Below are positions 1-64,000 of a stretch of 64,000 nucleotides of DNA, one piece after another. The DNA is from Agromyces mariniharenae (GTDB taxonomy: Bacteria > Actinomycetota > Actinomycetes > Actinomycetales > Microbacteriaceae). Below the pieces are notes generated by a model. That model was given only the letters and a program-made list of their open reading frames with translations. It ran no database searches and was not told where the DNA came from. Both the position numbers and the translations under genes were made by a program. Numbering within the stretch: position 1 is the first letter of the stretch; every line of letters begins with the position of its first letter. The stretch spans positions 248,001 through 312,000 of the forward strand of contig NZ_VSSB01000002.1 of the NCBI RefSeq assembly GCF_008122505.1, read 5' to 3'.

Positions 1-300
1 CGTCGCGTCGGGAACCCTGTCGCGTATGTTGCCTCGTCACTCGCCGCCGAGCCGTGGCGCTGGGTCCGCACCGACGCCGTCGATGGGCTTGGATTCGTGG
101 CGACGAATTCAAGCGCGCAGCCGCAGCGCGAGGCGCGGAGGCCACCGACCGTCGCTGAGTGCACTGCCGCAGGGCATCGATGGATCGGCGAGTTCGACGA
201 GTGCTGCGCCCGGTGCGGGATCGATCGACCGAACTGGCGCGATGACCGTGACGTGGCTCTCGCGGGACGCGCTACCGCGACTGAAGGGGTGCGGCGATGA
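1..300 (+). CDS. C-terminal part of an ICE protein with a zinc-ribbon tail (5' end outside window)
   Basis: The frame is open from base 1, so this is probably the end of a longer gene that starts to the left; a GTG at 97 could also start a 67-aa protein. The visible upstream residues include a NPVAYV...EPWRW stretch, which I associate with replication or helix-turn-helix proteins at this place in actinobacterial ICEs, but that is from memory only. The C-terminus holds C-x5-H-x9-CC-x2-C (CTAAGH ... CCARCG), a plausible small zinc ribbon. The stop overlaps the next start (ATGA at 297-300), suggesting translational coupling with the DUF2637 gene. Function not assigned. Confidence 0.5.
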   Translation, partial: RRVGNPVAYVASSLAAEPWRWVRTDAVDGLGFVATNSSAQPQREARRPPTVAECTAAGHRWIGEFDECCARCGIDRPNWRDDRDVALAGRATATEGVRR

Positions 301-1130
301 GTGCGAAGAACGTCAGGCGAACCTGGGGCGGAGTCCTGTCGCTCGTACTGCCGCTCGTCGTGGTGGGCGCCTCCGCGATGGCGATCAGCTACGCCACGCT
401 CATCGATGTCGCCCGCGTGAACGGAATGCCGCTGCCCGAGCTGTTCCCGATTCTCATCGACGTCGGCACTGTCGCCTGCATGGTCGCCGCAGCCCAATTC
501 CGCACCCTTGGCATCAACGGGCGCTGGCTCGCCCACGTGACCTTCTTCGCGTTGTCGGGCATTTCGGTCTTCGCGAACGCGACGCACGCGCTCGGCGCTG
601 CCGACCTGACCGCGACAACACTCGGCGTCGCGATCATGCTCGCAGCGACGCCGCCGGCCGCGCTCGTGGCAATCACGCACTTGGTGATGAAGCTCGTCCC
701 CGACATGAAGGAGCGCGAGCGGATCGCCGCGGCATCCGCGACCAGCGATCCTGCACGTCACGACGCGACCGTGAAGTCGTCGCGCCGCGACACTAGCCGT
801 CGCGACACCGCGAGCACGAGCGTCACGACTGCGACAGGCCAGGCGTCGCAGTCCGTCGATGTCGCGACAACCGAGAAGGGGGACGACGATAGTGTCGCGC
901 ACGCCGCGTCGCGTGAGACGGCGACGACGCGACAGGCAGGGCCCGGGACGCCCGCACCGGTGTCGCACGCATCGACGGGGTCGTGGAGCGTTGACGCGCG
1001 TATCCGCGAGTCGCTCGAGAGGGGCGCGACGCCGTCGGGCCGCGAGGTCGCAGACTGGCTCGGCGGGAAGTCGACGCGCACTGGGCAGCGCTACCTCGCC
1101 GCCTACCTCGAACGCGAGAACGCAGCCTGA
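297..1130 (+). CDS. DUF2637 / SpdB-like membrane protein
   Basis: A 277-aa protein with about four hydrophobic helices in residues 10-145 (for example LSLVLPLVVVGASAMAIS and LGVAIMLAATPPAALVAI), matching the DUF2637 family found in actinobacterial conjugative plasmids and ICEs and related to the Streptomyces spread proteins (Spd) that move transferred DNA between mycelial compartments. Residues about 150-230 are hydrophilic and rich in Ser, Thr, Arg and Asp. The last 45 residues (RIRESLERG ... GREVADWL ... GQRYLAAYLE) look like a helix-turn-helix, so the protein may link DNA to the membrane. The start overlaps the preceding stop. The DNA of the hydrophilic linker holds eight copies of GCGACA/TGTCGC. 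Family assignment is good; the role is inferred. Confidence 0.7.
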   Translation: MSAKNVRRTWGGVLSLVLPLVVVGASAMAISYATLIDVARVNGMPLPELFPILIDVGTVACMVAAAQFRTLGINGRWLAHVTFFALSGISVFANATHALGAADLTATTLGVAIMLAATPPAALVAITHLVMKLVPDMKERERIAAASATSDPARHDATVKSSRRDTSRRDTASTSVTTATGQASQSVDVATTEKGDDDSVAHAASRETATTRQAGPGTPAPVSHASTGSWSVDARIRESLERGATPSGREVADWLGGKSTRTGQRYLAAYLERENAA

Positions 1131-1191
1131 CCGCACTCCACCGTGTGACGCATCCGCGCGTCTGCTGCGCGCAATGAGGGATCGGTGAGGC

Positions 1192-1686
1192 GTGTACGAC
1201 GATGAACTGACACCTGAGGACTACGGCATGACCGAGCCCGACCCAGTCGCGCCGGATGGCGAGAGCGGCGGGCTCAACCCGCCGATCGACTGGTGGAAGC
1301 TCGGCCAGCCCGAGCGGCGCGCCCAGCTGAACCGTGTGTGGTCCTTCACTCAGCGGCTGGTGCGCTCGTACCGACTGCCGGGCGAGATCGTGCCGCCGTG
1401 CTGGTTCCGGCACGAGGAGATGGTGCAGGAGCTGCTTTCGCTCATGCAGTACCGCAACGAGCAGCAATTCATTGAGCAGCAGTCCCCGGGCGCGGCTCTC
1501 GACTTCCACTACCAGCTCGGGATGTGGACGGCGAGGATGCGCGCCTGGACCCTGGAGGCCGGCTGCAAGCCCAACGAGCACCTCACGAAAGCGCTCCCGA
1601 TGTGGGTCGTGCCGCACAGCTCAGCCGCGACCGCGGTCGAGCGTGAGTTCGACGAGCTACTTCAGCAGATGACGGATGAGGAGTAG
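1192..1686 (+). CDS. DUF4913 family protein
   Basis: A 164-aa acidic soluble protein starting at GTG 1192. It has the pattern of DUF4913 proteins carried by actinobacterial plasmids and ICEs: an acidic disordered N-terminus, then W-rich helical segments (DWWKL, PPCWFRHEEMVQEL, WTARMRAWTLE). No enzymatic motif is visible. It lies between the SpdB-like gene and the first secretion gene, all on the plus strand with short gaps, so it belongs to the transfer operon. Its function is unknown; a structural or regulatory part in conjugation is only an inference. Confidence 0.6.
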   Translation: MYDDELTPEDYGMTEPDPVAPDGESGGLNPPIDWWKLGQPERRAQLNRVWSFTQRLVRSYRLPGEIVPPCWFRHEEMVQELLSLMQYRNEQQFIEQQSPGAALDFHYQLGMWTARMRAWTLEAGCKPNEHLTKALPMWVVPHSSAATAVEREFDELLQQMTDEE

Positions 1687-1690
1687 GGGA

Positions 1691-2608
1691 ATGGCCGACA
1701 TGTGGGCGTCGTTCACCGGGACGATTCGAGAGCTGTGGGCGACCGGCCGCGGCCGGTTCGCAATCTTCACGACCGTCGCGCTCACGCTGCTGGTGGTCGG
1801 GTCGATCGTCGCGATGAACGTCGCACTCGCTCCGCAAGCGACACCGCCGACTACGACCACGCCAGCTGAGCCATCCGAAGAGCTGTTCCCCGACGCATCC
1901 GTCGAGACTCAGAAGCCGGGCGGGGCACCGGTCATCATGGACAACGGGCAAGTCGACGTCGGAGGACCCGGGATCCCCGCGAACATCGACGGCTGGGTCG
2001 AGCCTGAGGATCCAGAGGCCGAGCCGGACAAGCACACGGGGCTCACGCCCTGGCCGGCCGAGGTTCCGCTCGACGCGCTCACGACCCCCGCGTACGACGA
2101 CGTTCCCGTCGCTGAGTGCACTGCTTCGCAGATCCCTGAGGCCCGCGCGATGGGAAACGACATCATTGCGTACCTATTCACCTGGGACACGTCGACGGCA
2201 ACCTTCGACCAGTGGGCGGCGCCGCTGGACCGCGAGTGGAACCGCCTGTACGGCTACTACGGCGGTGACGGGATGAATGGCAAGGGCGACACCGGGCTGA
2301 TCGAAGACCGGTTCAAGTCCATCGGCATCAGCGAATCCACGTGGGCCGGATGGGCGCAGAACGGTGTCCGCAGCGAGGTACGCATCAATCAGGTGGTGAC
2401 GACCGCCCCGAAGCATTCGCTGATGCAGCTCGACTACGCGGTGACCATCACCCGAGCCGGTGACGGCATCGAGCCCGAATCCGCGGTGGAGACGGTCACG
2501 GTCGTTCTCACCGCCCCATGCGCCCACGAGAATTGGCCGAGCACGGCGTCCGGGTGGGACATGACCGGGCTTCAGCTGTTCGACTTCCACGGTTGGGCGT
2601 CGGAGTAG
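1691..2608 (+). CDS. Bitopic membrane protein of the conjugative T4SS
   Basis: The start at ATG 1691 is preferred over the in-frame ATG at 1676 because a GAGGAG/GGGGA stretch lies just before it and 1676 would overlap the upstream gene. The 305-aa product has one transmembrane helix near residues 22-45 (IFTTVALTLLVVGSIVAM), a Pro/Thr-rich linker and a globular extracellular part. This layout (short cytoplasmic end, one helix, external domain) is that of VirB8/TcpC-like T4SS subunits, but I see no diagnostic motif. It is followed within 4 bases by the peptidoglycan hydrolase gene. Confidence 0.55.
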   Translation: MADMWASFTGTIRELWATGRGRFAIFTTVALTLLVVGSIVAMNVALAPQATPPTTTTPAEPSEELFPDASVETQKPGGAPVIMDNGQVDVGGPGIPANIDGWVEPEDPEAEPDKHTGLTPWPAEVPLDALTTPAYDDVPVAECTASQIPEARAMGNDIIAYLFTWDTSTATFDQWAAPLDREWNRLYGYYGGDGMNGKGDTGLIEDRFKSIGISESTWAGWAQNGVRSEVRINQVVTTAPKHSLMQLDYAVTITRAGDGIEPESAVETVTVVLTAPCAHENWPSTASGWDMTGLQLFDFHGWASE

Positions 2609-2611
2609 CTC

Positions 2612-3721
2612 GTGAAGTTCATGTTCCGGGCTGCCGGTGTGCTGCTCGTCGTGCTCGCGGTCGCGATCATCGGTCCGATCGCGGTGGTCGTGACGCTCCT
2701 CGCAAGCGGTGCGGAGGCGGCATCCTGCGCGCCACCGCAGGTGGTCGACAGCCCGGTCGCTGAGCTCGACGCTGAGCAGACGCAGAACGCGGGAATCCTC
2801 ATCGGAGCGGCGAAGGCACTCTTCCCGGACGAGGCGACCGCGCGCCGCGCAGCGCTGGTGGCGATCGCCACGGCGCTGCAGGAGTCCGGGCTTCGCAACA
2901 TCGACCACGGCGACCGCGACTCGCTCGGCCTCTTCCAGCAGCGCCCGTCGATGGGATGGGGCACGCCGGAGCAGATCATGGACCCGGCGTACGCGGCGGG
3001 CCGGTTCTATCAGGCACTCGCACAGGTGGCGGGATGGCAGCAACTGCCGGTGACGATCGCGGCACAGAAGGTGCAGATCTCCGGCTTCCCCGACGCGTAC
3101 GCGAAGTGGGAGAGCACCGCAGCGGCGACGATCGATACGCTGTGGGCGCACGTTGGGCCGGTGTCGATCCCGGCTGAGGTGGGATGGACGGGCATGACCG
3201 GGTCGGCGGCAGATGCCGCACAGAACACCGGCGGATGCATCGCTTCGGGCGAGCTCGTGCTGCCGCTGGCGGCCGGCTACACCCTCACGGATGGCTACGG
3301 ATGGCGCAACCTCGGCATGGGAACGAATCCATTCCATCGCGGCGTCGACCTCGCAGCCGACTGCGGGACACCGGTGTACGCGATGATGAGCGGCCGCGTC
3401 GTGTCCGCCGACTCACTCACGATCCTCATCGAGACGCCTGGTGCCGGGCAGATCGGCTACCTGCACACGGCACCGGCCGATCACCTCGTGCGCCCCGGCG
3501 ACCGGGTCGCAGCTGGACAGCAGATCTCTGCGGTCGGCACACAGCCGCCGTCGACCGGCTGTCACCTCGACGTTCGCGTGAACCCGGAGGGCGCGACGGA
3601 TCCGCGCGTCCTCGCGCTCGTGCCTGACCCCGGGGCGGGCGGCTGGGTTGATCCCGAAGAGTTCACGCGGGCGTTCGGGGTCGGTCTCTGCGGACCCGAG
3701 GTCTGCACTCGCGCGGCGTGA
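2612..3721 (+). CDS. T4SS-associated peptidoglycan hydrolase with transglycosylase-like and M23 domains
   Basis: A 369-aa protein starting at GTG 2612, with an N-terminal membrane anchor or signal segment (residues 3-32). Residues about 60-160 resemble actinobacterial lytic-transglycosylase-like domains (ATALQESGLRN, SLGLFQQRPSMGWG). Residues about 225-345 are an M23/LytM metallopeptidase: GYGWR, the HRGVDLA zinc motif (HxxxD), GYLH and GCHLDVRV. In most active M23 enzymes the last motif is HxH; here it is H-L-D, so the second zinc-ligand position is Asp. Such enzymes open the cell wall for the conjugation channel. The next gene is 137 bp away behind a palindrome, so this may end the first operon. 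Confidence 0.8.
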   Translation: MKFMFRAAGVLLVVLAVAIIGPIAVVVTLLASGAEAASCAPPQVVDSPVAELDAEQTQNAGILIGAAKALFPDEATARRAALVAIATALQESGLRNIDHGDRDSLGLFQQRPSMGWGTPEQIMDPAYAAGRFYQALAQVAGWQQLPVTIAAQKVQISGFPDAYAKWESTAAATIDTLWAHVGPVSIPAEVGWTGMTGSAADAAQNTGGCIASGELVLPLAAGYTLTDGYGWRNLGMGTNPFHRGVDLAADCGTPVYAMMSGRVVSADSLTILIETPGAGQIGYLHTAPADHLVRPGDRVAAGQQISAVGTQPPSTGCHLDVRVNPEGATDPRVLALVPDPGAGGWVDPEEFTRAFGVGLCGPEVCTRAA

Positions 3722-3803
3722 ATGACGACGCGCTCCTCCGACCTGACCGGGTGAGGCCCTCGATCTCATGGTGTGCCCCACTAGACAAAATTGAGCCAAC
3801 GGC

Positions 3804-3824
3804 TTTACAGTGAGTCACTGTAAA
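3804..3824. promoter_or_regulatory. Perfect 10-bp-arm palindrome, probable operator
   Basis: TTTACAGTGA-G-TCACTGTAAA, a perfect inverted repeat with one central base, lies in the gap between the hydrolase gene and the next gene (start 3859). Its AT-rich arms stand out from the GC-rich surroundings. There is no run of T after it, so it looks like a repressor binding site and not a terminator. The regulator is not known. Confidence 0.6.
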
Positions 3825-3858
3825 CAGGGGGCTTTATGAGGAGGTTTGGAGGGGCATC

Positions 3859-4386
3859 ATGGCGACGGAATGGGTACTACTCCCTGTGCCGCAGGAAGAC
3901 TATGCGGAGCTGAAGCACATGGTCGAGTACCGCCAGCGACAGCGGGGGGAGGCGGTCTCCCCGTCGACGGAGGAGTTGCGCGGGGACGAAATGGCGGTGG
4001 ACACGGTACTGCGTGCCGCGTTCGGTGAGCATCGGCCGTGGCCCGCTTCCGCGCTTGCTCGCCTCGCTGAGGGCTCGACGCTCACGACGCAGCGCTGGAC
4101 GAAGGTCATGAACCTGTGCGCCGAGCATCCGGGGGAGACGTTCTCCACTGAGGAGGTGTCCGCGAAGACTGGAATTCCGGTCAACGAGTGGCGCGACGCG
4201 TGCCGCAAGATCGGGCCTCACCTCAAGAGGCACTACCCGGACGTGCCGCTGTGGGATCGGGAGCCCTACATCGGCGAACCGATGTGGCCCCTCGTGACTA
4301 TCGCTGGCCGGCACCTCAAGGTGCGCGACCAGCTGTACGTCGGCATCACCGAGGAGCAGGCGAAACGCTGGAAGGAAATCCGGTGA
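3859..4386 (+). CDS. Hypothetical ICE protein, possible winged-helix
   Basis: A 175-aa protein with a strong ribosome binding region (GAGGAGGTTTGGAGGGG) before ATG 3859. The N-terminus (VLLPVPQEDYAEL) resembles short modules seen in nucleic-acid-associated proteins, and residues 90-145 (MNLCAEHPGETFSTEEVSAKTG ... WRDACRKIGPHLKRHY, with a short break) are spaced like a winged helix with a recognition helix. I do not recognise a named family. It is the first gene after the 3804-3824 palindrome and so is the likely target of that control site. Its stop overlaps the next start. Confidence 0.6.
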   Translation: MATEWVLLPVPQEDYAELKHMVEYRQRQRGEAVSPSTEELRGDEMAVDTVLRAAFGEHRPWPASALARLAEGSTLTTQRWTKVMNLCAEHPGETFSTEEVSAKTGIPVNEWRDACRKIGPHLKRHYPDVPLWDREPYIGEPMWPLVTIAGRHLKVRDQLYVGITEEQAKRWKEIR

Positions 4387-4808
4387 ACGCCTCGGGTGAC
4401 ACGGCACTGCGTCGGTACGCATCGCTCGGCGAGGCTCTGCGCGACAAGCGCTACCCACTTGAGAACCACGCCCATATCAAGCGGTTCACCTCGGTCGTTG
4501 GGATCGAGGGATTCTATGAGACGACTGGCTACATTAGAGCGGTCCGTGCCGACGGCGGTCCCGACCTGCGGATCTACTACGGCGGGACGAACGGATTCGT
4601 CTCCGAGGAGGAAGTCATCCGCGCCGCGGGCGACGAAACGCCCCGGGGGCCAAGCATCACTCGGAAAGGCCTCTGGCGAATCGGCCACCCGACGGGCGCG
4701 CCAGGGCGCGACGCGGGCGCCCGTCGAAGCCTGGCACGCGAGTACGGCACCTGCCCGAGATGCTTCACGAAGTTCTCCGCGAGCGGGACGTGCGGCTGTA
4801 CTGATTGA
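4383..4808 (+). CDS. Hypothetical protein with C-terminal zinc-binding motif
   Basis: GTG 4383 overlaps the stop of the previous gene (GTGA), which is the reason for choosing it over upstream in-frame starts. The 141-aa product is basic, with a central region (GFYETTGYIRAV, LRIYYGGTNGF) and a C-terminal CPRCF...SGTCGC cluster that could bind one zinc ion. No family is recognised. Coupling to the putative winged-helix gene suggests they work together. Confidence 0.6.
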   Translation: MNASGDTALRRYASLGEALRDKRYPLENHAHIKRFTSVVGIEGFYETTGYIRAVRADGGPDLRIYYGGTNGFVSEEEVIRAAGDETPRGPSITRKGLWRIGHPTGAPGRDAGARRSLAREYGTCPRCFTKFSASGTCGCTD

Positions 4809-4877
4809 CTGGAGTGCGCGGGCATGTGAATCAATGTGCCGAGCCGACAGGCGGCTCGGAAAGGGCCAACGATTCAC

Positions 4878-5180
4878 ATGGACACGAAGACCCTCGTCAC
4901 CCCGGGCGAGATCGACCCGGGTGTGAGTCCCTCGAACTCGTGGCCGATCTTCACCTGGATCGGTCAGCAGGTCGGCAACTTCCAGACGCTCGGGGTCGTT
5001 GCGATGGTCGCGCTGCTCATCGCGGGCATCTTCACCTGGGTCGCCGGGTCGGGGAGTGACAACTCGAGACAGCAGACCGCGGGCAAGTGGATGGTGTTCC
5101 TCTCCGTCCTGGGCGCGGTTCTCATCGGTGCGGCGCCCGCCATCATCAAGTGGGCGTCCGGCCAGAACCCGATCAGCTGA
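4878..5180 (+). CDS. Small two-TM membrane protein, VirB2-like position
   Basis: ATG 4878 (MDTKTLVTPG) is preferred to GTG 4836 because of the GGAAAGGG about 12 bases upstream. The 100-aa product has two hydrophobic helices (TLGVVAMVALLIAGIFTWVAG and MVFLSVLGAVLIGAAPAII) joined by a polar loop. Size, topology and its place directly before the VirB6-like gene fit a pilin-like or small channel subunit, as in VirB2/TrbC, but sequence alone does not prove it. Confidence 0.6.
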   Translation: MDTKTLVTPGEIDPGVSPSNSWPIFTWIGQQVGNFQTLGVVAMVALLIAGIFTWVAGSGSDNSRQQTAGKWMVFLSVLGAVLIGAAPAIIKWASGQNPIS

Positions 5181-5195
5181 TTAGGGGGCTGAGAC

Positions 5196-6407
5196 ATGGG
5201 CTGGCTCGGCGATTGGATCGGTGACGGCTTCCTCGACATGCTTCGTGCCGGGATCCTCGGCCTTGCGGCGTTTGTGGGAGACATCCTCAACGGCATCTTC
5301 ACGATCGACTCGCGAACGACCGACGGGCGACCGACCGACGCCGACCTGGAGGCAGCCACGAGCGTCGGCAACCTGGTGCTGTATCTCGCGGTGCCGTTGA
5401 CGATCGCCGCCATGATCTGGCAGGTCATGCGCTCAGCCTCAAAGGGGCGTGCGGAAGGTGTGCTGCGTGCGTTGGTCGGCGGCGTCGCGATGGTCGCCGG
5501 CACCCGGATCGTCTTCTGGTACGGCCCCGAGATGGTGCGTGGCTTCGACGAGACCACGATCGCCCTGCTCGACGCGTTCGAGTCGGGGCCGGGCGGGCTC
5601 GGCACGACCCTCATGGAGGGTGTCGGGCTCCGCAAGGTCGGTGACGAGTGGCAATCGACCGGCGGCGGCGAGTACGAGCCTCCGGTGTGGATGGTGTTCA
5701 GCGCCGCGGGCGGCAACCCGCTCGGCATCCCGCTGATCCTCTGGCTGCTGATGGCGGGCGCGGCACTCGCGCTCATGATGATGCTCGCGTTCCGCCGGTG
5801 GGCGGTCGTTGCGATGATCGCCCTCGCGCCGCTCGCGCTCATGTTCCTTCCCGCCGAGAAGGCGTCGAAGAACATGATCGGACTGTGGGTGAAGATCTTC
5901 ATCTCGCTCGTTGCGGCGAAACCGCTCGCCGCGATCATCCTGTCGCTCTCGGCCAAGATGGTCTCCGTCTCGGCGAGCATGAACCTGGTCATGTTCATCG
6001 CGGCGTTCGTGGGGCTGCTCGTCGCCGCGTTCGCGCCGGTGATCGCCATGAAGTTCTTCGGCTTCCTCGGCACTGAGATCACTGAGGCCTACGCACGCGC
6101 TGCGGGCGAGGGCAACCTCAAGCAAGGTGCGCAGAAGGCAGGTCGAGGCGCGCGGTCGCTCGTCGGGGTGGCACGCGGCGGCGGTGGCTCTGGTCATCGC
6201 AGCCCGAAGCCGGTGCCGAACCGCCCCAGCGGCGCGAGGTTGGACGGCAAGCAGTCTCGTCCCGTGCCGAACAAGCCGAAGCACACCTCATCGTCGAACT
6301 CCGGCTCGAGGCCGAACCCGAGCTCGGGGCCGGGCCCGTCGACCCGTGCGGCCCCAAAGCCTTCGCCGCCGCCGAGCCACCAACCGCGACCCGTCCCCAG
6401 ACAGTAA
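5196..6407 (+). CDS. VirB6/TrbL-like polytopic T4SS channel protein
   Basis: A 403-aa protein starting at ATG 5196 after AGGGGGCTGAGAC. It has about six or seven transmembrane helices between residues 15 and 295 and a hydrophilic, Ser/Pro/Lys-rich tail of about 90 residues. The central block (WLLMAGAALALMMMLAFRRW followed by ALAPLALMFLPAEK) is typical of VirB6/TrbL-type inner channel proteins of actinobacterial ICEs. It is followed by the SCO6880-type and VirB4 genes, the usual order in these transfer regions. Role: membrane pore of the conjugation machine. Confidence 0.7.
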   Translation: MGWLGDWIGDGFLDMLRAGILGLAAFVGDILNGIFTIDSRTTDGRPTDADLEAATSVGNLVLYLAVPLTIAAMIWQVMRSASKGRAEGVLRALVGGVAMVAGTRIVFWYGPEMVRGFDETTIALLDAFESGPGGLGTTLMEGVGLRKVGDEWQSTGGGEYEPPVWMVFSAAGGNPLGIPLILWLLMAGAALALMMMLAFRRWAVVAMIALAPLALMFLPAEKASKNMIGLWVKIFISLVAAKPLAAIILSLSAKMVSVSASMNLVMFIAAFVGLLVAAFAPVIAMKFFGFLGTEITEAYARAAGEGNLKQGAQKAGRGARSLVGVARGGGGSGHRSPKPVPNRPSGARLDGKQSRPVPNKPKHTSSSNSGSRPNPSSGPGPSTRAAPKPSPPPSHQPRPVPRQ

Positions 6408-6428
6408 TTCGACGAAACGAGGCAGACC

Positions 6429-7931
6429 ATGACCAAGGAAGCATCCGCGGGTGTGCCCCGCCTCGCGTTCCCCGGGCGTCGTCGCACCGGGGTGGTCGGG
6501 ACCTTCGACCCGGCGCAGCTCATCGTTGCCGGCGTCGGCGCCGGTCTCGCCATCCTCAGCATGTTCACGGGACCCGACCCGATCCAGGGCCTGACGCTTG
6601 CGTTTGTCCCGTCGGCGGCGCTGATCGTCGCTGGGCTCTGGTCCGACCAGTACGGCTACCCGCTCCTATCCACCCTTCTCCAGAGAGCGATGTTCACCAT
6701 GAGGAAGAGCCTCGGACAGACGAGCTACCGGCGCCCCGCCGGCGTGCCCCTCTCGGGCGCCGGGAGACTGCAGCTGCCCGGTGCGCTAAGCAGCCTTCGC
6801 CTTCTCGAGGCGACGGGCGGTGGCGCGATCATGGAGGACGCGGCATCCGGAACCGCGACGGCCGTGATCGAGGTGACGTCGCCCGGCTACGGTCTTCTCG
6901 ACGACAGCGACCAGGAAGGTCGGGTGGCGGCGTGGGCGCAACTGCAGTCCGGCCTCGTCAACCACGTCGGTTTGGCACGGGTGCAGGTGCTGAACACGTC
7001 CCGAGTCGCGCAACCGAAGCAACTCCGCGACTATTACGAGCGCCGCGTCTCCGACCTGGTGTCGGACTGGGCGCGCGAACAGTACGAGACCCTGCTCCAC
7101 GCCGGGGTCGCGACCACCACCACGCACCGACAGTACGTCGCCGTTGTCCTCGAAAAGTCGAGGATCGGCAAAGAGGTCCGTGCACAAGGTGGCGGAACGG
7201 CCGGCCTGATCTCCGTGATGGCCCGCGAGGTCGCGACAGTACGGAGCGCGCTGACGGATTGCTCAGTGACCGTCCGGCACTGGCTTGGCGCCCGGCAGCT
7301 GTCGGCGGTGACGCGCATCGCCTATGACCCGACCACCGGCGACCTGATCGACGACCGCGCCGCCGATCGTGCGGGCGTTGCACCCTCGACAGCCGGGCCG
7401 ATGGCCGGCGAGGAGCGCTGGGACCACATCCAAGTCGATGAAGTGTTCCACCGAACATTCGAGATCACCGAGTGGCCGCGTATCCCGACTCTGCCCGACT
7501 TCCTCAACGCGGTGAACACGCTTCCGTTCCAGCACACGATGTCGCTGTACCTCACCCCGATCAAGCTCAAGCAGTCAATGTCCCGCATCAAGCGTGAACG
7601 CGGGGCGATCGACTCGAACCGGGAACTGCGCCAGAAGCGCGGCAACTACCGCGAGGACAACGCGTTCGAAAGACGCGAGCGGCAAGCCATCGACGAGCGT
7701 GAGGAGGAACTCACGCAGGGCTTCGGTGACCTCGAGTACATCGGCCTCATCACCGTGACCGCGACCACACTCGAGGATCTCGACGCGTACTCGAGCGAGC
7801 TGCGCACCGCCGTCGAGGGCAAGGGCATGGAGGCCCGGCCGATGTTCGGACAGCAGCTTGCCGCGTTCAACTCGTCCGGCCTGCCATTTGCGCTCGCACC
7901 GGCGAAGACGCGCGGGGTGAAGGTGTGGTGA
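6429..7931 (+). CDS. SCO6880-family T4SS membrane-associated protein
   Basis: A 500-aa protein with two hydrophobic segments at residues about 28-65 (LIVAGVGAGLAILSMF, LTLAFVPSAALIVAGLW), then a soluble domain. It matches the SCO6880 family that occurs directly before VirB4 ATPases in actinobacterial conjugation loci and looks like a separate N-terminal VirB4 region (PrgI/VirB3 plus VirB4-N). No Walker motifs are present. The C-terminus (FNSSGLPFALAPAKTRGVKVW) leads into a 4-7 bp overlap with the ATPase gene, so the two halves of a VirB4-like machine are probably co-translated. Confidence 0.75.
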   Translation: MTKEASAGVPRLAFPGRRRTGVVGTFDPAQLIVAGVGAGLAILSMFTGPDPIQGLTLAFVPSAALIVAGLWSDQYGYPLLSTLLQRAMFTMRKSLGQTSYRRPAGVPLSGAGRLQLPGALSSLRLLEATGGGAIMEDAASGTATAVIEVTSPGYGLLDDSDQEGRVAAWAQLQSGLVNHVGLARVQVLNTSRVAQPKQLRDYYERRVSDLVSDWAREQYETLLHAGVATTTTHRQYVAVVLEKSRIGKEVRAQGGGTAGLISVMAREVATVRSALTDCSVTVRHWLGARQLSAVTRIAYDPTTGDLIDDRAADRAGVAPSTAGPMAGEERWDHIQVDEVFHRTFEITEWPRIPTLPDFLNAVNTLPFQHTMSLYLTPIKLKQSMSRIKRERGAIDSNRELRQKRGNYREDNAFERRERQAIDEREEELTQGFGDLEYIGLITVTATTLEDLDAYSSELRTAVEGKGMEARPMFGQQLAAFNSSGLPFALAPAKTRGVKVW

Positions 7932-9685
7932 ACGGCATGAAGAGCAGAGCATTCGTCGGGAGCGTCATCCCTGAGCGTGAGACCCGCGCCGCCCGGAAGG
8001 CGCGCGAGATCGAGATGCGCGAGCGACTCGCCGCGGCTGCGCCGCCAAAACGACAGCCGGCACCGAGCGCGGAGCCGAAGGCGAAGGCGTGGGGCGATCG
8101 CAGCCCGAAGGCGTGGTGGGGTCCGGCGCACGTGACCCCGCGTCCGCATCGTGCGAGTTCGCTCGTCACCTCGTACGCCTACCCCTTCCTGACCGAAGAA
8201 GGCCTCGGCACGCGAGGCGTCTGGATGGGCAAGCTCGCCGACATCAGCGGCGGCGGCGACTTCGTGTTCGATCCCTACGAACTCTACAACGCCGAGTACG
8301 TCACCGGCACGTCGATGGTATGGATCGGCACGGTCGGCACCGGCAAGTCGGCAGGCGCGAAGTCGTTCGCGTGCCGGATGGCGACCATGGGTGTGAAGGT
8401 CACCGTCGCGTCAGATCCGAAGGGCGAGTGGGCTCCCGTCGCCGAGGCGATGGGCGGAAAGGTGATCACGCTTTCGCCGTCGGGCGATCAGCGGCTGAAC
8501 CCGCTCGATGAGGGTCCCCGCGACTCTCGACTGAGCGACGCCGCATGGGCACGGCTGGTGAAGTCCCGCCGGCGACTGCTCCTGTCGTCGATCATCCCGT
8601 CGCTGATCGGCCGCGACCTCAAGCCGGCCGAGCACACCCAGCTCGACATCGCCCTCGACCGTGCCGTCGACGACCGTGCTCGGAGAGGCGAAGTCACCAT
8701 CCGTGACGTCTACCGGTGGCTCGTCGACCCCGAGCACGGTCGCAGCGGAGCGCCGGCCGCCGATTCGGACGTAGCGCACGGAATGCGCCGACTCGTCGAG
8801 GGCGACCTCGCCGGCGTGTTCGACGGCGAGTCCACCGTCGAGTTCGACGCCGACGCTCCGATGGTCGTCATGGACACCTCGGGCTTCATGGGCGCATCCG
8901 GGACGCTGCTCTCGGTCGCGATGACGGTCGTCGCGGCCTGGGTCGAAGCGGCCGTCATGGACCCGAATGGCGGGCGTCGCATCCTCGTCTACGACGAAGG
9001 GTGGCGGATGCTGCGCGACGAGCTCATGCTGCTGCGCATGAGCGAGCAGTGGAAGCTCGCCCGACAGTACGGCCTCTGCAACCTGCTCGTCATGCACCGC
9101 ATCACTGACCTCGACATGGTCGGCGACCAAGGCTCGGCCGCACGAGCGATCGCGCAGGGCCTGCTGACAGACGCCGAGATCCGCGTCGTCTACCGGCAGG
9201 AAGCCGACGTGCTCGAGGCGACGAAAGAAGGCCTCGGACTTACCGATCGCGAGATCAGCGAGGTTTCGGCCCTTCCAAGGGGCATGGGCCTGTGGAAGAT
9301 CGGCAAGCGACCCTTCCTGGTGAGCAACATCCTCACCGAGCAGGAACTGGAGGTCTTCAAGACCAGCGGCCGCTTCGAGGTCGAGATCCCCGACGAGATC
9401 CTCGTCGACCCGTCGCCGAGAACGCTGGCCGTCGTGGGTCAGAGCCAGCTCTACCCGATCGGATGGCAGGCCGAATCGGGCGAGAAGTCCGCACGCGACG
9501 AATACCAGGAACTCGAGTTCGCTCAGCGTGGGCTCGAGGCCTCTCGCGCCGACACGCAGAAAGACGAAGTGAGTACTGTCGGGTGTGACTCGCCGTCGAT
9601 CCATGCGGCCACGAAGCCGGGCAAGTACTGCATCCGATGCGGTGAGCAGATCGCCGACGTCGAACCGGATGGCGCGGCGGCATGA
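7925..9685 (+). CDS. VirB4-like T4SS ATPase
   Basis: A 586-aa ATPase. Walker A is GTVGTGKS at about residues 135-142 and Walker B is LVYDEGW with D357-E358. The next segment (SEQWKLARQYGLCNLLVMHR) is the usual VirB4 sensor region. Start candidates are GTG 7925, GTG 7928 (GTGA overlap) and ATG 7937; 7925 is given. It powers substrate transfer and assembly of the conjugation channel. The last 30 residues hold C-x5-H and YCIRCGEQI, an added zinc ribbon that VirB4 proteins usually lack. The next gene overlaps by ATGA. Confidence 0.85.
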   Translation: MVNGMKSRAFVGSVIPERETRAARKAREIEMRERLAAAAPPKRQPAPSAEPKAKAWGDRSPKAWWGPAHVTPRPHRASSLVTSYAYPFLTEEGLGTRGVWMGKLADISGGGDFVFDPYELYNAEYVTGTSMVWIGTVGTGKSAGAKSFACRMATMGVKVTVASDPKGEWAPVAEAMGGKVITLSPSGDQRLNPLDEGPRDSRLSDAAWARLVKSRRRLLLSSIIPSLIGRDLKPAEHTQLDIALDRAVDDRARRGEVTIRDVYRWLVDPEHGRSGAPAADSDVAHGMRRLVEGDLAGVFDGESTVEFDADAPMVVMDTSGFMGASGTLLSVAMTVVAAWVEAAVMDPNGGRRILVYDEGWRMLRDELMLLRMSEQWKLARQYGLCNLLVMHRITDLDMVGDQGSAARAIAQGLLTDAEIRVVYRQEADVLEATKEGLGLTDREISEVSALPRGMGLWKIGKRPFLVSNILTEQELEVFKTSGRFEVEIPDEILVDPSPRTLAVVGQSQLYPIGWQAESGEKSARDEYQELEFAQRGLEASRADTQKDEVSTVGCDSPSIHAATKPGKYCIRCGEQIADVEPDGAAA

Positions 9686-10281
9686 GCTTGATTCTGCAGA
9701 GGAGCGCCCGGATGGACCCGTTCATCATCGACTCGGGCATCGAGGCGAAACTCATCCGGGTGTGGCAGGTGATCACGCACCTGCAGACGTCCGCTGTGCG
9801 TCGTCCCATCCCGACGTGGGAGGAAGACGGTGAACCGTGCGGCATCGCCGAGGAGGACTGGGACTACGAGAACCCGGACTGGTGGGGTCCGGACCACGAC
9901 CGGCAGATGGTGTTCGTGTGCGAGGCGATGAAGACCTACGTGGTCGACTGCCTCATGATGAGCGCCCCGGCATTCGACCTCGGCGAGCTGATGAAGCCGC
10001 CGGTCGAAGGGGACTCCAGCGGGTTCGACGAGCTGCACGGTCTCGCCCAGGAAGCACGTGTCGAAGCGATGGAGCTATCTTTCCGGCGGGAAGAGCCCGA
10101 GGCGCACAAGTACGTCCGCATCCAGCACCGTTGCGACATGATCAGCCAGCTCAGCTGGTACATCCCCGGAATCAGGCGCGCCGAGAACGCGAACGACGCC
10201 GACCCGGTGTGGCAGTTCGAACAGACCCGCGAGCTGATCACCACCGCCGAGCGGCACCTCCGTGAGTCAGGCGAGTGGTGA
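9682..10281 (+). CDS. Hypothetical ICE protein
   Basis: A 199-aa soluble acidic protein with ATG 9682 overlapping the VirB4 stop (ATGA). It is rich in Trp, Asp and Glu (EEDWDYENPDWWGPDHD) and has predicted helices in residues 70-195. No signal peptide, membrane helix or known motif is seen. Overlap with the VirB4 gene and with the following gene (10275) shows it is part of the transfer operon. Function unknown. Confidence 0.65.
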   Translation: MSLILQRSARMDPFIIDSGIEAKLIRVWQVITHLQTSAVRRPIPTWEEDGEPCGIAEEDWDYENPDWWGPDHDRQMVFVCEAMKTYVVDCLMMSAPAFDLGELMKPPVEGDSSGFDELHGLAQEARVEAMELSFRREEPEAHKYVRIQHRCDMISQLSWYIPGIRRAENANDADPVWQFEQTRELITTAERHLRESGEW

Positions 10282-10757
10282 CCTCAACGCTCGAACAGCT
10301 CGCCGCGACCTGCGAGATCGTCGGCCGGAACAAGATCAGTTCGGGCCGCCTCGCGGCTGTCTGGCTCGCCCAAGCCGCCGCGGTCGAGCGATACCGCGGC
10401 GCCGTCGAGCAGGAAGGACTCTCAGAGCTCGCGGCCGCACTGCGGGCGCACGGTCAACTACACCGAGCCGTGGTCGCGTCGATTCCGGTTGGAGAGGGCG
10501 ACATGCCGGCCACACTGATGTGGGCGCACGCCGATGTCCTCGCCGTCGCGCGCACCATCCCCGACCTCACGGTCGGGTGGTTCGTCGCGATCCGCAGAAT
10601 CGCCCGCGCCGACCCGGTGCTCGCAGCCCTCACCCGTGAGCAAGCGCGCAAATCGCCGGGACTGCTCGTCACAGCGCACCTCGCCGCCGCGGTAGAGGAA
10701 TCCGCGGACGTCATCGACGACCACATCGAACACCTCAAAGAGGTGCTCCGGCTCTGA
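10275..10757 (+). CDS. Hypothetical helical ICE protein
   Basis: A 160-aa protein starting at GTG 10275 or 10278, overlapping the previous gene. It is almost wholly alpha-helical and Ala-rich (SGRLAAVWLAQAAAVERYRG; LVTAHLAAAVEESADVIDDH), with no clear membrane segment or catalytic motif. Being tightly packed in the operon suggests a conjugation or DNA-processing accessory. No family recognised. Confidence 0.6.
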   Translation: MVTSTLEQLAATCEIVGRNKISSGRLAAVWLAQAAAVERYRGAVEQEGLSELAAALRAHGQLHRAVVASIPVGEGDMPATLMWAHADVLAVARTIPDLTVGWFVAIRRIARADPVLAALTREQARKSPGLLVTAHLAAAVEESADVIDDHIEHLKEVLRL

Positions 10758-10793
10758 CCGGTTCGGTGCGCGGCCGCGCCGCATTAGGGATTC

Positions 10794-11869
10794 GTGGCCC
10801 GTCGAAACCGTGAAGACCCCAACCAGCTCGCGTTCGACATTTGGAACCTCGACGACCTCCCCGAACCGGCACCGGCTGCGTCGCTCCCCCCAGCGGCGAA
10901 GCCGGTGCCATCCGCGCTGTTCGACCTCGGCGGCCGTGAATCGCCGCTCGCGACATCCGCCCGGGTGAACCTGCGCGCAGACGAACCCGCCGCCACTGCG
11001 GTCGACGGTTCGCACGCGCCGGAGCGTGGCCGGCCTGGGCGCGCTGAGCGTGGAGGCCAGGGCCGGCAGGGCAGCGCGCTGGCGTACCGTTCGAGTGCGG
11101 CCGAGCGTGTGCGGCGCGGCATCGACGCCGTCCGGGTCCTCAAGCTGCTCGAACGAGAGCAACGGCCAGCGACCAACGACGAGGCGGCGACTCTCCAGGC
11201 CTGGCCGGGATGGGGGGCGGTCCCGGAGCTGTTCAACGAGCGGTCCCGCCGGTTCACCGACGAGCGCGCGGAACTGCGCGAGCTGTGGACCAATGACGAG
11301 TGGCACGCGGCGGCGCGCACGACGATTAACGCGCACTACACCGACCCCGCGATCACCCGCCCGATATGGGACACCTTGACGGGGCTCGGGCTCATGAGCG
11401 GGACCGTGCTCGAGCCGGGCAGCGGGTCGGGCAACTTCCTCGGCCGCGCCCCCGAGCGGCTACGAATGGTCGGAATCGAACTCGACCCGACCTCGGCGGC
11501 GATCAGCCGCCACCTGCACCCCACCGCACAAGTGAGAACCGAATCGTTTGCGGACACGAAACTCGACCCGCACGGGCCCGACGCGGACGGGTTCGACGCG
11601 GTCATCGGCAACGTGCCGTTCGCCGACACGCGCCTGCACGACCGGTCTACAACCCGGACCGGTTCACCATGCACAACCACTTCATCGCGAAGTCCCTGCA
11701 GATGACCAAGCCAGGTGGCTTGATTGCGGTCCTCACCTCGAGGTGGACCATGGACGGCAAGGACTCCCGAGTGCGCAAACGGTTCGCCGAGCACGCCGAT
11801 CTCGTCGGTGCTGTCCGCTTGCCGAACGGCGCACATCGCGGCACAGCAGGAACCGACGTCGTCACCGAC
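10794..11869 (+). pseudogene. Truncated, frameshifted ICE DNA methylase/helicase
   Basis: This is the start (GTG 10794) of the large N6-adenine methylase/SNF2 helicase common in actinobacterial ICEs. Visible methylase motifs: AHYTDP, VLEPGSGSGNFL (AdoMet site), GIELDP and IGNVPFADT (catalytic motif IV variant). At 11643-11644 the frame changes; adding one C would read H-D-P-V-Y-N-P and continue into NPDRFTMHNHFI, TKPGGLIAVLTS and GTAGTDVVTD in the other frame. Similarity stops at about 11869, where the remaining part of the catalytic region and the whole helicase part (normally more than 1,000 residues) are missing. What follows is a recombinase remnant and the defence operon. Loss of function is very likely. 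Confidence 0.75.
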
Positions 11870-12115
11870 CCCTTGAGGAAGGCTTCCGCGCGCACTCAAT
11901 GCCAAACTATTCTTCACGATCATGGCGGCGCTCGCCGAGGCCAGGGTGGCTGGATCAGCTCGCGCACCCGCGAGGCATCGCGCGCGGCCGGCGGTGCGCC
12001 CAAGTTGCACGGCCGGCAGGCGTGTGGACCAGGTGCGCGGCGGCCTCTGTTCATCGGGCGATCCGGTCGCTGCGCTCGACGAAATCGGCTGCTCCGATTG
12101 GGCACGCCGACATGA
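11870..12115 (+). pseudogene. Decayed serine recombinase (resolvase/invertase) fragment
   Basis: Three reading frames carry consecutive pieces of the serine recombinase family signature. 11895-11939 reads LNAKLFFTIMAALAE (family: RLFFxIMAALAEFER). About 11950-11985 in another frame reads WISSRTREASRAAGG (family: LIxERTREGLxAA). A third frame near 12013-12050 reads ARPAGVWTRCAAASVHRAI (family: GRPAV linker and HTH). The N-terminal catalytic serine part is missing. The piece sits exactly between the cut methylase gene and the defence operon, so it probably marks the event that brought the cargo in. The assignment rests on motif order, not an alignment. Confidence 0.55.
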
Positions 12116-12170
12116 CTGGGCTCCCGAGCGCCGAGTTGAAATCTGACAGAGTGGTGTGCGGGAGGTTGCC

Positions 12171-15100
12171 TTGAGCAGGATCGTCGATAACGGCGTCGTG
12201 ACGCTGTCGGTCGCGCTCAATGATGTACTGCCGCACTCCGTGGCCTTCGACGCGTGCGTCGGGTACTTCAACCTCCGTGGCTGGCGTCTCCTGCGAGACG
12301 CGATCGGTCAGATGCAGCCGGGCGACGGCAGCCGTCCGCCGGTTAGGTTGCTCGTTGGCATGGCAATGTCAGCGGACGAGGCGCTGCGCCAAGCACTCGA
12401 AGGTGGAGCACCGGCAGTTGACCGGCCCGCGGCAGTGCGGCGCTCTGAACAGGCAGTCCTTGGATTCGCTCAGCAGCTTGTGTGGGGCGTGCCGACGAAG
12501 ACGGACGAGGCTGGCCTGCGGCAGCTGCGAATGGACCTGCAGGATGGCCTGCTTCAGGTGAAGTTTGCGGCACGTGAGCCGCTCCACGCCAAGCTCTATG
12601 TCGCCCACATTCCGTCCGGTCCGAACGGGTTCAGGCAGGCGGTGGTCGGTTCCTCCAACTTCACCTCCGCCGGCATGAGCAAGCATGGCGAACTGAGCCT
12701 CGAGGAGACCGACCAGCAGCTGACGGCGGAACTCGCTGACTGGTTCGACGCGCGCTGGGACGACCCGTTCTCCATCGATGTCACTGACGACCTCATCAAC
12801 GTCCTCGAAGAGTCCTGGGTTCGGGAAGAGCAGCCGAGCCCGTACCACGTCTACCTCCGCCTGGCATACGAATTGTCACGCGACGCCCGCGCCGGCCTCA
12901 CCCTCGATATCCCCACCGAAGTGCGCAAGGTGCTGCTCCCGCATCAGGAGAGTGCGGTGCGGGTTGCGACCCGCCTGATTGAGCGAAAGGGTATCGCCGT
13001 CATTGGCGATGTCGTTGGGCTCGGCAAGACACTGACCGGCACAGCTATCGCAGCCACGGTTGGAGAGAGCGTCCTGGTGATTGCTCCGAAGAACCTGACG
13101 AAGATGTGGCAAGAGCACCTGGACCGCTTTCACATCCCCGGTCGGGTGATCAGCCTGAGTATGGTTCGCCGCGAGCTCCCGGAGCTTAGGCGCTTTCGAC
13201 TGGTGCTGATCGATGAATCGCACAACCTCCGGAACCGCCAGCGCAAGGCGTGGAACGCGATCCGCAGTTACATCGACGAGAACGACTGCAAGGTCGTCCT
13301 CCTGACCGCGACAATGTTCAACGCGCGGCACAGCGACATCGGCGGCCAACTCGGGCTCAAGCTGCAGTCCGACGAGCCACTCGGCGTGCGCCCCGAGCAC
13401 CTCATCAGCGAAATCGGCGCCGTTGATGTCGCCCGTAAGACTGGCGGTCGGCTCGACACGCTGGCTGCATTCGAGCATTCGGAGCACAACGAGGACTGGC
13501 AGCGGCTTCTGAGCGAGTTTCTCGTTCGCCGCACCCGTAAGTTCCTTGAAACCACCTACGGCTCGACGGATCCTGTCTCCGGGGAGACGACGCTAGCTTT
13601 CCCCGACGGCACTCGGTTCCGCTTCCCTAAGCGCATCCCAGAGCCCCTCAAATATCCGGGCGGCCCGGCTGACCCCAATGACCGGCTCGCCACTGACGAG
13701 ACCTTCCAGGCCGTTACCGGCTTGACCTACGCGCGGTATCAGCTCGGCCTTTATCTCGATGACGCGATCATTGCCCGCGACAAGGATGAGGCGGAACTGA
13801 TTGAGGATCTGCGCACCGCGATCTCGGCTGCCGCGGGATTCATCCGCACGACGGCGCTCAAGCGGCTTACCTCTTCGGCACACGCTTTTATCCTGACGAT
13901 CAAGCGAATGATCGCGCGCAACGCTGTGCTCGACTACGCCATCACCAGCGATTTGGCCGTGCCGCTCGGCAACTTCTCGGAGCAGTACTTCGAGCTGGAC
14001 GACTACGACGGTGATGCGGATGAGGCGGACGGCGTCGACGATTCAGCCTCACCGTCGTGGGGAGTTGGTTGGACGGCGGATCAGTGGCTTGCCTATGCCC
14101 GCGGAGCGTACGAGCGGGTCGCCCAGAAACAGCCGAGGGGCATTCGGTGGGCGCGACCCTCCTTGTTCGAGTCGTCCAGGCTGCTGAATGACCTGCGCGA
14201 AGATTCGCGCACGCTGCAGGGGCTTCTTGACGACTACGGCGTGTGGGAGCCAGAGAACGACACCAAGTTGGATGCACTCGGCCGCCTGATTGATGCCCTC
14301 CCAATGGGCGAGAAGGTTCTGGTGTTTAGCGAGTACAAGGACACGGTGGATTATCTCGCCGAGCACTTGCCGCGATGGACGCAGCGCCGCTTCGCAGCGG
14401 CGAGCGGCGCATCCGGCGATCCCGTCCGGCTGGCACGCCGCTTTGCGCCTCTGGCCAACGCGCACCTCGGCGGGCTGCCCGAGGGGGAGTCCGAGCTTGA
14501 TGTCCTCCTTACCACAGACGTGCTCAGCGAGGGTCAGAACCTGCAGGACGCTGGAATCGTCGTCAACTGGGATCTGCCGTGGACCATCATCAAGGTCATC
14601 CAGCGCGCCGGCCGCGTCGACCGCGTCGGGCAGCAGGCGGATACCATCCGGGTCATGTCGTTCCTACCCCAGGCGGGGGTGGAGGGGGTGATTCAGCTGC
14701 GGGCTCGACTGTTGCAGCGGCTCAAGAACTCCGAACAGATCCTCGGCGGCGGCGAGCGTTTCTTCGATGACGACGACTTTACGACCGACCTGGCGGGGCT
14801 ATTCGACGGCACCGCCGATCTCGGCGAAGACGAAGGCGAAGTGGACTCGTCGAGCTACGCACTGCGCATCTGGGAAAGCGCCAACGACCGTGACCGGAGG
14901 ATCGCCCTCGATCTTCAGAAGGTCGTGTATTCGACCAAGCACTCGGACGCCGGGCGCGACGTCAGCGTCGTGACCTACGGTATTACCGACGCCGGCACCG
15001 ATTTGCTCGTGCGCTCGACCGCGCTCGACGTGGTATTCCTTACCCCGATGGAGGCGCTGGCCGCCTCCGAAAGCGAGCCGGGCGAAGCGCCGGCCGCGGT

Positions 15101-15512
15101 GCTGGGCACGCATCTCGAGCACGTCGAGCGCGCCGCCAGTGCCATGATCAAGCATGTGCGCCAGAACACCGTGCTGCTCAATCATGGGCTTCGAAAACGT
15201 CTCTATGACTTCCTAATGAAGCAGAGCGGTCGGATCGACCTGCCCGCGCTGACGCACGCTCAGATCGGACAGTTGGTCGAAGCCGTCACGTCCAACCCCC
15301 TTCGAGAGAGCGCCAAGAGCGAGGTGAACGCGATTCTGCGTTCCGTCCGTGTGCTCGGAGAGGATGGTGGACAGCTCGAACGCCTGCTCGCGCTGCATGA
15401 GGACCATCTATTGGTGGATGTCCGCGACCTTGGTGTCGACCGGGTGCAACTCGTGACGTCGGTGGGCTTCAATCCGTTGACGTCGGCAGATGGGGTGGAA
15501 TTACTTGCCTGA
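12171..15512 (+). CDS. PLD-nuclease / SNF2-type helicase of a four-gene defence operon
   Basis: TTG 12171 is chosen because GGAGG (12161-12165) precedes it by 5 bases; the GTG at 12156 would place this site inside the gene. The 1,113-aa product has an N-terminal phospholipase-D-like domain (H139-A-K-L-Y-V, then VVGSSNFTSAG) and a superfamily 2 helicase: HQ at the Q motif, GDVVGLGKT (Walker A, D280-T287), IDESH (D348), VLLTATMFN, VLVFSEYKDT, LLTTDVLSEGQNLQ and Q811-RAGRVDRVGQ (motif VI). The HxKxxxxD form of PLD is imperfect (His in place of Asp). It probably moves along and cuts foreign DNA. The gene overlaps the methylase by 23 bp. It is intact and without close ICE homologues around it. Confidence 0.85.
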   Translation: MSRIVDNGVVTLSVALNDVLPHSVAFDACVGYFNLRGWRLLRDAIGQMQPGDGSRPPVRLLVGMAMSADEALRQALEGGAPAVDRPAAVRRSEQAVLGFAQQLVWGVPTKTDEAGLRQLRMDLQDGLLQVKFAAREPLHAKLYVAHIPSGPNGFRQAVVGSSNFTSAGMSKHGELSLEETDQQLTAELADWFDARWDDPFSIDVTDDLINVLEESWVREEQPSPYHVYLRLAYELSRDARAGLTLDIPTEVRKVLLPHQESAVRVATRLIERKGIAVIGDVVGLGKTLTGTAIAATVGESVLVIAPKNLTKMWQEHLDRFHIPGRVISLSMVRRELPELRRFRLVLIDESHNLRNRQRKAWNAIRSYIDENDCKVVLLTATMFNARHSDIGGQLGLKLQSDEPLGVRPEHLISEIGAVDVARKTGGRLDTLAAFEHSEHNEDWQRLLSEFLVRRTRKFLETTYGSTDPVSGETTLAFPDGTRFRFPKRIPEPLKYPGGPADPNDRLATDETFQAVTGLTYARYQLGLYLDDAIIARDKDEAELIEDLRTAISAAAGFIRTTALKRLTSSAHAFILTIKRMIARNAVLDYAITSDLAVPLGNFSEQYFELDDYDGDADEADGVDDSASPSWGVGWTADQWLAYARGAYERVAQKQPRGIRWARPSLFESSRLLNDLREDSRTLQGLLDDYGVWEPENDTKLDALGRLIDALPMGEKVLVFSEYKDTVDYLAEHLPRWTQRRFAAASGASGDPVRLARRFAPLANAHLGGLPEGESELDVLLTTDVLSEGQNLQDAGIVVNWDLPWTIIKVIQRAGRVDRVGQQADTIRVMSFLPQAGVEGVIQLRARLLQRLKNSEQILGGGERFFDDDDFTTDLAGLFDGTADLGEDEGEVDSSSYALRIWESANDRDRRIALDLQKVVYSTKHSDAGRDVSVVTYGITDAGTDLLVRSTALDVVFLTPMEALAASESEPGEAPAAVLGTHLEHVERAASAMIKHVRQNTVLLNHGLRKRLYDFLMKQSGRIDLPALTHAQIGQLVEAVTSNPLRESAKSEVNAILRSVRVLGEDGGQLERLLALHEDHLLVDVRDLGVDRVQLVTSVGFNPLTSADGVELLA

Positions 15513-18500
15513 GGTAACGCGTGTGCGGGCGATCCTAAACGCCTTCGAACGGGGCGGGCTACGATCGGTCTTCGTTGATGAACTGGGATGGGAGAACCCC
15601 GGGGGCGCGAGCCCTACGACGGCCATAAACGTGGACGGCGAGGTGTTCGCGGCATCGATCGTCGCGACGCTCAAGGAGTTCCGCGTCTACTCGGTTGCCT
15701 GCGACGAAAAGCCGTCGCGGAGTTCGATGCGCCGGATCGATCACCAGCTAGCAGAACTCTCTCCGGAGCGTCTTGAAATATTCGAGTCCGCAGGGTCGTG
15801 GACTTGGCACTGGCCGCGCCGGACGAACGCGGGAACTACAACCTACGAAACCGTTGAGACGCTGCCGCGAACGCTCCCGACCTTTCTCGCCCAGCGGCTG
15901 ACGGGGCTTGAGTTCACCATCAACGAACTCAAGAAGGGCATAACGCTCGTCGACGTGCGTGACCGCGTCCAGGGCAACTTCGACGTCAGCGCCGTGACGA
16001 AGCGATTCTATGACCGCTTCGCGAAGGAGCAGGTCGCGCTGGCGAACGCCATTGAGGGCCTTCCCAGCAATCGACGGTTCGACTACTCGACGACGCTGCT
16101 CAACCGGCTGATGTTCCTTTACTTCTTGCAGAAGAAGGAGTTCCTCAACGGGGACGTCAACTACCTCGAGAACACGCTCCGGGCCGTGCGCGACATCAAG
16201 GGCAACGACCGCTACTACTCCTTCTACCGGGATGCCCTGCTGCCGTTGTTCTTTGACAAGTTGAACGATCGGGACGGCCACGTCGCCGACCCCGACATCC
16301 GACGCATCCTCGGCCATATCCCATACGTCAACGGCGGCATCTTCGGGCGGACTGACATCGAAGTCGAACACTCCGACACGCTGCTCGTGCCGGACACAGC
16401 GTTCGAGAAGATCTTTGAGTTCTTCGGCGCCTTCAGTTGGCATCTGGACACCCGCCCGACGCAGAACTCGGACGAAATCAACCCTGAGGTGATCGGCTAC
16501 ATTTTCGAGCAGTTCATCAACCTCGCGTCCTCGGGCAAGAAGGAAAACGGCGCCTACTACACGCCGCACGACGTCACGGCCTACATGGTGTCGCAGGCGC
16601 TGATCCCGCGCATCTTCGACGACTTCGAAGCGATCGAGGACGCTTTCTCCCTGCTCCGAGCGGACCCGGATCGGTATCTCCAGCCGACAATGCTCAAGGG
16701 CTGGGATGCCGACGTGGGCATGTGGCTGCCCATCCCGTCTGAACTCGAGGACGCCTGGGCGGCCGGCCCCAGCGAATGGTCGAGGCTGGACGCTGCCCCC
16801 GAGTCGAGCGATCTGAACCTGCCGGGGGAGACGTGGGTTGAGACGCTCCACCGGCGCGATCGCGTCGAGCTGATCCGGAGCCGCGCGGCGGAAGGCGGCC
16901 TGCGCAGTGTCAACGACCTCGTTACGTACAACCTGAATGGGCAGCTGCTCCTCACAGACGCCATCGATCGGATCAGCAACCCCCTGTCGGTAGTGCGATT
17001 GTTCCGCCGATTGTCGGAGCTGTCCGTCTTCGACCCGACCTGCGGTTCGGGCGCTTTCCTCTTCGCCGCGCTGGAAGTGCTCGAGGATATCTACGCCCAC
17101 ATTGTCGACATTGCGGCCGCGACCGGAGTCGCCTCGCAGCTCGGCGACTACGCAAGCCAGGCCGCGCGTCCGAGTGGCAAGCGTTACTTCATCCGGAAGC
17201 ACATCGCGATCACGAACCTCTACGGCACCGACCTGATGCCTGGGGCAATCGAGACGGCCAAACTCCGTATCTTCCTCGCCCTCGCCGCCTGCGTTGACTC
17301 GTACGACGACTTCAAGCCGCTGCCGGACCTTGACTTCAATCTGAAGGCCGGCAATCTCGTAGTCGGGTTGAAGGACGCCGCGGACGTTCACCGCGTCGGG
17401 AACGACCTCGTCGCGGAGGCCTACCTCCAGGGGTTCGACTCGCGCATCGACGAGCACGTCGATCTCTACAACCGGTTCCGCCATGCGGTTCAGTCGGACT
17501 CGCCAGAGCAGGAGGCGCTCAAGTCCGCCCTCCGCGAGAACGAGGAACTGCTTCGGCCGGACTGTGACCGAACGTACGCTCAGGTCGCGGGTATCCCCGA
17601 CGCCGACTTCGACGACTGGGTGGAATCGGCGAGGCCGTTCCATTGGTTCTGCGAGTTCCCGGAGATCATCCGGCGTGGCGGATTCGATGTTGTCGTCGGC
17701 AATCCGCCGTACGTCAAGCGAAGCGAGATCGAGGGGTACTCTGTCGCCGGCTACAAGACTTCGACCTGCGCCGATCTCTATGCGCCGTGCTACGAACGCA
17801 GCCTTTCGCTCACGCACCCGGACGGTCGCCACGCCTTCATCGTGATGGCCTCATTGACTGTTTGGGATGCCTTTGCGCCGCTTCGAGACGTCATCAGCGA
17901 GCGGGGCGGTGCGGAGTGGTGGAGCACTTACGGCAAGATCCCGGCGGCGCTTTTCCGGGGCGTGCGTGTCAGGAACACCATCGTGGTGCTCGGACCGGGC
18001 GAGGGTCGCTACGTCACGCGCCACCACATTCACACCGCCCGTCAGCGTAGCTGGCTGTTCCCCACGATCGAATACGCGGCGAGCACGCGAGACGGTGCCG
18101 ATTGGCCGGTGCGTGGCGGTGTCGCCACCAGCGTGCTTGAACGGCTTCGTGACCTCGCGGTGCCGACCCCACGGCGATCCGATGACGTGGTCTACCTCCG
18201 CCCGACCGCTTCGTACTGGTTCCCCGTTCTCCTTGGGCCGGCGCCAGTACTGGATTCAGACGGCAACGTTCTGGAGTCGGTGGACCGTCGCCTTCGCGTC
18301 GTGCCCCTAGGCGGCGATGAACAGGTGTCGGACGTCATCGCAACGCTCGGCGGGCGCCTGACCTACCTGTGGTGGACCGCGATCAGCGACGACTTCGATG
18401 TCTACGCTCGCGAGACGACCGCACCGCGGGCGCTCGCGCTCGCCGCGCGTGGCAGCGACGGCTGGGTAGACGCAGTGGCGGACGTGGAAGAAGCGGCTCG

Positions 18501-18732
18501 CACTGTTGCCTACGTCAGTCTCAATAAGCAGTGGTACTTCAACGTGCGCTGGAACAACGTTCGCCCGACCACGGACAAGCTTGACAGGATCGCGCTGCAG
18601 TCGTTGGGCGGGACCGAGGAGGACTGGCGGGCCCTTCATATCTTGTATCGCCAGGTAATGCGATCGTCGGGCGACAGCGCAAAGGGCCGCTACGTCACGA
18701 GCGATGAACTGGCATCGCTCCTCGGCTGGTAG
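15490..18732 (+). CDS. Eco57I-class N6-adenine DNA methyltransferase
   Basis: A 1,080-aa protein. ATG 15490 overlaps the helicase gene; TTG 15505, with GGTGG in front, is an alternative start. The AdoMet motif is D515-PTCGSGAF and the catalytic motif IV is GNPPYV with N738. FEQFINLASSGKKENGAYYTP is the conserved helical region that precedes the AdoMet motif in this class. Residues about 760-1,070 should hold the target recognition region. There is no PD-(D/E)XK nuclease at the N-terminus, so it modifies and does not cut by itself. It resembles PglX/BREX and type ISP methylases and likely marks host DNA so that the linked helicase and McrBC-like pair spare it. Confidence 0.85.
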   Translation: MGWNYLPEVTRVRAILNAFERGGLRSVFVDELGWENPGGASPTTAINVDGEVFAASIVATLKEFRVYSVACDEKPSRSSMRRIDHQLAELSPERLEIFESAGSWTWHWPRRTNAGTTTYETVETLPRTLPTFLAQRLTGLEFTINELKKGITLVDVRDRVQGNFDVSAVTKRFYDRFAKEQVALANAIEGLPSNRRFDYSTTLLNRLMFLYFLQKKEFLNGDVNYLENTLRAVRDIKGNDRYYSFYRDALLPLFFDKLNDRDGHVADPDIRRILGHIPYVNGGIFGRTDIEVEHSDTLLVPDTAFEKIFEFFGAFSWHLDTRPTQNSDEINPEVIGYIFEQFINLASSGKKENGAYYTPHDVTAYMVSQALIPRIFDDFEAIEDAFSLLRADPDRYLQPTMLKGWDADVGMWLPIPSELEDAWAAGPSEWSRLDAAPESSDLNLPGETWVETLHRRDRVELIRSRAAEGGLRSVNDLVTYNLNGQLLLTDAIDRISNPLSVVRLFRRLSELSVFDPTCGSGAFLFAALEVLEDIYAHIVDIAAATGVASQLGDYASQAARPSGKRYFIRKHIAITNLYGTDLMPGAIETAKLRIFLALAACVDSYDDFKPLPDLDFNLKAGNLVVGLKDAADVHRVGNDLVAEAYLQGFDSRIDEHVDLYNRFRHAVQSDSPEQEALKSALRENEELLRPDCDRTYAQVAGIPDADFDDWVESARPFHWFCEFPEIIRRGGFDVVVGNPPYVKRSEIEGYSVAGYKTSTCADLYAPCYERSLSLTHPDGRHAFIVMASLTVWDAFAPLRDVISERGGAEWWSTYGKIPAALFRGVRVRNTIVVLGPGEGRYVTRHHIHTARQRSWLFPTIEYAASTRDGADWPVRGGVATSVLERLRDLAVPTPRRSDDVVYLRPTASYWFPVLLGPAPVLDSDGNVLESVDRRLRVVPLGGDEQVSDVIATLGGRLTYLWWTAISDDFDVYARETTAPRALALAARGSDGWVDAVADVEEAARTVAYVSLNKQWYFNVRWNNVRPTTDKLDRIALQSLGGTEEDWRALHILYRQVMRSSGDSAKGRYVTSDELASLLGW

Positions 18733-18749
18733 GAGCGGAAGGGGCTCTA

Positions 18750-20393
18750 ATGGCGGAAGCAGTCGACGGCATGGGACGCACTGTCGATGAGGCGCTTGGC
18801 GCGCTCCAGATCTTCAAGAACGTCGTGCTCTTCGGGCCGCCCGGCACTGGCAAGACATACGCGCGGGATCGGATTGCGGCGGCGTGGTTAACGCACAGCG
18901 GCCGACACGTAGTCACGGCCGGGACCATGAAGGATAAGGACGGCAACGACCGCTCCTTTCCGTTCTCCGTCACGCTGCACCCCTCAACCACCTACGAAGA
19001 GTTCGTCGAGGGGCTACGGTACGACGATACGAAGGGCATCCAGCGATTCGTTCTGCAACCGGGGTTTGTTCGATTGGTGGTTGAGGCAGCACGCAGTGAC
19101 CCTGATCGCGACTACCTCATCCTCATTGATGAGCTGAACCGAGCGAACGTCCCAAAGGTCTTCGGCGATCTCCTGCTCACGGTTGAAGCCAGTAAGCGAG
19201 CCCAGTGGAACGGTACGGAGTGGGTCGATGGAACCCCAGTTACGCTGCCGTACTCGGGTCTATCGTTTGAGATGCCTAGCAATGTCTATCTGCTTGGCAC
19301 GATGAACTCCTCCGACCGCTCGATTGCACCGCTCGATGCGGCGCTTCGCCGCCGGTTCGCATTCGTCTCCGTCGAACCGCTGTCAGGCGATCAACTACTC
19401 GGAGCGCTCGCGTCGGAGTACGACGTCGACGAAGCAACAGCGGAAATGATCTGGAAGCCGTCCGTCGGAGCGCTCGACACGATCAACGACGTGCTGACGA
19501 AGTGCCTTGGGCCGGATTCGCGACTTGGGCATAGTTACCTCTTCGTCGATCCGTCGAGTCTGGAGGCCGAACTGGAGACCGGCGCGTTAGGTGAAGTCTT
19601 CTGGATGACGACGGCCGGGCGGATGGATACCGGCTCCCAACTCCAGTTTCCGGCGACGGTCTGGAGCAATGCGTTTCTTCCTGGCGTCGGCTTCGCCGAC
19701 CCGATGCAAGTCCCCACCGCTCAGGGGTCCGCCGGCGAAGTCGTCACGCGGTTCCGCGGGCGAACGTACACGCCGGCGATCACGCGCAACTCGGCGAACA
19801 ACACGATCCGTCTCTCAAAGAATGGCGAGGGCGAGTCGGCGCTGCCGATGGCCGAGCTGACGGGCCACATTGCGCTGTTTCGTCCGATTAGCGGGACTGA
19901 TAGAACGATGGAACTCGTCGTCGTCCCGCTCAGTCGCGCGGACGCGCTTTGGAGGGCGTCGCGGCCCGGTCAGCGCCCGAAAGAGGGCGAGGCCCGGACA
20001 TGGGGCGTCATCCCTGCTCAGCCCAAGCAGCGCGACCGCCTGTGGTGGGTGTGGCGCTACGCGATCCTTCCGCAGCTGATCGAGACGGTGACACAGGCCT
20101 ACGCCGCCGGCCTCCTGGTGGCGGGCACTCGACGAGCCGAGTGGCTGACCGAGGCAAGCTTCGAGCAGGCGGCGCGCGCCAAGCTGGAGGCGGCGCTGGC
20201 GCAGTTCGATGCATTCCTCGCCCAGAGTCTCGGCCTGACTATCGTCGAGGAAGGGCGCGGGATGACGCGCGGTCTTGCCGTCATTGAGGCGGCGCCTGGC
20301 CCGGAGGCGGCACACGCCGGGCCTAAGGAGACCGGCGGCGGCGACAAAGCGCAGACTGAGGAGCCCGTCGAAGCGCCGGCGGCGGAAACGTAG
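18750..20393 (+). CDS. McrB-like AAA+ ATPase
   Basis: A 547-aa protein 17 bp behind the methylase. Walker A is G29-PPGTGKT, Walker B is LILIDELNRAN (D127-E128), the sensor is GTMNSSDRS (from residue 185; MNTADRS in McrB) and the arginine finger region is LRRRF. VTLHPSTTYEEFVEGLR also fits the McrB GTPase/ATPase subfamily. The N-terminal DNA-binding domain of classical McrB is absent (the AAA domain starts at residue 20), so target choice must come from another subunit. The C-terminal 120 residues are acidic and Ala-rich. The McrC-like partner follows 5 bases later. Confidence 0.85.
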   Translation: MAEAVDGMGRTVDEALGALQIFKNVVLFGPPGTGKTYARDRIAAAWLTHSGRHVVTAGTMKDKDGNDRSFPFSVTLHPSTTYEEFVEGLRYDDTKGIQRFVLQPGFVRLVVEAARSDPDRDYLILIDELNRANVPKVFGDLLLTVEASKRAQWNGTEWVDGTPVTLPYSGLSFEMPSNVYLLGTMNSSDRSIAPLDAALRRRFAFVSVEPLSGDQLLGALASEYDVDEATAEMIWKPSVGALDTINDVLTKCLGPDSRLGHSYLFVDPSSLEAELETGALGEVFWMTTAGRMDTGSQLQFPATVWSNAFLPGVGFADPMQVPTAQGSAGEVVTRFRGRTYTPAITRNSANNTIRLSKNGEGESALPMAELTGHIALFRPISGTDRTMELVVVPLSRADALWRASRPGQRPKEGEARTWGVIPAQPKQRDRLWWVWRYAILPQLIETVTQAYAAGLLVAGTRRAEWLTEASFEQAARAKLEAALAQFDAFLAQSLGLTIVEEGRGMTRGLAVIEAAPGPEAAHAGPKETGGGDKAQTEEPVEAPAAET

Positions 20394-20398
20394 ACAGT

Positions 20399-21889
20399 AT
20401 GGCTGACCTCGCGTCGATCGCACTGAGGGCGAGCCCTGATGGCTCCACCGCGGGGTTTACAGTGCTGAGCGACGGCAGCGAGACGGGCGCGGTAGCCGTC
20501 GTTGTCCTCCCTAAGCCCTGGTCTTCCGCTCCAGGCCGCGCGCGATCTGTTGCGCACCAGCCCGGGACGACGACCCATGTCGTCCTGTATGAGCTCGATG
20601 TCGCCGAGATCGCGACTGAGCGGAGCGCTGCTCAGGCCATCGCGCTCTCTGTGACTTCTCTGCCAGCCGAGCTTGGCGATGACGACGACGGTCGTGGACG
20701 TCGACTACTTGAGGCGGTGGCGCCTTCGGGCGCGGCGATCCCTGAGGCGACGCCCGATGACTTGTATGAAGCGCTATTACGTCTCCTCCTCATCATCGAG
20801 CGGTCGCGTGTCCTCCGCGGGCACCGCTCAATGCGGGGCCGGTACTCCCGATCGCTCCTTCGGTTGATGGAGCAGCTCCGGATGGTTGGCGAGCTCGAGC
20901 GGGTCATCTACCTCGCGCGCCCCCGCTATGAGGAGCGCCACGAGGAGCTCACCATTCCTCGAGGCCGCCTGGTGGAGGGGGCACTTCTGCGCTCCGAGTG
21001 GTCAGGGGTTCCTCGAGTCGAGTCGGTGTTCGATGAGTTGACGACCAACACGCCGGTGTTGCAGATCGCTGCGGCCGCGCTTCGAGTGACCGTTGCGGAT
21101 CAGCACGACCTGCGACTGCGCGCAGTCGCGACGGGGTTACGCGATCGTGCGGCCCGGTTACTCCAGCTGCTGTCGGGGGTGACCGTACTCGATCCTCCGA
21201 GTGCCATGCTCCTCGCCGAGCGCTCTTACTTCGGGCGCCTGGATGAACAATGGAAGCCGGCCATCGCGGCAGCCATGCCGGTCCTCCGCGGGCACGGGGT
21301 GGCGCCGACGGAGGGGCGCGACGAAGCCCAGCGCGCTCCAGTTCTGAGCCTGCCTATGGAGCAGGCGTGGGAGGAGTGGCTGGAGCGCGGTTTGCGGATT
21401 CTCTGGACGGACGTTCGCCCTCAAGCGACGACGCGCGGGCCGTGGGCGCTCGATCCGGCTCGTCCGCCGCAGACCGGCCGGATTGACTTCCTCGTCCGGC
21501 TGCCGGACGGCCGCGTGGCTGCAGTCGACGCGAAGTACAAGATCGACCTGGGGTACATCCGCTCAGGCGACGGCTACCAGCTGTTCGCGTACAGCCACCT
21601 CGCGCAGATGGACGACGATTCGCCGTCCCTCGCGGTGCTCCTCTACCCTGAGGCGGCCAGTACGGGACAAGACATTAGTCGCCGGTACTCGCGGGTTCCC
21701 GGCGAGTCCTTTCCGCTATGGACCGCGGAGCTCCCCTTTCCGTCGGCGTCGGAGCTTCGAGAAAGAGAAGCATTCGCCGACTACCTGATGCGCTTGGTCG
21801 GAGCGCTCAGCGTCATTTCGGCCGAGTGGGCGACAGAGCCGGCGCGTTCCGAAAACTTGCCCGCTGAGGCTCATTCCGCGCCTGCTTGA
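20399..21889 (+). CDS. McrC-like PD-(D/E)XK nuclease subunit
   Basis: A 496-aa protein, ATG 20399. The C-terminal third holds the McrC nuclease core: G-R-I-D363-F-L ... A-V-D377-A-K379-Y-K, then GDGYQLFAYSHL, as in the endonuclease subunit of McrBC. The N-terminal part (1-300) is helical and would contact the McrB-like ring. Together with the previous gene it forms a nucleotide-driven DNA cutter. It ends the operon; a 281-bp gap follows before the coupling protein. Confidence 0.8.
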   Translation: MADLASIALRASPDGSTAGFTVLSDGSETGAVAVVVLPKPWSSAPGRARSVAHQPGTTTHVVLYELDVAEIATERSAAQAIALSVTSLPAELGDDDDGRGRRLLEAVAPSGAAIPEATPDDLYEALLRLLLIIERSRVLRGHRSMRGRYSRSLLRLMEQLRMVGELERVIYLARPRYEERHEELTIPRGRLVEGALLRSEWSGVPRVESVFDELTTNTPVLQIAAAALRVTVADQHDLRLRAVATGLRDRAARLLQLLSGVTVLDPPSAMLLAERSYFGRLDEQWKPAIAAAMPVLRGHGVAPTEGRDEAQRAPVLSLPMEQAWEEWLERGLRILWTDVRPQATTRGPWALDPARPPQTGRIDFLVRLPDGRVAAVDAKYKIDLGYIRSGDGYQLFAYSHLAQMDDDSPSLAVLLYPEAASTGQDISRRYSRVPGESFPLWTAELPFPSASELREREAFADYLMRLVGALSVISAEWATEPARSENLPAEAHSAPA

Positions 21890-22170
21890 CGTGTCGGAAG
21901 AGGAACAGAACATGGCAGGGCGCAGAAAGGGAGAAGTACGAGAAGGGTCGAAGTTCGATCAAGCTCCCGGCCGGCTACCCGGCGGATATCGTGCCCATTG
22001 GGCAGAAGTTCACCGAGCGTAGCTGCTGGATACCAAGGCGTTGAAAAGTGACCAGTTCTCAAGCGTCGCCGCACTGCCGGGCAGTCAAGGCCAGCCAAGG
22101 CTGTTCACCGCAACTCTGACTGTGAGTGCGCGAGAGTCAGCATCACAACCGTGACTGAAGGGAGTCACGG
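21890..22170. other. Gene-free junction between defence operon and conjugation genes
   Basis: This gap is the right edge of the cargo insertion. One frame has a short run (EKYEKGRSSIKL...) and another LLDTKALKSDQF..., which could be leftovers of a helix-turn-helix gene or of the lost end of the methylase/helicase, but neither is convincing. No terminator hairpin or direct repeat matching the left junction was found by eye. AAGGGAG before 22171 is the ribosome binding site of the coupling protein. Confidence 0.4.
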
Positions 22171-23955
22171 ATGCGTTCACCGGATGCTTGGCGCGCAAAT
22201 ATGGCACTGGCTGGTGTCGGCGTCGTGGCTGCGCTGATCATCGCGCAGGCCGGAACAGCTTGGGCGCTCGCTGTGGCGACTTCGAAACCAGTCGCCCACC
22301 TGTCGATCTGGCAGTTGCTCGGCTTGTACGCGCAACCCGATCCGACCATCGTGACAGGGCAGCCCGTCCCGGGGGCCGTGCACTGGGGACTGGTGGCGCT
22401 TGCCGTCGCTCTGATGCTGCTGCCAGTAGTGCTGTGGCTGCGGCAGCGCCGAGGTTCGGGCCTTGGGGAAACACTGCGGAAGGGTACTGCAAGCAAGGCA
22501 GAGCTGAAGAGGCACGCCGGCGGCCCCCAGCTGGTCAGGCGTGCAACCACCCTTCGACCGTCGATCGACAAGAAGACGGCGAAGCCAGAAGAGGTCGGAT
22601 ACTGCATCGGGGCGGCGCACGGCCTGCCGATCTGGATGAGCGTGGAGGACTCAGCGATCCTTATCGGCCCGTCCCGATCGGGCAAAGGCTTCAACTTTGT
22701 CGTCCCCATGCTGACAAAGGCGATGGGCGCAGTCGTGACGACCTCCACCCGCGCGGACAACCTGCTCCTCACGATGGAGCACCGCAAGCGCGCCGGAGGG
22801 CCGATGTTCGTGTTCGACCCTGCAGGGGTCGCGGCCGGCGCCGGAAACGAACTGCGTTGGTCACCACTGGAAGGCGCCAATGATCTTGACATCGCAATGC
22901 GTCGTCTCGCGTCGCTGATCCCAAGCGACGGATTCGATGGCGTCCAGAACACCGGTTATTGGGAGGCGACGTCGAAGAAGATCATCCTCGCTTTGTTCCA
23001 CGCGGCCGCGCTCGACGAGCGCACAATTGATGACTTCTGGCGGTGGATGAGTGATCCGAACCTCGCGAAGACTGAAGCGTTGGAGATCTTGAACTCGCAT
23101 CCCGACTCCGACCGTGCCACGGCACGTTCCCTTAACGCGGTCCTCACCGGAAGCCCCGAGCAGCGCGGCAATGACTGGGCGGCAGCGTACGCCGACGTCG
23201 CGTACATGGCTTCCCCGAAGGTGCGCGCATCGATGTCGCCGACCGCGGAGGATGCGGGGTTCGACCCGTTCGAGTTCATCATGTCGCGCGGCACCCTGTA
23301 TCTGATCGGTGATGCAGCATCCGCGGCCGCGTTCGAGCCGTTGATCGTCGCACTCGTTGAAGAGATCTCCGCGGTCGCCCAAGGCATCGCGGGCGCGTCG
23401 CCGGACGCGCGCCTCGACCCGCCCGTGCAGTTCATCCTCGACGAGGCCGCGAACTTCAGAATCCCGACCCTGCCGAAGCTGATCAGCTACAGTGGCGGCT
23501 CCGGGTTGACCGTGATCGTCGTGCTGCAGTCGATCTCGCAGGCTGAGATGGCGTGGGGTCGCGATGGAGCGCGCGCCTTGTGGGGTGCCGCGAGCCTGAA
23601 GATCGTCCTGCCCGGGGGTTCCGACCCGTCCGATCTGAAAGATCTCGAAACGCTTGTCGGCGAGGTGGAGCTCGAGCGGCGCACATTCTCGACGTCCGAG
23701 AGCGGCGTCTCGTACCAGCACGCTCGCGAGGAGAAGCGAGTTCTTCGAGCCAGCGAGATCAGGACCCTCGCATTCGGGACCGCGCTGGTGTTCTTCCGAC
23801 AGCTCAAGCCAGCGATCGTGAAACTCACCCCGTGGATCGCGCTCCCGATCGCCGAACAGTTGAAGACCGACCGCGACATGGTCGCCGCCCGACTCTCCGC
23901 GGCGAGCCCATACGCGGCGCGCCTGCGGCGGTGGAACGAGCGGAACCCGGGATGA
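22171..23955 (+). CDS. VirD4/TraG-type IV coupling protein
   Basis: A 594-aa protein with two N-terminal membrane helices (residues about 9-33 and 66-90), then a RecA-like ATPase: Walker A G166-PSRSGKG and Walker B FILDEAANF with D424-E425. Other family segments are FVFDPAG, GYWEATSKK and VVLQSISQAE. It links the relaxase-DNA complex to the secretion channel. The start ATG follows AAGGGAG. In related ICEs it directly follows the large methylase/helicase gene, which explains the present order once the defence cargo is removed. The stop overlaps the HNH gene (ATGA). Confidence 0.85.
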   Translation: MRSPDAWRANMALAGVGVVAALIIAQAGTAWALAVATSKPVAHLSIWQLLGLYAQPDPTIVTGQPVPGAVHWGLVALAVALMLLPVVLWLRQRRGSGLGETLRKGTASKAELKRHAGGPQLVRRATTLRPSIDKKTAKPEEVGYCIGAAHGLPIWMSVEDSAILIGPSRSGKGFNFVVPMLTKAMGAVVTTSTRADNLLLTMEHRKRAGGPMFVFDPAGVAAGAGNELRWSPLEGANDLDIAMRRLASLIPSDGFDGVQNTGYWEATSKKIILALFHAAALDERTIDDFWRWMSDPNLAKTEALEILNSHPDSDRATARSLNAVLTGSPEQRGNDWAAAYADVAYMASPKVRASMSPTAEDAGFDPFEFIMSRGTLYLIGDAASAAAFEPLIVALVEEISAVAQGIAGASPDARLDPPVQFILDEAANFRIPTLPKLISYSGGSGLTVIVVLQSISQAEMAWGRDGARALWGAASLKIVLPGGSDPSDLKDLETLVGEVELERRTFSTSESGVSYQHAREEKRVLRASEIRTLAFGTALVFFRQLKPAIVKLTPWIALPIAEQLKTDRDMVAARLSAASPYAARLRRWNERNPG

Positions 23956-24368
23956 GCCCGGCCAGCCGTGGCGGGCCCCGTCAGAGGCTCGCCCGGCAGC
24001 GGAAGAGGCGCTACGACGCGTACATCGACTCACGTGCGTGGCGTGAGCGTCGCGTGGCGTGGGCGGCTGAGGAGTCCGCCCGCACCTGCATGCCGCTCGT
24101 GTGCGCCGTGTGCGGCCGGGACTGGGACCTGCTCCGCGACGACCTGCACCACCTCGAGTACGCCCGCCTCGGCGCGGAACGGCACGAAGACCTCGTGCCA
24201 CTGCACCGCCAGGCGCACGACGAGGTGCACGACCTCCTTGACCGACTCGGGCTGCGCCAGCGGATGCCATTGCGGCTCGCGAACGAGCACGCTCTCGCCG
24301 TGCTCCGATGCCACGCACCTTGTCGGCAGCCGGGGCGAGGTGCGCGTCGAACCCCATCTGACCTGTGA
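23952..24368 (+). CDS. HNH-like nuclease protein
   Basis: ATG 23952 overlaps the coupling-protein stop (GATGAG). The 138-aa basic protein contains CAVCG, DLHHLEY, ERHEDLVPLHRQAHDEVH, which is the order of the HNH fold (C-x2-C, catalytic HH, then Asn/His helix with HxxxH). The second Cys pair normally used for the structural zinc is replaced by His residues, so activity is uncertain. Small HNH proteins of this type are common behind the coupling protein in actinobacterial ICEs. Confidence 0.65.
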   Translation: MSPASRGGPRQRLARQRKRRYDAYIDSRAWRERRVAWAAEESARTCMPLVCAVCGRDWDLLRDDLHHLEYARLGAERHEDLVPLHRQAHDEVHDLLDRLGLRQRMPLRLANEHALAVLRCHAPCRQPGRGARRTPSDL

Positions 24369-24411
24369 ACGGCCCGGACTCGCTGGGCCGCCAGGGGAGA
24401 TGAGGGAAGCA

Positions 24412-24861
24412 ATGGCGACGACCAAGGAGAACATCCCGCTCAAGGGGCGGCTGGTCTCGGACCCGGCGCGGTCCGAGCACGAGAATGGGCCGAAGCTCCG
24501 CTTTCGGTTCGTCGAAGAGGACTTCAAACGCGAGAACGGCCAGCTCGTTCGCGACGAGAACGGGTACCCCGTCGTGTCGCACCGCGCATTCCACGAGGCG
24601 GTGGTCTGGTACGGCCCCCTCGCAGATCGCATCGAGGGCACGCTGCGTTCTGGTGACGCGTTCGTCGCGACCGGCGACCTGCGGTTCTCGACCTTCGAGG
24701 ACAAGGACGGCAACTCGCGCTCCTCGCACGAGTTCGCGATCCAGGCCATCGGGGCCGACCTCGCCAGCGGGCGGGTGGTGATCGAACGCGGCCCAAAAGC
24801 ACCGGCGCCCGCGCAGGCGCAGCACCACACGCCTGAGCAGGCCGCGAGCGTCACACGCTGA
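24412..24861 (+). CDS. Single-stranded DNA-binding protein (SSB-like)
   Basis: A 149-aa protein. ATG 24412 follows GAGGGAAGCA; the in-frame ATG at 24400 has no spaced binding site. It is an OB-fold SSB: an N-terminal strand (NIPLKGRLVSDP), an aromatic middle (FHEAVVWYGPLADRIEGTLRSGD, split here in two strands) and VATGDLRFSTFEDKDG. It lacks the acidic SSB tail. It probably coats the transferred strand during ICE transfer. Confidence 0.75.
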   Translation: MATTKENIPLKGRLVSDPARSEHENGPKLRFRFVEEDFKRENGQLVRDENGYPVVSHRAFHEAVVWYGPLADRIEGTLRSGDAFVATGDLRFSTFEDKDGNSRSSHEFAIQAIGADLASGRVVIERGPKAPAPAQAQHHTPEQAASVTR

Positions 24862-24876
24862 CTGACATACCTTGAA

Positions 24877-24908
24877 TGCCCCCCACACGAGATCTCGTTT
24901 TGGGGGCA
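24877..24908. promoter_or_regulatory. Strong hairpin between ssb and the next gene
   Basis: TGCCCCC (24877-24883) pairs with GGGGGCA (24902-24908), and the loop holds the perfect palindrome ACGAGATCTCGT (24887-24898). It lies 15 bases after the SSB stop and 27 bases before ATG 24936. It has no T-tract, so it could slow transcription, bind a regulator, or mark DNA processing. Confidence 0.45.
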
Positions 24909-24935
24909 GTGACGGTGAGCGAGAGGAAGATCGCC

Positions 24936-25514
24936 ATGGCGAAGGACATTACCGATCGCGGATGGCTCACGCGGGCGACATCCACCGAGCGCGACGACCT
25001 GGCGCGCGACGCCCCCGAACCGGCGGAGGCGCCCGACAGCGGCGTCCCCGTGCCTTCCCACCGTTCTGGCGTCGTTCCCACGCACGGCGACGGGTACGAG
25101 TTCATCGCGGTCAACGAGGGCGCCGGCTGGCGCGCCGTCCCTGACTGGGCTGCCGAGGGCTGGGATCTCGGGCGGTGGCCGACCACTGTCGTCATGTTCA
25201 GCGACGATTACGAAAAGCCACGAGCGCTGCTGTACATCGAGGGCGACACCGAGGAATGGGAGTTCGACTCCGTCGAACAGCGCGAGCGATACGTCGACAC
25301 CGTCGCCGAAGAGCTCTGGCGCACCGGGGAAGCAGACGGCCCCCGCGATATCGGCGCGTACCCAGCCGGGCGGCTCCCGGTGGCCTATCGAAGGCCGGCA
25401 CCGACTCAGCAGAGCACGCCGCCTGCATCCGGGTCCCGCCACAGCGCGGGCTCAGCGACACCAATGCCGTCAGGGACGGCGCCAGGCTTAGCGATCGCCC
25501 GCCTGCGCCGATGA
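24936..25514 (+). CDS. Hypothetical ICE protein
   Basis: ATG 24936 (MAKDITDRGWL) follows GAGAGGAAG and is preferred over the in-frame start at 24876, which would place the hairpin inside the gene. The 192-aa product is acidic in the middle (WDLGRWPTTVVMFSDDYEK; LYIEGDTEEWEFDS) and has a disordered Pro/Ser-rich tail of about 50 residues. No known domain. Function unknown. Confidence 0.6.
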   Translation: MAKDITDRGWLTRATSTERDDLARDAPEPAEAPDSGVPVPSHRSGVVPTHGDGYEFIAVNEGAGWRAVPDWAAEGWDLGRWPTTVVMFSDDYEKPRALLYIEGDTEEWEFDSVEQRERYVDTVAEELWRTGEADGPRDIGAYPAGRLPVAYRRPAPTQQSTPPASGSRHSAGSATPMPSGTAPGLAIARLRR

Positions 25515-25634
25515 CGTACACGCATGCGGCGGCGCGATGGTCGCCGCCGATCCACGGCAATCCGTGGTGCGGGCCGTACTGCCGCCACGGTCAATAACGT
25601 CATGCCCAAAGGGACAACGAAAGGAACCTCCACT

Positions 25635-25904
25635 ATGAGCACCCAGGACCAGATCGACGTTGCCCTGCAGCGCACTGCGATCGCCGCGTTCATCTACTAC
25701 CCCCAGATCCACGTCGACCAACCGGACTACCGTCTCGATGAGGATGTTGCCTGGTGCGTCGAACCGCTCGGTGACCTCGAAGGCGCCGCGCTCGGGTCGG
25801 TCAGGGATGCCGTGGGACGAGCCATCGTCGACCCGAGCGAGTTTCGCGAAGAGCTCTTCGCGGCGCTGTCGGACCTGGCGGACCCGGACGCCACAGCAGA
25901 ATGA
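25635..25904 (+). CDS. Small acidic hypothetical protein
   Basis: ATG 25635 (MSTQDQIDVAL) follows AAAGGAACC. The 89-aa acidic product has no motif I recognise. Its stop overlaps the next start (ATGA at 25901), suggesting coupling with the basic coiled-coil protein; an acidic/basic pair is an inference from charge. Confidence 0.6.
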   Translation: MSTQDQIDVALQRTAIAAFIYYPQIHVDQPDYRLDEDVAWCVEPLGDLEGAALGSVRDAVGRAIVDPSEFREELFAALSDLADPDATAE

Positions 25905-27130
25905 CTCGGCCCCTCCCGGAAGAGGAACGCATCGCCCGGGACCGGGCGCGTAAGCGTGCGTGGTGGGACGCCCATCCGGACTACCGCGCGGAACACCGTA
26001 AGAAGAATCTCGAGCGGCTTCGCGAGCAGAATCGCAACTACATGCGAGCTCAAGCCGCCGAGAAGAAGCGGCGAGAGCGCGAAGTCGAGCGTGTCCGCGA
26101 ATGGAGCAAGCAGAACCCCGACAAGCGCAAGGCCGCGCGCGAGCGATACAAGGCTGCGAACCCCGAGAAGTACCGCGAGGCGCAGCGGGCCTACTACCAC
26201 CGCAACAAGGAAGCGATTCAAGCGCGCCGGGATGCGGCCCGAACGCCCGACAAGGTGCGAGCGGACGCGCGGCGGGACAACGAGAAGCGAGATCGCGCGA
26301 AGCCGGCGAAGCCGCCGTCGCCCGAGCAGCGCGAGCGGTACCAGGCTCAGCAACGTGACAAGAAGCGTGTCGAACGTGCCCTTGCCAAGGCCGGTCTTCC
26401 CTCACGGAGGATCCGGCGGGTCCTCGCCTTCGAGAAGCGCAGGAACGCGGCTGAGGCCGATGCGTTCTTCGCTCGGCGGCGCTCTTACGTCGAGCTGACG
26501 AGGATCAGGAGGCAGGACGAGCCGACTCCGCCGGAGTTGATCAGCCAGTGGAACGATGGGGCCGCGCGGCTTCGGGATCGTCTGCGGTTCCGGCGCGCGG
26601 TCGACGTGTATCAGTTCGAACACGCCGAGCGGTTGCATGAGGAGGTCATCCTAGACTCGCGTGCGCGTGAGTTGGTCTGCAAGCTGCCGTATGACGTACT
26701 CCTCGAGGTACGACGACGCGCCGTGGCAGAGGTCCGCGAAGGCCAGGCCCGCAAGGAGGTTTCGGGCAGAGTCTTGGAGGCGCACCGCAGCGGCGCGGTC
26801 GTGACCGCGGGCAGCGTGCGCGAGCTTGTGCAGGCGAATGTGCGGGCCGGCTGGCGGATCGTGCCGGCACCCACCGGCGTCGCGCCCCAGCAGCTGCTCC
26901 TCGTCAGCGACGAGTACGGCGACGCGCGATTGCTCACGATCGGGCCAGCCGGGGTCGAGGTCCGGGAGTTCGGCACCGCCGCTGGGCGATCGGCGCACAT
27001 TCAGGCCCTCTACGGGGGTATCGGCAGCGTGCCGAGCGCGCCGGCGCTGGGTCCGACTGCGCCTTTGACGGGGGAGCGGCCGACGATGTTCGCCGCCGTG
27101 GATGCGTCCACCGTCGTGGCACGCCGGTAG
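25901..27130 (+). CDS. Highly basic coiled-coil protein
   Basis: A 409-aa protein. Residues 10-180 are almost all Arg, Lys, Glu, Ala and Gln with repeated short motifs (NPDKRKAARERY, NPEKYREAQRAYYHRNKE), forming long charged helices as in nucleic-acid-binding linkers. Residues about 180-330 are more ordered, and the last 80 residues include a compact segment (GWRIVPAPTGV, QLLLVSDEYGDA). No catalytic motif. It may bind DNA or RNA in ICE processing; this is inferred from composition. Confidence 0.6.
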   Translation: MTRPLPEEERIARDRARKRAWWDAHPDYRAEHRKKNLERLREQNRNYMRAQAAEKKRREREVERVREWSKQNPDKRKAARERYKAANPEKYREAQRAYYHRNKEAIQARRDAARTPDKVRADARRDNEKRDRAKPAKPPSPEQRERYQAQQRDKKRVERALAKAGLPSRRIRRVLAFEKRRNAAEADAFFARRRSYVELTRIRRQDEPTPPELISQWNDGAARLRDRLRFRRAVDVYQFEHAERLHEEVILDSRARELVCKLPYDVLLEVRRRAVAEVREGQARKEVSGRVLEAHRSGAVVTAGSVRELVQANVRAGWRIVPAPTGVAPQQLLLVSDEYGDARLLTIGPAGVEVREFGTAAGRSAHIQALYGGIGSVPSAPALGPTAPLTGERPTMFAAVDASTVVARR

Positions 27131-27227
27131 GTGAGTTCGCGCCCACGCGCCCGGACGGCGTTGGAGCGTGGCAGCAACCAGCGCGTCGCGAATGCGATAC
27201 GAGGCTGAGCCCTTCGTCCGGTGCGGC

Positions 27228-27259
27228 TTGGTGTTCACAGGATTCGAACTTATGTTCGA
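27228..27259 (+). promoter_or_regulatory. SOS promoter with perfect LexA box
   Basis: TCGAAC-TTAT-GTTCGA at 27244-27259 is an exact match to the actinobacterial LexA operator (TCGAAC-N4-GTTCGA). A candidate -35 TTGGTG (27228-27233) and -10 TTATGT (27250-27255) are 16 bases apart, so LexA bound here would block the promoter. ATG 27263 starts only 3 bases after the box, giving an almost leaderless transcript. Confidence 0.8.
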
Positions 27260-27262
27260 GTC

Positions 27263-27532
27263 ATGGTCGTTCGATGGCACCCGATCCTGGCCGCCGATGA
27301 GCCAGAGCCGGGGCAATGGCGGCTCCTCGACAGCTACGAGCGTGAGTACGGGCGCGTGACCATCGTTCGGCTGGATGGCGAGGTTCGATACCGAGTTGAG
27401 TTCCGGAACGCCTTGCTCGGCTATGACACGACGTTACGCGGAGCCTGCGAGCGAGTGCACACCGCCTTCATCCGGTCGCATGGGCCGGCAGCGTTCCAGG
27501 GGTACCCAGCCTTCGACTCGCACCGGAAGTAG
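27263..27532 (+). CDS. SOS-controlled small protein
   Basis: ATG 27263 (MVVRWHPIL) is preferred over the upstream in-frame start at 27221 because the LexA box and -10 lie between them. The 89-aa product has a conserved-looking centre (PGQWRLLDSYER, GYDTTLRGACERVHTAF). I recall similar small proteins behind SOS boxes in actinobacteria, but I do not know a function. Control by LexA would link it to DNA damage, the usual trigger for ICE excision. Confidence 0.65.
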   Translation: MVVRWHPILAADEPEPGQWRLLDSYEREYGRVTIVRLDGEVRYRVEFRNALLGYDTTLRGACERVHTAFIRSHGPAAFQGYPAFDSHRK

Positions 27533-27780
27533 CCGAAACGGGCGCGATAATCCGCGTGCCCGTCTCCGCCCCGATCGTTCTGCCCAGTGATAGCCGCGCG
27601 GTGACGAGGCAGGTCGGGGTGACCATTTACGAAGAACGGTTCTTGCCCCGGGCAGTCAGGCGTCGCAATCCAGCGCAGCCGCACAGAAGCCATAGCAGCA
27701 CTTGCACGTCGAAACCACCCCTACAAGTGGGGCGTTGGATCCCGCCTCACGTGGCTGGCCCGCTTGGCTAGCCTGAGTCC

Positions 27781-28163
27781 ATGAATCGCCCCCCGTTGTT
27801 TGGCTGGAGCCAGACGGCGCTCGTCCTTCTCGTCGGCCTCGGCGTGTCTGGGTGCTCGGGCTACTACTCAACTGAGGCAATGGACCTGGCTGCGAATGAG
27901 CGCCCGGCGCTCGAGCCGTGGAGGAGTATGAGCCGACGGACGTCGATATCGCCCGAGCCGAGCAGGAGGCTGCTGACGGGGTCTTCGGGTGGTCCTGCAA
28001 CTACGATCCGAGCTACAACGAGGACTGGCACGACGATGTGCGGTGTAACAAGGGAGCAGAGGTCATCCGGCCGTATCTGCGAGAGTGGGATGACTTCGTG
28101 ACCGAGGCCGAACTCATGGAGTCCGCCCGCGAATACGAGGCCAAACTCAACGCCGGCGGCTGA
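27781..28163 (+). pseudogene. Lipoprotein gene with an apparent one-base frameshift
   Basis: ATG 27781 lies 6 bases after a -10-like TAGCCT (27769-27774), so the transcript may be leaderless. The first 45 residues hold a lipoprotein signal (ALVLLVGLGVSGC, lipid on C25). At 27917-27918 the coding continues in another frame (VEEYEPTDVDIA ... LREWDDFVTEAEL ... EAKLNAGG); one added C (CC to CCC) joins them smoothly as ALEP-VEEYEP. Either the gene is broken or the base call is wrong. The function of the mature acidic lipoprotein is unknown. Confidence 0.55.
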
Positions 28164-28259
28164 CCGCGCCATCGCGTCAGAACGTTCAGCAGCAACCGCG
28201 GCTAGCGGCGCGTGCCTAGCTGCAAGCCCGACACCGAGAGTAAGGGAATCTTCACGGGT

Positions 28260-29537
28260 ATGGACGAAAGCGTACTCAGAATCGTCGCCGACAACCTCCG
28301 CCGCTGGCAGAGCGAAATCAAGGACCAGCGCCACATTCCCGTGAACTCCCCAGGCTTTGCTGTAGCCCTGCAGGAGCGGCTTGCCGAGTCCGGGCTGCTT
28401 GATGAAGCACAGGAACGCTGGGCGGCACGAGATCGCAGGCAGCGCGAACTGGAAGTGCTCTACGGGGAGGCCGTGCGCCGCGTGCCTGGCGCGGTCAACG
28501 AGGACTTGTTGATTCTCGACGACATTGGTGCGTTGCTGATCGAGCTCGACGAGAACGCAGAGCCCTCATACCTCAGGGCCAGCCTCACGCGTGAGAAGTA
28601 CTTCGAGACGATCAGAAGAAAGAGCGCTCCTCGTACTCAAGGAGAGGACAAGGAGGAGTCTCTCGTAGCGCTGCGATCCTCAGCGGATGGTCAGTGGATC
28701 ATTACCCCGCACCAACCGAACCGGTTCACCCCAGACGGGCGCTTTGATGAGCTGAGGGCGGCGTTGAACGAGTTCATGGCGGAGTGGGACTCAACTCCTT
28801 CCAGAAGCAAGCTCGGCAGTAGCTCTGCCGCCTACCCGGACACTTGGGAGGCTCAGATCAGGCAGGCGGTGCAACTCAAGCGCGAAGGACAATTCCTGGC
28901 GTCGGCGAAGATCTACATGGGCCTGACTCGTGTTGCGGGCACGGTCTACACGGGAGTGCTACTCAGCCTTTACAAGACCGTAGCGTGTGCTGGTGATCTC
29001 CTAGACGGCAACTTCCTGCTCATGAGGGCGCTCACAATCTTCCAGCTCGACCCGCATCCGTGGCCTCCCGCGAAGGAGCGGCCGACTACCTTTCAGGACC
29101 ATTTGAGCCGGCTTCTCAAGTCGGCGTCCTCTGAGGCGAGCCTGGAAGCGTACCTCCGCGATATTTCGGGAAATGCGGACTATCGCCTCCCCCGGGATTA
29201 CCCAGCGATGGTCCGGGAACTTCGTGAGCATTATGCGAACGTCGCGAAGCTCCAGGCAAGTGCCGAGTCGCCGCGCGGAGGATGCTACATCGCGACGGCA
29301 GTCTACGGATCGTACGATGCACCTCCAGTCCTCACCCTTCGTCGATTCCGCGATCGGAAGCTCGCCGGGACCGCGACAGGGAGGACGGCGATCAAGGTGT
29401 ACTACGCCGTGAGCCCTTCACTGGCGAAACGTCTCGGGCGAACGGGAGTGCTGAATCGCATGGTGAAGCTCGCCCTTGATGCCGTCGTCGAGTCGCTGGA
29501 TCGCCGGGGCTACTCCAACGACTCTGCAGAATGCTAA
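28260..29537 (+). CDS. CFI-box C-terminal domain protein
   Basis: ATG 28260 (MDESVLRIV) is chosen over GTG 28212; AAGGGA lies about 13 bases before it. The 425-aa product has a helical N-terminal part, a TPR-like middle (LKREGQFLASAKIYMGL) and a C-terminal module beginning GGCYIATAVYGSYDAP followed by LTLRRFRDRKLA and YYAVSPSLAKRLG. That module is the CFI-box domain found at the ends of many unrelated bacterial proteins. Its role is not established. The gene stands alone on the plus strand in the cargo part of the ICE. Confidence 0.65.
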   Translation: MDESVLRIVADNLRRWQSEIKDQRHIPVNSPGFAVALQERLAESGLLDEAQERWAARDRRQRELEVLYGEAVRRVPGAVNEDLLILDDIGALLIELDENAEPSYLRASLTREKYFETIRRKSAPRTQGEDKEESLVALRSSADGQWIITPHQPNRFTPDGRFDELRAALNEFMAEWDSTPSRSKLGSSSAAYPDTWEAQIRQAVQLKREGQFLASAKIYMGLTRVAGTVYTGVLLSLYKTVACAGDLLDGNFLLMRALTIFQLDPHPWPPAKERPTTFQDHLSRLLKSASSEASLEAYLRDISGNADYRLPRDYPAMVRELREHYANVAKLQASAESPRGGCYIATAVYGSYDAPPVLTLRRFRDRKLAGTATGRTAIKVYYAVSPSLAKRLGRTGVLNRMVKLALDAVVESLDRRGYSNDSAEC

Positions 29538-29657
29538 AGGGCGCGGTCGACTCGCGCTCCGGGCTGTGGGTCGGATGACCAGGGTGTGGAGTTCGCGGGG
29601 GCATCTATCGTTCCCCGCTGAGCCGGTCAGACAAGCTCGAGCAAGGTCGGCACCGGC

Positions 29658-30533
29658 TCATCTGGACAGAGGATCGATGAGGCGCTGGTTACGCCGACTC
29701 AATCGCGGCTCGACACTCACGACACCTCGGCCGTCGACGAGATGCCAATACCCGGCCATCGCGCGACCCCACAGGTCGACTGTCTGCCAGTCGCCCGTGA
29801 AGAAGTCGTATCCGAGCACCTGCGAGTGTGAGGGATACAGCAGCGCCCGCTCGACGTAGATCAGTCGCATGTCCCCACTTCGGGCGAGCTCGAGCATCAT
29901 GGCCCACCGCTTCCTCGCCCACAGCCCGATCAACCGAATCATGAGCTCACCGCCTGCGAGCACGGCGAGGCCCATGAGCAGTGCGCCGTAGAACACGAGC
30001 AGTCCGACAGTGCCGAGGTCCGCGGAGCGGACCGCCAGCGGGGCCATGCCCATCGCCGCCACCAAGAGCGCCGCGAAGGACCGGCGTGGGAAGCTCCGCC
30101 GCGGGAGATACGCGAGCACGGCCGCGACCACCAGGCCGACGAGCACCAGCTGCAGCGATAACATCTGCGACACGGCAGCGGGCTCGGCTGCGGCGGGAAG
30201 GCGACTGGCCGCCGAAGACAGCATGGCCAAGGCGACCATCAGCACGACCGCCGGAACGATGATCGCCGCAACAACGACGATCCAGTCCGGAAGGCGGTGG
30301 TGCTCGCGCGCCCTCTCAAGCTGGGCGTTGTACGCGGCACGACGTACCGGGTCGGTGAGGACTTCGCCGGCGGTCACGACGCGCGCATGGTCCCGGGTGG
30401 TGCGGCGGCTGCCGACCAAGTCAGGGTGCGTGGCGAACGCGCGCTCGGTGAGCGCCGCCTCCACCGCCTCGGCGGAGGCGTCAGGGGTGATCCCGAGCGT
30501 CTTGTAGTGGTCGTTATGCCGCATGGCCCTCAC
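29658..30533 (-). CDS. J-domain membrane protein coupled to the relaxase
   Basis: GTG 30533 overlaps the relaxase stop (GTGA), which fixes the start. The 291-aa product begins with a DnaJ-like J domain (HYKTLGITPDASAEAVEAAL; HPD at about residue 37; DPVRRAAYNAQLE), followed by about five membrane helices between residues 80 and 210 and a C-terminal cytoplasmic domain. It may recruit DnaK to the membrane during relaxase loading or unfolding, but this is inferred from the J domain and the genetic coupling. Confidence 0.7.
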   Translation of the reverse strand: MRAMRHNDHYKTLGITPDASAEAVEAALTERAFATHPDLVGSRRTTRDHARVVTAGEVLTDPVRRAAYNAQLERAREHHRLPDWIVVVAAIIVPAVVLMVALAMLSSAASRLPAAAEPAAVSQMLSLQLVLVGLVVAAVLAYLPRRSFPRRSFAALLVAAMGMAPLAVRSADLGTVGLLVFYGALLMGLAVLAGGELMIRLIGLWARKRWAMMLELARSGDMRLIYVERALLYPSHSQVLGYDFFTGDWQTVDLWGRAMAGYWHLVDGRGVVSVEPRLSRRNQRLIDPLSR

Positions 30534-33500
30534 GGTAGACGGATCCGCTGACGTGTCGTCTCTTCGGCGGGGATCTGTGGGCGACGCGACCCGTCGTCCG
30601 AGCGCGGCCGACTGACGGTCGGGGGAGCTGCCTCGACGTGGGAGAGCGCCGTGTGAGCGATCTCGTAGTCGGTGCGCCGCTGATGGTTTAGGTCATCGAT
30701 GGGGCCGAGCGGCGTCGACGAAGTGACGCCCCACTTGTCGCGGTAGGCGGCGATCGTCACCGCGTGTTCGCGCCAGTCGTCTCCGCTTGGCACGCCGAGT
30801 CTCGAGGTCCACGGTTCACGTGTGGCGATCGCGTTGTCGAGTACGCGTTCGGCGCGTTCGTGGATGGCGGTCGCTCGCTCGTCGAGCGCACGCTGCATGT
30901 CCGCGTTGTCGCTGCGGATCACGGGAATGAGGCCGGCGATGCGTTCGCGCCTCGTGCGGGGAGCGTTCGCCGATGCGAGGGCGAGACGATCGGTGAGCCG
31001 CTGATGGATGACTGCGGCCGCGTCGTCGGCGGTGTCGAGTCGACGAGGGTGGACGGCTTCGGAGATGAGCTCAGCGACCGGGAGTTGCTGTTCGTCGACG
31101 CGACGCAGCAGCGCCACGAGCGCGTCGTAGCCGCCATGGCTGCGAAGCTGCGCGTGCTGTTCCTCCCCGAGCGACGCGTTCAGCACAGCGCCGTATCGTT
31201 CGGCGGCGATGTGCGCGGCCAGTGTGTCGTACTCGGCCGCGAGCTGCCGGATGCTTGACACTCGCTCGTACTCGCCTCGAGCCGTTGCGGTGGCGGACGT
31301 ATCCGCGCCGGCCGAACGGAGCACCGACTCGAGCACGTCGCGCCATCCACGCTCGAGCTGTCGGCTCGTGTCCGAGTCGGAGACGCCCACCGTCACGTAT
31401 GCCTTGTTCGAGTGCTTGCCGCGGGTGAGGCCGACGTACGCGACCTCGCGTGTCGTGCTCTCGTCGACGAGCATGTGCGCGGTGTCCACCGTTCGTCCTT
31501 GCGATCGGTGTGCCGTGGTGGCGTATGCGAGTTGCACGTGCTCCCTGAGGTACGCGACGGGAAGGGTCACACGTGCGCCATCCGCGTTCTCAACGACGGC
31601 TTCACCGTTGCGGCGTAGCCTGACGACGATCCACTCCTGACCGTTGCGGACCCACTCACCGTGCGAGTCGCGGAGGGTCCGGTTGTTGTTCCGGGTGACG
31701 AGCCTGTCGCCGAGGTGTGCGCGCATCTGCTCACTGATCGCGGCGGACTCGTCGCTGAGCCAGCCGGCTTTCCTCAGCCATTTCTGGGCGTGGAGATTCA
31801 GCGTGCGGACCTGGGCGTTGTCCGATGCGATCAGCAGCGAATCGAGACCCGCTGCGACATCCGCTTGCCATGCGGCGAGAGCGTCAGCGAGCATTTCGTC
31901 GCTGGTGCCCGACTCGATGCGGTCGTGCGCTGCGTACGTGTCGATCGCGCCGACGTCCCCCAGTCGCAGCAGCACCGAGGCATCCCGCTCCCACTCGGCC
32001 GCGAATCGCCACACCTGGTCGAGCTGTGCGGCGCGATCGCCGCGCTCGGCGACGATGAGCGAGAACGCGCCACCCGCGTCGACGGCGCCGAGCTGTGCCC
32101 AGTCGCCGACGAGCAGGAGTTTCGCCCCTGCGGCCGCGGCCTGCGCGCGGAGTTCGTCAAGGGCGAGGGTGCCGCTCATGCCGGCCTCGTCGACGATGAC
32201 GAGCTGCCCCGGGCGCATGGCGAACCGGGGTCGATCGCCGGTCGATCCTGTGATCCACATCGCGGTGTTCTCGGTCTCGATGCCGAGCGCGTCGCCGAGG
32301 ACGCGAGCGGCCGCGGCCGACGGAGCCAGTCCGATCACCGAGTGCTGCCCGTACTCGTGCTCCCACAGCTCGCGCAGCTTCGCGAGGGTCGTCGTCTTGC
32401 CCGCCCCTGCCGGGCCGACGAGCACGTCGACGGCGAGTCCCGACGTGGCAATGCGAGCGACTGCGTCGCGCTGGTCGTCAGCGAGCATCCGACCCTCACT
32501 GTCGGCGGTGTCGAGCCTGATCGCGATCGCGTCCGCTGTGACGCGGAGGTCGCTGGCCTGATGGGATGCCGCGACGAGGCGACGTTCAGCATCCAGCAGC
32601 GCGCGCGTGGTGAACAGCTCCCGCGCGGTCGGCGCGAACGCGCTGGCGCCATCCGATTGCCGGAACTCTCGTGGCGCGTGCAGCGGGTTTCGAGGCGTCA
32701 GCGCCACCGCGGCCGCGACGACCTGTTCGAGCACGCGACACGACGCGTCAGCGCGGTCGAGGATGCTGCGGAACGTCACCGGCTTGAGCGCACGATGCAC
32801 CTCCGCCATCGCGTTGGCTCGAGTCCACGTCGCTCGGGACCCGGTCAGCGCGGCGAGCACGCGGCCGGCGATCTCACCCACATCGACGATGTCGGAAAGG
32901 TCATCGCCGTGCAGCGACCACTGCGAGTGAGACGACAAGCGTCGATGTCCGGCCTCCACGACGCGTCCGACGAGCCGGTCGGGGTCGGTGATGCGTGCGG
33001 CCCGGTCTCGCCACCACGCCGACAGCTCCTCGAGCGAGCGCACGGTCTTGGATGCGCGGGTGCGCCGAGTCGCCGCCTGCCGCATCCTCCAGACTTGGAA
33101 CCGCGACGGCTCCTTGCCCGTCGCCGCGCGGTACTCCTCGATCAACTCGTCCTTAGCCCGTGCGATCTGCGTCGACCGTTGCGAGAACTCGTCGAGCAGC
33201 GATGACGGGATACCGTCGATCTCCCACTTCCGATTCCGTGCGGCGACGCCGAGCTCGTCTGCGAACAGCGCGCGGCTCTCCTGCGAGTCGTTGAGGTCGC
33301 GCTCCCTCAGGAACCGGGCGTACCGCTCTGGGTAACGCTCCACCGACCGCTCGGTCCACTGGACGCCCAGTCGGTTCGACAGCGCATCCATGAGCGCCGC
33401 GTCGTAGGTCTCGGACAGCGTGACGACGTGAGGCGACAAGGCATGCCGCGAGTCGATGGTGCGCCACTGTCCGTCGGTCGTCTGGACGCGATTCGAGATC

Positions 33501-34144
33501 AGCAGGTGGGTATGCAGCTGCGGGTCGCCCTCTCGCGAATCCCAGTGGTCGAATCCTGTCGCGACCGCGCCAAGCACCTCGAGTTGAACGACGCCGCCAG
33601 TGCCGGCTCGGGTGCGCAGCGCGTCGCGTTCGAGGATCGCGAGGGTCTCCTGCAATGCCTGCTCGTGGACGGCCTTGATCTGCTCCTGCACTGATGCGGG
33701 CGACAGCGCCCAGAGCACGCTGACCGACTTCGGCGGGTTGAACACCAGCTCGAACCCGGCGACGGATGACGGCGGGGTGTGCGCGGTCTCCTCGGCGATG
33801 ATCTTCGCCACAACGTGCTCGCGCGTCGCGTCGTCCAGCGACGTGTCGAGCTGCTTCACGCGCGCGTCGATCCGTTCCTCGAGTGTCGCGACGACAACGT
33901 ACCTCCGCGCCAACGGCTCACCCGTCAACGGGTGAGCGCCAGCACCATAGAGATGCGACAGCTCGGCAGGCGTCACGGTTCGCCCCTCGGCGACCCCAAG
34001 ACCGGCGACACCGGCGCCGTACCAGCGGCCGGCCGGTGTGCCCTCGGCGGCGTAGTAGTCGACAGCGTCACCGCGACCCGCCTCGGCCGCGACAGAGTCC
34101 TGGAAGTACCGCCACGCGTCCTCGCCCGACGCGATCTTCACCAT
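30530..34144 (-). CDS. MobF-family relaxase with RecD-like helicase (TraA type)
   Basis: The ATG at 34144 (MVKIASGEDAW) is the expected MobF start; the longer frame upstream overlaps the zinc-finger gene. The 1,204-aa protein has candidate nicking tyrosines Y30/Y31, FNPPKSVSVLWAL, the metal-binding triad region HWDSREGDPQLHTHLL (H211, H213), then an SF1 helicase: Walker A G577-PAGAGKTTT, VIVDEAGM, GDWAQLGAV, YATTAHRSQGRTVD and YVGLTRG. It cuts the transferred strand at oriT, stays attached, and unwinds the duplex. It is encoded opposite to the secretion genes. Confidence 0.9.
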   Translation of the reverse strand: MVKIASGEDAWRYFQDSVAAEAGRGDAVDYYAAEGTPAGRWYGAGVAGLGVAEGRTVTPAELSHLYGAGAHPLTGEPLARRYVVVATLEERIDARVKQLDTSLDDATREHVVAKIIAEETAHTPPSSVAGFELVFNPPKSVSVLWALSPASVQEQIKAVHEQALQETLAILERDALRTRAGTGGVVQLEVLGAVATGFDHWDSREGDPQLHTHLLISNRVQTTDGQWRTIDSRHALSPHVVTLSETYDAALMDALSNRLGVQWTERSVERYPERYARFLRERDLNDSQESRALFADELGVAARNRKWEIDGIPSSLLDEFSQRSTQIARAKDELIEEYRAATGKEPSRFQVWRMRQAATRRTRASKTVRSLEELSAWWRDRAARITDPDRLVGRVVEAGHRRLSSHSQWSLHGDDLSDIVDVGEIAGRVLAALTGSRATWTRANAMAEVHRALKPVTFRSILDRADASCRVLEQVVAAAVALTPRNPLHAPREFRQSDGASAFAPTARELFTTRALLDAERRLVAASHQASDLRVTADAIAIRLDTADSEGRMLADDQRDAVARIATSGLAVDVLVGPAGAGKTTTLAKLRELWEHEYGQHSVIGLAPSAAAARVLGDALGIETENTAMWITGSTGDRPRFAMRPGQLVIVDEAGMSGTLALDELRAQAAAAGAKLLLVGDWAQLGAVDAGGAFSLIVAERGDRAAQLDQVWRFAAEWERDASVLLRLGDVGAIDTYAAHDRIESGTSDEMLADALAAWQADVAAGLDSLLIASDNAQVRTLNLHAQKWLRKAGWLSDESAAISEQMRAHLGDRLVTRNNNRTLRDSHGEWVRNGQEWIVVRLRRNGEAVVENADGARVTLPVAYLREHVQLAYATTAHRSQGRTVDTAHMLVDESTTREVAYVGLTRGKHSNKAYVTVGVSDSDTSRQLERGWRDVLESVLRSAGADTSATATARGEYERVSSIRQLAAEYDTLAAHIAAERYGAVLNASLGEEQHAQLRSHGGYDALVALLRRVDEQQLPVAELISEAVHPRRLDTADDAAAVIHQRLTDRLALASANAPRTRRERIAGLIPVIRSDNADMQRALDERATAIHERAERVLDNAIATREPWTSRLGVPSGDDWREHAVTIAAYRDKWGVTSSTPLGPIDDLNHQRRTDYEIAHTALSHVEAAPPTVSRPRSDDGSRRPQIPAEETTRQRIRLP

Positions 34145-34149
34145 CGAGA

Positions 34150-34608
34150 TCACGACGTCGCCGCCCGACGCGCCCGGAACGCCGCGACACGACATCGCGT
34201 GGAGCAGTACTGCTGACCTGCTCGGGCGGCCGACATGTCGGCCCGACACGACGCGTTCGCGCAGGTCGTCCGTCGCGGCGCCGCGACACGAGCCGCGTAG
34301 TGCCACGCGCGCTTGCGACATGACGCCGAGCAGAACCGCTGACGCGACAGCGACGACACGAACCAGTCGAGGCAGCTGTCGCAGCGTCGCGTCAGCACGG
34401 ACGTCGCAGCGTCGCATTCCTGACGCGACACACGGCGACGAGCTGCGTCACGACACGCCTGCGAGCAGAACGACGTGTGCTGAGTGCCGGCGACGAACCG
34501 ACGACGACATTCGCGACACCACGACGCGAACCGTCGATGCCCGATGCGCTGCGGCGCGTGAGCCGCGTCGCCGAGCATCGTCATCGCCCGCGACAGCTGA
34601 CGCGTCAT
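34150..34608 (-). CDS. Triple zinc-ribbon protein upstream of the relaxase
   Basis: A 152-aa basic protein ending 5 bases before the relaxase start. It consists of three tandem modules of the form C-x2-C (or C-x3-C) - about 12 - F/Y-C-S-x2-C: CRECRR...FCSQAC, CDSCLD...FCSASC and CANASC...YCSTRC. Each could bind one zinc ion, and the array looks made for repeated DNA contacts. The DNA of this gene and its edges carries eight GCGACA/TGTCGC hexamers. It may be an oriT or relaxase accessory factor; I know no named family. Confidence 0.6.
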   Translation of the reverse strand: MTRQLSRAMTMLGDAAHAPQRIGHRRFASWCRECRRRFVAGTQHTSFCSQACRDAARRRVSRQECDAATSVLTRRCDSCLDWFVSSLSRQRFCSASCRKRAWHYAARVAAPRRTTCANASCRADMSAARAGQQYCSTRCRVAAFRARRAATS

Positions 34609-34763
34609 GCTCGACGCTCCGCGCCGGCGACGGCCAGGCGGATGTCATCGTGAATGCCGTGCCGGTCGTCGCGCCGGGCGACGTGGATCACGGTAGGTCC
34701 GGCCACCCGCACACGGCTGAGTGCATCATCGAGGGTGGTTGCGGCGTTGTGTGTCAGCTTCAT
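34605..34763 (-). CDS. Small hypothetical protein coupled to zinc-ribbon gene
   Basis: ATG at 34763 (MKLTHNAATTLDDAL) with GGAAG 4 bases ahead encodes 52 residues and ends inside the start of the zinc-ribbon gene (4-base overlap). The composition (DALSRVRVAGPTVIHVARR) looks like a small alpha/beta protein. A longer in-frame ORF upstream lacks protein-like character. Modest support only. Confidence 0.45.
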   Translation of the reverse strand: MKLTHNAATTLDDALSRVRVAGPTVIHVARRDDRHGIHDDIRLAVAGAERRA

Positions 34764-35157
34764 GCACTTCCGATGGGTCGCAACGCGCATGTTGGCGTAA
34801 CGCGGTTGCGACGCAGCCGCCCTCAAGTGCCAGACGTGTTCTGCTTCGACAAGCAGGAAGACCGGAACGCCGCGCCTGCACTCACGCACGAGCTTGCTCT
34901 GCCGCGAACTGCGAGCAGAATTCTGGATGCGATCACTCGCAGTCAGGACCTTGTGCCCGGGTACCGGCCCGTCGCGAATTGCTGCATCCCCGGGAATCGG
35001 ATTTCTCCTCGGGTGAGGCTCCCACCCCGATGGCTGTCTCGCCCTCCCAATCCAGCACGCGCAAGTGCCAGAGCCGACATCGCGAGCGCGTTCATCTTGA
35101 TCAACGGCAGACGACAGATTCGTGCTCGACCGAGTCAGGCACAGAGAGCGGCATGGC
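34764..35157. other. Gene-free region upstream of the mobilisation operon; possible oriT
   Basis: No convincing gene is seen on either strand for about 390 bases. The stretch includes a self-complementary area around CCCGGGTACCGG and ATCCCCGGGAAT (near 34957-35000). It lies between the relaxase operon and the divergent cargo genes, a usual place for an origin of transfer and the operon promoter. No oriT consensus for MobF elements of this type is known to me, so this is location-based. Confidence 0.3.
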
Positions 35158-35889
35158 CTATTCGGCGCCGAGCGACCTGAGTCGGGCGTCTCCATCGTCG
35201 GGGCGTCCGTCAATGAACATCCTGATGAGGTCGGCCAGTTCTTCGTCGTAGCGCAGCTCGGGATGAGCCTCGAGCATGAGCCTGACCTCGGATGCAGCCG
35301 CCTGCGGGGAGAGCTCCTTCATCCGCTGCTGCCACTCGAGGACGTCCTCGTCGGCGCCCTCGATGCGAACGCTGGACAGGAGCAGCCAGATCCGTTCTTC
35401 GAGCGAGTTGAGCAGCACGGCCTTTCGCAGGAGTTCCTGCCAGTCCTCGGCAGTCATGGTGATGAAAACTTGCTCGTCAGCAGTCTCGACCTCGGAGCCG
35501 ATGACGAGCGCCACGGGCGCTTCCACCGGCGACAGTTCCTCGGAGGGTTCATGGAGCTCAATCCCATGGGAACCGTCGGTCTTGATGGCTTCGGCCTTCT
35601 CCGGCCGCCCCGCCTTGAAGCGATCCATGACCTTGACCGTTGCTACCGTCGCTCCGATCACGACTAGCGTTCCGATTCCCAAGACAGCCCAGTCCTTCGG
35701 GGTCAGGTTCTTCAGCGCGCTCTTGCTCTTGTCGACGAGGAAGATTTCCGCGTGCGTCTCGAGGCTGTTGGTCTGGGCATTCCTCAGCAGAGCCCTCACA
35801 GCGCCCTCTGTCTGCTTCGAAGCCGAGAGCTTCATCCCGTCCAGTACCCGGATGACTGCGGGAATGTCCGTGTAGCCGGATTCGGTCAC
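35158..35889 (-). CDS. Single-TM partner protein of the SIR2 gene
   Basis: GTG 35889 (VTESGYTDI) has GGAGG 7 bases ahead. The 243-aa product has an N-terminal soluble part of about 75 residues, one transmembrane helix (WAVLGIGTLVVIGATVATVKV) and an acidic cytoplasmic or external C-terminal domain with leucine-rich helices. It begins 11 bases after the SIR2 gene ends. No known family. The arrangement is that of a two-gene defence unit, with a membrane protein as sensor or partner. Confidence 0.65.
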   Translation of the reverse strand: MTESGYTDIPAVIRVLDGMKLSASKQTEGAVRALLRNAQTNSLETHAEIFLVDKSKSALKNLTPKDWAVLGIGTLVVIGATVATVKVMDRFKAGRPEKAEAIKTDGSHGIELHEPSEELSPVEAPVALVIGSEVETADEQVFITMTAEDWQELLRKAVLLNSLEERIWLLLSSVRIEGADEDVLEWQQRMKELSPQAAASEVRLMLEAHPELRYDEELADLIRMFIDGRPDDGDARLRSLGAE

Positions 35890-35900
35890 CTTAATTCCTC

Positions 35901-37574
35901 CTACTCCTGTGTCGCCGCGCCAGCGGCGGCGGCTTCGAGGGCTTTGCGACGGTCGTACAGGCAAATCGCGCGGCGGAATAGCGCCAAGTTATACGGCGAA
36001 CTCACGTCGGGGGTTCCGTAAAGCTCAACCAGTACGTCGTGCAGGTCAGTGGTGCTGTAGTCGGCCGGATCGAGGAGGACCAAGCACTCGAGCTTGAAAT
36101 ACGTCGTGTACTCCGAGTCGACGATCTGCCGTGGAGTGGTTAGGGCGCCCTTCACGTCGCGATTGAATCGCGCTTCGTTCTGAGCGGACGCCGTCAGAGG
36201 TCGCTCCGCGAGCCGCTTGATGACATCTGGGAGCCCGTCGAAGTGAATGCTTCCGTCTGGGGCGATGCGTCCGGCCTCAAGCAAGTACTTGTGAACCGGC
36301 AGATACGAGTTGTGCGCCGCGCGAATCCCGTCGCGGACTCCGGACGCCAGGAGATTGTCCGGGTCCAACCCGTGTTTGCGAATACCGAGGACATCCTGTT
36401 CGACGTCATCACGACGAAGCGTGCGGCCGATGGTGGACAGGTTCTGCAGGTCCTTCTCGGAGAACGCGCCCACCCCGAAGACCACGCGATACTCGTCGGC
36501 GTCTTCCGCATCGATCGGAATCGCGCGCACGACTTCACGTGTCTGCGATGGATCGGGGTGTGTGACGAGGTCGAAGACGTGCTTCCGTAGTTCGCGGAGG
36601 ATCGCTGCAGGGAACGGACGTTCCAGATGGGAGAGGACCCCCCACAGCCATTCGAAGCTGTGGGTTCCGACCCGAGTGATCGGAAGTCGCGAACCGCCCC
36701 GCTGGATGCTCGTCTGCTCGATGACCGTGGCTGACGACGCATCGGGGTTCCACTCAACGAAGTAGATGCGCTTGCCGAGTTCGCCCAGTCGATCAGGTCC
36801 GACCGCGGTCGCGATGTTGTCCAGGATCTCGTTCAGGTACTCATCGCTGAGACTGTAGCCGACGAAGATCACGGGATGCTCGGCGAAGATCGTCAGCAGT
36901 TTGGCGGCGAGGTAGTGATTCCGGTTGGAGAACCGCTCGTAGTCGCCCTTGGTCAGGATCAGCGACAGCGGCTGCGTGGCCGCGCCGTGGATCTTATACG
37001 TCTCTGCTATGAACTGGGCATCGCTCATGAGCAGTTCGTCCTGACCGACGTACGGCTGAAAGGCTGGGAACAATTGGTCGGTCAGAGAGTCGTAGTTGGT
37101 CGTGATCACGCCGTCGACGACAGCTGATCCGAGCAGGGCGACTTCGGCGGCCAGGTCGGGGTCATCGACGCCGGGGACGCCCGCGGTCAATGCGTCATGC
37201 GTGCGGATGTACTCGGCGATCGCCACCTTCAGACCGCCCTCATCGTCACGAACGATCGCCGAATGCTGTTCGCGCTGCTGCGCGTAGGACTGGTCGTTCC
37301 ACCAGCGCTGGTGAAACGCCTGAGCGACGCTGGTTGCAGCGGTCGGGAGATCTCCATTCGCTGTCGCCAGGTGGTAGTTGAAGTTCTCACCTGCCTCTGC
37401 CGCAAACTGCCGCAGAAGGCCTTCCCAATCGGGAAGGCCGAGATAACGGCGGGAGATGCCGCTGCCGATGAACAGGTAAGGCAATGCTCCATGCGATGCG
37501 AGCGATGCCCGCAATTGCGCAGCCGCATCGTCGTCGAACGAGGATTGCTCGCCGGTGTCACGGCCAGGAGTCAT
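35901..37574 (-). CDS. SIR2-domain protein, probable NAD-consuming defence effector
   Basis: A 557-aa protein. The SIR2 fold is shown by LFIGSGISRRY (G37-S-G39), a following W50, GVITTNYDSL (N160-Y-D162), YKIHG (H196) and IFVGYSLSDEYL (GYSLSD 239-244). These are the NAD-binding and catalytic motifs kept in bacterial anti-phage SIR2 proteins, which deplete NAD+ in infected cells. Residues 300-557 form a second helical domain without known motifs. The minus strand ahead of the ATG holds CCAACTAAGTTGG, a small palindrome. Being in ICE cargo supports defence; the specific system is not recognised. Confidence 0.8.
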   Translation of the reverse strand: MTPGRDTGEQSSFDDDAAAQLRASLASHGALPYLFIGSGISRRYLGLPDWEGLLRQFAAEAGENFNYHLATANGDLPTAATSVAQAFHQRWWNDQSYAQQREQHSAIVRDDEGGLKVAIAEYIRTHDALTAGVPGVDDPDLAAEVALLGSAVVDGVITTNYDSLTDQLFPAFQPYVGQDELLMSDAQFIAETYKIHGAATQPLSLILTKGDYERFSNRNHYLAAKLLTIFAEHPVIFVGYSLSDEYLNEILDNIATAVGPDRLGELGKRIYFVEWNPDASSATVIEQTSIQRGGSRLPITRVGTHSFEWLWGVLSHLERPFPAAILRELRKHVFDLVTHPDPSQTREVVRAIPIDAEDADEYRVVFGVGAFSEKDLQNLSTIGRTLRRDDVEQDVLGIRKHGLDPDNLLASGVRDGIRAAHNSYLPVHKYLLEAGRIAPDGSIHFDGLPDVIKRLAERPLTASAQNEARFNRDVKGALTTPRQIVDSEYTTYFKLECLVLLDPADYSTTDLHDVLVELYGTPDVSSPYNLALFRRAICLYDRRKALEAAAAGAATQE

Positions 37575-37578
37575 TCCA

Positions 37579-37591
37579 CCAACTTAGTTGG
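37579..37591. promoter_or_regulatory. Short palindrome upstream of the SIR2 gene
   Basis: CCAAC-TTA-GTTGG lies 5 to 17 bases before the SIR2 start codon on its template side. The TAAGTT it contains on the minus strand could serve as a -10 of a near-leaderless transcript. The arms are only five bases long, so it may be chance. Confidence 0.3.
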
Positions 37592-37804
37592 CCGCACGGA
37601 CACCCATGTCCAGTTCAAGTTGCAGGTGCGCCGGCGGTGTCGGTCAAGACGCTAGCGCGACCCGCGTCATCCGACGCCAGGATCAAGTGGGATCCCCGAA
37701 CGCGGCGTGTGGTCGCCGGACCGAGTCAAGCCGTTCCGGCGACCACGAACCGAGCTCGTGCAGCTGGAGCCGCTCTCCCTGAACGCCGAGTTCGTCGCGT
37801 CGTC

Positions 37805-38386
37805 CTACGGCAGAATTGACCGTTCCCTGCGTTGCGGCTTCAGTGAGCTTTCGTCGGGCCAGAGGCCGAGGCCGGGAACGTAGCGACCCGACTCTTGTAG
37901 CCATCGATCGAAACTGGGGATGGTCACTTGGTTGGCCCGACGGAATGAGGGCTCTTCACGCCAGAGCCCGATCGTGGCAATCACGAGACGGAGGTATTCA
38001 GCGGCAAAGTCCAACCACAGTCGATCAAAGCCGACCACTCGCCAGCATTGGTCGTCGGACATCCGATCGGCGAACCCCAAGCCCGTCGCTTCGCTTATCG
38101 CAGCTCGGACGCTTCTCTCTAGATGTGCCCACTGCCGGGGCAGACCCGACTGCTCTTGCTCGATCGTGGTAATTGCCCCTTCAATCGCCATCTTCCAGCG
38201 CTCGACGTCGGTCACTACGTCTCGGTGGTCCAGCAGCCGCTTGACGGAAAGAAGGGATTCCAACAGAGCGGTGCCGCTTGCGTGCCGCCGCGCCCAACGG
38301 ATGTGGCCTTTCGTCACCTGACCGGCTGCGACGGGACCCGCGACCGCGCCGAAGATGGAGCTCGCTCCAGAAACGATGTCGGTCAT
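37805..38386 (-). CDS. Hypothetical helical protein
   Basis: The ATG at 38386 (MTDIVSGASSIFG) has GGGAGG close ahead. The 193-aa product starts with a small hydrophobic Gly/Ala-rich segment (residues 5-25) and continues with amphipathic helices (WARRHASGTALLESLLSVKR; LDFAAEYLRLVIATIGLW). It may associate with membranes. No known family. It is upstream of the SIR2 gene on the same strand, 230 bp apart, so it is probably a separate unit. Confidence 0.55.
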   Translation of the reverse strand: MTDIVSGASSIFGAVAGPVAAGQVTKGHIRWARRHASGTALLESLLSVKRLLDHRDVVTDVERWKMAIEGAITTIEQEQSGLPRQWAHLERSVRAAISEATGLGFADRMSDDQCWRVVGFDRLWLDFAAEYLRLVIATIGLWREEPSFRRANQVTIPSFDRWLQESGRYVPGLGLWPDESSLKPQRRERSILP

Positions 38387-38503
38387 GGGACCTCCCGATC
38401 TCAATTATGACCAATACTTCCGACATCGATGGAGACAGCGGCCCTCAGTGGATCCGCGTAGCGGGATGGCCAATCGTTGGGCGCTCACTGCCATGCTTGT
38501 CGC

Positions 38504-39238
38504 ATGGCGCAGCCTCACGACCTCCTCGCCGTTCTTGTGGACGCTGACAACGTGCCGCCTTCGACAATCGGTGCAGTCCTTACCGAGGTCGCACGTTTCG
38601 GCACTGCCTCGGTCAAGCGGGTCTACGGCGACTGGACCAAGCCGAACCTAAGCAGTTGGAAGCAGGTTGCGAGCGAGCATGTGATTCAGCCAATCCAGCA
38701 GTTTGCCAACACGGTCGGCAAGAACGCGACCGACAGTGCGTTGATCATCGACGCCATGGACCTGCTGTACACGCGCCGATTTCACGGGTTCTGCATCGTG
38801 TCATCCGACAGCGACTTCACCCGTCTCGCGTCTCGCATCCGCGAAGAGGGTGTCACCGTCTATGGGTTCGGTGAGCGGAAGACGCCCGAAGCATTCCGTA
38901 ACGCGTGCGATCGGTTCACTTACCTGGACGTGCTCGACCAGCCAGCAACGGAGAGCACCTCTGCAGCGCGCACTCGCGTTCCGCCGCCGAGACTGCGCAG
39001 CGACACAAAGCTTGTCTCCGGGCTACGAACGAGTGTCACCACCGCATCGGGAGAGGACGGATGGGCGAACCTTGCCACGGTGGGCCAGCTAATGCGGAAA
39101 CAACATCCCGACTTCGACTCACGAAACTGGGGCTACGCAAAACTCTCCGAGCTGGTTCGCGCGACGGAACTCTTCCACATCGAAACCCGACCGGCCGGCG
39201 GACTGCAACTGCAGAACAGAAAGAAGAATGGCGACTGA
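38504..39238 (+). CDS. NYN-domain protein with OST-HTH/LOTUS domain
   Basis: ATG 38504 (MAQPHDLLAVLVDADN) starts the conserved part; the longer TTG start at 38477 adds nine unconserved residues. The 244-aa product has an N-terminal NYN/PIN-like ribonuclease fold with the acidic residues in VDADN, DSALIIDAMDLLY and IVSSDSDFTRLA. The C-terminal 70 residues (WANLATVGQLMRKQHPDFD, YAKLSELVRATELFHIE) form an OST-HTH/LOTUS RNA-binding module. It probably cuts or handles RNA. Such NYN-LOTUS (LabA/MARF1-like) proteins are widespread in bacteria but their targets are mostly unknown. Confidence 0.8.
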   Translation: MAQPHDLLAVLVDADNVPPSTIGAVLTEVARFGTASVKRVYGDWTKPNLSSWKQVASEHVIQPIQQFANTVGKNATDSALIIDAMDLLYTRRFHGFCIVSSDSDFTRLASRIREEGVTVYGFGERKTPEAFRNACDRFTYLDVLDQPATESTSAARTRVPPPRLRSDTKLVSGLRTSVTTASGEDGWANLATVGQLMRKQHPDFDSRNWGYAKLSELVRATELFHIETRPAGGLQLQNRKKNGD

Positions 39239-39841
39239 TCATGGTGGCGACCGGGGCGCGATCGCGAGAGCTGCAGTCGATCCTCCTTCAGGCGGGCTTG
39301 CTTGAAGCTGCACGGCCGCCGGCGCCACGCTTGGACTGCTGCCTCCGCAAGCGGCAGCAGACATCCTCGATCTGTACCGCGCACTTGGAGCAACTCTGGT
39401 CGCGTCGGCGCGCGACTGGGAATGGCGCGGGTCGGCTATGCGCTGGGAAGCTTCCCACCATGAGCATGCAGAAGACGAGTCTCCCGCCCGCCGGCTGGTA
39501 CCCCGACCCCGAACGCGCCGGCCCCTCGAGGTGGTGGACCTGCACGGAGTGGGCGGCGGCGTCGCCGGCCACGATGACTCCGACGCAGTCGATCCGAAAC
39601 GGATTCGCTATCGCGGCTTCGTTATCGCGGTTCCCGCAGCAGCCAACTTCCTCGCGCCAACCAGGCCACCGGCGTCGCGCTCATAGCCCTCGTTCTCTCC
39701 ATCATCGGCGCGAACAGGGCACGCTCACGTGCAGGCGCCGGGCTGTAAGTAGCCTGACGGGGCGTCGGCATCAGCATCGGCGCCCTCGTGCTCGCCCAGC
39801 TCTGGAAGACCGGTCGTTGACCATGGAATGGGGAGGTCGTG
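39239..39841 (+). pseudogene. Decayed genes including a DUF2510 membrane protein
   Basis: No intact gene spans this 600-bp stretch. From about 39310 one frame reads LGLLPPQAAADILDLYRALG, the end of an unknown protein. From ATG 39460 the frame reads LPPAGWYPDPERAGPSRWW, the DUF2510 domain typical of actinobacterial membrane proteins; a second frame near 39655-39710 reads NQATGVALIALVLSIIG, the usual membrane helix of such proteins. The parts are in different frames with missing sequence, so the gene is dead. Confidence 0.6.
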
Positions 39842-40507
39842 ATGGGGTTTGAAGACGCTCTCAGCGGCGCTCGTAAGCGACAGGAGGAGGCCGAGTCGGC
39901 GTTAGAGGCAAGAATCGAAAGGCAGCGCGCCGAGGAAGCCGAACGCGTGTCGGTGAGGCAACAGCAGCTGTTGCCGATCGTGGCCGAATTCGCCACAGCT
40001 GCTCACAGGGTGGGCATTCCCCGGTATCGGTTTGCAACTTACAAGGAGTGGGTGGCTCGCGAGGCCGGCTATGCGCCAGCAGAGCCGGAAGATTGGTTCA
40101 AGAAGATGCAGAGACCCTGGGATTATTGGATCCCAGAGCAGCGCGCCGGTGCCGTGGTAGACGAGCTAGGCGATGGGTGGGCAATCCCAGATGTGCGAAA
40201 GGGCGCGTACTTCAGCGAGAGCGGCGCCATCGATGGGCTTATCGTCTTCGTGGACGGGCGAGTTCATGAATTCGACGGGCCCGCATATGCTCCACACCCG
40301 GCGACCACCTATCCCTGGCTCGAGCAGCTTCGCGACGACACCACGATGGAGTACTGGTACTGGCGCCATCTTGATTTCAAGCCGCGACCCGGATCGTGGA
40401 CGCTGGATCAGCTCCAGGAGATCCTCGTACTGGCGATCCTGAACGCCGAGCGCGGGCGAATCTGGCAAGTAGGCGACAGAATCAGCGAAAGCTGGTTCAT
40501 CGACTGA
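39842..40507 (+). CDS. Hypothetical protein
   Basis: ATG 39842 follows GGGAGG by 5 bases. The 221-aa product has an N-terminal charged coiled coil (residues 8-45), then a compact domain with many aromatic residues (YKEWVAREAGY, PEDWFKKMQRPWDYW, MEYWYWRHLDF). No known family. The gene stands alone in cargo DNA. Confidence 0.6.
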   Translation: MGFEDALSGARKRQEEAESALEARIERQRAEEAERVSVRQQQLLPIVAEFATAAHRVGIPRYRFATYKEWVAREAGYAPAEPEDWFKKMQRPWDYWIPEQRAGAVVDELGDGWAIPDVRKGAYFSESGAIDGLIVFVDGRVHEFDGPAYAPHPATTYPWLEQLRDDTTMEYWYWRHLDFKPRPGSWTLDQLQEILVLAILNAERGRIWQVGDRISESWFID

Positions 40508-40776
40508 GTTGACCGGACTCCGCTGTTTTCCCCGACAGTTGGGCGTTCGCGAATCCAGGGCTGATTCTCCTAGCCGGAGTAGAGCCGTGAGTATCTGCTC
40601 ACGCCGCAAGAGCAACTGTGACTGTGACGTCCGATCCCAAACCGCTCGAGGCACGGGACGATCCTGCAGGTCCACCAGCAGCATTTGCCTTCTCCGTCGG
40701 CTCACCCCGATCGGGTTGTCGTACGGCAGCGCTAGCTTCGTGACACCGGAAGGCTGCGAGGTAGAGGAGTCGCTGT

Positions 40777-41475
40777 ATGTCGTCCATCCCCGTTGCGGTG
40801 TCGCGGCTCGGAGAGCCGGATTCACGCGAGTCACAGAATCGGCGTGCTGTGGAGTGGCTCTTGCAGCAGCCCGGTGGTCCGATCGTCGTTGTGACGCCAC
40901 AGAAGAACTTCGATGGAGACAGCCTGAGGCGTTTGATCGCGCAGCCTGGAGTCGTTCATCGCACATGGCGGGGGTTCGTCGGCGGCTCCTTCGACGGCCA
41001 GCGGGTGCTGTACGCCTGGCCGGACCGTAAGCATCTGAACGATCTTTGGGGGAGTGAGGCGGACGCCCTCGTGGTCATCGAGTGGAATACGCAGGAGACA
41101 GCTGAGTGGATCGCCGACACCAATCCGATGCAGTTGCTGCCTGAGGGGATCGTGCCCGCGTCGACGGTCTCGGGTGAAGAGAAGCTCCTCGAACCCCTGC
41201 CCAATGGGATCGACGGCATCCTCGAGTACGTGGCCGGCATGGCGGCTGGATACTCGTCTGGACTGAAATGGAACGAGGAAGACAAGCTGAAGGCGGACAT
41301 GATGAACCGCCCAGAGCGGTGGAGCTCGGTCACTGTCGAGCAGGTCCGTGCGAAGTGCCGAGAGCTCGGGATGCGGCCGAACGACGTTGACACGATCGCC
41401 GGGTTCCTCCAGCGCCGGAAAGAGGGTCGCCGGTTCAACGTGCGGAGCTCGTACCGCACGTTCCAGTTCAACTGA
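40777..41475 (+). CDS. Hypothetical protein
   Basis: ATG 40777 follows GAGGTAGAGGAG. The 232-aa protein has a Rossmann-like pattern (PIVVVTPQKNF; RVLYAWPDRKHLND; ADALVVIEW) ending in helices with basic residues (QVRAKCRELGMRPNDVD). The first half could be a nucleotide-binding or P-loop-less ATPase-like fold, but no motif is complete. No family recognised. About 270 bases without a gene lie upstream. Confidence 0.6.
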   Translation: MSSIPVAVSRLGEPDSRESQNRRAVEWLLQQPGGPIVVVTPQKNFDGDSLRRLIAQPGVVHRTWRGFVGGSFDGQRVLYAWPDRKHLNDLWGSEADALVVIEWNTQETAEWIADTNPMQLLPEGIVPASTVSGEEKLLEPLPNGIDGILEYVAGMAAGYSSGLKWNEEDKLKADMMNRPERWSSVTVEQVRAKCRELGMRPNDVDTIAGFLQRRKEGRRFNVRSSYRTFQFN

Positions 41476-41607
41476 GCCTGCGCCGCCGGAGCATCCCTCA
41501 GTGGGATCGCTGTCGTTCGGCCTCGCCACGCCGGGCCTCGCGCTTTGCTGACTGGGCGTCGACGATGAGAACATCTACGTCGACCACGGCCCGACAAGCA
41601 CTATGTC

Positions 41608-42711
41608 TCATTTGGGCGGCCAGAGCTCCCAGCGATTGGCTCGACCCCGCTTCACGATGGCACCGGGGAACTCAGCGTCGAGCTCAGCCAGGCGCTTCGC
41701 CACTTCGCCCAGCGGCAGGCCAGAGGGCACCGTGGCGAGCGGTTGCGGCTTCCGCGGGTCAGCTTCTTTCAGCTTCGTGCGAGCAGCTGACTGCTCGAGC
41801 ATGCGCCGCACCTCGCGGAGACGAGCCGACCAGCCCGGCCATGCTGGACACGGGCCCTGGTACGGCGGCGTCACCCAGCCGTGTTTGCTGGCGGGAGTGG
41901 CGCACTCGGAACACATGTCGTCCGCCGTGAGCGGTGGAACGGCGAGGAGATCGGCAAGCCGACGTTCGGCTATCTGAATTTCCGTACGCAGCTTCGGTTT
42001 CTCCGCCTTGTCGGTCGCCTGCTTGAGCCCTTCCTGCAGTTCGGGAATCTGGGCGCGCAGCGCGGTCACGTCGCGCTCGCGATTCATTCGGTAATACATA
42101 AGCGAGATCACCCGTCGATCGCGCGGCAGGTAGCCTTGCTTGTCGACCACGTCTTCCGGGTCGCCGACTTGTTCTGCCAGCCGCTTGACTGTGGCCTCGC
42201 GCTGCGCGATCGTGACCTCGAGTTCGGCCATGTTCCCTGCGCGAATGCTGTGGGGCATGGCCGGGAAGCGTTCGCCCGAGCGGTACGCGGCGAGTTCCTC
42301 ACGGTCGCGCGCCAGGATGGAGCTCATTTCGAGGAGCGACAGGCGCGCCACCTCACGCTCCAGGTTGTACCGTTCACTGTCGTGCTCCCAGCGAGCCTCG
42401 TCTGCGGCTCGTTCGGCCGAAATCCGCCGATCGACATCGGCGAACTCGGCGTCCAGCTGACGATTGGTCTTGTACCGGAACCACGGCTCGCCACGCGTCC
42501 ACTGACCCATGACAGCCTCGGCCCGCTCGAGATCGTCCGCGCGGTCGTCCTCGACCCATGGATTCCAGAGGGCGTCCTGGTGAATCTCCACGAAGACCGC
42601 ACGAGCGGCCAGCATCTCTTCGAAGGTCGCTGTCGCGCTAGGCTTCGGCCTCCACAAGATGCCGTTGTGTTCGTAGAGCTTCTCCGACTCGGTGGTCCTC
42701 ATGGGCACCAC
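41608..42711 (-). CDS. Hypothetical coiled-coil protein with Cys pair
   Basis: A 367-aa protein starting at GTG 42711 or ATG 42702. The N-terminus is compact (LYEHNGILWRPKPSATATF), residues 100-270 are a long coiled coil rich in Glu, Arg and Leu, and near residue 285 a CSEC...H motif with several Pro and Trp follows. The last 50 residues (GEVAKRLAELDAEFPGAIV) look helical. No known family. Function unknown. Confidence 0.6.
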   Translation of the reverse strand: MVPMRTTESEKLYEHNGILWRPKPSATATFEEMLAARAVFVEIHQDALWNPWVEDDRADDLERAEAVMGQWTRGEPWFRYKTNRQLDAEFADVDRRISAERAADEARWEHDSERYNLEREVARLSLLEMSSILARDREELAAYRSGERFPAMPHSIRAGNMAELEVTIAQREATVKRLAEQVGDPEDVVDKQGYLPRDRRVISLMYYRMNRERDVTALRAQIPELQEGLKQATDKAEKPKLRTEIQIAERRLADLLAVPPLTADDMCSECATPASKHGWVTPPYQGPCPAWPGWSARLREVRRMLEQSAARTKLKEADPRKPQPLATVPSGLPLGEVAKRLAELDAEFPGAIVKRGRANRWELWPPK

Positions 42712-42869
42712 AGTGGCCTAGTCGGACGCGAGGACGCTAGTATCCGACGCGAAGTCGAGCGCCGGAATGCGCAGCCGAAGGCGCGCCAAGTGGGCGTGAT
42801 TCAAGCCCCTCATTCCGGTCATGAATCTAGCTGTCAAATTCAGACGTGTCGGGACCACTACAAGGGGGC

Positions 42870-43286
42870 TCATCGGGAGATGGGTTCAGGCCAGGGGTAA
42901 AGGCTGGAGTCGCGATAGAACCCGAGGGGGACACCGTCGTCGCTGAAGCGGATGCCGCCGTCTTCATGGGAACCATTTGCGTGGGCGATTGCGGCGAGCA
43001 CGAGCGCGAGATTCTTCCGATCGAGCCCCGGGATGATGTCACAGAGGTCGACTGGCGCCCCGTCGAGGAGGGATGCGGCGATTGCGACGATGCGGCGTTC
43101 ACCGCCGGACCATGCACCGGTCTCGTCAAGCAGCACGAACGTGTCGATGGAGGTGAGGCCCCCGTGATCGGTGAGCCACGGTGCGCCGTCGTGGATCGCG
43201 CCGTGGCGGATCAGGAGTTCGGCGCCTGCTTCGGTGGGGTACATGCCCTTCGCCCATGCGCGGACGCGGGTTGCGATCTCGGTCAT
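42870..43286 (-). CDS. Hypothetical ICE protein near the integrase
   Basis: ATG 43286 (MTEIATRVRAWAKGMY) has GGAAGGAAC ahead. The 138-aa acidic protein carries LIRHGAIHDGAPWL, FVLLDETGAWSGGERRIVAIAASLLDG and LALVLAAIAHANGSHE (the middle written as two pieces in the protein). I recognise it as a protein often seen in actinobacterial ICEs but have no function for it. Confidence 0.6.
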   Translation of the reverse strand: MTEIATRVRAWAKGMYPTEAGAELLIRHGAIHDGAPWLTDHGGLTSIDTFVLLDETGAWSGGERRIVAIAASLLDGAPVDLCDIIPGLDRKNLALVLAAIAHANGSHEDGGIRFSDDGVPLGFYRDSSLYPWPEPISR

Positions 43287-43438
43287 CGTGGTTCCTTCCT
43301 GGTTCCGCGGTTATGCGGTGGCGGGCGCCATTTGGCGCGGGCGTCGACGAGCGTGTGGTGCTCGGCGGGCGTGTGCGGGGTCACGGCCCATGGCGCTTGG
43401 TGGGCGCAATCGTTGGGCCCCACCGTTTCGGCGGGCAT
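43283..43438 (-). CDS. Possible small protein between integrase and 42870-43286
   Basis: ATG 43438 (MPAETVGPNDC) with AGGTGGG ahead encodes 51 residues and overlaps the next start by ATGA, a sign of coupling. Its C-terminus is basic and Pro-rich. A longer in-frame version starts inside the integrase end at 43657. An excisionase would be expected here, but there is no clear helix-turn-helix. Weak support. Confidence 0.35.
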   Translation of the reverse strand: MPAETVGPNDCAHQAPWAVTPHTPAEHHTLVDARAKWRPPPHNRGTRKEPR

Positions 43439-43653
43439 CCCACCTGACAAGCGGAGTGAGCGCATCGGAGTGACGTGGTGCAACCCCCGAACGCTGGAGG
43501 TCACCACGCATGGTGCGGAGCACCGTCCCCGGCCGTTCGCTCGCCGACACTGGGGTTGCGGCACGGCACGTAGGGGCGAGCATGGAGTGTTCAGATGGGA
43601 TGCCCATGGGCTTAGCACGTGCTCGCCGGCCGCGGCCGGGTCGATCCGGTTCT

Positions 43654-44637
43654 TCATCGGATGGTGAGTTCGAGGCCGTAGATTCGTGCCCGGCTCGTGA
43701 GACTCGCCAGGTCGGCGAGGAACTCGCCCTTGTCGTCGATGTCGTCGCGTTCTTCAGGTCGTAGGCCGGCGACATGCCGGGTGCTGCGTGCCGAGACGAG
43801 CGACGCGGCTGCGGCGACGGCTGCGATGTCCTCGGCGCCGACGTCGACGTAGATCTGCGTGGTCTCGACGGAGGAGTGGCCTAGGAACTGTTGGACGGCG
43901 TAGACGTTCTTCGTCGCGCGATACCCGACGGTGGCCGCGCGCCGTCGGCAGGAGTGGAGCGTCCACTCGGGGCCGAGGTGAGGCTTCAGCCACTTGTAGA
44001 CCGTCGCGGGGTGAACGTGGCCGCCGAACCGGCCGGGGAAGTAGTAGCTGTCGCGCCCCTGTTCGGCCTCGACTTGGATGAGGAGCTCGTAGGTGAGCTT
44101 GTCGAGGGTAAGCTCCCGAACGGTGCTGTTCTTGCCGTGCACGCGGATCACCCGCTCGCGTCGGTCGGCGGGGTGGAGGCTGGCGATCTCGGTTCGGCGC
44201 AGGCCCATCGTCGCGGCCAGGAGCAGCATCGTCCTCTCGTGCAGCGTCCCGGACTCGAACGCGGTGAGCACGACCGTTTCGGGCGAGGCGGGGAGGGCGG
44301 GCCGGCGTGGCACCGTCACGCTCGGAAGCTCCGCGGCAGGGTTGGTCTCGATGAGACCTGTCGAGTGTGCCCACCGGTAGAAGGATCGGAACGAGGCGGT
44401 GATCTTCTTCCGGTACTCGGCCGACCAGTCAGGATTCCCGACGTATGCGACGAGCTCCGCGGTTGTCGCAGCCAGGATGTCTCGGTGGAAGGCGGCCCAT
44501 CGCTCCACGTCGCCGATTCGTTGCTGGATGGTGCCGATGGAGCGTCCAGCCTGGATCAGCGCGGCGCGGTAGCGTGATAGCACCCCCTCGACCCCCGTCC
44601 CCAGAGGGGAGTCAGCTCGCTCCCCGGTGTTCCTCAC
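43654..44637 (-). CDS. Tyrosine recombinase (ICE integrase)
   Basis: A 327-aa protein starting at GTG 44637. The N-terminal SAM-like domain (residues 15-110) binds the arms. The catalytic domain holds R147 (MGLRRTEI), K169 (HGKN), H228-x2-R231 (LHSCRRR, where HxLRH is usual), H254 (LGHSS) and the nucleophile Y263 (TQIYVD). It lies 117 bp from the tRNA-fMet half-site, as expected for an integrase that uses that site. The protein is about the size of phage and ICE XerC/D-like integrases. Confidence 0.9.
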   Translation of the reverse strand: MRNTGERADSPLGTGVEGVLSRYRAALIQAGRSIGTIQQRIGDVERWAAFHRDILAATTAELVAYVGNPDWSAEYRKKITASFRSFYRWAHSTGLIETNPAAELPSVTVPRRPALPASPETVVLTAFESGTLHERTMLLLAATMGLRRTEIASLHPADRRERVIRVHGKNSTVRELTLDKLTYELLIQVEAEQGRDSYYFPGRFGGHVHPATVYKWLKPHLGPEWTLHSCRRRAATVGYRATKNVYAVQQFLGHSSVETTQIYVDVGAEDIAAVAAAASLVSARSTRHVAGLRPEERDDIDDKGEFLADLASLTSRARIYGLELTIR

Positions 44638-44753
44638 GGTCGTCCCCGACGACGTGGCGCCAGTCTGACAACCGGAGGATTGCCCCCACCTGGCGCTGTG
44701 GATAACTCTGTGGAGAACGACGGCGGTCCCGCGGAATCAAGCGGCTGACGCGG

Positions 44754-44793
44754 AACCCAGAGGTCGTAGGTTCAAATCCTGCCCCCGCAACCA
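44754..44793. repeat. att half-site: 3' end of initiator tRNA-fMet gene
   Basis: The 40 bases from AACCCAG to CCA carry the anticodon-stem 3' half (CCCAG), variable loop AGGTC, T-arm GTAGG-TTCAAAT-CCTGC, acceptor CCCCGCA and ACCA. The A at the end of the acceptor arm would face C1 of an initiator tRNA, which distinguishes it from elongator tRNAs. The 5' half of the tRNA is missing here (GGAACCCAG, not ATAACCCAG), so this is the duplicate left by integration; a complete gene should sit at the other ICE end, outside the window. Confidence 0.85.
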
Positions 44794-44800
44794 GAAACGG

Positions 44801-44833
44801 AAGATCCCGGTCTCATCACGAGGCCGGGATCTT
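44801..44833 (+). terminator. Hairpin terminator behind the tRNA-fMet site
   Basis: AAGATCCCGG (44801-44810) pairs with CCGGGATCTT (44824-44833) around a 13-base loop, with some further pairing inside. It directly follows the tRNA end and is probably the chromosomal tRNA-fMet terminator left in place after ICE integration. Confidence 0.7.
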
Positions 44834-44896
44834 CTGCATTCCCGGGCCCATGCCGATGGCGCGAAGGCCCGCCGGCGACCCCCTAGGATCATCTCG

Positions 44897-45781
44897 ATGT
44901 CTGCCATCGGGAAGTCCACCGCCGCGCTCCTCGCCTTCGTCGTCCTCATGTTCTGCAGCTTCGCCGTGCAGGACTCGATCGCGCAGGCCGAGCAGCGGCA
45001 CGTGGCGGAGACCGAGCAGTCGGCTGCCGAGCGTGCAGCGTCCGCCGACCGCTGGCAGCGCGCCGTCGCCGCCGCTCGGCGCAGCGTCGAGCCCGTCGCC
45101 GTCGCGGCTCGCGCGGCCATCGAGTCGGCGGGCGACCTGGCGGATGCCGAGGCGACCGCTGCACTGGACGACGTCGTCACCGAGCTCGACCGGGCCATGG
45201 AAGGACGGGACATCGGCGCGATGGGCGCGGCCCGAACGGCGGTGCGCGCCGCGCACGCGGTGTTCCTCGAGGCCGTCTGCGCCGGCGCCGAGGCCCGCGT
45301 CGCGGCGAACGGCTCGGCCGACCAGGCGGCGAAGGACGAGGCGGCGTCGGCGGTCACGGAGGTCCGTGCGGCGGTGGCCGACGGCGAGGACGCCGCCGGA
45401 TCGCTCGAACGGCTGCGTTCCGCGAGCGATCGCGTCGTCGCCTCCCACGCCGCCAACGTCGCAGCTGCAGCAACAGCGGCGGCCGCCGCCGCGGCCGCGG
45501 CCGCCGCTGCCGAGGAGCAGGGATCCGGCGCCTCGTCGTCCACCACGCCGCGCCCTCCGAGCGGGCCGCTGGTCACGGGCTTCCCGCCCCAGCCCCCGCT
45601 CCGCGTCGAGGCGGCGGGCGACTACCGTCCCGGTTGCGAGACGGAGGCCATCTGGGACTGGTGGTACCCCGATCGCGCCACCGGCTACGTACTGGTCGCG
45701 CCCGCGTATCCGTACGACTACGAGGTGATGTGGTTCGAGGGGCGCTGGATGGGCGTGAAATCGCTGCCCTGCCTGCCCTGA
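44897..45781 (+). CDS. Secreted or membrane-anchored Ala-rich protein
   Basis: A 294-aa protein starting at ATG 44897 with an N-terminal hydrophobic helix (ALLAFVVLMFCSFAV). Residues 30-215 are an Ala/Glu-rich coiled coil ending in a poly-Ala run with 15 or more Ala. A Pro/Ser linker leads to a small C-terminal domain with several Trp and Tyr and one Cys pair (RPGCETEAIWDWWY; LPCLP). Probably an extracytoplasmic wall-associated protein. First chromosomal gene beside the ICE. No family recognised. Confidence 0.65.
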   Translation: MSAIGKSTAALLAFVVLMFCSFAVQDSIAQAEQRHVAETEQSAAERAASADRWQRAVAAARRSVEPVAVAARAAIESAGDLADAEATAALDDVVTELDRAMEGRDIGAMGAARTAVRAAHAVFLEAVCAGAEARVAANGSADQAAKDEAASAVTEVRAAVADGEDAAGSLERLRSASDRVVASHAANVAAAATAAAAAAAAAAAAEEQGSGASSSTTPRPPSGPLVTGFPPQPPLRVEAAGDYRPGCETEAIWDWWYPDRATGYVLVAPAYPYDYEVMWFEGRWMGVKSLPCLP

Positions 45782-45897
45782 CGGATGCCGGGTCTCTCGG
45801 GTTGCGCTGACCGCATGGCCGCGCCGAACGGCACCGGGGCCCGGCGAGGATGCTCGCCGGGTGGACGACCTGAGCTCGTCTTCCCTATCCTGATCGC

Positions 45898-47177
45898 GTG
45901 TCAGCACCCGACCCGGTCGTCGAGTACGTGCGCCCGCACGGTCTCCGACGAATGCTCGGTCGTGATCCGCGCGAACCGCATCGCACGGTCACCCCGCTGG
46001 AACTGCTGTTCGACCTGACGTTCGTCGTGGCGTTCGCGCAGGCGGGCGACCAACTCGCGCACTACGTCGCGGAGGCGCATATCCCGGTCGCCGTCTGGGG
46101 TTTCGCGTTCGTCCTGCTGTCGGTGTGCTGGGCGTGGATCAACTTCACGTGGTTCGCGTCGGCGTTCGACACGGACGACTGGCTGCAGCGCATCCTGACG
46201 ATGGTGCAGATGGTCGGCGTCATCGTGCTCGCGCTCGGCATCCCGGCGGTCTTCCAGTCGATCGACGACGGCGGGCCGTTCGACTTCGTGCTCGTCGCCG
46301 TCGGCTACGTCGTCATGCGGACGTCGCTCGTCCTGATGTGGCTGCGCGTCGCGAGGGAGGATCCGGCCAACCGGCGCGTCGCCCTGCGCTACGCGGGATT
46401 CAACGTGGTGATCCAGGCCGGCTGGCTGACCGTGGCGCTGGTGCAGCCCGAGAGCACCGCCGTCCTGGTCGCGGTGCTCGTCGTCCTCTGGATCGCCGAG
46501 TTCGCGGGGCATCCGTTCGCGACCTGGAATGCGAGGAGTGCGGACCACAGCTGGCAGGGGACGCCGTGGAACGCACGCCACATCAGCGAGCGGTACGGCC
46601 TGATGGTGATCATCACGCTCGGCGAGGGGATCCTCGGGACCATCGCCGCCGTCGCCGCCGTGGTCGCGCACGTCGGCTGGAGCAGCGAGGCGGTGCTCAT
46701 CGTGATCGCGGGCACCGGCCTGACGTTCGGCCTCTGGTGGACTACTTCATCCTTCCGTCGGCACCCGTCCTCGCGCGGCATCGCGAGCGGAAGTGGGCGT
46801 GGGGCTACGGTCACATCGTCCTCTTCGGCGGGGTGGCGGCGGTCGGCGCCGGACTGCACGTGGCCGCGTACGCCGCTGAGGGGGAGACGTCCATCGGCAC
46901 GACCGGCGTCGTGCTGTCGGTCGCCATCCCCGTGTTCGTCTTCCTGGTGGCGTACTTCGTGCTCTGGTCGATCCTCTTCCGCGCCGTCGACGCGTTCCAC
47001 GTGCTCCTCGCGGCGGGCATGGTCGCCTTCCTGGTGCTGGGCGTCCTGCTCGCCGTTGCCGGCCTTCCCTTGGGGTGGTGCCTCTTCGTCGTGATGCTGT
47101 CGCCCTTCGTCGTCGCCGTCGGGTACGAGACGGCCGGGTATCGGCACGTCGAGGCCGACGTCCGTCGGGAGAGCTGA
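45898..47177 (+). pseudogene. LtrA family membrane protein with an apparent one-base frameshift
   Basis: GTG 45898 starts a protein of the low-temperature-requirement A family: LELLFDLTFVVAFAQ, FAFVLLSVCWAWINFTWF, ERYGLMVIITLGEG. At 46742-46743 (TGGTGGACTACTTC) the frame shifts; adding one base gives F-G-L-W-W-T-Y-F-I-L-P and continues in the other frame to 47177 with KWAWGYGHIVLFGGVA and several more helices. About eleven membrane helices in total, normal for the family, if the frame is repaired. The break may be a sequencing error. Confidence 0.75.
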
Positions 47178-47241
47178 CCGTCCAGCAGGAGCGGTGTGGA
47201 TGGGAGGTCGCCGCGGCATCCGTGCGCCGTAGGCTGTCGGC

Positions 47242-48075
47242 ATGGAGCCTGTCGACGCGGCCTCGCCCGGATTCCCGATCGCCGTCGCCCAGTTCGCGCC
47301 GGATGCCGACGCCGACGCGAACCTCGCCGAGATCACCCGGCTCGCCGAGCTGGCGGTCGCGCGAGGAGCGCGCCTCGTCGTGTTCCCCGAGTACTCGAGC
47401 TGGTTCACGCCCGAGCCGGGTCCCGAGTGGCACGCCAAGGCGGAGCGCGTCGGTGGTCGGTTCACGGAGCGGCTCGCCGAGCTGGCGACCCGCCTCGACG
47501 TGCACCTCGTCGCCGGCATGATCGAGCGGCTCGACGGCGAGGAGCACCGCGTGGGCAACACCGTGGTCGCCGTCGCGCCGGGCGGGGACATCGTCGCTCG
47601 GTACCGCAAGCTGCACCTGTACGACGCATTCGGGCAGCGCGAGTCCGCGTGGGTGGCGCCGGGCGAGATCGCCGCTCCCGAGGTCTTCGAGGCGGGCGGC
47701 CTGCGGTTCGGGCTGCAGACCTGCTACGACGTGCGGTTCCCCGAGGTGACGCGGCGCATCGTCGACGCGGGCGCCGACGTGGTCTGCATGCCCGCCGAGT
47801 GGGTGCGCGGACCGCTGAAGGAGTCGCACTGGCGCGTGCTCACGACGGCCCGCGCCCTCGAGAACACGATGTACGTCGCGGCCGCCGACCACGCCCCGCC
47901 GGTAGGTGCGGGCAACAGCATGGTCGTCGACCCGATGGGCGTCGAGGTGGCCACGATCGGCGAGGGCACGGATGTCGCGGTCGCCTGGGTGTCGCGCGAG
48001 CGCATCGAGGCCGTGCGGCGGCTCAACCCGGCGCTCGCGCTCCGCCGTTTCGACGTGACCGAGCGCCGCGGCTGA
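47242..48075 (+). CDS. Carbon-nitrogen hydrolase (nitrilase superfamily)
   Basis: A 277-aa protein with the Glu-Lys-Cys catalytic set: VVFPEYSS (Glu), ARYRKLHLYDAF (Lys) and QTCYDVRFPE (Cys). This matches the Nit/omega-amidase branch, whose members hydrolyse amides such as deaminated glutathione or alpha-ketoglutaramate; the exact substrate is not clear from sequence. It is convergent with the aminotransferase gene behind it, and enzymes of these two types often act one after the other, but here they are on opposite strands. Confidence 0.85.
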   Translation: MEPVDAASPGFPIAVAQFAPDADADANLAEITRLAELAVARGARLVVFPEYSSWFTPEPGPEWHAKAERVGGRFTERLAELATRLDVHLVAGMIERLDGEEHRVGNTVVAVAPGGDIVARYRKLHLYDAFGQRESAWVAPGEIAAPEVFEAGGLRFGLQTCYDVRFPEVTRRIVDAGADVVCMPAEWVRGPLKESHWRVLTTARALENTMYVAAADHAPPVGAGNSMVVDPMGVEVATIGEGTDVAVAWVSRERIEAVRRLNPALALRRFDVTERRG

Positions 48076-48112
48076 GCTCGCGGCCGCCTCAGCCGCCGTC
48101 ACCGAGCCCGGT

Positions 48113-49330
48113 TCAGCCGACCGCGAGCCCCGCGAGCCGCGCCGTCGCGTCCTCGAGCACCGCGTGCCGCTTGCAGAACGCGAAGCGCACGAGGCTGCGG
48201 TACGCGTCCTGGCGGTCGGGGTGCACGAACGCCGACACGGGCACGCCGACCACGCCGGCACGCTCGGGCAGCTCCCGGCACAGCACGGCGCCGTCGCGGT
48301 AGCCGAGGGGCGCGGCATCCGCGACGATGAAGTAGCCCGCCTCGGGGCGCGAGACCGCGAAGCCCGCGGCCTCGAGGCCGCCCGCGAGCAGGTCGCGCTT
48401 CGCGCGGAGCTCGGCCGCGGCGTCCGTGAAGAACGCATCGGGAAGCCCCAGCCCGGTCGCGATCGCCGGCTGGAACGGCGCGCCGTTCACGAACGTGAGG
48501 TACTGCTTGACGGCGAGCACGGCGGTCACGAGCGAGGCGGGCGCGGTGATCCAGCCGATCTTCCAGCCGGTCGTCGAGAAGGTCTTGCCGCCCGATGAGA
48601 TCGACACGGTGCGCTCCCAGGCGCCGGGCAGCGTCGCGATGGGGGTGTGTCGAGCGCCGAAGGTGAGGTGCTCGTACACCTCGTCGGTGACGATGATCGC
48701 GTCGTGCCGCTCGGCGAGGCGCACGACGAGCTCGAGCGTCTCGCGGTCGAGCACCGCGCCCGTGGGGTTGTGCGGCGAGTTCACGAGGATGACGCGCGTG
48801 CGATCGGTGACCGCCGCCTCGAGCTCGGCCGGGTCGGGTCGCCAGTCGGGGAACCTGAGCGGCACCGTGCGATGCACCCCGCCGGCACGCGCGACGAGGG
48901 CTGCGTAGGCGTCGTAGGAGGGCTCGAACGTCACGACCTCGTCGCCGGCGTCGACGAACGCGAGGAGGGTCGCGGCGAGCGCCTCCGTCGCGCCCGCGGT
49001 CACGAGCACCTCGGATGCCGCGTCGACCTCGAGCCCGTACCAGCGGCGCTGGTGCGCGGCGACCGCCTCGCGCAGCACGGGCATGCCGATGCCCGGCGGG
49101 TACTGGTTGACCCCGTCGGCGATGGCCTGCCGGGCGGCCTCGAGCACCTCGGCGGGCCCGTCCTCGTCGGGGAACCCCTGGCCGAGGTTGATCGCGCCGG
49201 TGCGCGCGGCGAGGGCGCTCATCTCGGCGAAGATCGTGGCGGCGATGCGGCCGTCGGCGTCGAGCAGGCCGGCGCCGGCGGCCGTGCGCTGCCAGGGCTG
49301 CAGGCCGGGTGCGGGGGAGAAGTCGCTCAC
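48113..49330 (-). CDS. PLP-dependent class I aminotransferase, DapC/KAT-like
   Basis: GTG 49330 (VSDFSPAPG) is chosen because residues before it are Arg-rich and unlike the family. The 405-aa product shows [32 protein letters not shown] and the PLP-binding [16 protein letters not shown]. These motifs are shared by actinobacterial N-succinyldiaminopimelate aminotransferase candidates and kynurenine or methionine aminotransferases. The substrate cannot be decided from sequence. Confidence 0.8.
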
Positions 49331-49499
49331 GCTCTCACCGTACGTCAGGGTGGGGCCGCTACGCTGGCGCACGGGTTCGACGGGACGCCGTCGCCGCATT
49401 CGGGGGACTCACCGCCCGGTGATAGCCGGATCACAGACTTCGCCGATGCCGCACACAGACTCGCGCGGGATGCTGGCATCGCTTTGGAAGGAGCAGACC

Positions 49500-51242
49500 A
49501 TGACCGACACCACTGACGGTTCGACGGGGGAGGCCCGCGAGGGCGTCGTCGACGCCACCTCCGCAACCCCTGAGCCCGCCGCGAGCCAGGCCGCGGAGGC
49601 CGCCGCGACGACCCCCGAGACCCCCGCCGCGTCGTCGGAGACGCCGGCACCCGAGGCGGCTCCGGCCGCGCCCGCCACCGCTCCCGCGACGCAGGCTCCG
49701 GCCGCGCCCGCCCCCGCGGCATCCGCGCAGGCTGCCGCCGCGCCCGCCGCCCCCGAGCCGGTCCCGGCCGCCCAGGCGACCGGCACGGTCTACCAGCCCG
49801 GCCAGGCCCCGCAGCCCTACGCCGCGCCGGCGCCCGCCGCGGCATCCGCGCAGCAGACGGCTCCGACGCAGCCCGTGAGCGGCCAGGTGCCGCCCGCGTT
49901 CGGCGGACCCCGCCCCGGCGACGCGCAGCCGACCGGCTCCTACGCCGGTGTGCCGCCGTACGGCACGCAGCCCGGCCAGCCCGCGCAGGCCGGCCAGCCC
50001 GCGCCCAAGCAGCGCCGGGTGGGCCTCGGCGTCGCCGCCGCGATCGTGGCGGCCGCCCTCATCGGCGGCGCGTCGGGCGCCGGCATCACGGCGCTCATCT
50101 CGAGCAACCAGGCTCCCGCGACGAGCGACAGCGCCGGCAGCGCGCAGAACATCGTCGTCAACGACACCGACTCGGTGAACCAGATCACCGCGGTGGCCGC
50201 GAAGGCCAGCCCGAGCGTCGTGACCATCTCGGTCAGCGGCGGCCAGGCCGGCGGCACGGGTTCGGGCATCATCCTGTCGGAGGACGGCTACGTGCTCACC
50301 AACACGCACGTCGTGACCCTCGACGGCGCCACCGGCGACCCGACCATCCAGGTCAAGACGAGCGACGGCCACCTCTACGCGGCGGAGCTCGTCGGCACCG
50401 ACCCGCTGTCCGACCTCGCGGTGATCAAGCTCGTCGACGCGTCGGGCCTCACGCCGCTCGAGTTCGCCGACTCCGACAAGCTCAACGTCGGCGACACGGC
50501 GATCGCGATCGGCGCGCCGCTCGGCCTCTCGGGCACCGTGACGAACGGCATCATCAGCGCCCTCAACCGCTCGATCGACGTGGCCTCCTCGGCCGCGCCG
50601 ACGACGCCCGACGACTCCCAGGGCGACTCGGGCGAGGGCGACCAGGGCCAGGGCGACGGCCAGAGCCCGTTCGACTTCTTCTTCGACCTGCCCGACCCCG
50701 ACAGCGGCGAGTCGCAGGCGCCGCAGGCGTCGGCCGGCCAGGTGTCGCTCCCGGTCATCCAGACGGATGCCGCGATCAACCCGGGCAACTCGGGCGGTGC
50801 GCTGCTCGACTCCGAGGGCAAGCTCATCGGCGTGAACGTCGCGATCCTCTCGGCGGGCGGCTCGAGCACCGAGGCCGGCAACATCGGCGTCGGGTTCGCG
50901 GTGCCGTCGAACCTCGCGAAGCGCATCTCCGAGGAGATCATCGAGAGCGGGGCGGCCACGCACGGCCTCCTCGGCGCGACGGTCACGTCGGCCGAGGCCG
51001 ACGGCGAGAGCGACACCGTCGGCGCCCTCATCTCCGAGGTGAGCTCGGGCGGCGCGGCCGAGCAGGCGGGCCTGCAGGCCGGCGACGTGGTCACCGAGTT
51101 CAACGGCGTGCCGATCACCGACCAGACCGACCTGACCGCGCAGGTGCGTGCGCTCCCGGGCGGCGCGAAGGCGGAGATCACCTTCACCCGCGACGGCGAC
51201 TCGCAGACCGCGACCGTGACGCTCGGCACCTTCGAGGGCTGA
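49500..51242 (+). CDS. HtrA/DegP-type membrane serine protease with PDZ domain
   Basis: ATG 49500 ([10 protein letters not shown]) follows GGAAGGAGC. The 580-aa protein has a long Ala/Pro-rich cytoplasmic part (about 170 residues), one membrane helix ([22 protein letters not shown]), a trypsin-like domain with His (LTNTHVV), Asp (SDLAVIKL) and Ser (PGNSGGAL), and a C-terminal PDZ domain ([20 protein letters not shown]). An insertion rich in Asp, Gly and Gln sits inside the protease domain at about residues 365-415. It degrades or refolds damaged exported proteins. Confidence 0.9.
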
Positions 51243-51266
51243 CGCTCGCACGACCGGTCGAACGAC

Positions 51267-51295
51267 GGGGCCGGGGTCCATGGGACCCCGGCCCC
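51267..51295 (+). terminator. Perfect 13-bp hairpin after htrA-like gene
   Basis: GGGGCCGGGGTCC-ATG-GGACCCCGGCCCC followed by TT. A 13-bp perfect stem with a 3-base loop, 25 bases behind the protease stop. A strong GC-rich terminator typical of actinobacteria. Confidence 0.8.
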
Positions 51296-51353
51296 TTCAG
51301 CGTCCGCGAACGCGCCGGCTGCTAGGCTCGATCGACCCGAGCGAGTGAGGAAC

Positions 51354-52409
51354 ATGCCCGAGCAGCACCATGAGGCGGCAGCGTCGCCGCTCGTCGGCGT
51401 CTCCTACGTCATGCCCGTGCTGAACGACGCCTCGCACGTGCGCGCGGCGGTGGAGTCGATCCTCGAGCAGGACTACGCCGGCCCCGTCGAGGTGCTCATC
51501 GCGCTCGGTCCGTCGATCGACGGCACCGCCGAGCTCGTGGCCGACCTCGCCGCCCGCGACGCTCGCGTGCGCGTGCTCGAGAACGAGGTGGGCTCCACCC
51601 CCTCGGGCCTCAACATCGGCATCCGCGCCGCGCAGTTCCCCGTGGTGGTGCGCGTCGACTCGCACTCGATGCTGCCCGTCGACTACGCCCGCGTCGCCGT
51701 GGGCGTGCTCGAGCGCACGGGCGCCGACAACGTCGGCGGCATCATGGACGCCCGTGGCGAGACGCCATTCGAGCAGGCCGTTGCCCTCGCCTACACGACG
51801 AAGGTCGGCCTCGGCGGATCGGCGTTCCACGTCGGCGGCGCCGAGGGGCCGGCCGAGACCGTGTACCTCGGCGTGTTCCGCCGCGCTGCGCTCGAGCGCG
51901 TCGGCCTCTTCGACGAGACCATCAAGCGCGGCCAGGACTGGGAGCTCAACCGCCGCCTCCGCGAGACCGGCGGCACCGTCTGGTTCACGCCCGAGCTCGC
52001 GGTCACCTACCGCCCCCGGTCGAGCGTGGAGCGCCTCGCACGTCAGATGTTCTCGACGGGCCTGTGGCGCGGCGAGCTCGCCCGGCGCTTCCCGTCGGCC
52101 AACGGCATCCGCTACTTCATCCCGCCGGCCATGGTCGTGGGCGTGACCCTCGGGCTCATCCTCGGCATCATCGGCCTCGTGCAGGCCGCCATGGGCGCGA
52201 CGCCGTGGCTGCTCCTCGGCTTCCTCGTGCCCGCGGCCTACCTGCTCTTCGTCGTCGTCGCCACGCTCGCCTACGCCCGCGTGCGCGGAGCCGCCGTGGC
52301 GTGGAGGTTTCTCGTAGTCTTGCCCTGCATACACGTCTCGTGGGGCGTCGGCTTCGTGCTCGGCTACCTCTCGCTGACGAGCAACATCGCCAAGCACACG
52401 GGAAGGTGA
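51354..52409 (+). CDS. Family 2 glycosyltransferase
   Basis: ATG 51354 (MPEQHHEAAA) with GAGTGAGGA directly ahead; GTG 51345 is part of that site. The 351-aa product is a GT-A enzyme: VSYVMPVLNDASHV, the DxD-like VRVDSHS, and a later RGQDWELNRRLRETGG acceptor/base region. Two or three membrane helices close the protein. It begins the wall-polymer cluster and probably adds a sugar on the membrane side. Confidence 0.8.
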   Translation: MPEQHHEAAASPLVGVSYVMPVLNDASHVRAAVESILEQDYAGPVEVLIALGPSIDGTAELVADLAARDARVRVLENEVGSTPSGLNIGIRAAQFPVVVRVDSHSMLPVDYARVAVGVLERTGADNVGGIMDARGETPFEQAVALAYTTKVGLGGSAFHVGGAEGPAETVYLGVFRRAALERVGLFDETIKRGQDWELNRRLRETGGTVWFTPELAVTYRPRSSVERLARQMFSTGLWRGELARRFPSANGIRYFIPPAMVVGVTLGLILGIIGLVQAAMGATPWLLLGFLVPAAYLLFVVVATLAYARVRGAAVAWRFLVVLPCIHVSWGVGFVLGYLSLTSNIAKHTGR

Positions 52410-52414
52410 CGCGG

Positions 52415-53227
52415 ATGTCACAAGCCGGTCCGGCCCAGGCCAGGCCCACGAGCATCGCCGAGCTCCGCGCCGTCACCCAGCCGCCCGAGGTCCGCGGCCG
52501 ACGCAACGCCGAGCACTGGACGGCGTCGCTCTACCTCCGTCGCTTCTCGCCGTACCTCACGTGGCTCCTGCTGAAGACCCCGATCTCCGCCAACGGCGTC
52601 ACGGGCCTCATGATCCTCGTCGGCTGGTCGACCGCCGCGGCCCTGCTCATCCCGGGCATCTGGGGCGCGCTGCTCGCGGTCGTGCTCGGCCAGCTGCAGA
52701 TGCTCGTCGACTGCTGCGACGGCGAGGTCGCCCGCTGGCGCCGCACGTCGTCGCCCGCCGGCGTCTTCCTCGACAAGGTCGGCCACTACACGACCGAGGC
52801 GCTCATCCCGCTCGCGCTCGGCATCCGCGCCGCCGCGTACCCGCTCGAGTTCCCGGCCGACTTCCTCTGGACGACCGTCGGCGCGCTGCTCGCGCTCGTC
52901 ATCGTGCTGAACAAGGCGCTCAACGACATGGTGCACGTGGCGCGCGCGAACGCCGGCCTGCCGAAGCTCGCCGACACGCACGGCGAGACCGCGCCGCGCG
53001 GCGGGCTCATCGCGAAGCTCCGCAAGGCCGCGCGCTTCCTGCCGTTCCACCGCCTGTACCACTCGGTCGAGCTCACGCTCATCGCGCTCGCCGCGGCCAT
53101 CGTGGGCCTCTTCGCCGGACAGCCGCTCGTCGACCGCGTCGTCGTGATCGCGCTGCTGCCGCTCGCGGCGCTCTCGCTCCTGGGGCACTTCGTCGCGATC
53201 ATGGCCTCCCGCCGTGTCCGGTCCTGA
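52415..53227 (+). CDS. CDP-alcohol phosphotransferase-like membrane enzyme
   Basis: ATG 52415 follows GGAAGGTGACGCG. The 270-aa protein has about six membrane helices and the CDP-alcohol phosphotransferase signature D-G-x2-A-R-x8-G-x3-D-x3-(D): here CDGEVARWRRTSSPAGVFLDKVGH, read in two parts, with the last Asp replaced by His. The family joins a CDP-activated alcohol to an acceptor hydroxyl, as in phospholipid or wall-polymer synthesis. Flanking glycosyltransferases suggest a polyol-phosphate polymer. The 14-bp overlap with the next gene supports co-translation. Confidence 0.75.
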   Translation: MSQAGPAQARPTSIAELRAVTQPPEVRGRRNAEHWTASLYLRRFSPYLTWLLLKTPISANGVTGLMILVGWSTAAALLIPGIWGALLAVVLGQLQMLVDCCDGEVARWRRTSSPAGVFLDKVGHYTTEALIPLALGIRAAAYPLEFPADFLWTTVGALLALVIVLNKALNDMVHVARANAGLPKLADTHGETAPRGGLIAKLRKAARFLPFHRLYHSVELTLIALAAAIVGLFAGQPLVDRVVVIALLPLAALSLLGHFVAIMASRRVRS

Positions 53228-54131
53228 CCGCTCGTTCCCCGAGCCCGTCGACGGGCGGCCGCGGGTCGGCGTGGTGGTGCTCACCATGGGGACTCGGCCC
53301 GACGACCTCGCGCGCGGCATCCGGAGCGTGCTCGAGCAGCGGGACGTCGACGTCGACGTCGTGTGCGTCGGCAACGGCTGGAACCCCGCGAGCGCCGAGC
53401 CGCCGTTGCCGAGCGCGGTGAAGACGCTGCACCTGCCCGAGAACCTCGGCATCCCCGCCGGACGCAACCGCGGCGTGCCCGAGGTGTCGGGCGACGTGCT
53501 GTTCTTCCTCGACGACGACGCGTTCCTGCCGAGCCCGCGCTTCCTGGCCGACGGATGCCGCGAGCTCGCCGACCGGCCCGAGCTCGGCCTCATCCAGCCC
53601 CGCGTCGTCGACCCCACGGGCAAGGTGTCGCCGCGGCGCTGGATCCCACGCATCCGCAAGGGCGACCCGGCGCGCTCGAGCAACGTGTTCTCGTGCTGGG
53701 AGGGCGCCGTCCTCATGCCGCGCGCCGTGTTCCACGCCACGGGCGGCTGGGCGGATCCGTTCTTCTACGCGCACGAGGGCATCGAGCTGGCGTGGCGGGT
53801 GTGGGACACCGGCCACGTCGCGTGGTACGCGGGCGACCTCGAGGCGGGGCATCCGGTCATCGACCCGGCGCGCCACGCGTACTACTACCGCCTCAACGCG
53901 CGGAACCGCGTGTGGCTCGCCCGGCGCAACCTGCCGCTCGTGCTCGTGCCCTTCTACGTCGGCTCGTGGACGGCGATCCAGGTGCTGCGCTGGTTCCGCA
54001 ACCCGTCGGCCCTGAAGGCGTGGTTCGGCGGCTGGCGCGCGGGCTGGCGCGAGGATCCGGGGGAGCGGCGTCCGATGCGGTGGCGCACGGTGTGGCGGAT
54101 GACGCTCGCGGGCCGGCCGCCGATCGTCTGA
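53214..54131 (+). CDS. Family 2 glycosyltransferase
   Basis: GTG 53214 overlaps the previous gene. The 305-aa soluble GT-A enzyme has GVVVLTMGTRPDDLARG, NLGIPAGRNRG, FFLDDDAFLP (metal-binding DDD) and FFYAHEGIELAWRVWD. It resembles rhamnosyl- or other sugar transferases of wall-polymer clusters. The substrate is not decided by sequence. Confidence 0.8.
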   Translation: MSGPDRSFPEPVDGRPRVGVVVLTMGTRPDDLARGIRSVLEQRDVDVDVVCVGNGWNPASAEPPLPSAVKTLHLPENLGIPAGRNRGVPEVSGDVLFFLDDDAFLPSPRFLADGCRELADRPELGLIQPRVVDPTGKVSPRRWIPRIRKGDPARSSNVFSCWEGAVLMPRAVFHATGGWADPFFYAHEGIELAWRVWDTGHVAWYAGDLEAGHPVIDPARHAYYYRLNARNRVWLARRNLPLVLVPFYVGSWTAIQVLRWFRNPSALKAWFGGWRAGWREDPGERRPMRWRTVWRMTLAGRPPIV

Positions 54132-54235
54132 TCGCGGTCGTCGAGGAGCCGGTCGTCGAGGAGCGCCGCCGGAGGCGACGCGTATCGAGTCGCGGGGGGC
54201 CGCGGGGCATCCGCGCCTTCGGTACCCTTGTGCGA

Positions 54236-55528
54236 GTGGGATTGCGGAGAGATGCACAGCGCGCCGTCAAGCTGGCCAAGGACATCATGTGGTCGCGGCG
54301 GGCGCAGCGCGAGCTGCTGAGGAAGCTGCGCGAACTGCCGCCCCTCGAGCCGCACCGCTACCGCATCGGCGTGTACTTCGCCGACGGCCGCGTCAACCTC
54401 TACCAGCTGCGACAGTGGTACAGGCCGCTGCTCGAGCTCTCGAAGCGGCATCCGGTGCTCATCCTCAGCCGCGCCTCGGGGTCGGCGCTCGAACTCCTCG
54501 AGGAGTCGCCGCTGCCCGTCGCCTACGTGCGTCGCGTCGTCGACCTCGAGCAGGTCATCCACGACCAGGACCTGCACGTCGTGTTCTACGTGAACCAGAA
54601 CGCGAAGAACTTCCAGATGATGCGCTACGGGCGGCGCTGGCACGTGTTCATCAACCACGGCGAGTCCGACAAGATGTACATGACCACCAACCAGTTCAAG
54701 GCCTACGACTACGCCTTCATCGCGGGCGACGCGGCCCGGGCCCGGCTCGAGAAGGTGCTCTGGGACTACGACTTCGACAAGCGCGCGATCCCGATCGGGC
54801 GGCCGCAGGCCGACCACTACCTCGACGGCTCGCCGCTGCCCTACACGCCCGACGAGCGCGAGGTCGTGCTCTACGCGCCCACGTGGGAGGGCGATCGCGG
54901 CGCGGCCGCCTACGGATCGATCGCGTCGCACGGCGTGCCACTCGTGAAGGCGCTGCTCGCGACGGGCCGGCACCGCGTGATCTACCGTCCGCACCCGCGG
55001 TCGGGCGTCGTCGACCCCGACTACCGTGCGGCGAACCGCGAGATCATCGAGGCGATCTCGGCGGCGAACGCGGCCGACCCCTCCGCGCAGCACGTCTACG
55101 ACGACGGCCCCTCGCTCGGCTGGCAGCTCGCCGCGGCGGATGTCGCGATCGTCGACATCTCGGCGATGGTCTACGACCGGCTCGCCGCCGGCAAGCCGCT
55201 GCTCATCACGCGTCCCGTCAATCCCGAGGCGCAGATCGACACCGGCGGCTACCTGCAGGCGTGCGAGTGGCTCGACGCGGGCGACGGCGCGGCCATGCTC
55301 GCGCGTGTCGACGCGGTCGCGCACGACGCCGACGCGCTCGCGCGGCTCGAGGCGTGGGTCGAGCGGTACTTCGGCGACACCACGCCGGGCGTCACGACGG
55401 CGCGCTTCCACGAGGCCGTCGACCGCCTCATGGCCGAGTGGGAGCGCTTCGCGGCACTGCACGCGGGCGACGAGGAGGTCGACGAGTTCGAGGCGGACGA
55501 CGAGGACGAGGCGGAGGCGCTGACCTAG
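54236..55528 (+). CDS. CDP-glycerol glycerophosphotransferase-like (TagB/TagF family)
   Basis: GTG 54236 lies 10 bases after a -10-like TACCCT; GTG 54230 is the other option. The 430-aa product has the TagB/TagF pattern: HGESDKMYMTTNQFKAYDYAF, VVLYAPTWEGD, VIYRPHPRSG and VAIVDISAMVYDRLAAGKP. This family polymerises or primes glycerol- or ribitol-phosphate chains on a lipid carrier. The acidic C-terminus (EEVDEFEADDEDEAEAL) is unusual. It fits with the linked CDP-alcohol enzyme and exporter. Confidence 0.8.
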   Translation: MGLRRDAQRAVKLAKDIMWSRRAQRELLRKLRELPPLEPHRYRIGVYFADGRVNLYQLRQWYRPLLELSKRHPVLILSRASGSALELLEESPLPVAYVRRVVDLEQVIHDQDLHVVFYVNQNAKNFQMMRYGRRWHVFINHGESDKMYMTTNQFKAYDYAFIAGDAARARLEKVLWDYDFDKRAIPIGRPQADHYLDGSPLPYTPDEREVVLYAPTWEGDRGAAAYGSIASHGVPLVKALLATGRHRVIYRPHPRSGVVDPDYRAANREIIEAISAANAADPSAQHVYDDGPSLGWQLAAADVAIVDISAMVYDRLAAGKPLLITRPVNPEAQIDTGGYLQACEWLDAGDGAAMLARVDAVAHDADALARLEAWVERYFGDTTPGVTTARFHEAVDRLMAEWERFAALHAGDEEVDEFEADDEDEAEALT

Positions 55529-56514
55529 GGGCCGGCGTCGGCGCCTGCGTCGACCGCCGCATCGTCGCCCCGCCGCCGGGTGATGCCGCGCCCCACCTTG
55601 GTGGCGGCGCCGCGGATGCCGCGACCGGTCGACGCGGCGAGCTCGCCGACGGCGACGCCCGCCCGCCCGATCCGCGAGCCCGTCGTGCGGATGAACGTGT
55701 CGCCCTCGCGGGGCTCGAGCACGGCCGGCAGCACCGCGGGTGCCGCGCCGAACGCGAGCCGAGACTGCTGCAGCACCTTGCGGCCGAGCAGGTGGTTGCC
55801 GGTGCCGCCGATCGCGGCGCCGATGCCGAACGGGATCGCCTTGCCGATGATGCCCGCGCCGCCGCGCACCGCGAACTGGCGCACGAACACGCGCCGCAGC
55901 TGGTCGACCATGGTGCCCATGAGGGCCTTCGGCATGCTGTTCGTGATGAGCTCGCCCCAGAACACGTTGCGCGCGGGTCCGCCGCCGGTCGCCTGCCCGG
56001 CGAACTGGCGCACGAGGTCGACGCCCTCGCGCCCGAGCATGAGGGTCATCACGAGCGCGCGGGCACGCTCGGGATTGTCGACGGGGATGCCGTGCACCTC
56101 GGCGACCGACTGCGCGAAGAGCGCCGTGGCCTCCAGGAAGCCGGCCGTCTCGACGCCCGACAGTGCGAGCGTGATGCCCGTGCTGATGCCGGGGATCACC
56201 GCCGTGGCGCCGACGGCCGCGCCGCCGGTCGTCACGGCCGCGAGGTAGCGTCGTTCGAGGATGCGCACCAGCTGGTCGGGCGTCGCGTTCGGCACGCGTC
56301 GACGGATGCCGCGGAGGTGCGCCAGCACGATCGGACGCTGGATCGACAGCACCATGTCGATGCCGCGCTCCATGCCCTGTGCTCGTCCGGTGTCGGTGGG
56401 CCGTTCGCCCGCCGCTCCACCCGGGGCCTGCGGCCGCTCGTCGGGCGCGCCGGGAGAGCCCTCCTGCGGAGCCGAGGGCCCCATCGAGGTGATCTTGTGC
56501 ACCCGTTCGGCCAT
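55525..56514 (-). CDS. Membrane protein with EcsC-like features
   Basis: ATG 56514 (MAERVHKITSMG) is preferred to the upstream starts, whose residues look non-coding. The 329-aa protein has a disordered Pro-rich N-terminus and hydrophobic, Gly-rich segments (TTGGAAVGATAVIPGISTG, and GAGIIGKAIPFGIGAAIGGTG). The pattern with ALVMTLMLGREGVDLVR resembles EcsC-family proteins. Role unknown; it overlaps the wall-polymer polymerase at its 3' end (convergent). Confidence 0.6.
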   Translation of the reverse strand: MAERVHKITSMGPSAPQEGSPGAPDERPQAPGGAAGERPTDTGRAQGMERGIDMVLSIQRPIVLAHLRGIRRRVPNATPDQLVRILERRYLAAVTTGGAAVGATAVIPGISTGITLALSGVETAGFLEATALFAQSVAEVHGIPVDNPERARALVMTLMLGREGVDLVRQFAGQATGGGPARNVFWGELITNSMPKALMGTMVDQLRRVFVRQFAVRGGAGIIGKAIPFGIGAAIGGTGNHLLGRKVLQQSRLAFGAAPAVLPAVLEPREGDTFIRTTGSRIGRAGVAVGELAASTGRGIRGAATKVGRGITRRRGDDAAVDAGADAGP

Positions 56515-56599
56515 GCCGAGCATCATAGAGCGCCCATCCGGGTGAACCCCGGATCGCTGCCCGGGGCTCGTCACGCCTGGGCGGATGCGGTATGGGCCG

Positions 56600-57373
56600 C
56601 TACGTCGTGCCGTGCTCCGCGTTGTAGCGCTCGAGCACGTCGTCGATCGGCCCGTCGAGCACGAGCGCGCCCTTGTCGAGGTACAGGCCGCGCGTGCAGA
56701 AGCGTCGCAGGTCGCGCTCGTTGTGCGAGACGAAGAACAGCGTGCGGCCTCCTTCGAGGAGCTCCTCGATGCGCCGGTAGCACTTCTCGCGGAACGCCTT
56801 GTCGCCGACGGCGAGCACCTCGTCGACGAGGATGATGGGCTCCTCGAGCTGCGAGATCACCGCGAACGCGATGCGCACCTTCATGCCGCTCGAGAGGTGC
56901 TTGTACGGCGTGTCGAGGAAGTCCGCGATGTCGGCGAACCCGATGATCTCGTCGAACTTCGCGTCGATCTGGGAGCGCGTCATGCCGTGCAGGCCCGCCG
57001 TCAGGTACACGTTGTCGCGCACGGTCAGGTCGTCGACGAAACCGCCGGTGATCTCGATCAGCGGGGCGACGCCGCCCGTGACGACGACACGGCCCTCGTC
57101 GGGCATCATGACGCCCGCCACGAGCTTCAGCAGCGTCGACTTGCCCTGGCCGTTGCGTCCGACCACGCCGATGGCCTCGCCGGGGCGGACCTCCATCGTG
57201 AGGTTCCGCAGCGCCCAGAACTCGCCGGGCCGCGTCCGACGCCGGCGCCCGGCGAGCAGGTCCTTGAACGACCGGCGACCGCGCCGGTTGCGGCGGAAGC
57301 GGATGCCGAGGCCCTCGGCACGGATCGCGTACGTCTCCGTGGCGGCGAGGGCGGCGGCTGCGGCATCCGTCAT
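56600..57373 (-). CDS. ABC transporter ATPase (TagH/Wzt-like polymer exporter)
   Basis: ATG 57373 shares a base with the permease stop (TGATG), so the two are coupled. The 257-aa ATPase has Walker A GRNGQGKST, the Q-region LIEITGGFVDDLTV, signature LSSGMKVRIAF and Walker B IILVDEVLAVGD, which is the TagH/Wzt branch that exports teichoic acids or O-antigen. It has no C-terminal carbohydrate-binding domain, so export probably does not depend on a cap-recognition module. Confidence 0.85.
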   Translation of the reverse strand: MTDAAAAALAATETYAIRAEGLGIRFRRNRRGRRSFKDLLAGRRRRTRPGEFWALRNLTMEVRPGEAIGVVGRNGQGKSTLLKLVAGVMMPDEGRVVVTGGVAPLIEITGGFVDDLTVRDNVYLTAGLHGMTRSQIDAKFDEIIGFADIADFLDTPYKHLSSGMKVRIAFAVISQLEEPIILVDEVLAVGDKAFREKCYRRIEELLEGGRTLFFVSHNERDLRRFCTRGLYLDKGALVLDGPIDDVLERYNAEHGTT

Positions 57374-58194
57374 CAGATCTCCTTCAGCACCTGGCGCACG
57401 CTGCCGCGGAAGACGAGGAGGCCGATGCCGAGCAGGGCGAGCGACATCACCGCCGAGATCACGACGTTGAACCAGTCGAGCTCGTGCGGGAAGAAGCCCG
57501 CGCGATAGAGGCCGAAGATGCCCGAGAGGGGATTGAACGCCGCCCAGACGTGGAGCTCCTCCGGCAGGTTCTCGACGCCGTAGATGATCGGCGACGCGTA
57601 GAAGAGGAACCGCAGCACGAGCTTCACCGCCCGCTCGAGGTCGCGGAAGAACACCACGAGCGGCGCGACGATGAGCGCGACCCCGCACGTGAGGATCACC
57701 TGGAGCAGGATCGCGAGCGGGAAGAACACGAGCTCCCACCCCACCCGCGACCCGGGCGAGAAGATCACGAAGAGCGCGAGCACGGGCAGCGACAGCAGGA
57801 ACTCGATGCCCTTCGAGAGCACGATGCGGTTCACCCAGATCGTGCGCGGGATCATCGTCGACCGCACGAGCTTCGCGTCCTTCAGGAAGGCGCGCGTCGA
57901 GTCGGAGATCGCGCCGTTGAACCACATCCACGGCAGCAGTGCCGCGAGGAGGAACACGATGTACGGCTCGGTGCCCACGGGTCGCTGGAACACCTGGGTG
58001 AAGACGAACCAGTAGATGCCGGCCATCACGAGGGGGTCGAGGATCGACCAGAGGTACCCGAGCGCCGAGGTCGAGTAGCGCACCTTCAGGTCGCGGGTCG
58101 TGAGGAGCCAGAGGGAGTGCCGGTAGCGGATCCACGCCGTCCGCTGGAGCGGATGCGAGTCTCCAGCACTCCCGACGGATACCGCGCTCATCAC
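57373..58194 (-). CDS. ABC-2 permease (TagG/Wzm-like polymer exporter)
   Basis: A 273-aa protein starting at GTG 58194 or ATG 58191 with six membrane helices. The N-terminal cytoplasmic part LLTTRDLKVRYSTSALGYLW, followed by FVFTQVFQ and WFNGAISDSTRAFLKDAKLV, is the family signature of TagG/Wzm permeases. It forms the channel that moves the lipid-linked polymer made by the neighbouring genes. Confidence 0.85.
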   Translation of the reverse strand: MMSAVSVGSAGDSHPLQRTAWIRYRHSLWLLTTRDLKVRYSTSALGYLWSILDPLVMAGIYWFVFTQVFQRPVGTEPYIVFLLAALLPWMWFNGAISDSTRAFLKDAKLVRSTMIPRTIWVNRIVLSKGIEFLLSLPVLALFVIFSPGSRVGWELVFFPLAILLQVILTCGVALIVAPLVVFFRDLERAVKLVLRFLFYASPIIYGVENLPEELHVWAAFNPLSGIFGLYRAGFFPHELDWFNVVISAVMSLALLGIGLLVFRGSVRQVLKEI

Positions 58195-58292
58195 GATCTC
58201 ATCGTAGATGCCATGCCGCGGTAGGTTTGAAAGCAGGCGGGCGGCGCGTGCCGCGCCCGGCCGTTGGGCCGCGCCAGTTCGGAAGGAGCGTC

Positions 58293-58853
58293 GTGCACCG
58301 CACCAGCACCCGCGTGCTCCTCAGCTGCGCCGCGATCGGCGTCGCCGGGGGGCTCGTGGCCGGGGCATCCGCCTACCTCGCCGCCGCGTTCGCGGCGTTC
58401 ATCCCCGTGCTCTACGGGCTCACGATCGGCACGCACTTCCTCCCGAGCGCCGTCGCGCTCGCGCTGCTGCGGCGGCCGGGCGTCGCCGTGCTCGTCGGCT
58501 TCATCGCCGGACTCGTCGGGGCCGTGTTCGCGCCGATCTGGATCTGGCGCTTCGTCGGCACCGGGCTGCTCGTTGGGGCCCTGCTCGAGCTGCCGTTCCT
58601 GATCACCCGGTACCGCAACTGGAGCGCCTGGCTCTCCTACCTCGCCGCCGGGTTCGCGGGCGTCGCGCTCGCCGTCGGCACGTTCGTCGTGCTCGGTGCG
58701 GAGCACTACGCGCCCTGGGCGTGGGCGCTCTACCTCGCGCTGTTCGTCGCGAGCCCGGTCTTCTTCACCTGGCTCGGCCGCGTCATCGCCGCACGGCTGG
58801 CGAAGACGGGCGTGGCCCGGCAGTCGGTGGGCGACCGGCAGAACGCGGCCTAG
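58293..58853 (+). CDS. ECF-transporter S component, YkoE-like
   Basis: GTG 58293 (VHRTSTRVL) follows GGAAGGAGCGTC. The 186-aa protein has five or six membrane helices and a YkoE-like sequence (GTHFLPSAVALALLRRPGVAV, split at AL; LVGFIAGLVGAVFAP). YkoE proteins are substrate-binding parts of energy-coupling-factor transporters for a thiamine precursor (HMP). No ECF A or T genes are next to it within this window, so it may use a shared module. Confidence 0.6.
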   Translation: MHRTSTRVLLSCAAIGVAGGLVAGASAYLAAAFAAFIPVLYGLTIGTHFLPSAVALALLRRPGVAVLVGFIAGLVGAVFAPIWIWRFVGTGLLVGALLELPFLITRYRNWSAWLSYLAAGFAGVALAVGTFVVLGAEHYAPWAWALYLALFVASPVFFTWLGRVIAARLAKTGVARQSVGDRQNAA

Positions 58854-58859
58854 ACGCGA

Positions 58860-58944
58860 ACGGATGCCGCGCGGCATCCGCTCGGCCCTGAGGAGCGGAG
58901 CGTCCGGAGACGCGAAGAGCGGATGCCGTCGGGCATCCGCTCTC
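58860..58944. terminator. Two hairpins between convergent genes
   Basis: CGGATGCC-GCGC-GGCATCCG-like arms near 58860-58879 and the longer AGAGCGGATGCC...GGCATCCGCTCT at about 58917-58944 form two stems between the convergent genes ending at 58853 and 58965. They serve as a bidirectional terminator and contain four copies of the GGATGCC/GGCATCC heptamer. Confidence 0.7.
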
Positions 58945-58964
58945 CACTGCTGTGGTGCTTGCGA

Positions 58965-59654
58965 TCACACGAAGTGGTTCGCACGCTCCAGGTCTTCGGC
59001 GAAGTCGATCTCGACCGCGTAGAGGTCGGAGATGTCCATCGGCTCGACGAGCATGCCCTGCTTCTCGATGGCGAGCTCGATGCCGCGCTCGAAGTAGTCC
59101 TGGTCGCCCACGCGCTGCAGGAACGCGAGGAGTGCCGCCTTGTCGCGGCTCGACACGTAGTTGATGCCGACCGCCTCACCGAGACCGCCCTTGACGGTCT
59201 TCGAGAGCTCCTTGATGTAGCCCTCGGCGGTGGTGGTGTACTTGACCTCCTCGTCGGACACCTTCGCGGTGTTGACGGTCACGAACGACTGGTCGCGCTC
59301 GATGAACGGGAGGGCGCGGTCGAGGATGCGCGGGTCGAACACGACGTCGCCGTTCATCCAGAGCACGCCGCCCGCCTGCGACGCCGCGAGGGCGCGCATG
59401 AGGCTCTTCGAGGTGTTCGTCTGGTCGTACTCCTCGTTGTAGACGAACGACGCCTGCGGGAACGCCTCGATGATGTGCTCGAGCTTGTAGCCGACGACGA
59501 TCGTCACGTTCGGGTCCTTGCCGAAGGCGTGCTCGATGTTGTCGAACTGCTGGCGCATGATGGTGCGGCCGTCGCTGAGCTCGGTGAGCGGTTTGGGGAG
59601 GGATCGTCCGAGCCGGCTCCCCATGCCGGCTGCCAGAATCACGATCTGGGTCAC
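58965..59654 (-). CDS. Sugar- or alditol-phosphate nucleotidyltransferase (LicC/TarD-like)
   Basis: A 229-aa protein with the nucleotidyltransferase signature (VILAAGMGSRLGRSLPKPL), the metal-binding MNGDVVFD and YNEEYDQTNTSKSL. This is closest to LicC-type phosphocholine and TarD-like glycerol-phosphate cytidylyltransferases, so it could supply the CDP-activated unit used by the linked CDP-alcohol and TagB/F-like enzymes. Substrate not certain. About 250 bp without a gene lie between its start and the next one. Confidence 0.75.
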   Translation of the reverse strand: MTQIVILAAGMGSRLGRSLPKPLTELSDGRTIMRQQFDNIEHAFGKDPNVTIVVGYKLEHIIEAFPQASFVYNEEYDQTNTSKSLMRALAASQAGGVLWMNGDVVFDPRILDRALPFIERDQSFVTVNTAKVSDEEVKYTTTAEGYIKELSKTVKGGLGEAVGINYVSSRDKAALLAFLQRVGDQDYFERGIELAIEKQGMLVEPMDISDLYAVEIDFAEDLERANHFV

Positions 59655-59911
59655 TGCATCTCCTTATGGTGGTCGGATGCCGCGGGCGATCGGCCCCTCG
59701 CCGATTCTTCACCCGTCGTTCACCCGGAAGTTCACATGTGGACACGCCGTTATGCCGATTTACAGGGTACCGGGCGACCCCTTCGGTGAACGAGTCGAGC
59801 CCGACGTCGTAGTGTGATCGTGATGCGACGCTCAGGAAACCCACAGGTTCCCCCGCGCGTCGCATGACGACCCGACTGGGGAACGCGGGTCGCGGTTGGT
59901 AGGTTGTCTGG

Positions 59912-62230
59912 GTGACTTCCGTTTCGCGCTCCGAACACGACGACGAAGCTCCCGAAGGCACCGGCACGGGGGTGTCCGCCGAAGGGGGAACGTCCAGCGC
60001 GCCGCGCGCGCCGCGAGGGGCGTCGAAGCGCACGACGCGCTCGACGACCCCGAAGTCGGATGCCGCGGCCGCGTCGCGCACCGCCCGCTCCTCCGCCGCG
60101 CGGGGAACGGCCTCCAAGACGGCCGCGTCGCGCGCCGCCGCGACCGAGGGCGCTCCGGCCCGCCCCGGCACGAGCTCGCGACCCGAGTCGTCGGGCGAGA
60201 CCCCGAGCACGACCGCGCGCAAGGCGTCCACGGCGAAGAACACCGCCGCGAAGTCGTCAGCGGCGAAGTCGGCCGCGTCGAAGTCGGCGGCGTCGAAGAC
60301 GCCTGCTTCGAAGCCCGCCGCGTCGAGGTCGGCGGCGTCACGCGCGAACACTGCGAAGACCACTGCCTCGACGGCGCCTGCGACCGAGGCGACCACGCCC
60401 GAGGCCGACGCGACGACCGCGAAGGCGCCGGCTGCCGAGCGCACCACCACCAAGCGCACGACGTCGGCCGCCGCACCGACCGAACCGGCCGACTCCGCGC
60501 AGGCGGATGCCGCGGCGGAGCCGAACGAGACCACGGGTTCGAAGCGCACTGCGGCATCGCGTGCCGCTTCCTCGAAGGCCGCGTCCGCCCGCGGCGAGGC
60601 CACGAAGACGGCGCGGGCCGCGCGCGCGTCGGCCGCCTCGTCCCAGCGCACCCGAGCGGCCGCGGCCGCGAGCACGAAGCGCCAGGCGCAGCGCGTCGCG
60701 GCGTCGTTGACCACCGAGACCACGGCTGCCGAGCGCGCGACCCGCAAGCCCGGATCCGCGGCGCCGGTCCCGCCCACCACCGACGCCGGCGCCGCCGAGG
60801 GCACCGTCGACGAGACCACGCGCGAGCGTCCGATCGCACGCAGCACCGCCGGCCGCGCAGCGGCGGCCGTCGCGGCGGCCGCCATCGCCGACGACGCGAT
60901 CGCGGAGCCCGCGCCCACGGCGCCGCGCGCGCCGGAATCGAACGGGGGCGAGAACCCGACGGCGGCCGCGGCATCCGTCAGCGAGGCGACCGCGATCGAC
61001 GCTCCCGCCACCGAGGCGCCTTCCACTGAGACGCCCGCTGCCGAGGCGCCCGCCGACCCGGTCGTCGAGGCCGACCCGGCCGCGACTGTCGTGGCGGAGC
61101 CCGCGACCGAGGAGCCCGCCGCCCCGGTCGTCGAGGCCGAGGCCGATCCGGTCGCGGAGGACGCACCGGTCACGGAGGACATCGCGGCTGCCGCGCCCGA
61201 GGCCGTCGAGCCGGCTTCCGTCGAGGCATCCGATGCCGCGCTCACGCTCGACGAGGCGCTCGCCGACGCCGCGGGCGTGGAGGTCGCCGGCACCGACGTG
61301 AGCACTGAGATCGGGAGCGCCGCGGTCGCGGGTGCCGCGCTCGACGGCGACGGGGCATCCGCCGACGCGACGGGCGAGCAGGCCGTGGCCGTGATCCCGG
61401 CGCCCCGCAAGCCCGCGCCGCGCAAGAAGCGCACGCTGCGCGTGGCGCGTCCCGCCCCGGCGGCCGACGCTCCGCGCGTGCTCGAGATCCAGGGCCTCGT
61501 GAAGCGGTTCGGCGACACCACCGCGGTCGACGGCATCTCGCTCGACGTGCGCACGGGGTCGTTCTACGGCATCGTCGGGCCCAACGGCGCCGGCAAGACC
61601 ACGACGCTCTCGATGGTGACCGGCCTGCTGCGCCCCGACGCGGGCACCGTGCGGATCCACGGCGTCGACGCGTGGGGCGACCCGCGCGCGGCGAAGCGCC
61701 TGACGGGCGCGCTGCCCGACCGCCTCCGCCTGTTCGACCGCCTGACGGGCGCACAGCTGCTCTACTACTCGGGCGCGCTCCGCGGGCTCGACGACCGCAC
61801 GGTGCGCGATCGCAGCGCCGACCTCATCGCCGCGTTCGGCCTCGAGGACGCGATCGACCGCCTCGTGGCCGACTACTCGGCGGGCATGACCAAGAAGATC
61901 GCGCTCGCCTGCGCGATGATCCACGCGCCGCGGCTGCTGGTGCTCGACGAGCCGTTCGAGTCGGTCGACCCGGTGTCGGCCGCGAACCTCACCGACATCC
62001 TCGAGCGCTTCGTGGAGGGCGGTGGCACCGTGCTGCTGTCGAGCCACGGCATGGACCTCATCGAGCGCGTGTGCGACTCCGCGGCGATCATCGTCGGCGG
62101 CCGGGTGCTGGCATCCGGAACCCTCGACGAGGTGCGCGCCGGACAGACCCTCGAAGACCGCTTCGTCGAGCTCGCCGGCGGACGCAAGGCAGCGGAAGGC
62201 ATGGAATGGTTGCACAGTTTCTCCGACTGA
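59912..62230 (+). CDS. ABC transporter ATPase with a ~500-residue histone-H1-like N-terminal tail
   Basis: GTG 59912 (VTSVSRSEHDD) starts a 772-aa protein. Residues 1-510 are low-complexity: Ala, Lys, Ser, Thr, Arg repeats (SAAKSAASKSAASK, TAASRAASSKAASARG), becoming acidic with Pro/Glu after about residue 330. Residues 525-760 are a normal ABC ATPase: VGPNGAGKTTT, a Q-loop region, YSAGMTKKIAL and LLVLDEPFESVDP, like the ABC-2 type exporter branch. The permease gene follows with a 25-bp overlap. Long basic tails of this kind are known in mycobacterial and streptomycete nucleoid proteins, not in ABC ATPases. Confidence 0.8.
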   Translation: MTSVSRSEHDDEAPEGTGTGVSAEGGTSSAPRAPRGASKRTTRSTTPKSDAAAASRTARSSAARGTASKTAASRAAATEGAPARPGTSSRPESSGETPSTTARKASTAKNTAAKSSAAKSAASKSAASKTPASKPAASRSAASRANTAKTTASTAPATEATTPEADATTAKAPAAERTTTKRTTSAAAPTEPADSAQADAAAEPNETTGSKRTAASRAASSKAASARGEATKTARAARASAASSQRTRAAAAASTKRQAQRVAASLTTETTAAERATRKPGSAAPVPPTTDAGAAEGTVDETTRERPIARSTAGRAAAAVAAAAIADDAIAEPAPTAPRAPESNGGENPTAAAASVSEATAIDAPATEAPSTETPAAEAPADPVVEADPAATVVAEPATEEPAAPVVEAEADPVAEDAPVTEDIAAAAPEAVEPASVEASDAALTLDEALADAAGVEVAGTDVSTEIGSAAVAGAALDGDGASADATGEQAVAVIPAPRKPAPRKKRTLRVARPAPAADAPRVLEIQGLVKRFGDTTAVDGISLDVRTGSFYGIVGPNGAGKTTTLSMVTGLLRPDAGTVRIHGVDAWGDPRAAKRLTGALPDRLRLFDRLTGAQLLYYSGALRGLDDRTVRDRSADLIAAFGLEDAIDRLVADYSAGMTKKIALACAMIHAPRLLVLDEPFESVDPVSAANLTDILERFVEGGGTVLLSSHGMDLIERVCDSAAIIVGGRVLASGTLDEVRAGQTLEDRFVELAGGRKAAEGMEWLHSFSD

Positions 62231-63780
62231 AACTGCGCCTGCTCGGCAACATCTTCCGACGGAGCCCCTGGCAGGTCGTCGGCATCGTCCTCGGACTCGT
62301 GTACGGCGTCGGCCTCGCCACGATCCTGTTCTTCACGCTCGTCGGCCTGCGGTTCGTCGACGACGTCGAGGTGATCCGCGACGTCTTCGTCATCGTGGGC
62401 GCGGCCGTGGTGATCGGCTTCGTGATCTTCCCGCTCGCGTTCGGCGTCGACGACACCATGGACCCCAGGCGGTTCGCGCTGTTCGGCCTGCCCGACCGCA
62501 CGCTCGCGCTCGGGCTCGCGCTGGCCGCCTTCATCGGCATCCCCGCGTTCGTGCTCGCCATCGTCCTGGCCGGAACGGTGGTGACCTGGTCCCGGGGGTT
62601 CGGCGAGACGGTCTTCGCGCTCATCTCCGCACTGCTGGCGTTCGGCACGTGCATCCTGATCGCGCGCGTCGCGACCGGCGTGGCATCCGTGCTGCTGGCG
62701 ACCCGGCGCGCACGCGAGGTGAGCGGGGTGCTCGGCGTGCTGCTCGTGGTGCTGCTCTCGCCGGTCGTCGTCGTGCTCGTCACGCTGGACTGGGCGAACT
62801 CGGGCCTGCGCGTGCTCGAGTCGTTCGCCGGCGTCGTCGGCTGGACCCCGCTCGGCGCGGCCTTCGCGGCCCCGGGCGACGCGGCCGCAGGCGACTGGGG
62901 TCCGGCCGTGCTGAAGCTCATCATCGCCGCGGCGACGCTCGGTGCGATCTGGCTCGCGTGGCAGTCGCTCGTCGCGAAGATGCTCGTCACGCCCGGTCGC
63001 GAGGCGTCGGCCCGCAGCTACCGCGGCCTCGGCTGGTTCGACCGGATGCCGCACACGCCCGCGGGTGCGGTCGCCGCCCGCAGCTTCACGTACTGGTTCC
63101 GCGACGCGCGCTACTGGGTGTCGATCATCATGGTGCCGATCGTGCCGGTGCTCGTGATCGTGCCACTCGGCGTCGCCGGGATCCCCCTCTCGTACACGGC
63201 GCTCATCCCGGTGCCGCTCATGTGCCTCCTGCTCGGCTGGTCGCTGCACAACGACACGGCCTTCGACAGCACGGCCGTGTGGCTGCACACCGTGTCGGGC
63301 GTGCGCGGCGCAGCCGATCGTGCGGGGCGCCTCGTGCCCGTGCTCATCGCCGGCGTGGTCGTGATCGGCCTGGGCAGCGCCGTCACGGTGTTCGTGCTCG
63401 ACGACTGGCGCCTGCTGCCCGCGCTCGTCGGCGTGAGCGCGGCGCTGCTGCTCGGCGGCCTCGGCGTCAGCTCGATCGTCTCGGCCAGGTTCCCGTATCC
63501 CGCCGTGAAACCCGGCGACAGCCCGTTCCAGCAGCCGCAGTCGACCGGTGCCATCACGGCGCTCGTGCAGTCGATCACGATGCTCGGCTCGCTCCTCATC
63601 GCCGCTCCGGCGGTGGCGTTCGCCGCGCTAGGCCTCTTCGACGACCCGTCGTGGTACATGGCGTCGTTCGCGGCGGGCGTCGGCCTCGGCGTCGTCGTGC
63701 TCGCGGCCGGCATCGGGCTCGGCGGCCGCGTGTTCGACCACCGTGGACCCGAGATCCTCGCGGCGGCGCTGCGCGCGTAG
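62206..63780 (+). CDS. ABC-2 type transporter permease
   Basis: ATG 62206 (MVAQFLRLKLRLLGN) overlaps the ATPase gene. The 524-aa protein has about twelve membrane helices in two halves (residues 25-265 and 305-520) with cytoplasmic segment SARSYRGLGWFDRMP, and FTYWFRDARYWVSIIMVPIVP. It is the membrane partner of the preceding ATPase. The substrate is not known. Confidence 0.8.
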   Translation: MVAQFLRLKLRLLGNIFRRSPWQVVGIVLGLVYGVGLATILFFTLVGLRFVDDVEVIRDVFVIVGAAVVIGFVIFPLAFGVDDTMDPRRFALFGLPDRTLALGLALAAFIGIPAFVLAIVLAGTVVTWSRGFGETVFALISALLAFGTCILIARVATGVASVLLATRRAREVSGVLGVLLVVLLSPVVVVLVTLDWANSGLRVLESFAGVVGWTPLGAAFAAPGDAAAGDWGPAVLKLIIAAATLGAIWLAWQSLVAKMLVTPGREASARSYRGLGWFDRMPHTPAGAVAARSFTYWFRDARYWVSIIMVPIVPVLVIVPLGVAGIPLSYTALIPVPLMCLLLGWSLHNDTAFDSTAVWLHTVSGVRGAADRAGRLVPVLIAGVVVIGLGSAVTVFVLDDWRLLPALVGVSAALLLGGLGVSSIVSARFPYPAVKPGDSPFQQPQSTGAITALVQSITMLGSLLIAAPAVAFAALGLFDDPSWYMASFAAGVGLGVVVLAAGIGLGGRVFDHRGPEILAAALRA

Positions 63781-63854
63781 CGGGCGAGCGGATGCCGGGA
63801 GCAGGTCTTGCCCGACCGGCGGGCCCCGTGGCATCCCCGCGTAGAATCGAGCGC

Positions 63855-64000
63855 ATGATCGATCCCGTGCGCGCGAGCATCGCCGACCCCGACGCACCCG
63901 GCGGAGGCACCGACGTGCTCGACCGCGAGCTCGAGAAGCTCCTCGAGGAGGAGTCGCTCGACCCGGGCGATCACGACCGCTTCGCGCACTACGTGAAGAA
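63855..64000 (+). CDS. DUF3039 family protein (5' part)
   Basis: ATG 63855 follows a -10-like TAGAAT (63842-63847) by 7 bases, so the transcript is likely leaderless. The first 48 residues (VLDRELEKLLEEESLDPGDHD...FAHYVKK) match the start of DUF3039 proteins, small conserved proteins of actinobacteria with unknown function. The gene continues beyond the window. Confidence 0.75.
   Translation, partial: MIDPVRASIADPDAPGGGTDVLDRELEKLLEEESLDPGDHDRFAHYVK

Follow-up and report, generated by a model that had tools for sequence, protein, structure and literature searches.

A four-gene operon with one DNA methylase and two candidate nucleases carried by an ICE of Agromyces mariniharenae

The operon and the element that carries it

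The window, by which we mean the whole stretch of 64,000 nucleotides of Agromyces mariniharenae DNA that was analysed, contains four adjacent open reading frames on the same strand between positions 12156 and 21889. Gene A (12156..15512, +; 1118 aa) encodes an N-terminal PLD domain fused to a SNF2-type helicase and has a possible TTG start at 12171, the start given in the initial annotation, in frame at residue 6, which is where the similarity to a Salinibacterium copy begins. It is followed by gene B (15490..18732, +; 1080 aa), which encodes an Eco57I-class DNA methylase, by gene C (18750..20393, +; 547 aa) for an McrB-like AAA+ protein and by gene D (20399..21889, +; 496 aa) for an McrC-like protein with PD-(D/E)XK residues. 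From the listed coordinates, A overlaps B by 23 nt, and the B-C and C-D gaps measure 17 and 5 nt, which confirms the close spacing described in the initial annotation.

Congruently with that annotation, the operon is cargo of an ICE. The element spans 48.8 kb between two copies of a 40-bp repeat, of which the left one (C2:243950-243989, outside the window) ends a tRNA-Met and the right one (44754..44793) adjoins the gene for a tyrosine integrase (43654..44637, −). A TrwC-type relaxase-helicase (30530..34417, −) and a TraG/VirD4-type coupling protein (22171..23955, +) are encoded inside, so that integrase, relaxase and transfer genes all lie between attachment repeats. The G+C content is 64-67% inside the element vs 72% in the chromosome to its right. 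Directly upstream of the operon lie the first 303 codons of a broken large plasmid/ICE helicase gene (10794..11705, +), residues 100-283 of which match plasmid helicases (1617 and 1726 aa by coordinates in two of those inspected); the operon may have entered the ICE at this gene. By eye, reading of the broken gene (10794-12115, +) continues in another frame, in which a Pfam scan gave no match. The same ICE encodes a SIR2-domain protein (35901-37574, −), a second defence-like cargo whose best PADLOC model is PDC-S25, a candidate defence family (425 bits), with weaker similarity to ThsA and Dsr1.

The four proteins and their likeness to known systems

In the Pfam search, Helicase_C of gene A scored above the cut-off and both PLDc_2 (26.7 vs 27 bits) and SNF2-rel_dom (21.3 vs 24.9 bits) fell just below theirs; the best PADLOC model was 'HKD+Snf2'. 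Residues H144, K146, G165, S166, N168 and E179 (HxK, GSxN, E), together with helicase motifs I, II (DESH) and VI, were conserved in 13/13 aligned rows. A match to RE_NgoFVII, below the cut-off (18.7 vs 23.8 bits), bears on the comparison with CglI and NgoAVII, which consist of a PLD-B3 nuclease (R), an SF2 ATPase (N) and a C5 methylase, according to the available text of their description (PMC4267653). Judged by that text, the operon likewise encodes a PLD HxK nuclease, an SF2 ATPase and a methylase together, but it joins in one protein what R and N keep separate, and its methylase is of the Eco57I class instead of C5.

The Eco57I domain of B was recognised by Pfam and PADLOC, and its DPTCGSGAF (515-523) and NPPY (738-741) motifs were invariant in 24 aligned rows. 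Its best PADLOC model, at 490 bits, was a type IIG restriction enzyme-methyltransferase, which speaks for B itself being a type IIG restriction-methylase with the other genes as accessories. We consider this very improbable. Against it, an invariant D/E/K triad was looked for in residues 1-130 of the same 24 rows and was not found; the invariant residues there are W34, W106, W108, P109, G115 and P130, and E93, R94 and E120 are nearly so, with no lysine among them.

C matched AAA_5/McrB in Pfam and PADLOC, with Walker B and NxxD invariant and Walker A nearly invariant in 26 rows, while D contained PF10117 (McrBC, Pfam) and kept D363, D377 and K379 in all of 24 aligned rows. The domain content given for the four genes in the initial annotation was thus borne out, with catalytic residues kept. 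Its further claim, that the McrB-like protein lacks a reader, stood for the N-terminus, as the AAA_5 match begins at residue 24, but found no support for the protein as a whole: a B3-like domain (19575..20039, +; residues 276-430), recognised by predicted fold and structure matches, is inserted in the AAA+ lid. The predicted structure of the insert had a pLDDT of 91.8 and a pTM of 0.86; in the Foldseek search with it even the best match (1.2e-3) fell short of the E <= 0.001 threshold, and LlaJI.R1 was among the structure matches, tied with other B3 rows. The C-terminal tail excepted, the insert is the most variable part of C (~45% identity between the two subclades described below). C therefore seems to carry a DNA reader of its own, judging by this modelled fold, and the earlier suggestion that it is recruited by the methylase or the helicase for want of one is not supported. 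PF28529 is listed by the protein database for C and many relatives among the matches listed, and was not reported by the local Pfam copy.

Such a reader invites comparison with LlaJI, a system that restricts unmethylated DNA and in which two 5mC methylases accompany a specificity-determining, McrB-like R1 and an McrC-like R2 (PMC1459862, available text); the Helicobacter LlaJI R1 reads DNA through an N-terminal B3 domain (PMC7680126, available text). As far as these texts go, three components are common to the operon and LlaJI, namely at least one methylase gene, a B3-type reader borne by an McrB-like subunit, in our case a predicted fold, and an McrC-like PD-(D/E)XK subunit. The operon differs in that a single Eco57I-class methylase takes the place of the two 5mC enzymes, in that its B3-like domain lies within the AAA+ lid where LlaJI has it at the N-terminus, and in an extra PLD-helicase gene. 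The LlaJI site is asymmetric and two methylases are needed. As the operon is without two 5mC methylases, we do not file it as a LlaJI member but only as working like LlaJI.

McrBC type IV systems also have McrB-like and McrC-like proteins, but there a reader precedes the GTPase; their cleavage requires modified DNA. In the CoCoNuT census, McrB branches are associated with predicted DNA methylases or a DISARM-like cassette, and inserts in the GTPase domain are regarded as likely specificity domains (PMC11090510); its available running text, figures aside, names neither a B3 domain nor the gene set of the operon. McrBC beside methylases is already in print, and our literature search, which covered running text outside subscription papers, turned up no description of the quartet and none of an McrB lid with a B3 domain.

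Hma, DISARM and BREX resemble the operon in having a helicase and a methylase side by side. The kinship with Hma considered in the initial annotation was not supported, as Hma consists of a helicase, an m5C methylase (HmaB) and a DUF499 ATPase (HmaC), according to the available text of PMC8565338 and PMC12839542. No HmaC was found among the three PADLOC rows of C and no DUF499 in Pfam, C being AAA_5/McrB and B of the Eco57I class; HmaB was not among the best 25 of 55 PADLOC matches for B. BREX is marked by PglZ and BrxC next to PglX, and neither PglZ nor BrxC was found for the four genes in Pfam or among the best 25 PADLOC matches for A and B. DISARM is marked by a DrmA/DrmB pair, which was not found among the four genes; the DrmA similarity of A is confined to its helicase part (E 1.5e-11, residues 717-834; PADLOC). 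This definition of DISARM comes in part from the available text of PMC12458937, where the DISARM-like cassette of an McrBC branch holds a YprA helicase, which the operon is without.

The quartet and its parts in other genomes

The four-gene order sought in other genomes was found in Salinibacterium (L002), with identities of 85, 77, 60 and 51% for A, B, C and D, and gaps of 15 and 5 nt. Near this quartet lie genes for a NERD-domain protein and a large RNase H/AAA protein (L002:13513-14523, 17622-21212), and no conjugation genes were recognised beside it. We then compared B, C and D, without A, over five loci, where beyond the window and L002 their linkage rests on proteins reported on equal-sized contigs (16,995; 16,834; and 642,618, from Agrococcus, like Salinibacterium one of the Microbacteriaceae); the protein lists of relatives comprised 120 of 149, 120 of 2530 and 120 of 965 matches. 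Identities agreed across the loci (r 0.90 for B-C and B-D, 0.998 for C-D, over ten non-independent comparisons) and divided them into two subclades, a split that three further contigs linking B and C only also fit. C and D diverge faster than B, and the comparison of the window with L002 shows them outpacing A as well.

The quartet is rare. B was matched in 3/398 genomes of the family (own, G1008, G041), 1/327 of the order (own) and 3/296 of the phylum (own, G792, G798). A D profile matched 3/150, 17/396 and 10/396 genomes, respectively, with the own genome included each time, but, with 3 to 10 candidates evaluated in each genome, none of the others exceeded 39.6 bits, vs 655 for the own gene, so that these matches look like ordinary McrC. 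A contig search with the D alignment gave five loci, including a distant McrC (L006). Among the candidate stretches of viral contigs no relative of D or B was found, and plasmids gave a single weak match to D; the plasmid records inspected were 4 of the 148 matching B and 6 of the 25 matching A.

We also examined 13 loci with A beside a DNA methylase, chosen for similarity to A or B, so that fractions of them are no census; L042 is the same as L002 and was counted once, and L046 (G792, where a piece of B precedes A) and L047 (G798, at a contig end) stand outside the count. Only the window and L002 contained C and D. In the other 11, from Synechocystis, Picosynechococcus, Anabaena, Pelobacter, Rhodococcus (two), Pseudarthrobacter, Paenarthrobacter, Gordonia, Microbacterium and the same-family genome G041, neither was found within fetched stretches of 10.7-18.9 kb (tblastn E <= 1e-3; E <= 1e-4 for L038-L041 and L043), which means that A does not need C-D. 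The methylase beside A matches B over a long part in L038-L041, L043 and L053. In L048-L052 the genes after A are all annotated as DNA methyltransferases; at tblastn 1e-3 the two Rhodococcus ones (L048:10270-13017, L049:10474-13017) match only residues 9-170 of B, those of L051 and L052 match weakly (23-30%) and that of L050 gave no match. In L041 and L051, where insertion sequences lie alongside, the methylase gene is truncated or split. As A pairs with various methylases and the Rhodococcus ones match just this part, the N-terminal part of B may be an adaptor to A; the shared residues 9-170 look as if they were a common docking piece. On a Paenarthrobacter plasmid the A-methylase pair closely follows a coupling-protein gene, which recalls the place of the operon in its ICE.

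The independent occurrence of this pair raises the possibility that the slot houses two co-transcribed systems without a common site, the PLD-helicase/methylase pair on the one hand and, on the other, a C-D nuclease that has its own target. Other genes adjoin the pair elsewhere, namely a SLFN/AlbA_2 gene in Gordonia (L052:13032-14309), an AAA_21 protein and DUF4276 in Anabaena (L053:7503-9301) and a VapC-containing pair lying between A and B in the cyanobacterial L038 (7308-7941) and L039. The relatives of C-D in turn keep other methylases: with 38-42% identity, they lie behind two genes in L003 and L004 (Arthrobacter) and L005 (Curtobacterium), and in the Arthrobacter loci both of these genes are methylases, one PglXI/DUF1156-like and one N6_Mtase. 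Against such stacked systems stand the tight gaps and the in-step divergence over two subclades, and also the expectation that a nuclease of the LlaJI kind would turn on its host if no methylase accompanied it, B being the sole methylase of the four genes. We regard two independent systems as unlikely, though they deserve weight. The initial annotation had treated the genes as one system comprising a methylase and two possible nucleases and, conversely, had taken co-occurrence of parts alone as evidence against it. An operon-like unit of this make-up is supported by the order kept in another genus and by B, C and D diverging in step; parts do occur alone, yet the quartet recurs too, and the earlier interpretation as a whole is partly supported. 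The layout of L003:4593-8329 and L004:4415-8295, with McrB-C relatives behind two methylases, is itself LlaJI-like, although the methylases are not of 5mC type.

The relatives of C-D also bear on a reading in which C-D is a type IV, modification-dependent nuclease, its B3 domain recognising foreign modified bases, and unmodified DNA is left to A-B, giving complementary layers against normal and modified phages. C and D are indeed McrB/McrC relatives with an NxxD motif and a complete nuclease triad, and BREX with a type IV enzyme is a known complementary pair, according to the available text of PMC8565348. However, the relatives of C-D accompany methylases. The matching B3 domains of LlaJI.R1, BfiI, UbaLAI and EcoRII, moreover, read sequence, and we know of no need for a foreign base in them. 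This reading is improbable in our view, and a LlaJI-like label fits C-D better than the 'type IV-like' one first given to it.

A proposed hybrid restriction-modification system

With slightly better than even confidence, we favour a hybrid nucleotide-driven restriction-modification system in which one methylase, B, has two effectors behind its mark, A and C-D, and C is proposed to read B's site. B, an Eco57I-class enzyme, would methylate adenines at a host genomic site, and the mark would guard against both effectors, which may act jointly in phage defence. In the first arm, A would work as a PLD nuclease fused to a SNF2-type translocase, the core formed with the methylase acting like CglI/NgoAVII. 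In the second, C would recognise a short unmethylated sequence through its lid B3 domain, the McrB-type ring would translocate and D would cut, as proposed for LlaJI R1/R2. If C reads the site protected by B, one methylase would license two chemically different nucleases.

More tentatively, and as a somewhat doubtful proposition, B's mark may gate both the ATP-driven PLD nuclease A and the McrBC-type ring C-D through the lid B3 domain reading the same unmethylated site. A point against the favoured system is that the C-terminal 200 residues of B are 70-83% conserved in six quartet-type rows and the insert of C is ~45% identical between subclades, which argues rather against a tight co-variation of two readers of one site. 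Having one methylase where LlaJI has two, the operon also leaves the protection of both strands, or of both daughter duplexes, unaccounted for: if B marks one strand, every replication would yield one unmarked duplex. In McrBC, type III and ISP enzymes two translocating complexes must meet, and such a requirement would be one way round the unmarked daughter duplex.

If the proposed system is real, restriction effectors would be exchangeable plug-ins behind a methylase, with McrB-C in Arthrobacter following two methylases and its relative in the operon following a PLD-helicase/methylase core. The operon would also be a concrete case of the inserted 'specificity domains' of the McrBC census and would show a way for enzymes of the McrBC type to recognise plain sequence in place of modified bases. 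With the reader borne by the lid of an AAA+ ring and no N-terminal tether, how site reading starts the motor becomes testable. Finally, a phage would have to overcome two sets of motor and nuclease that differ from each other yet rely on a single self-mark.
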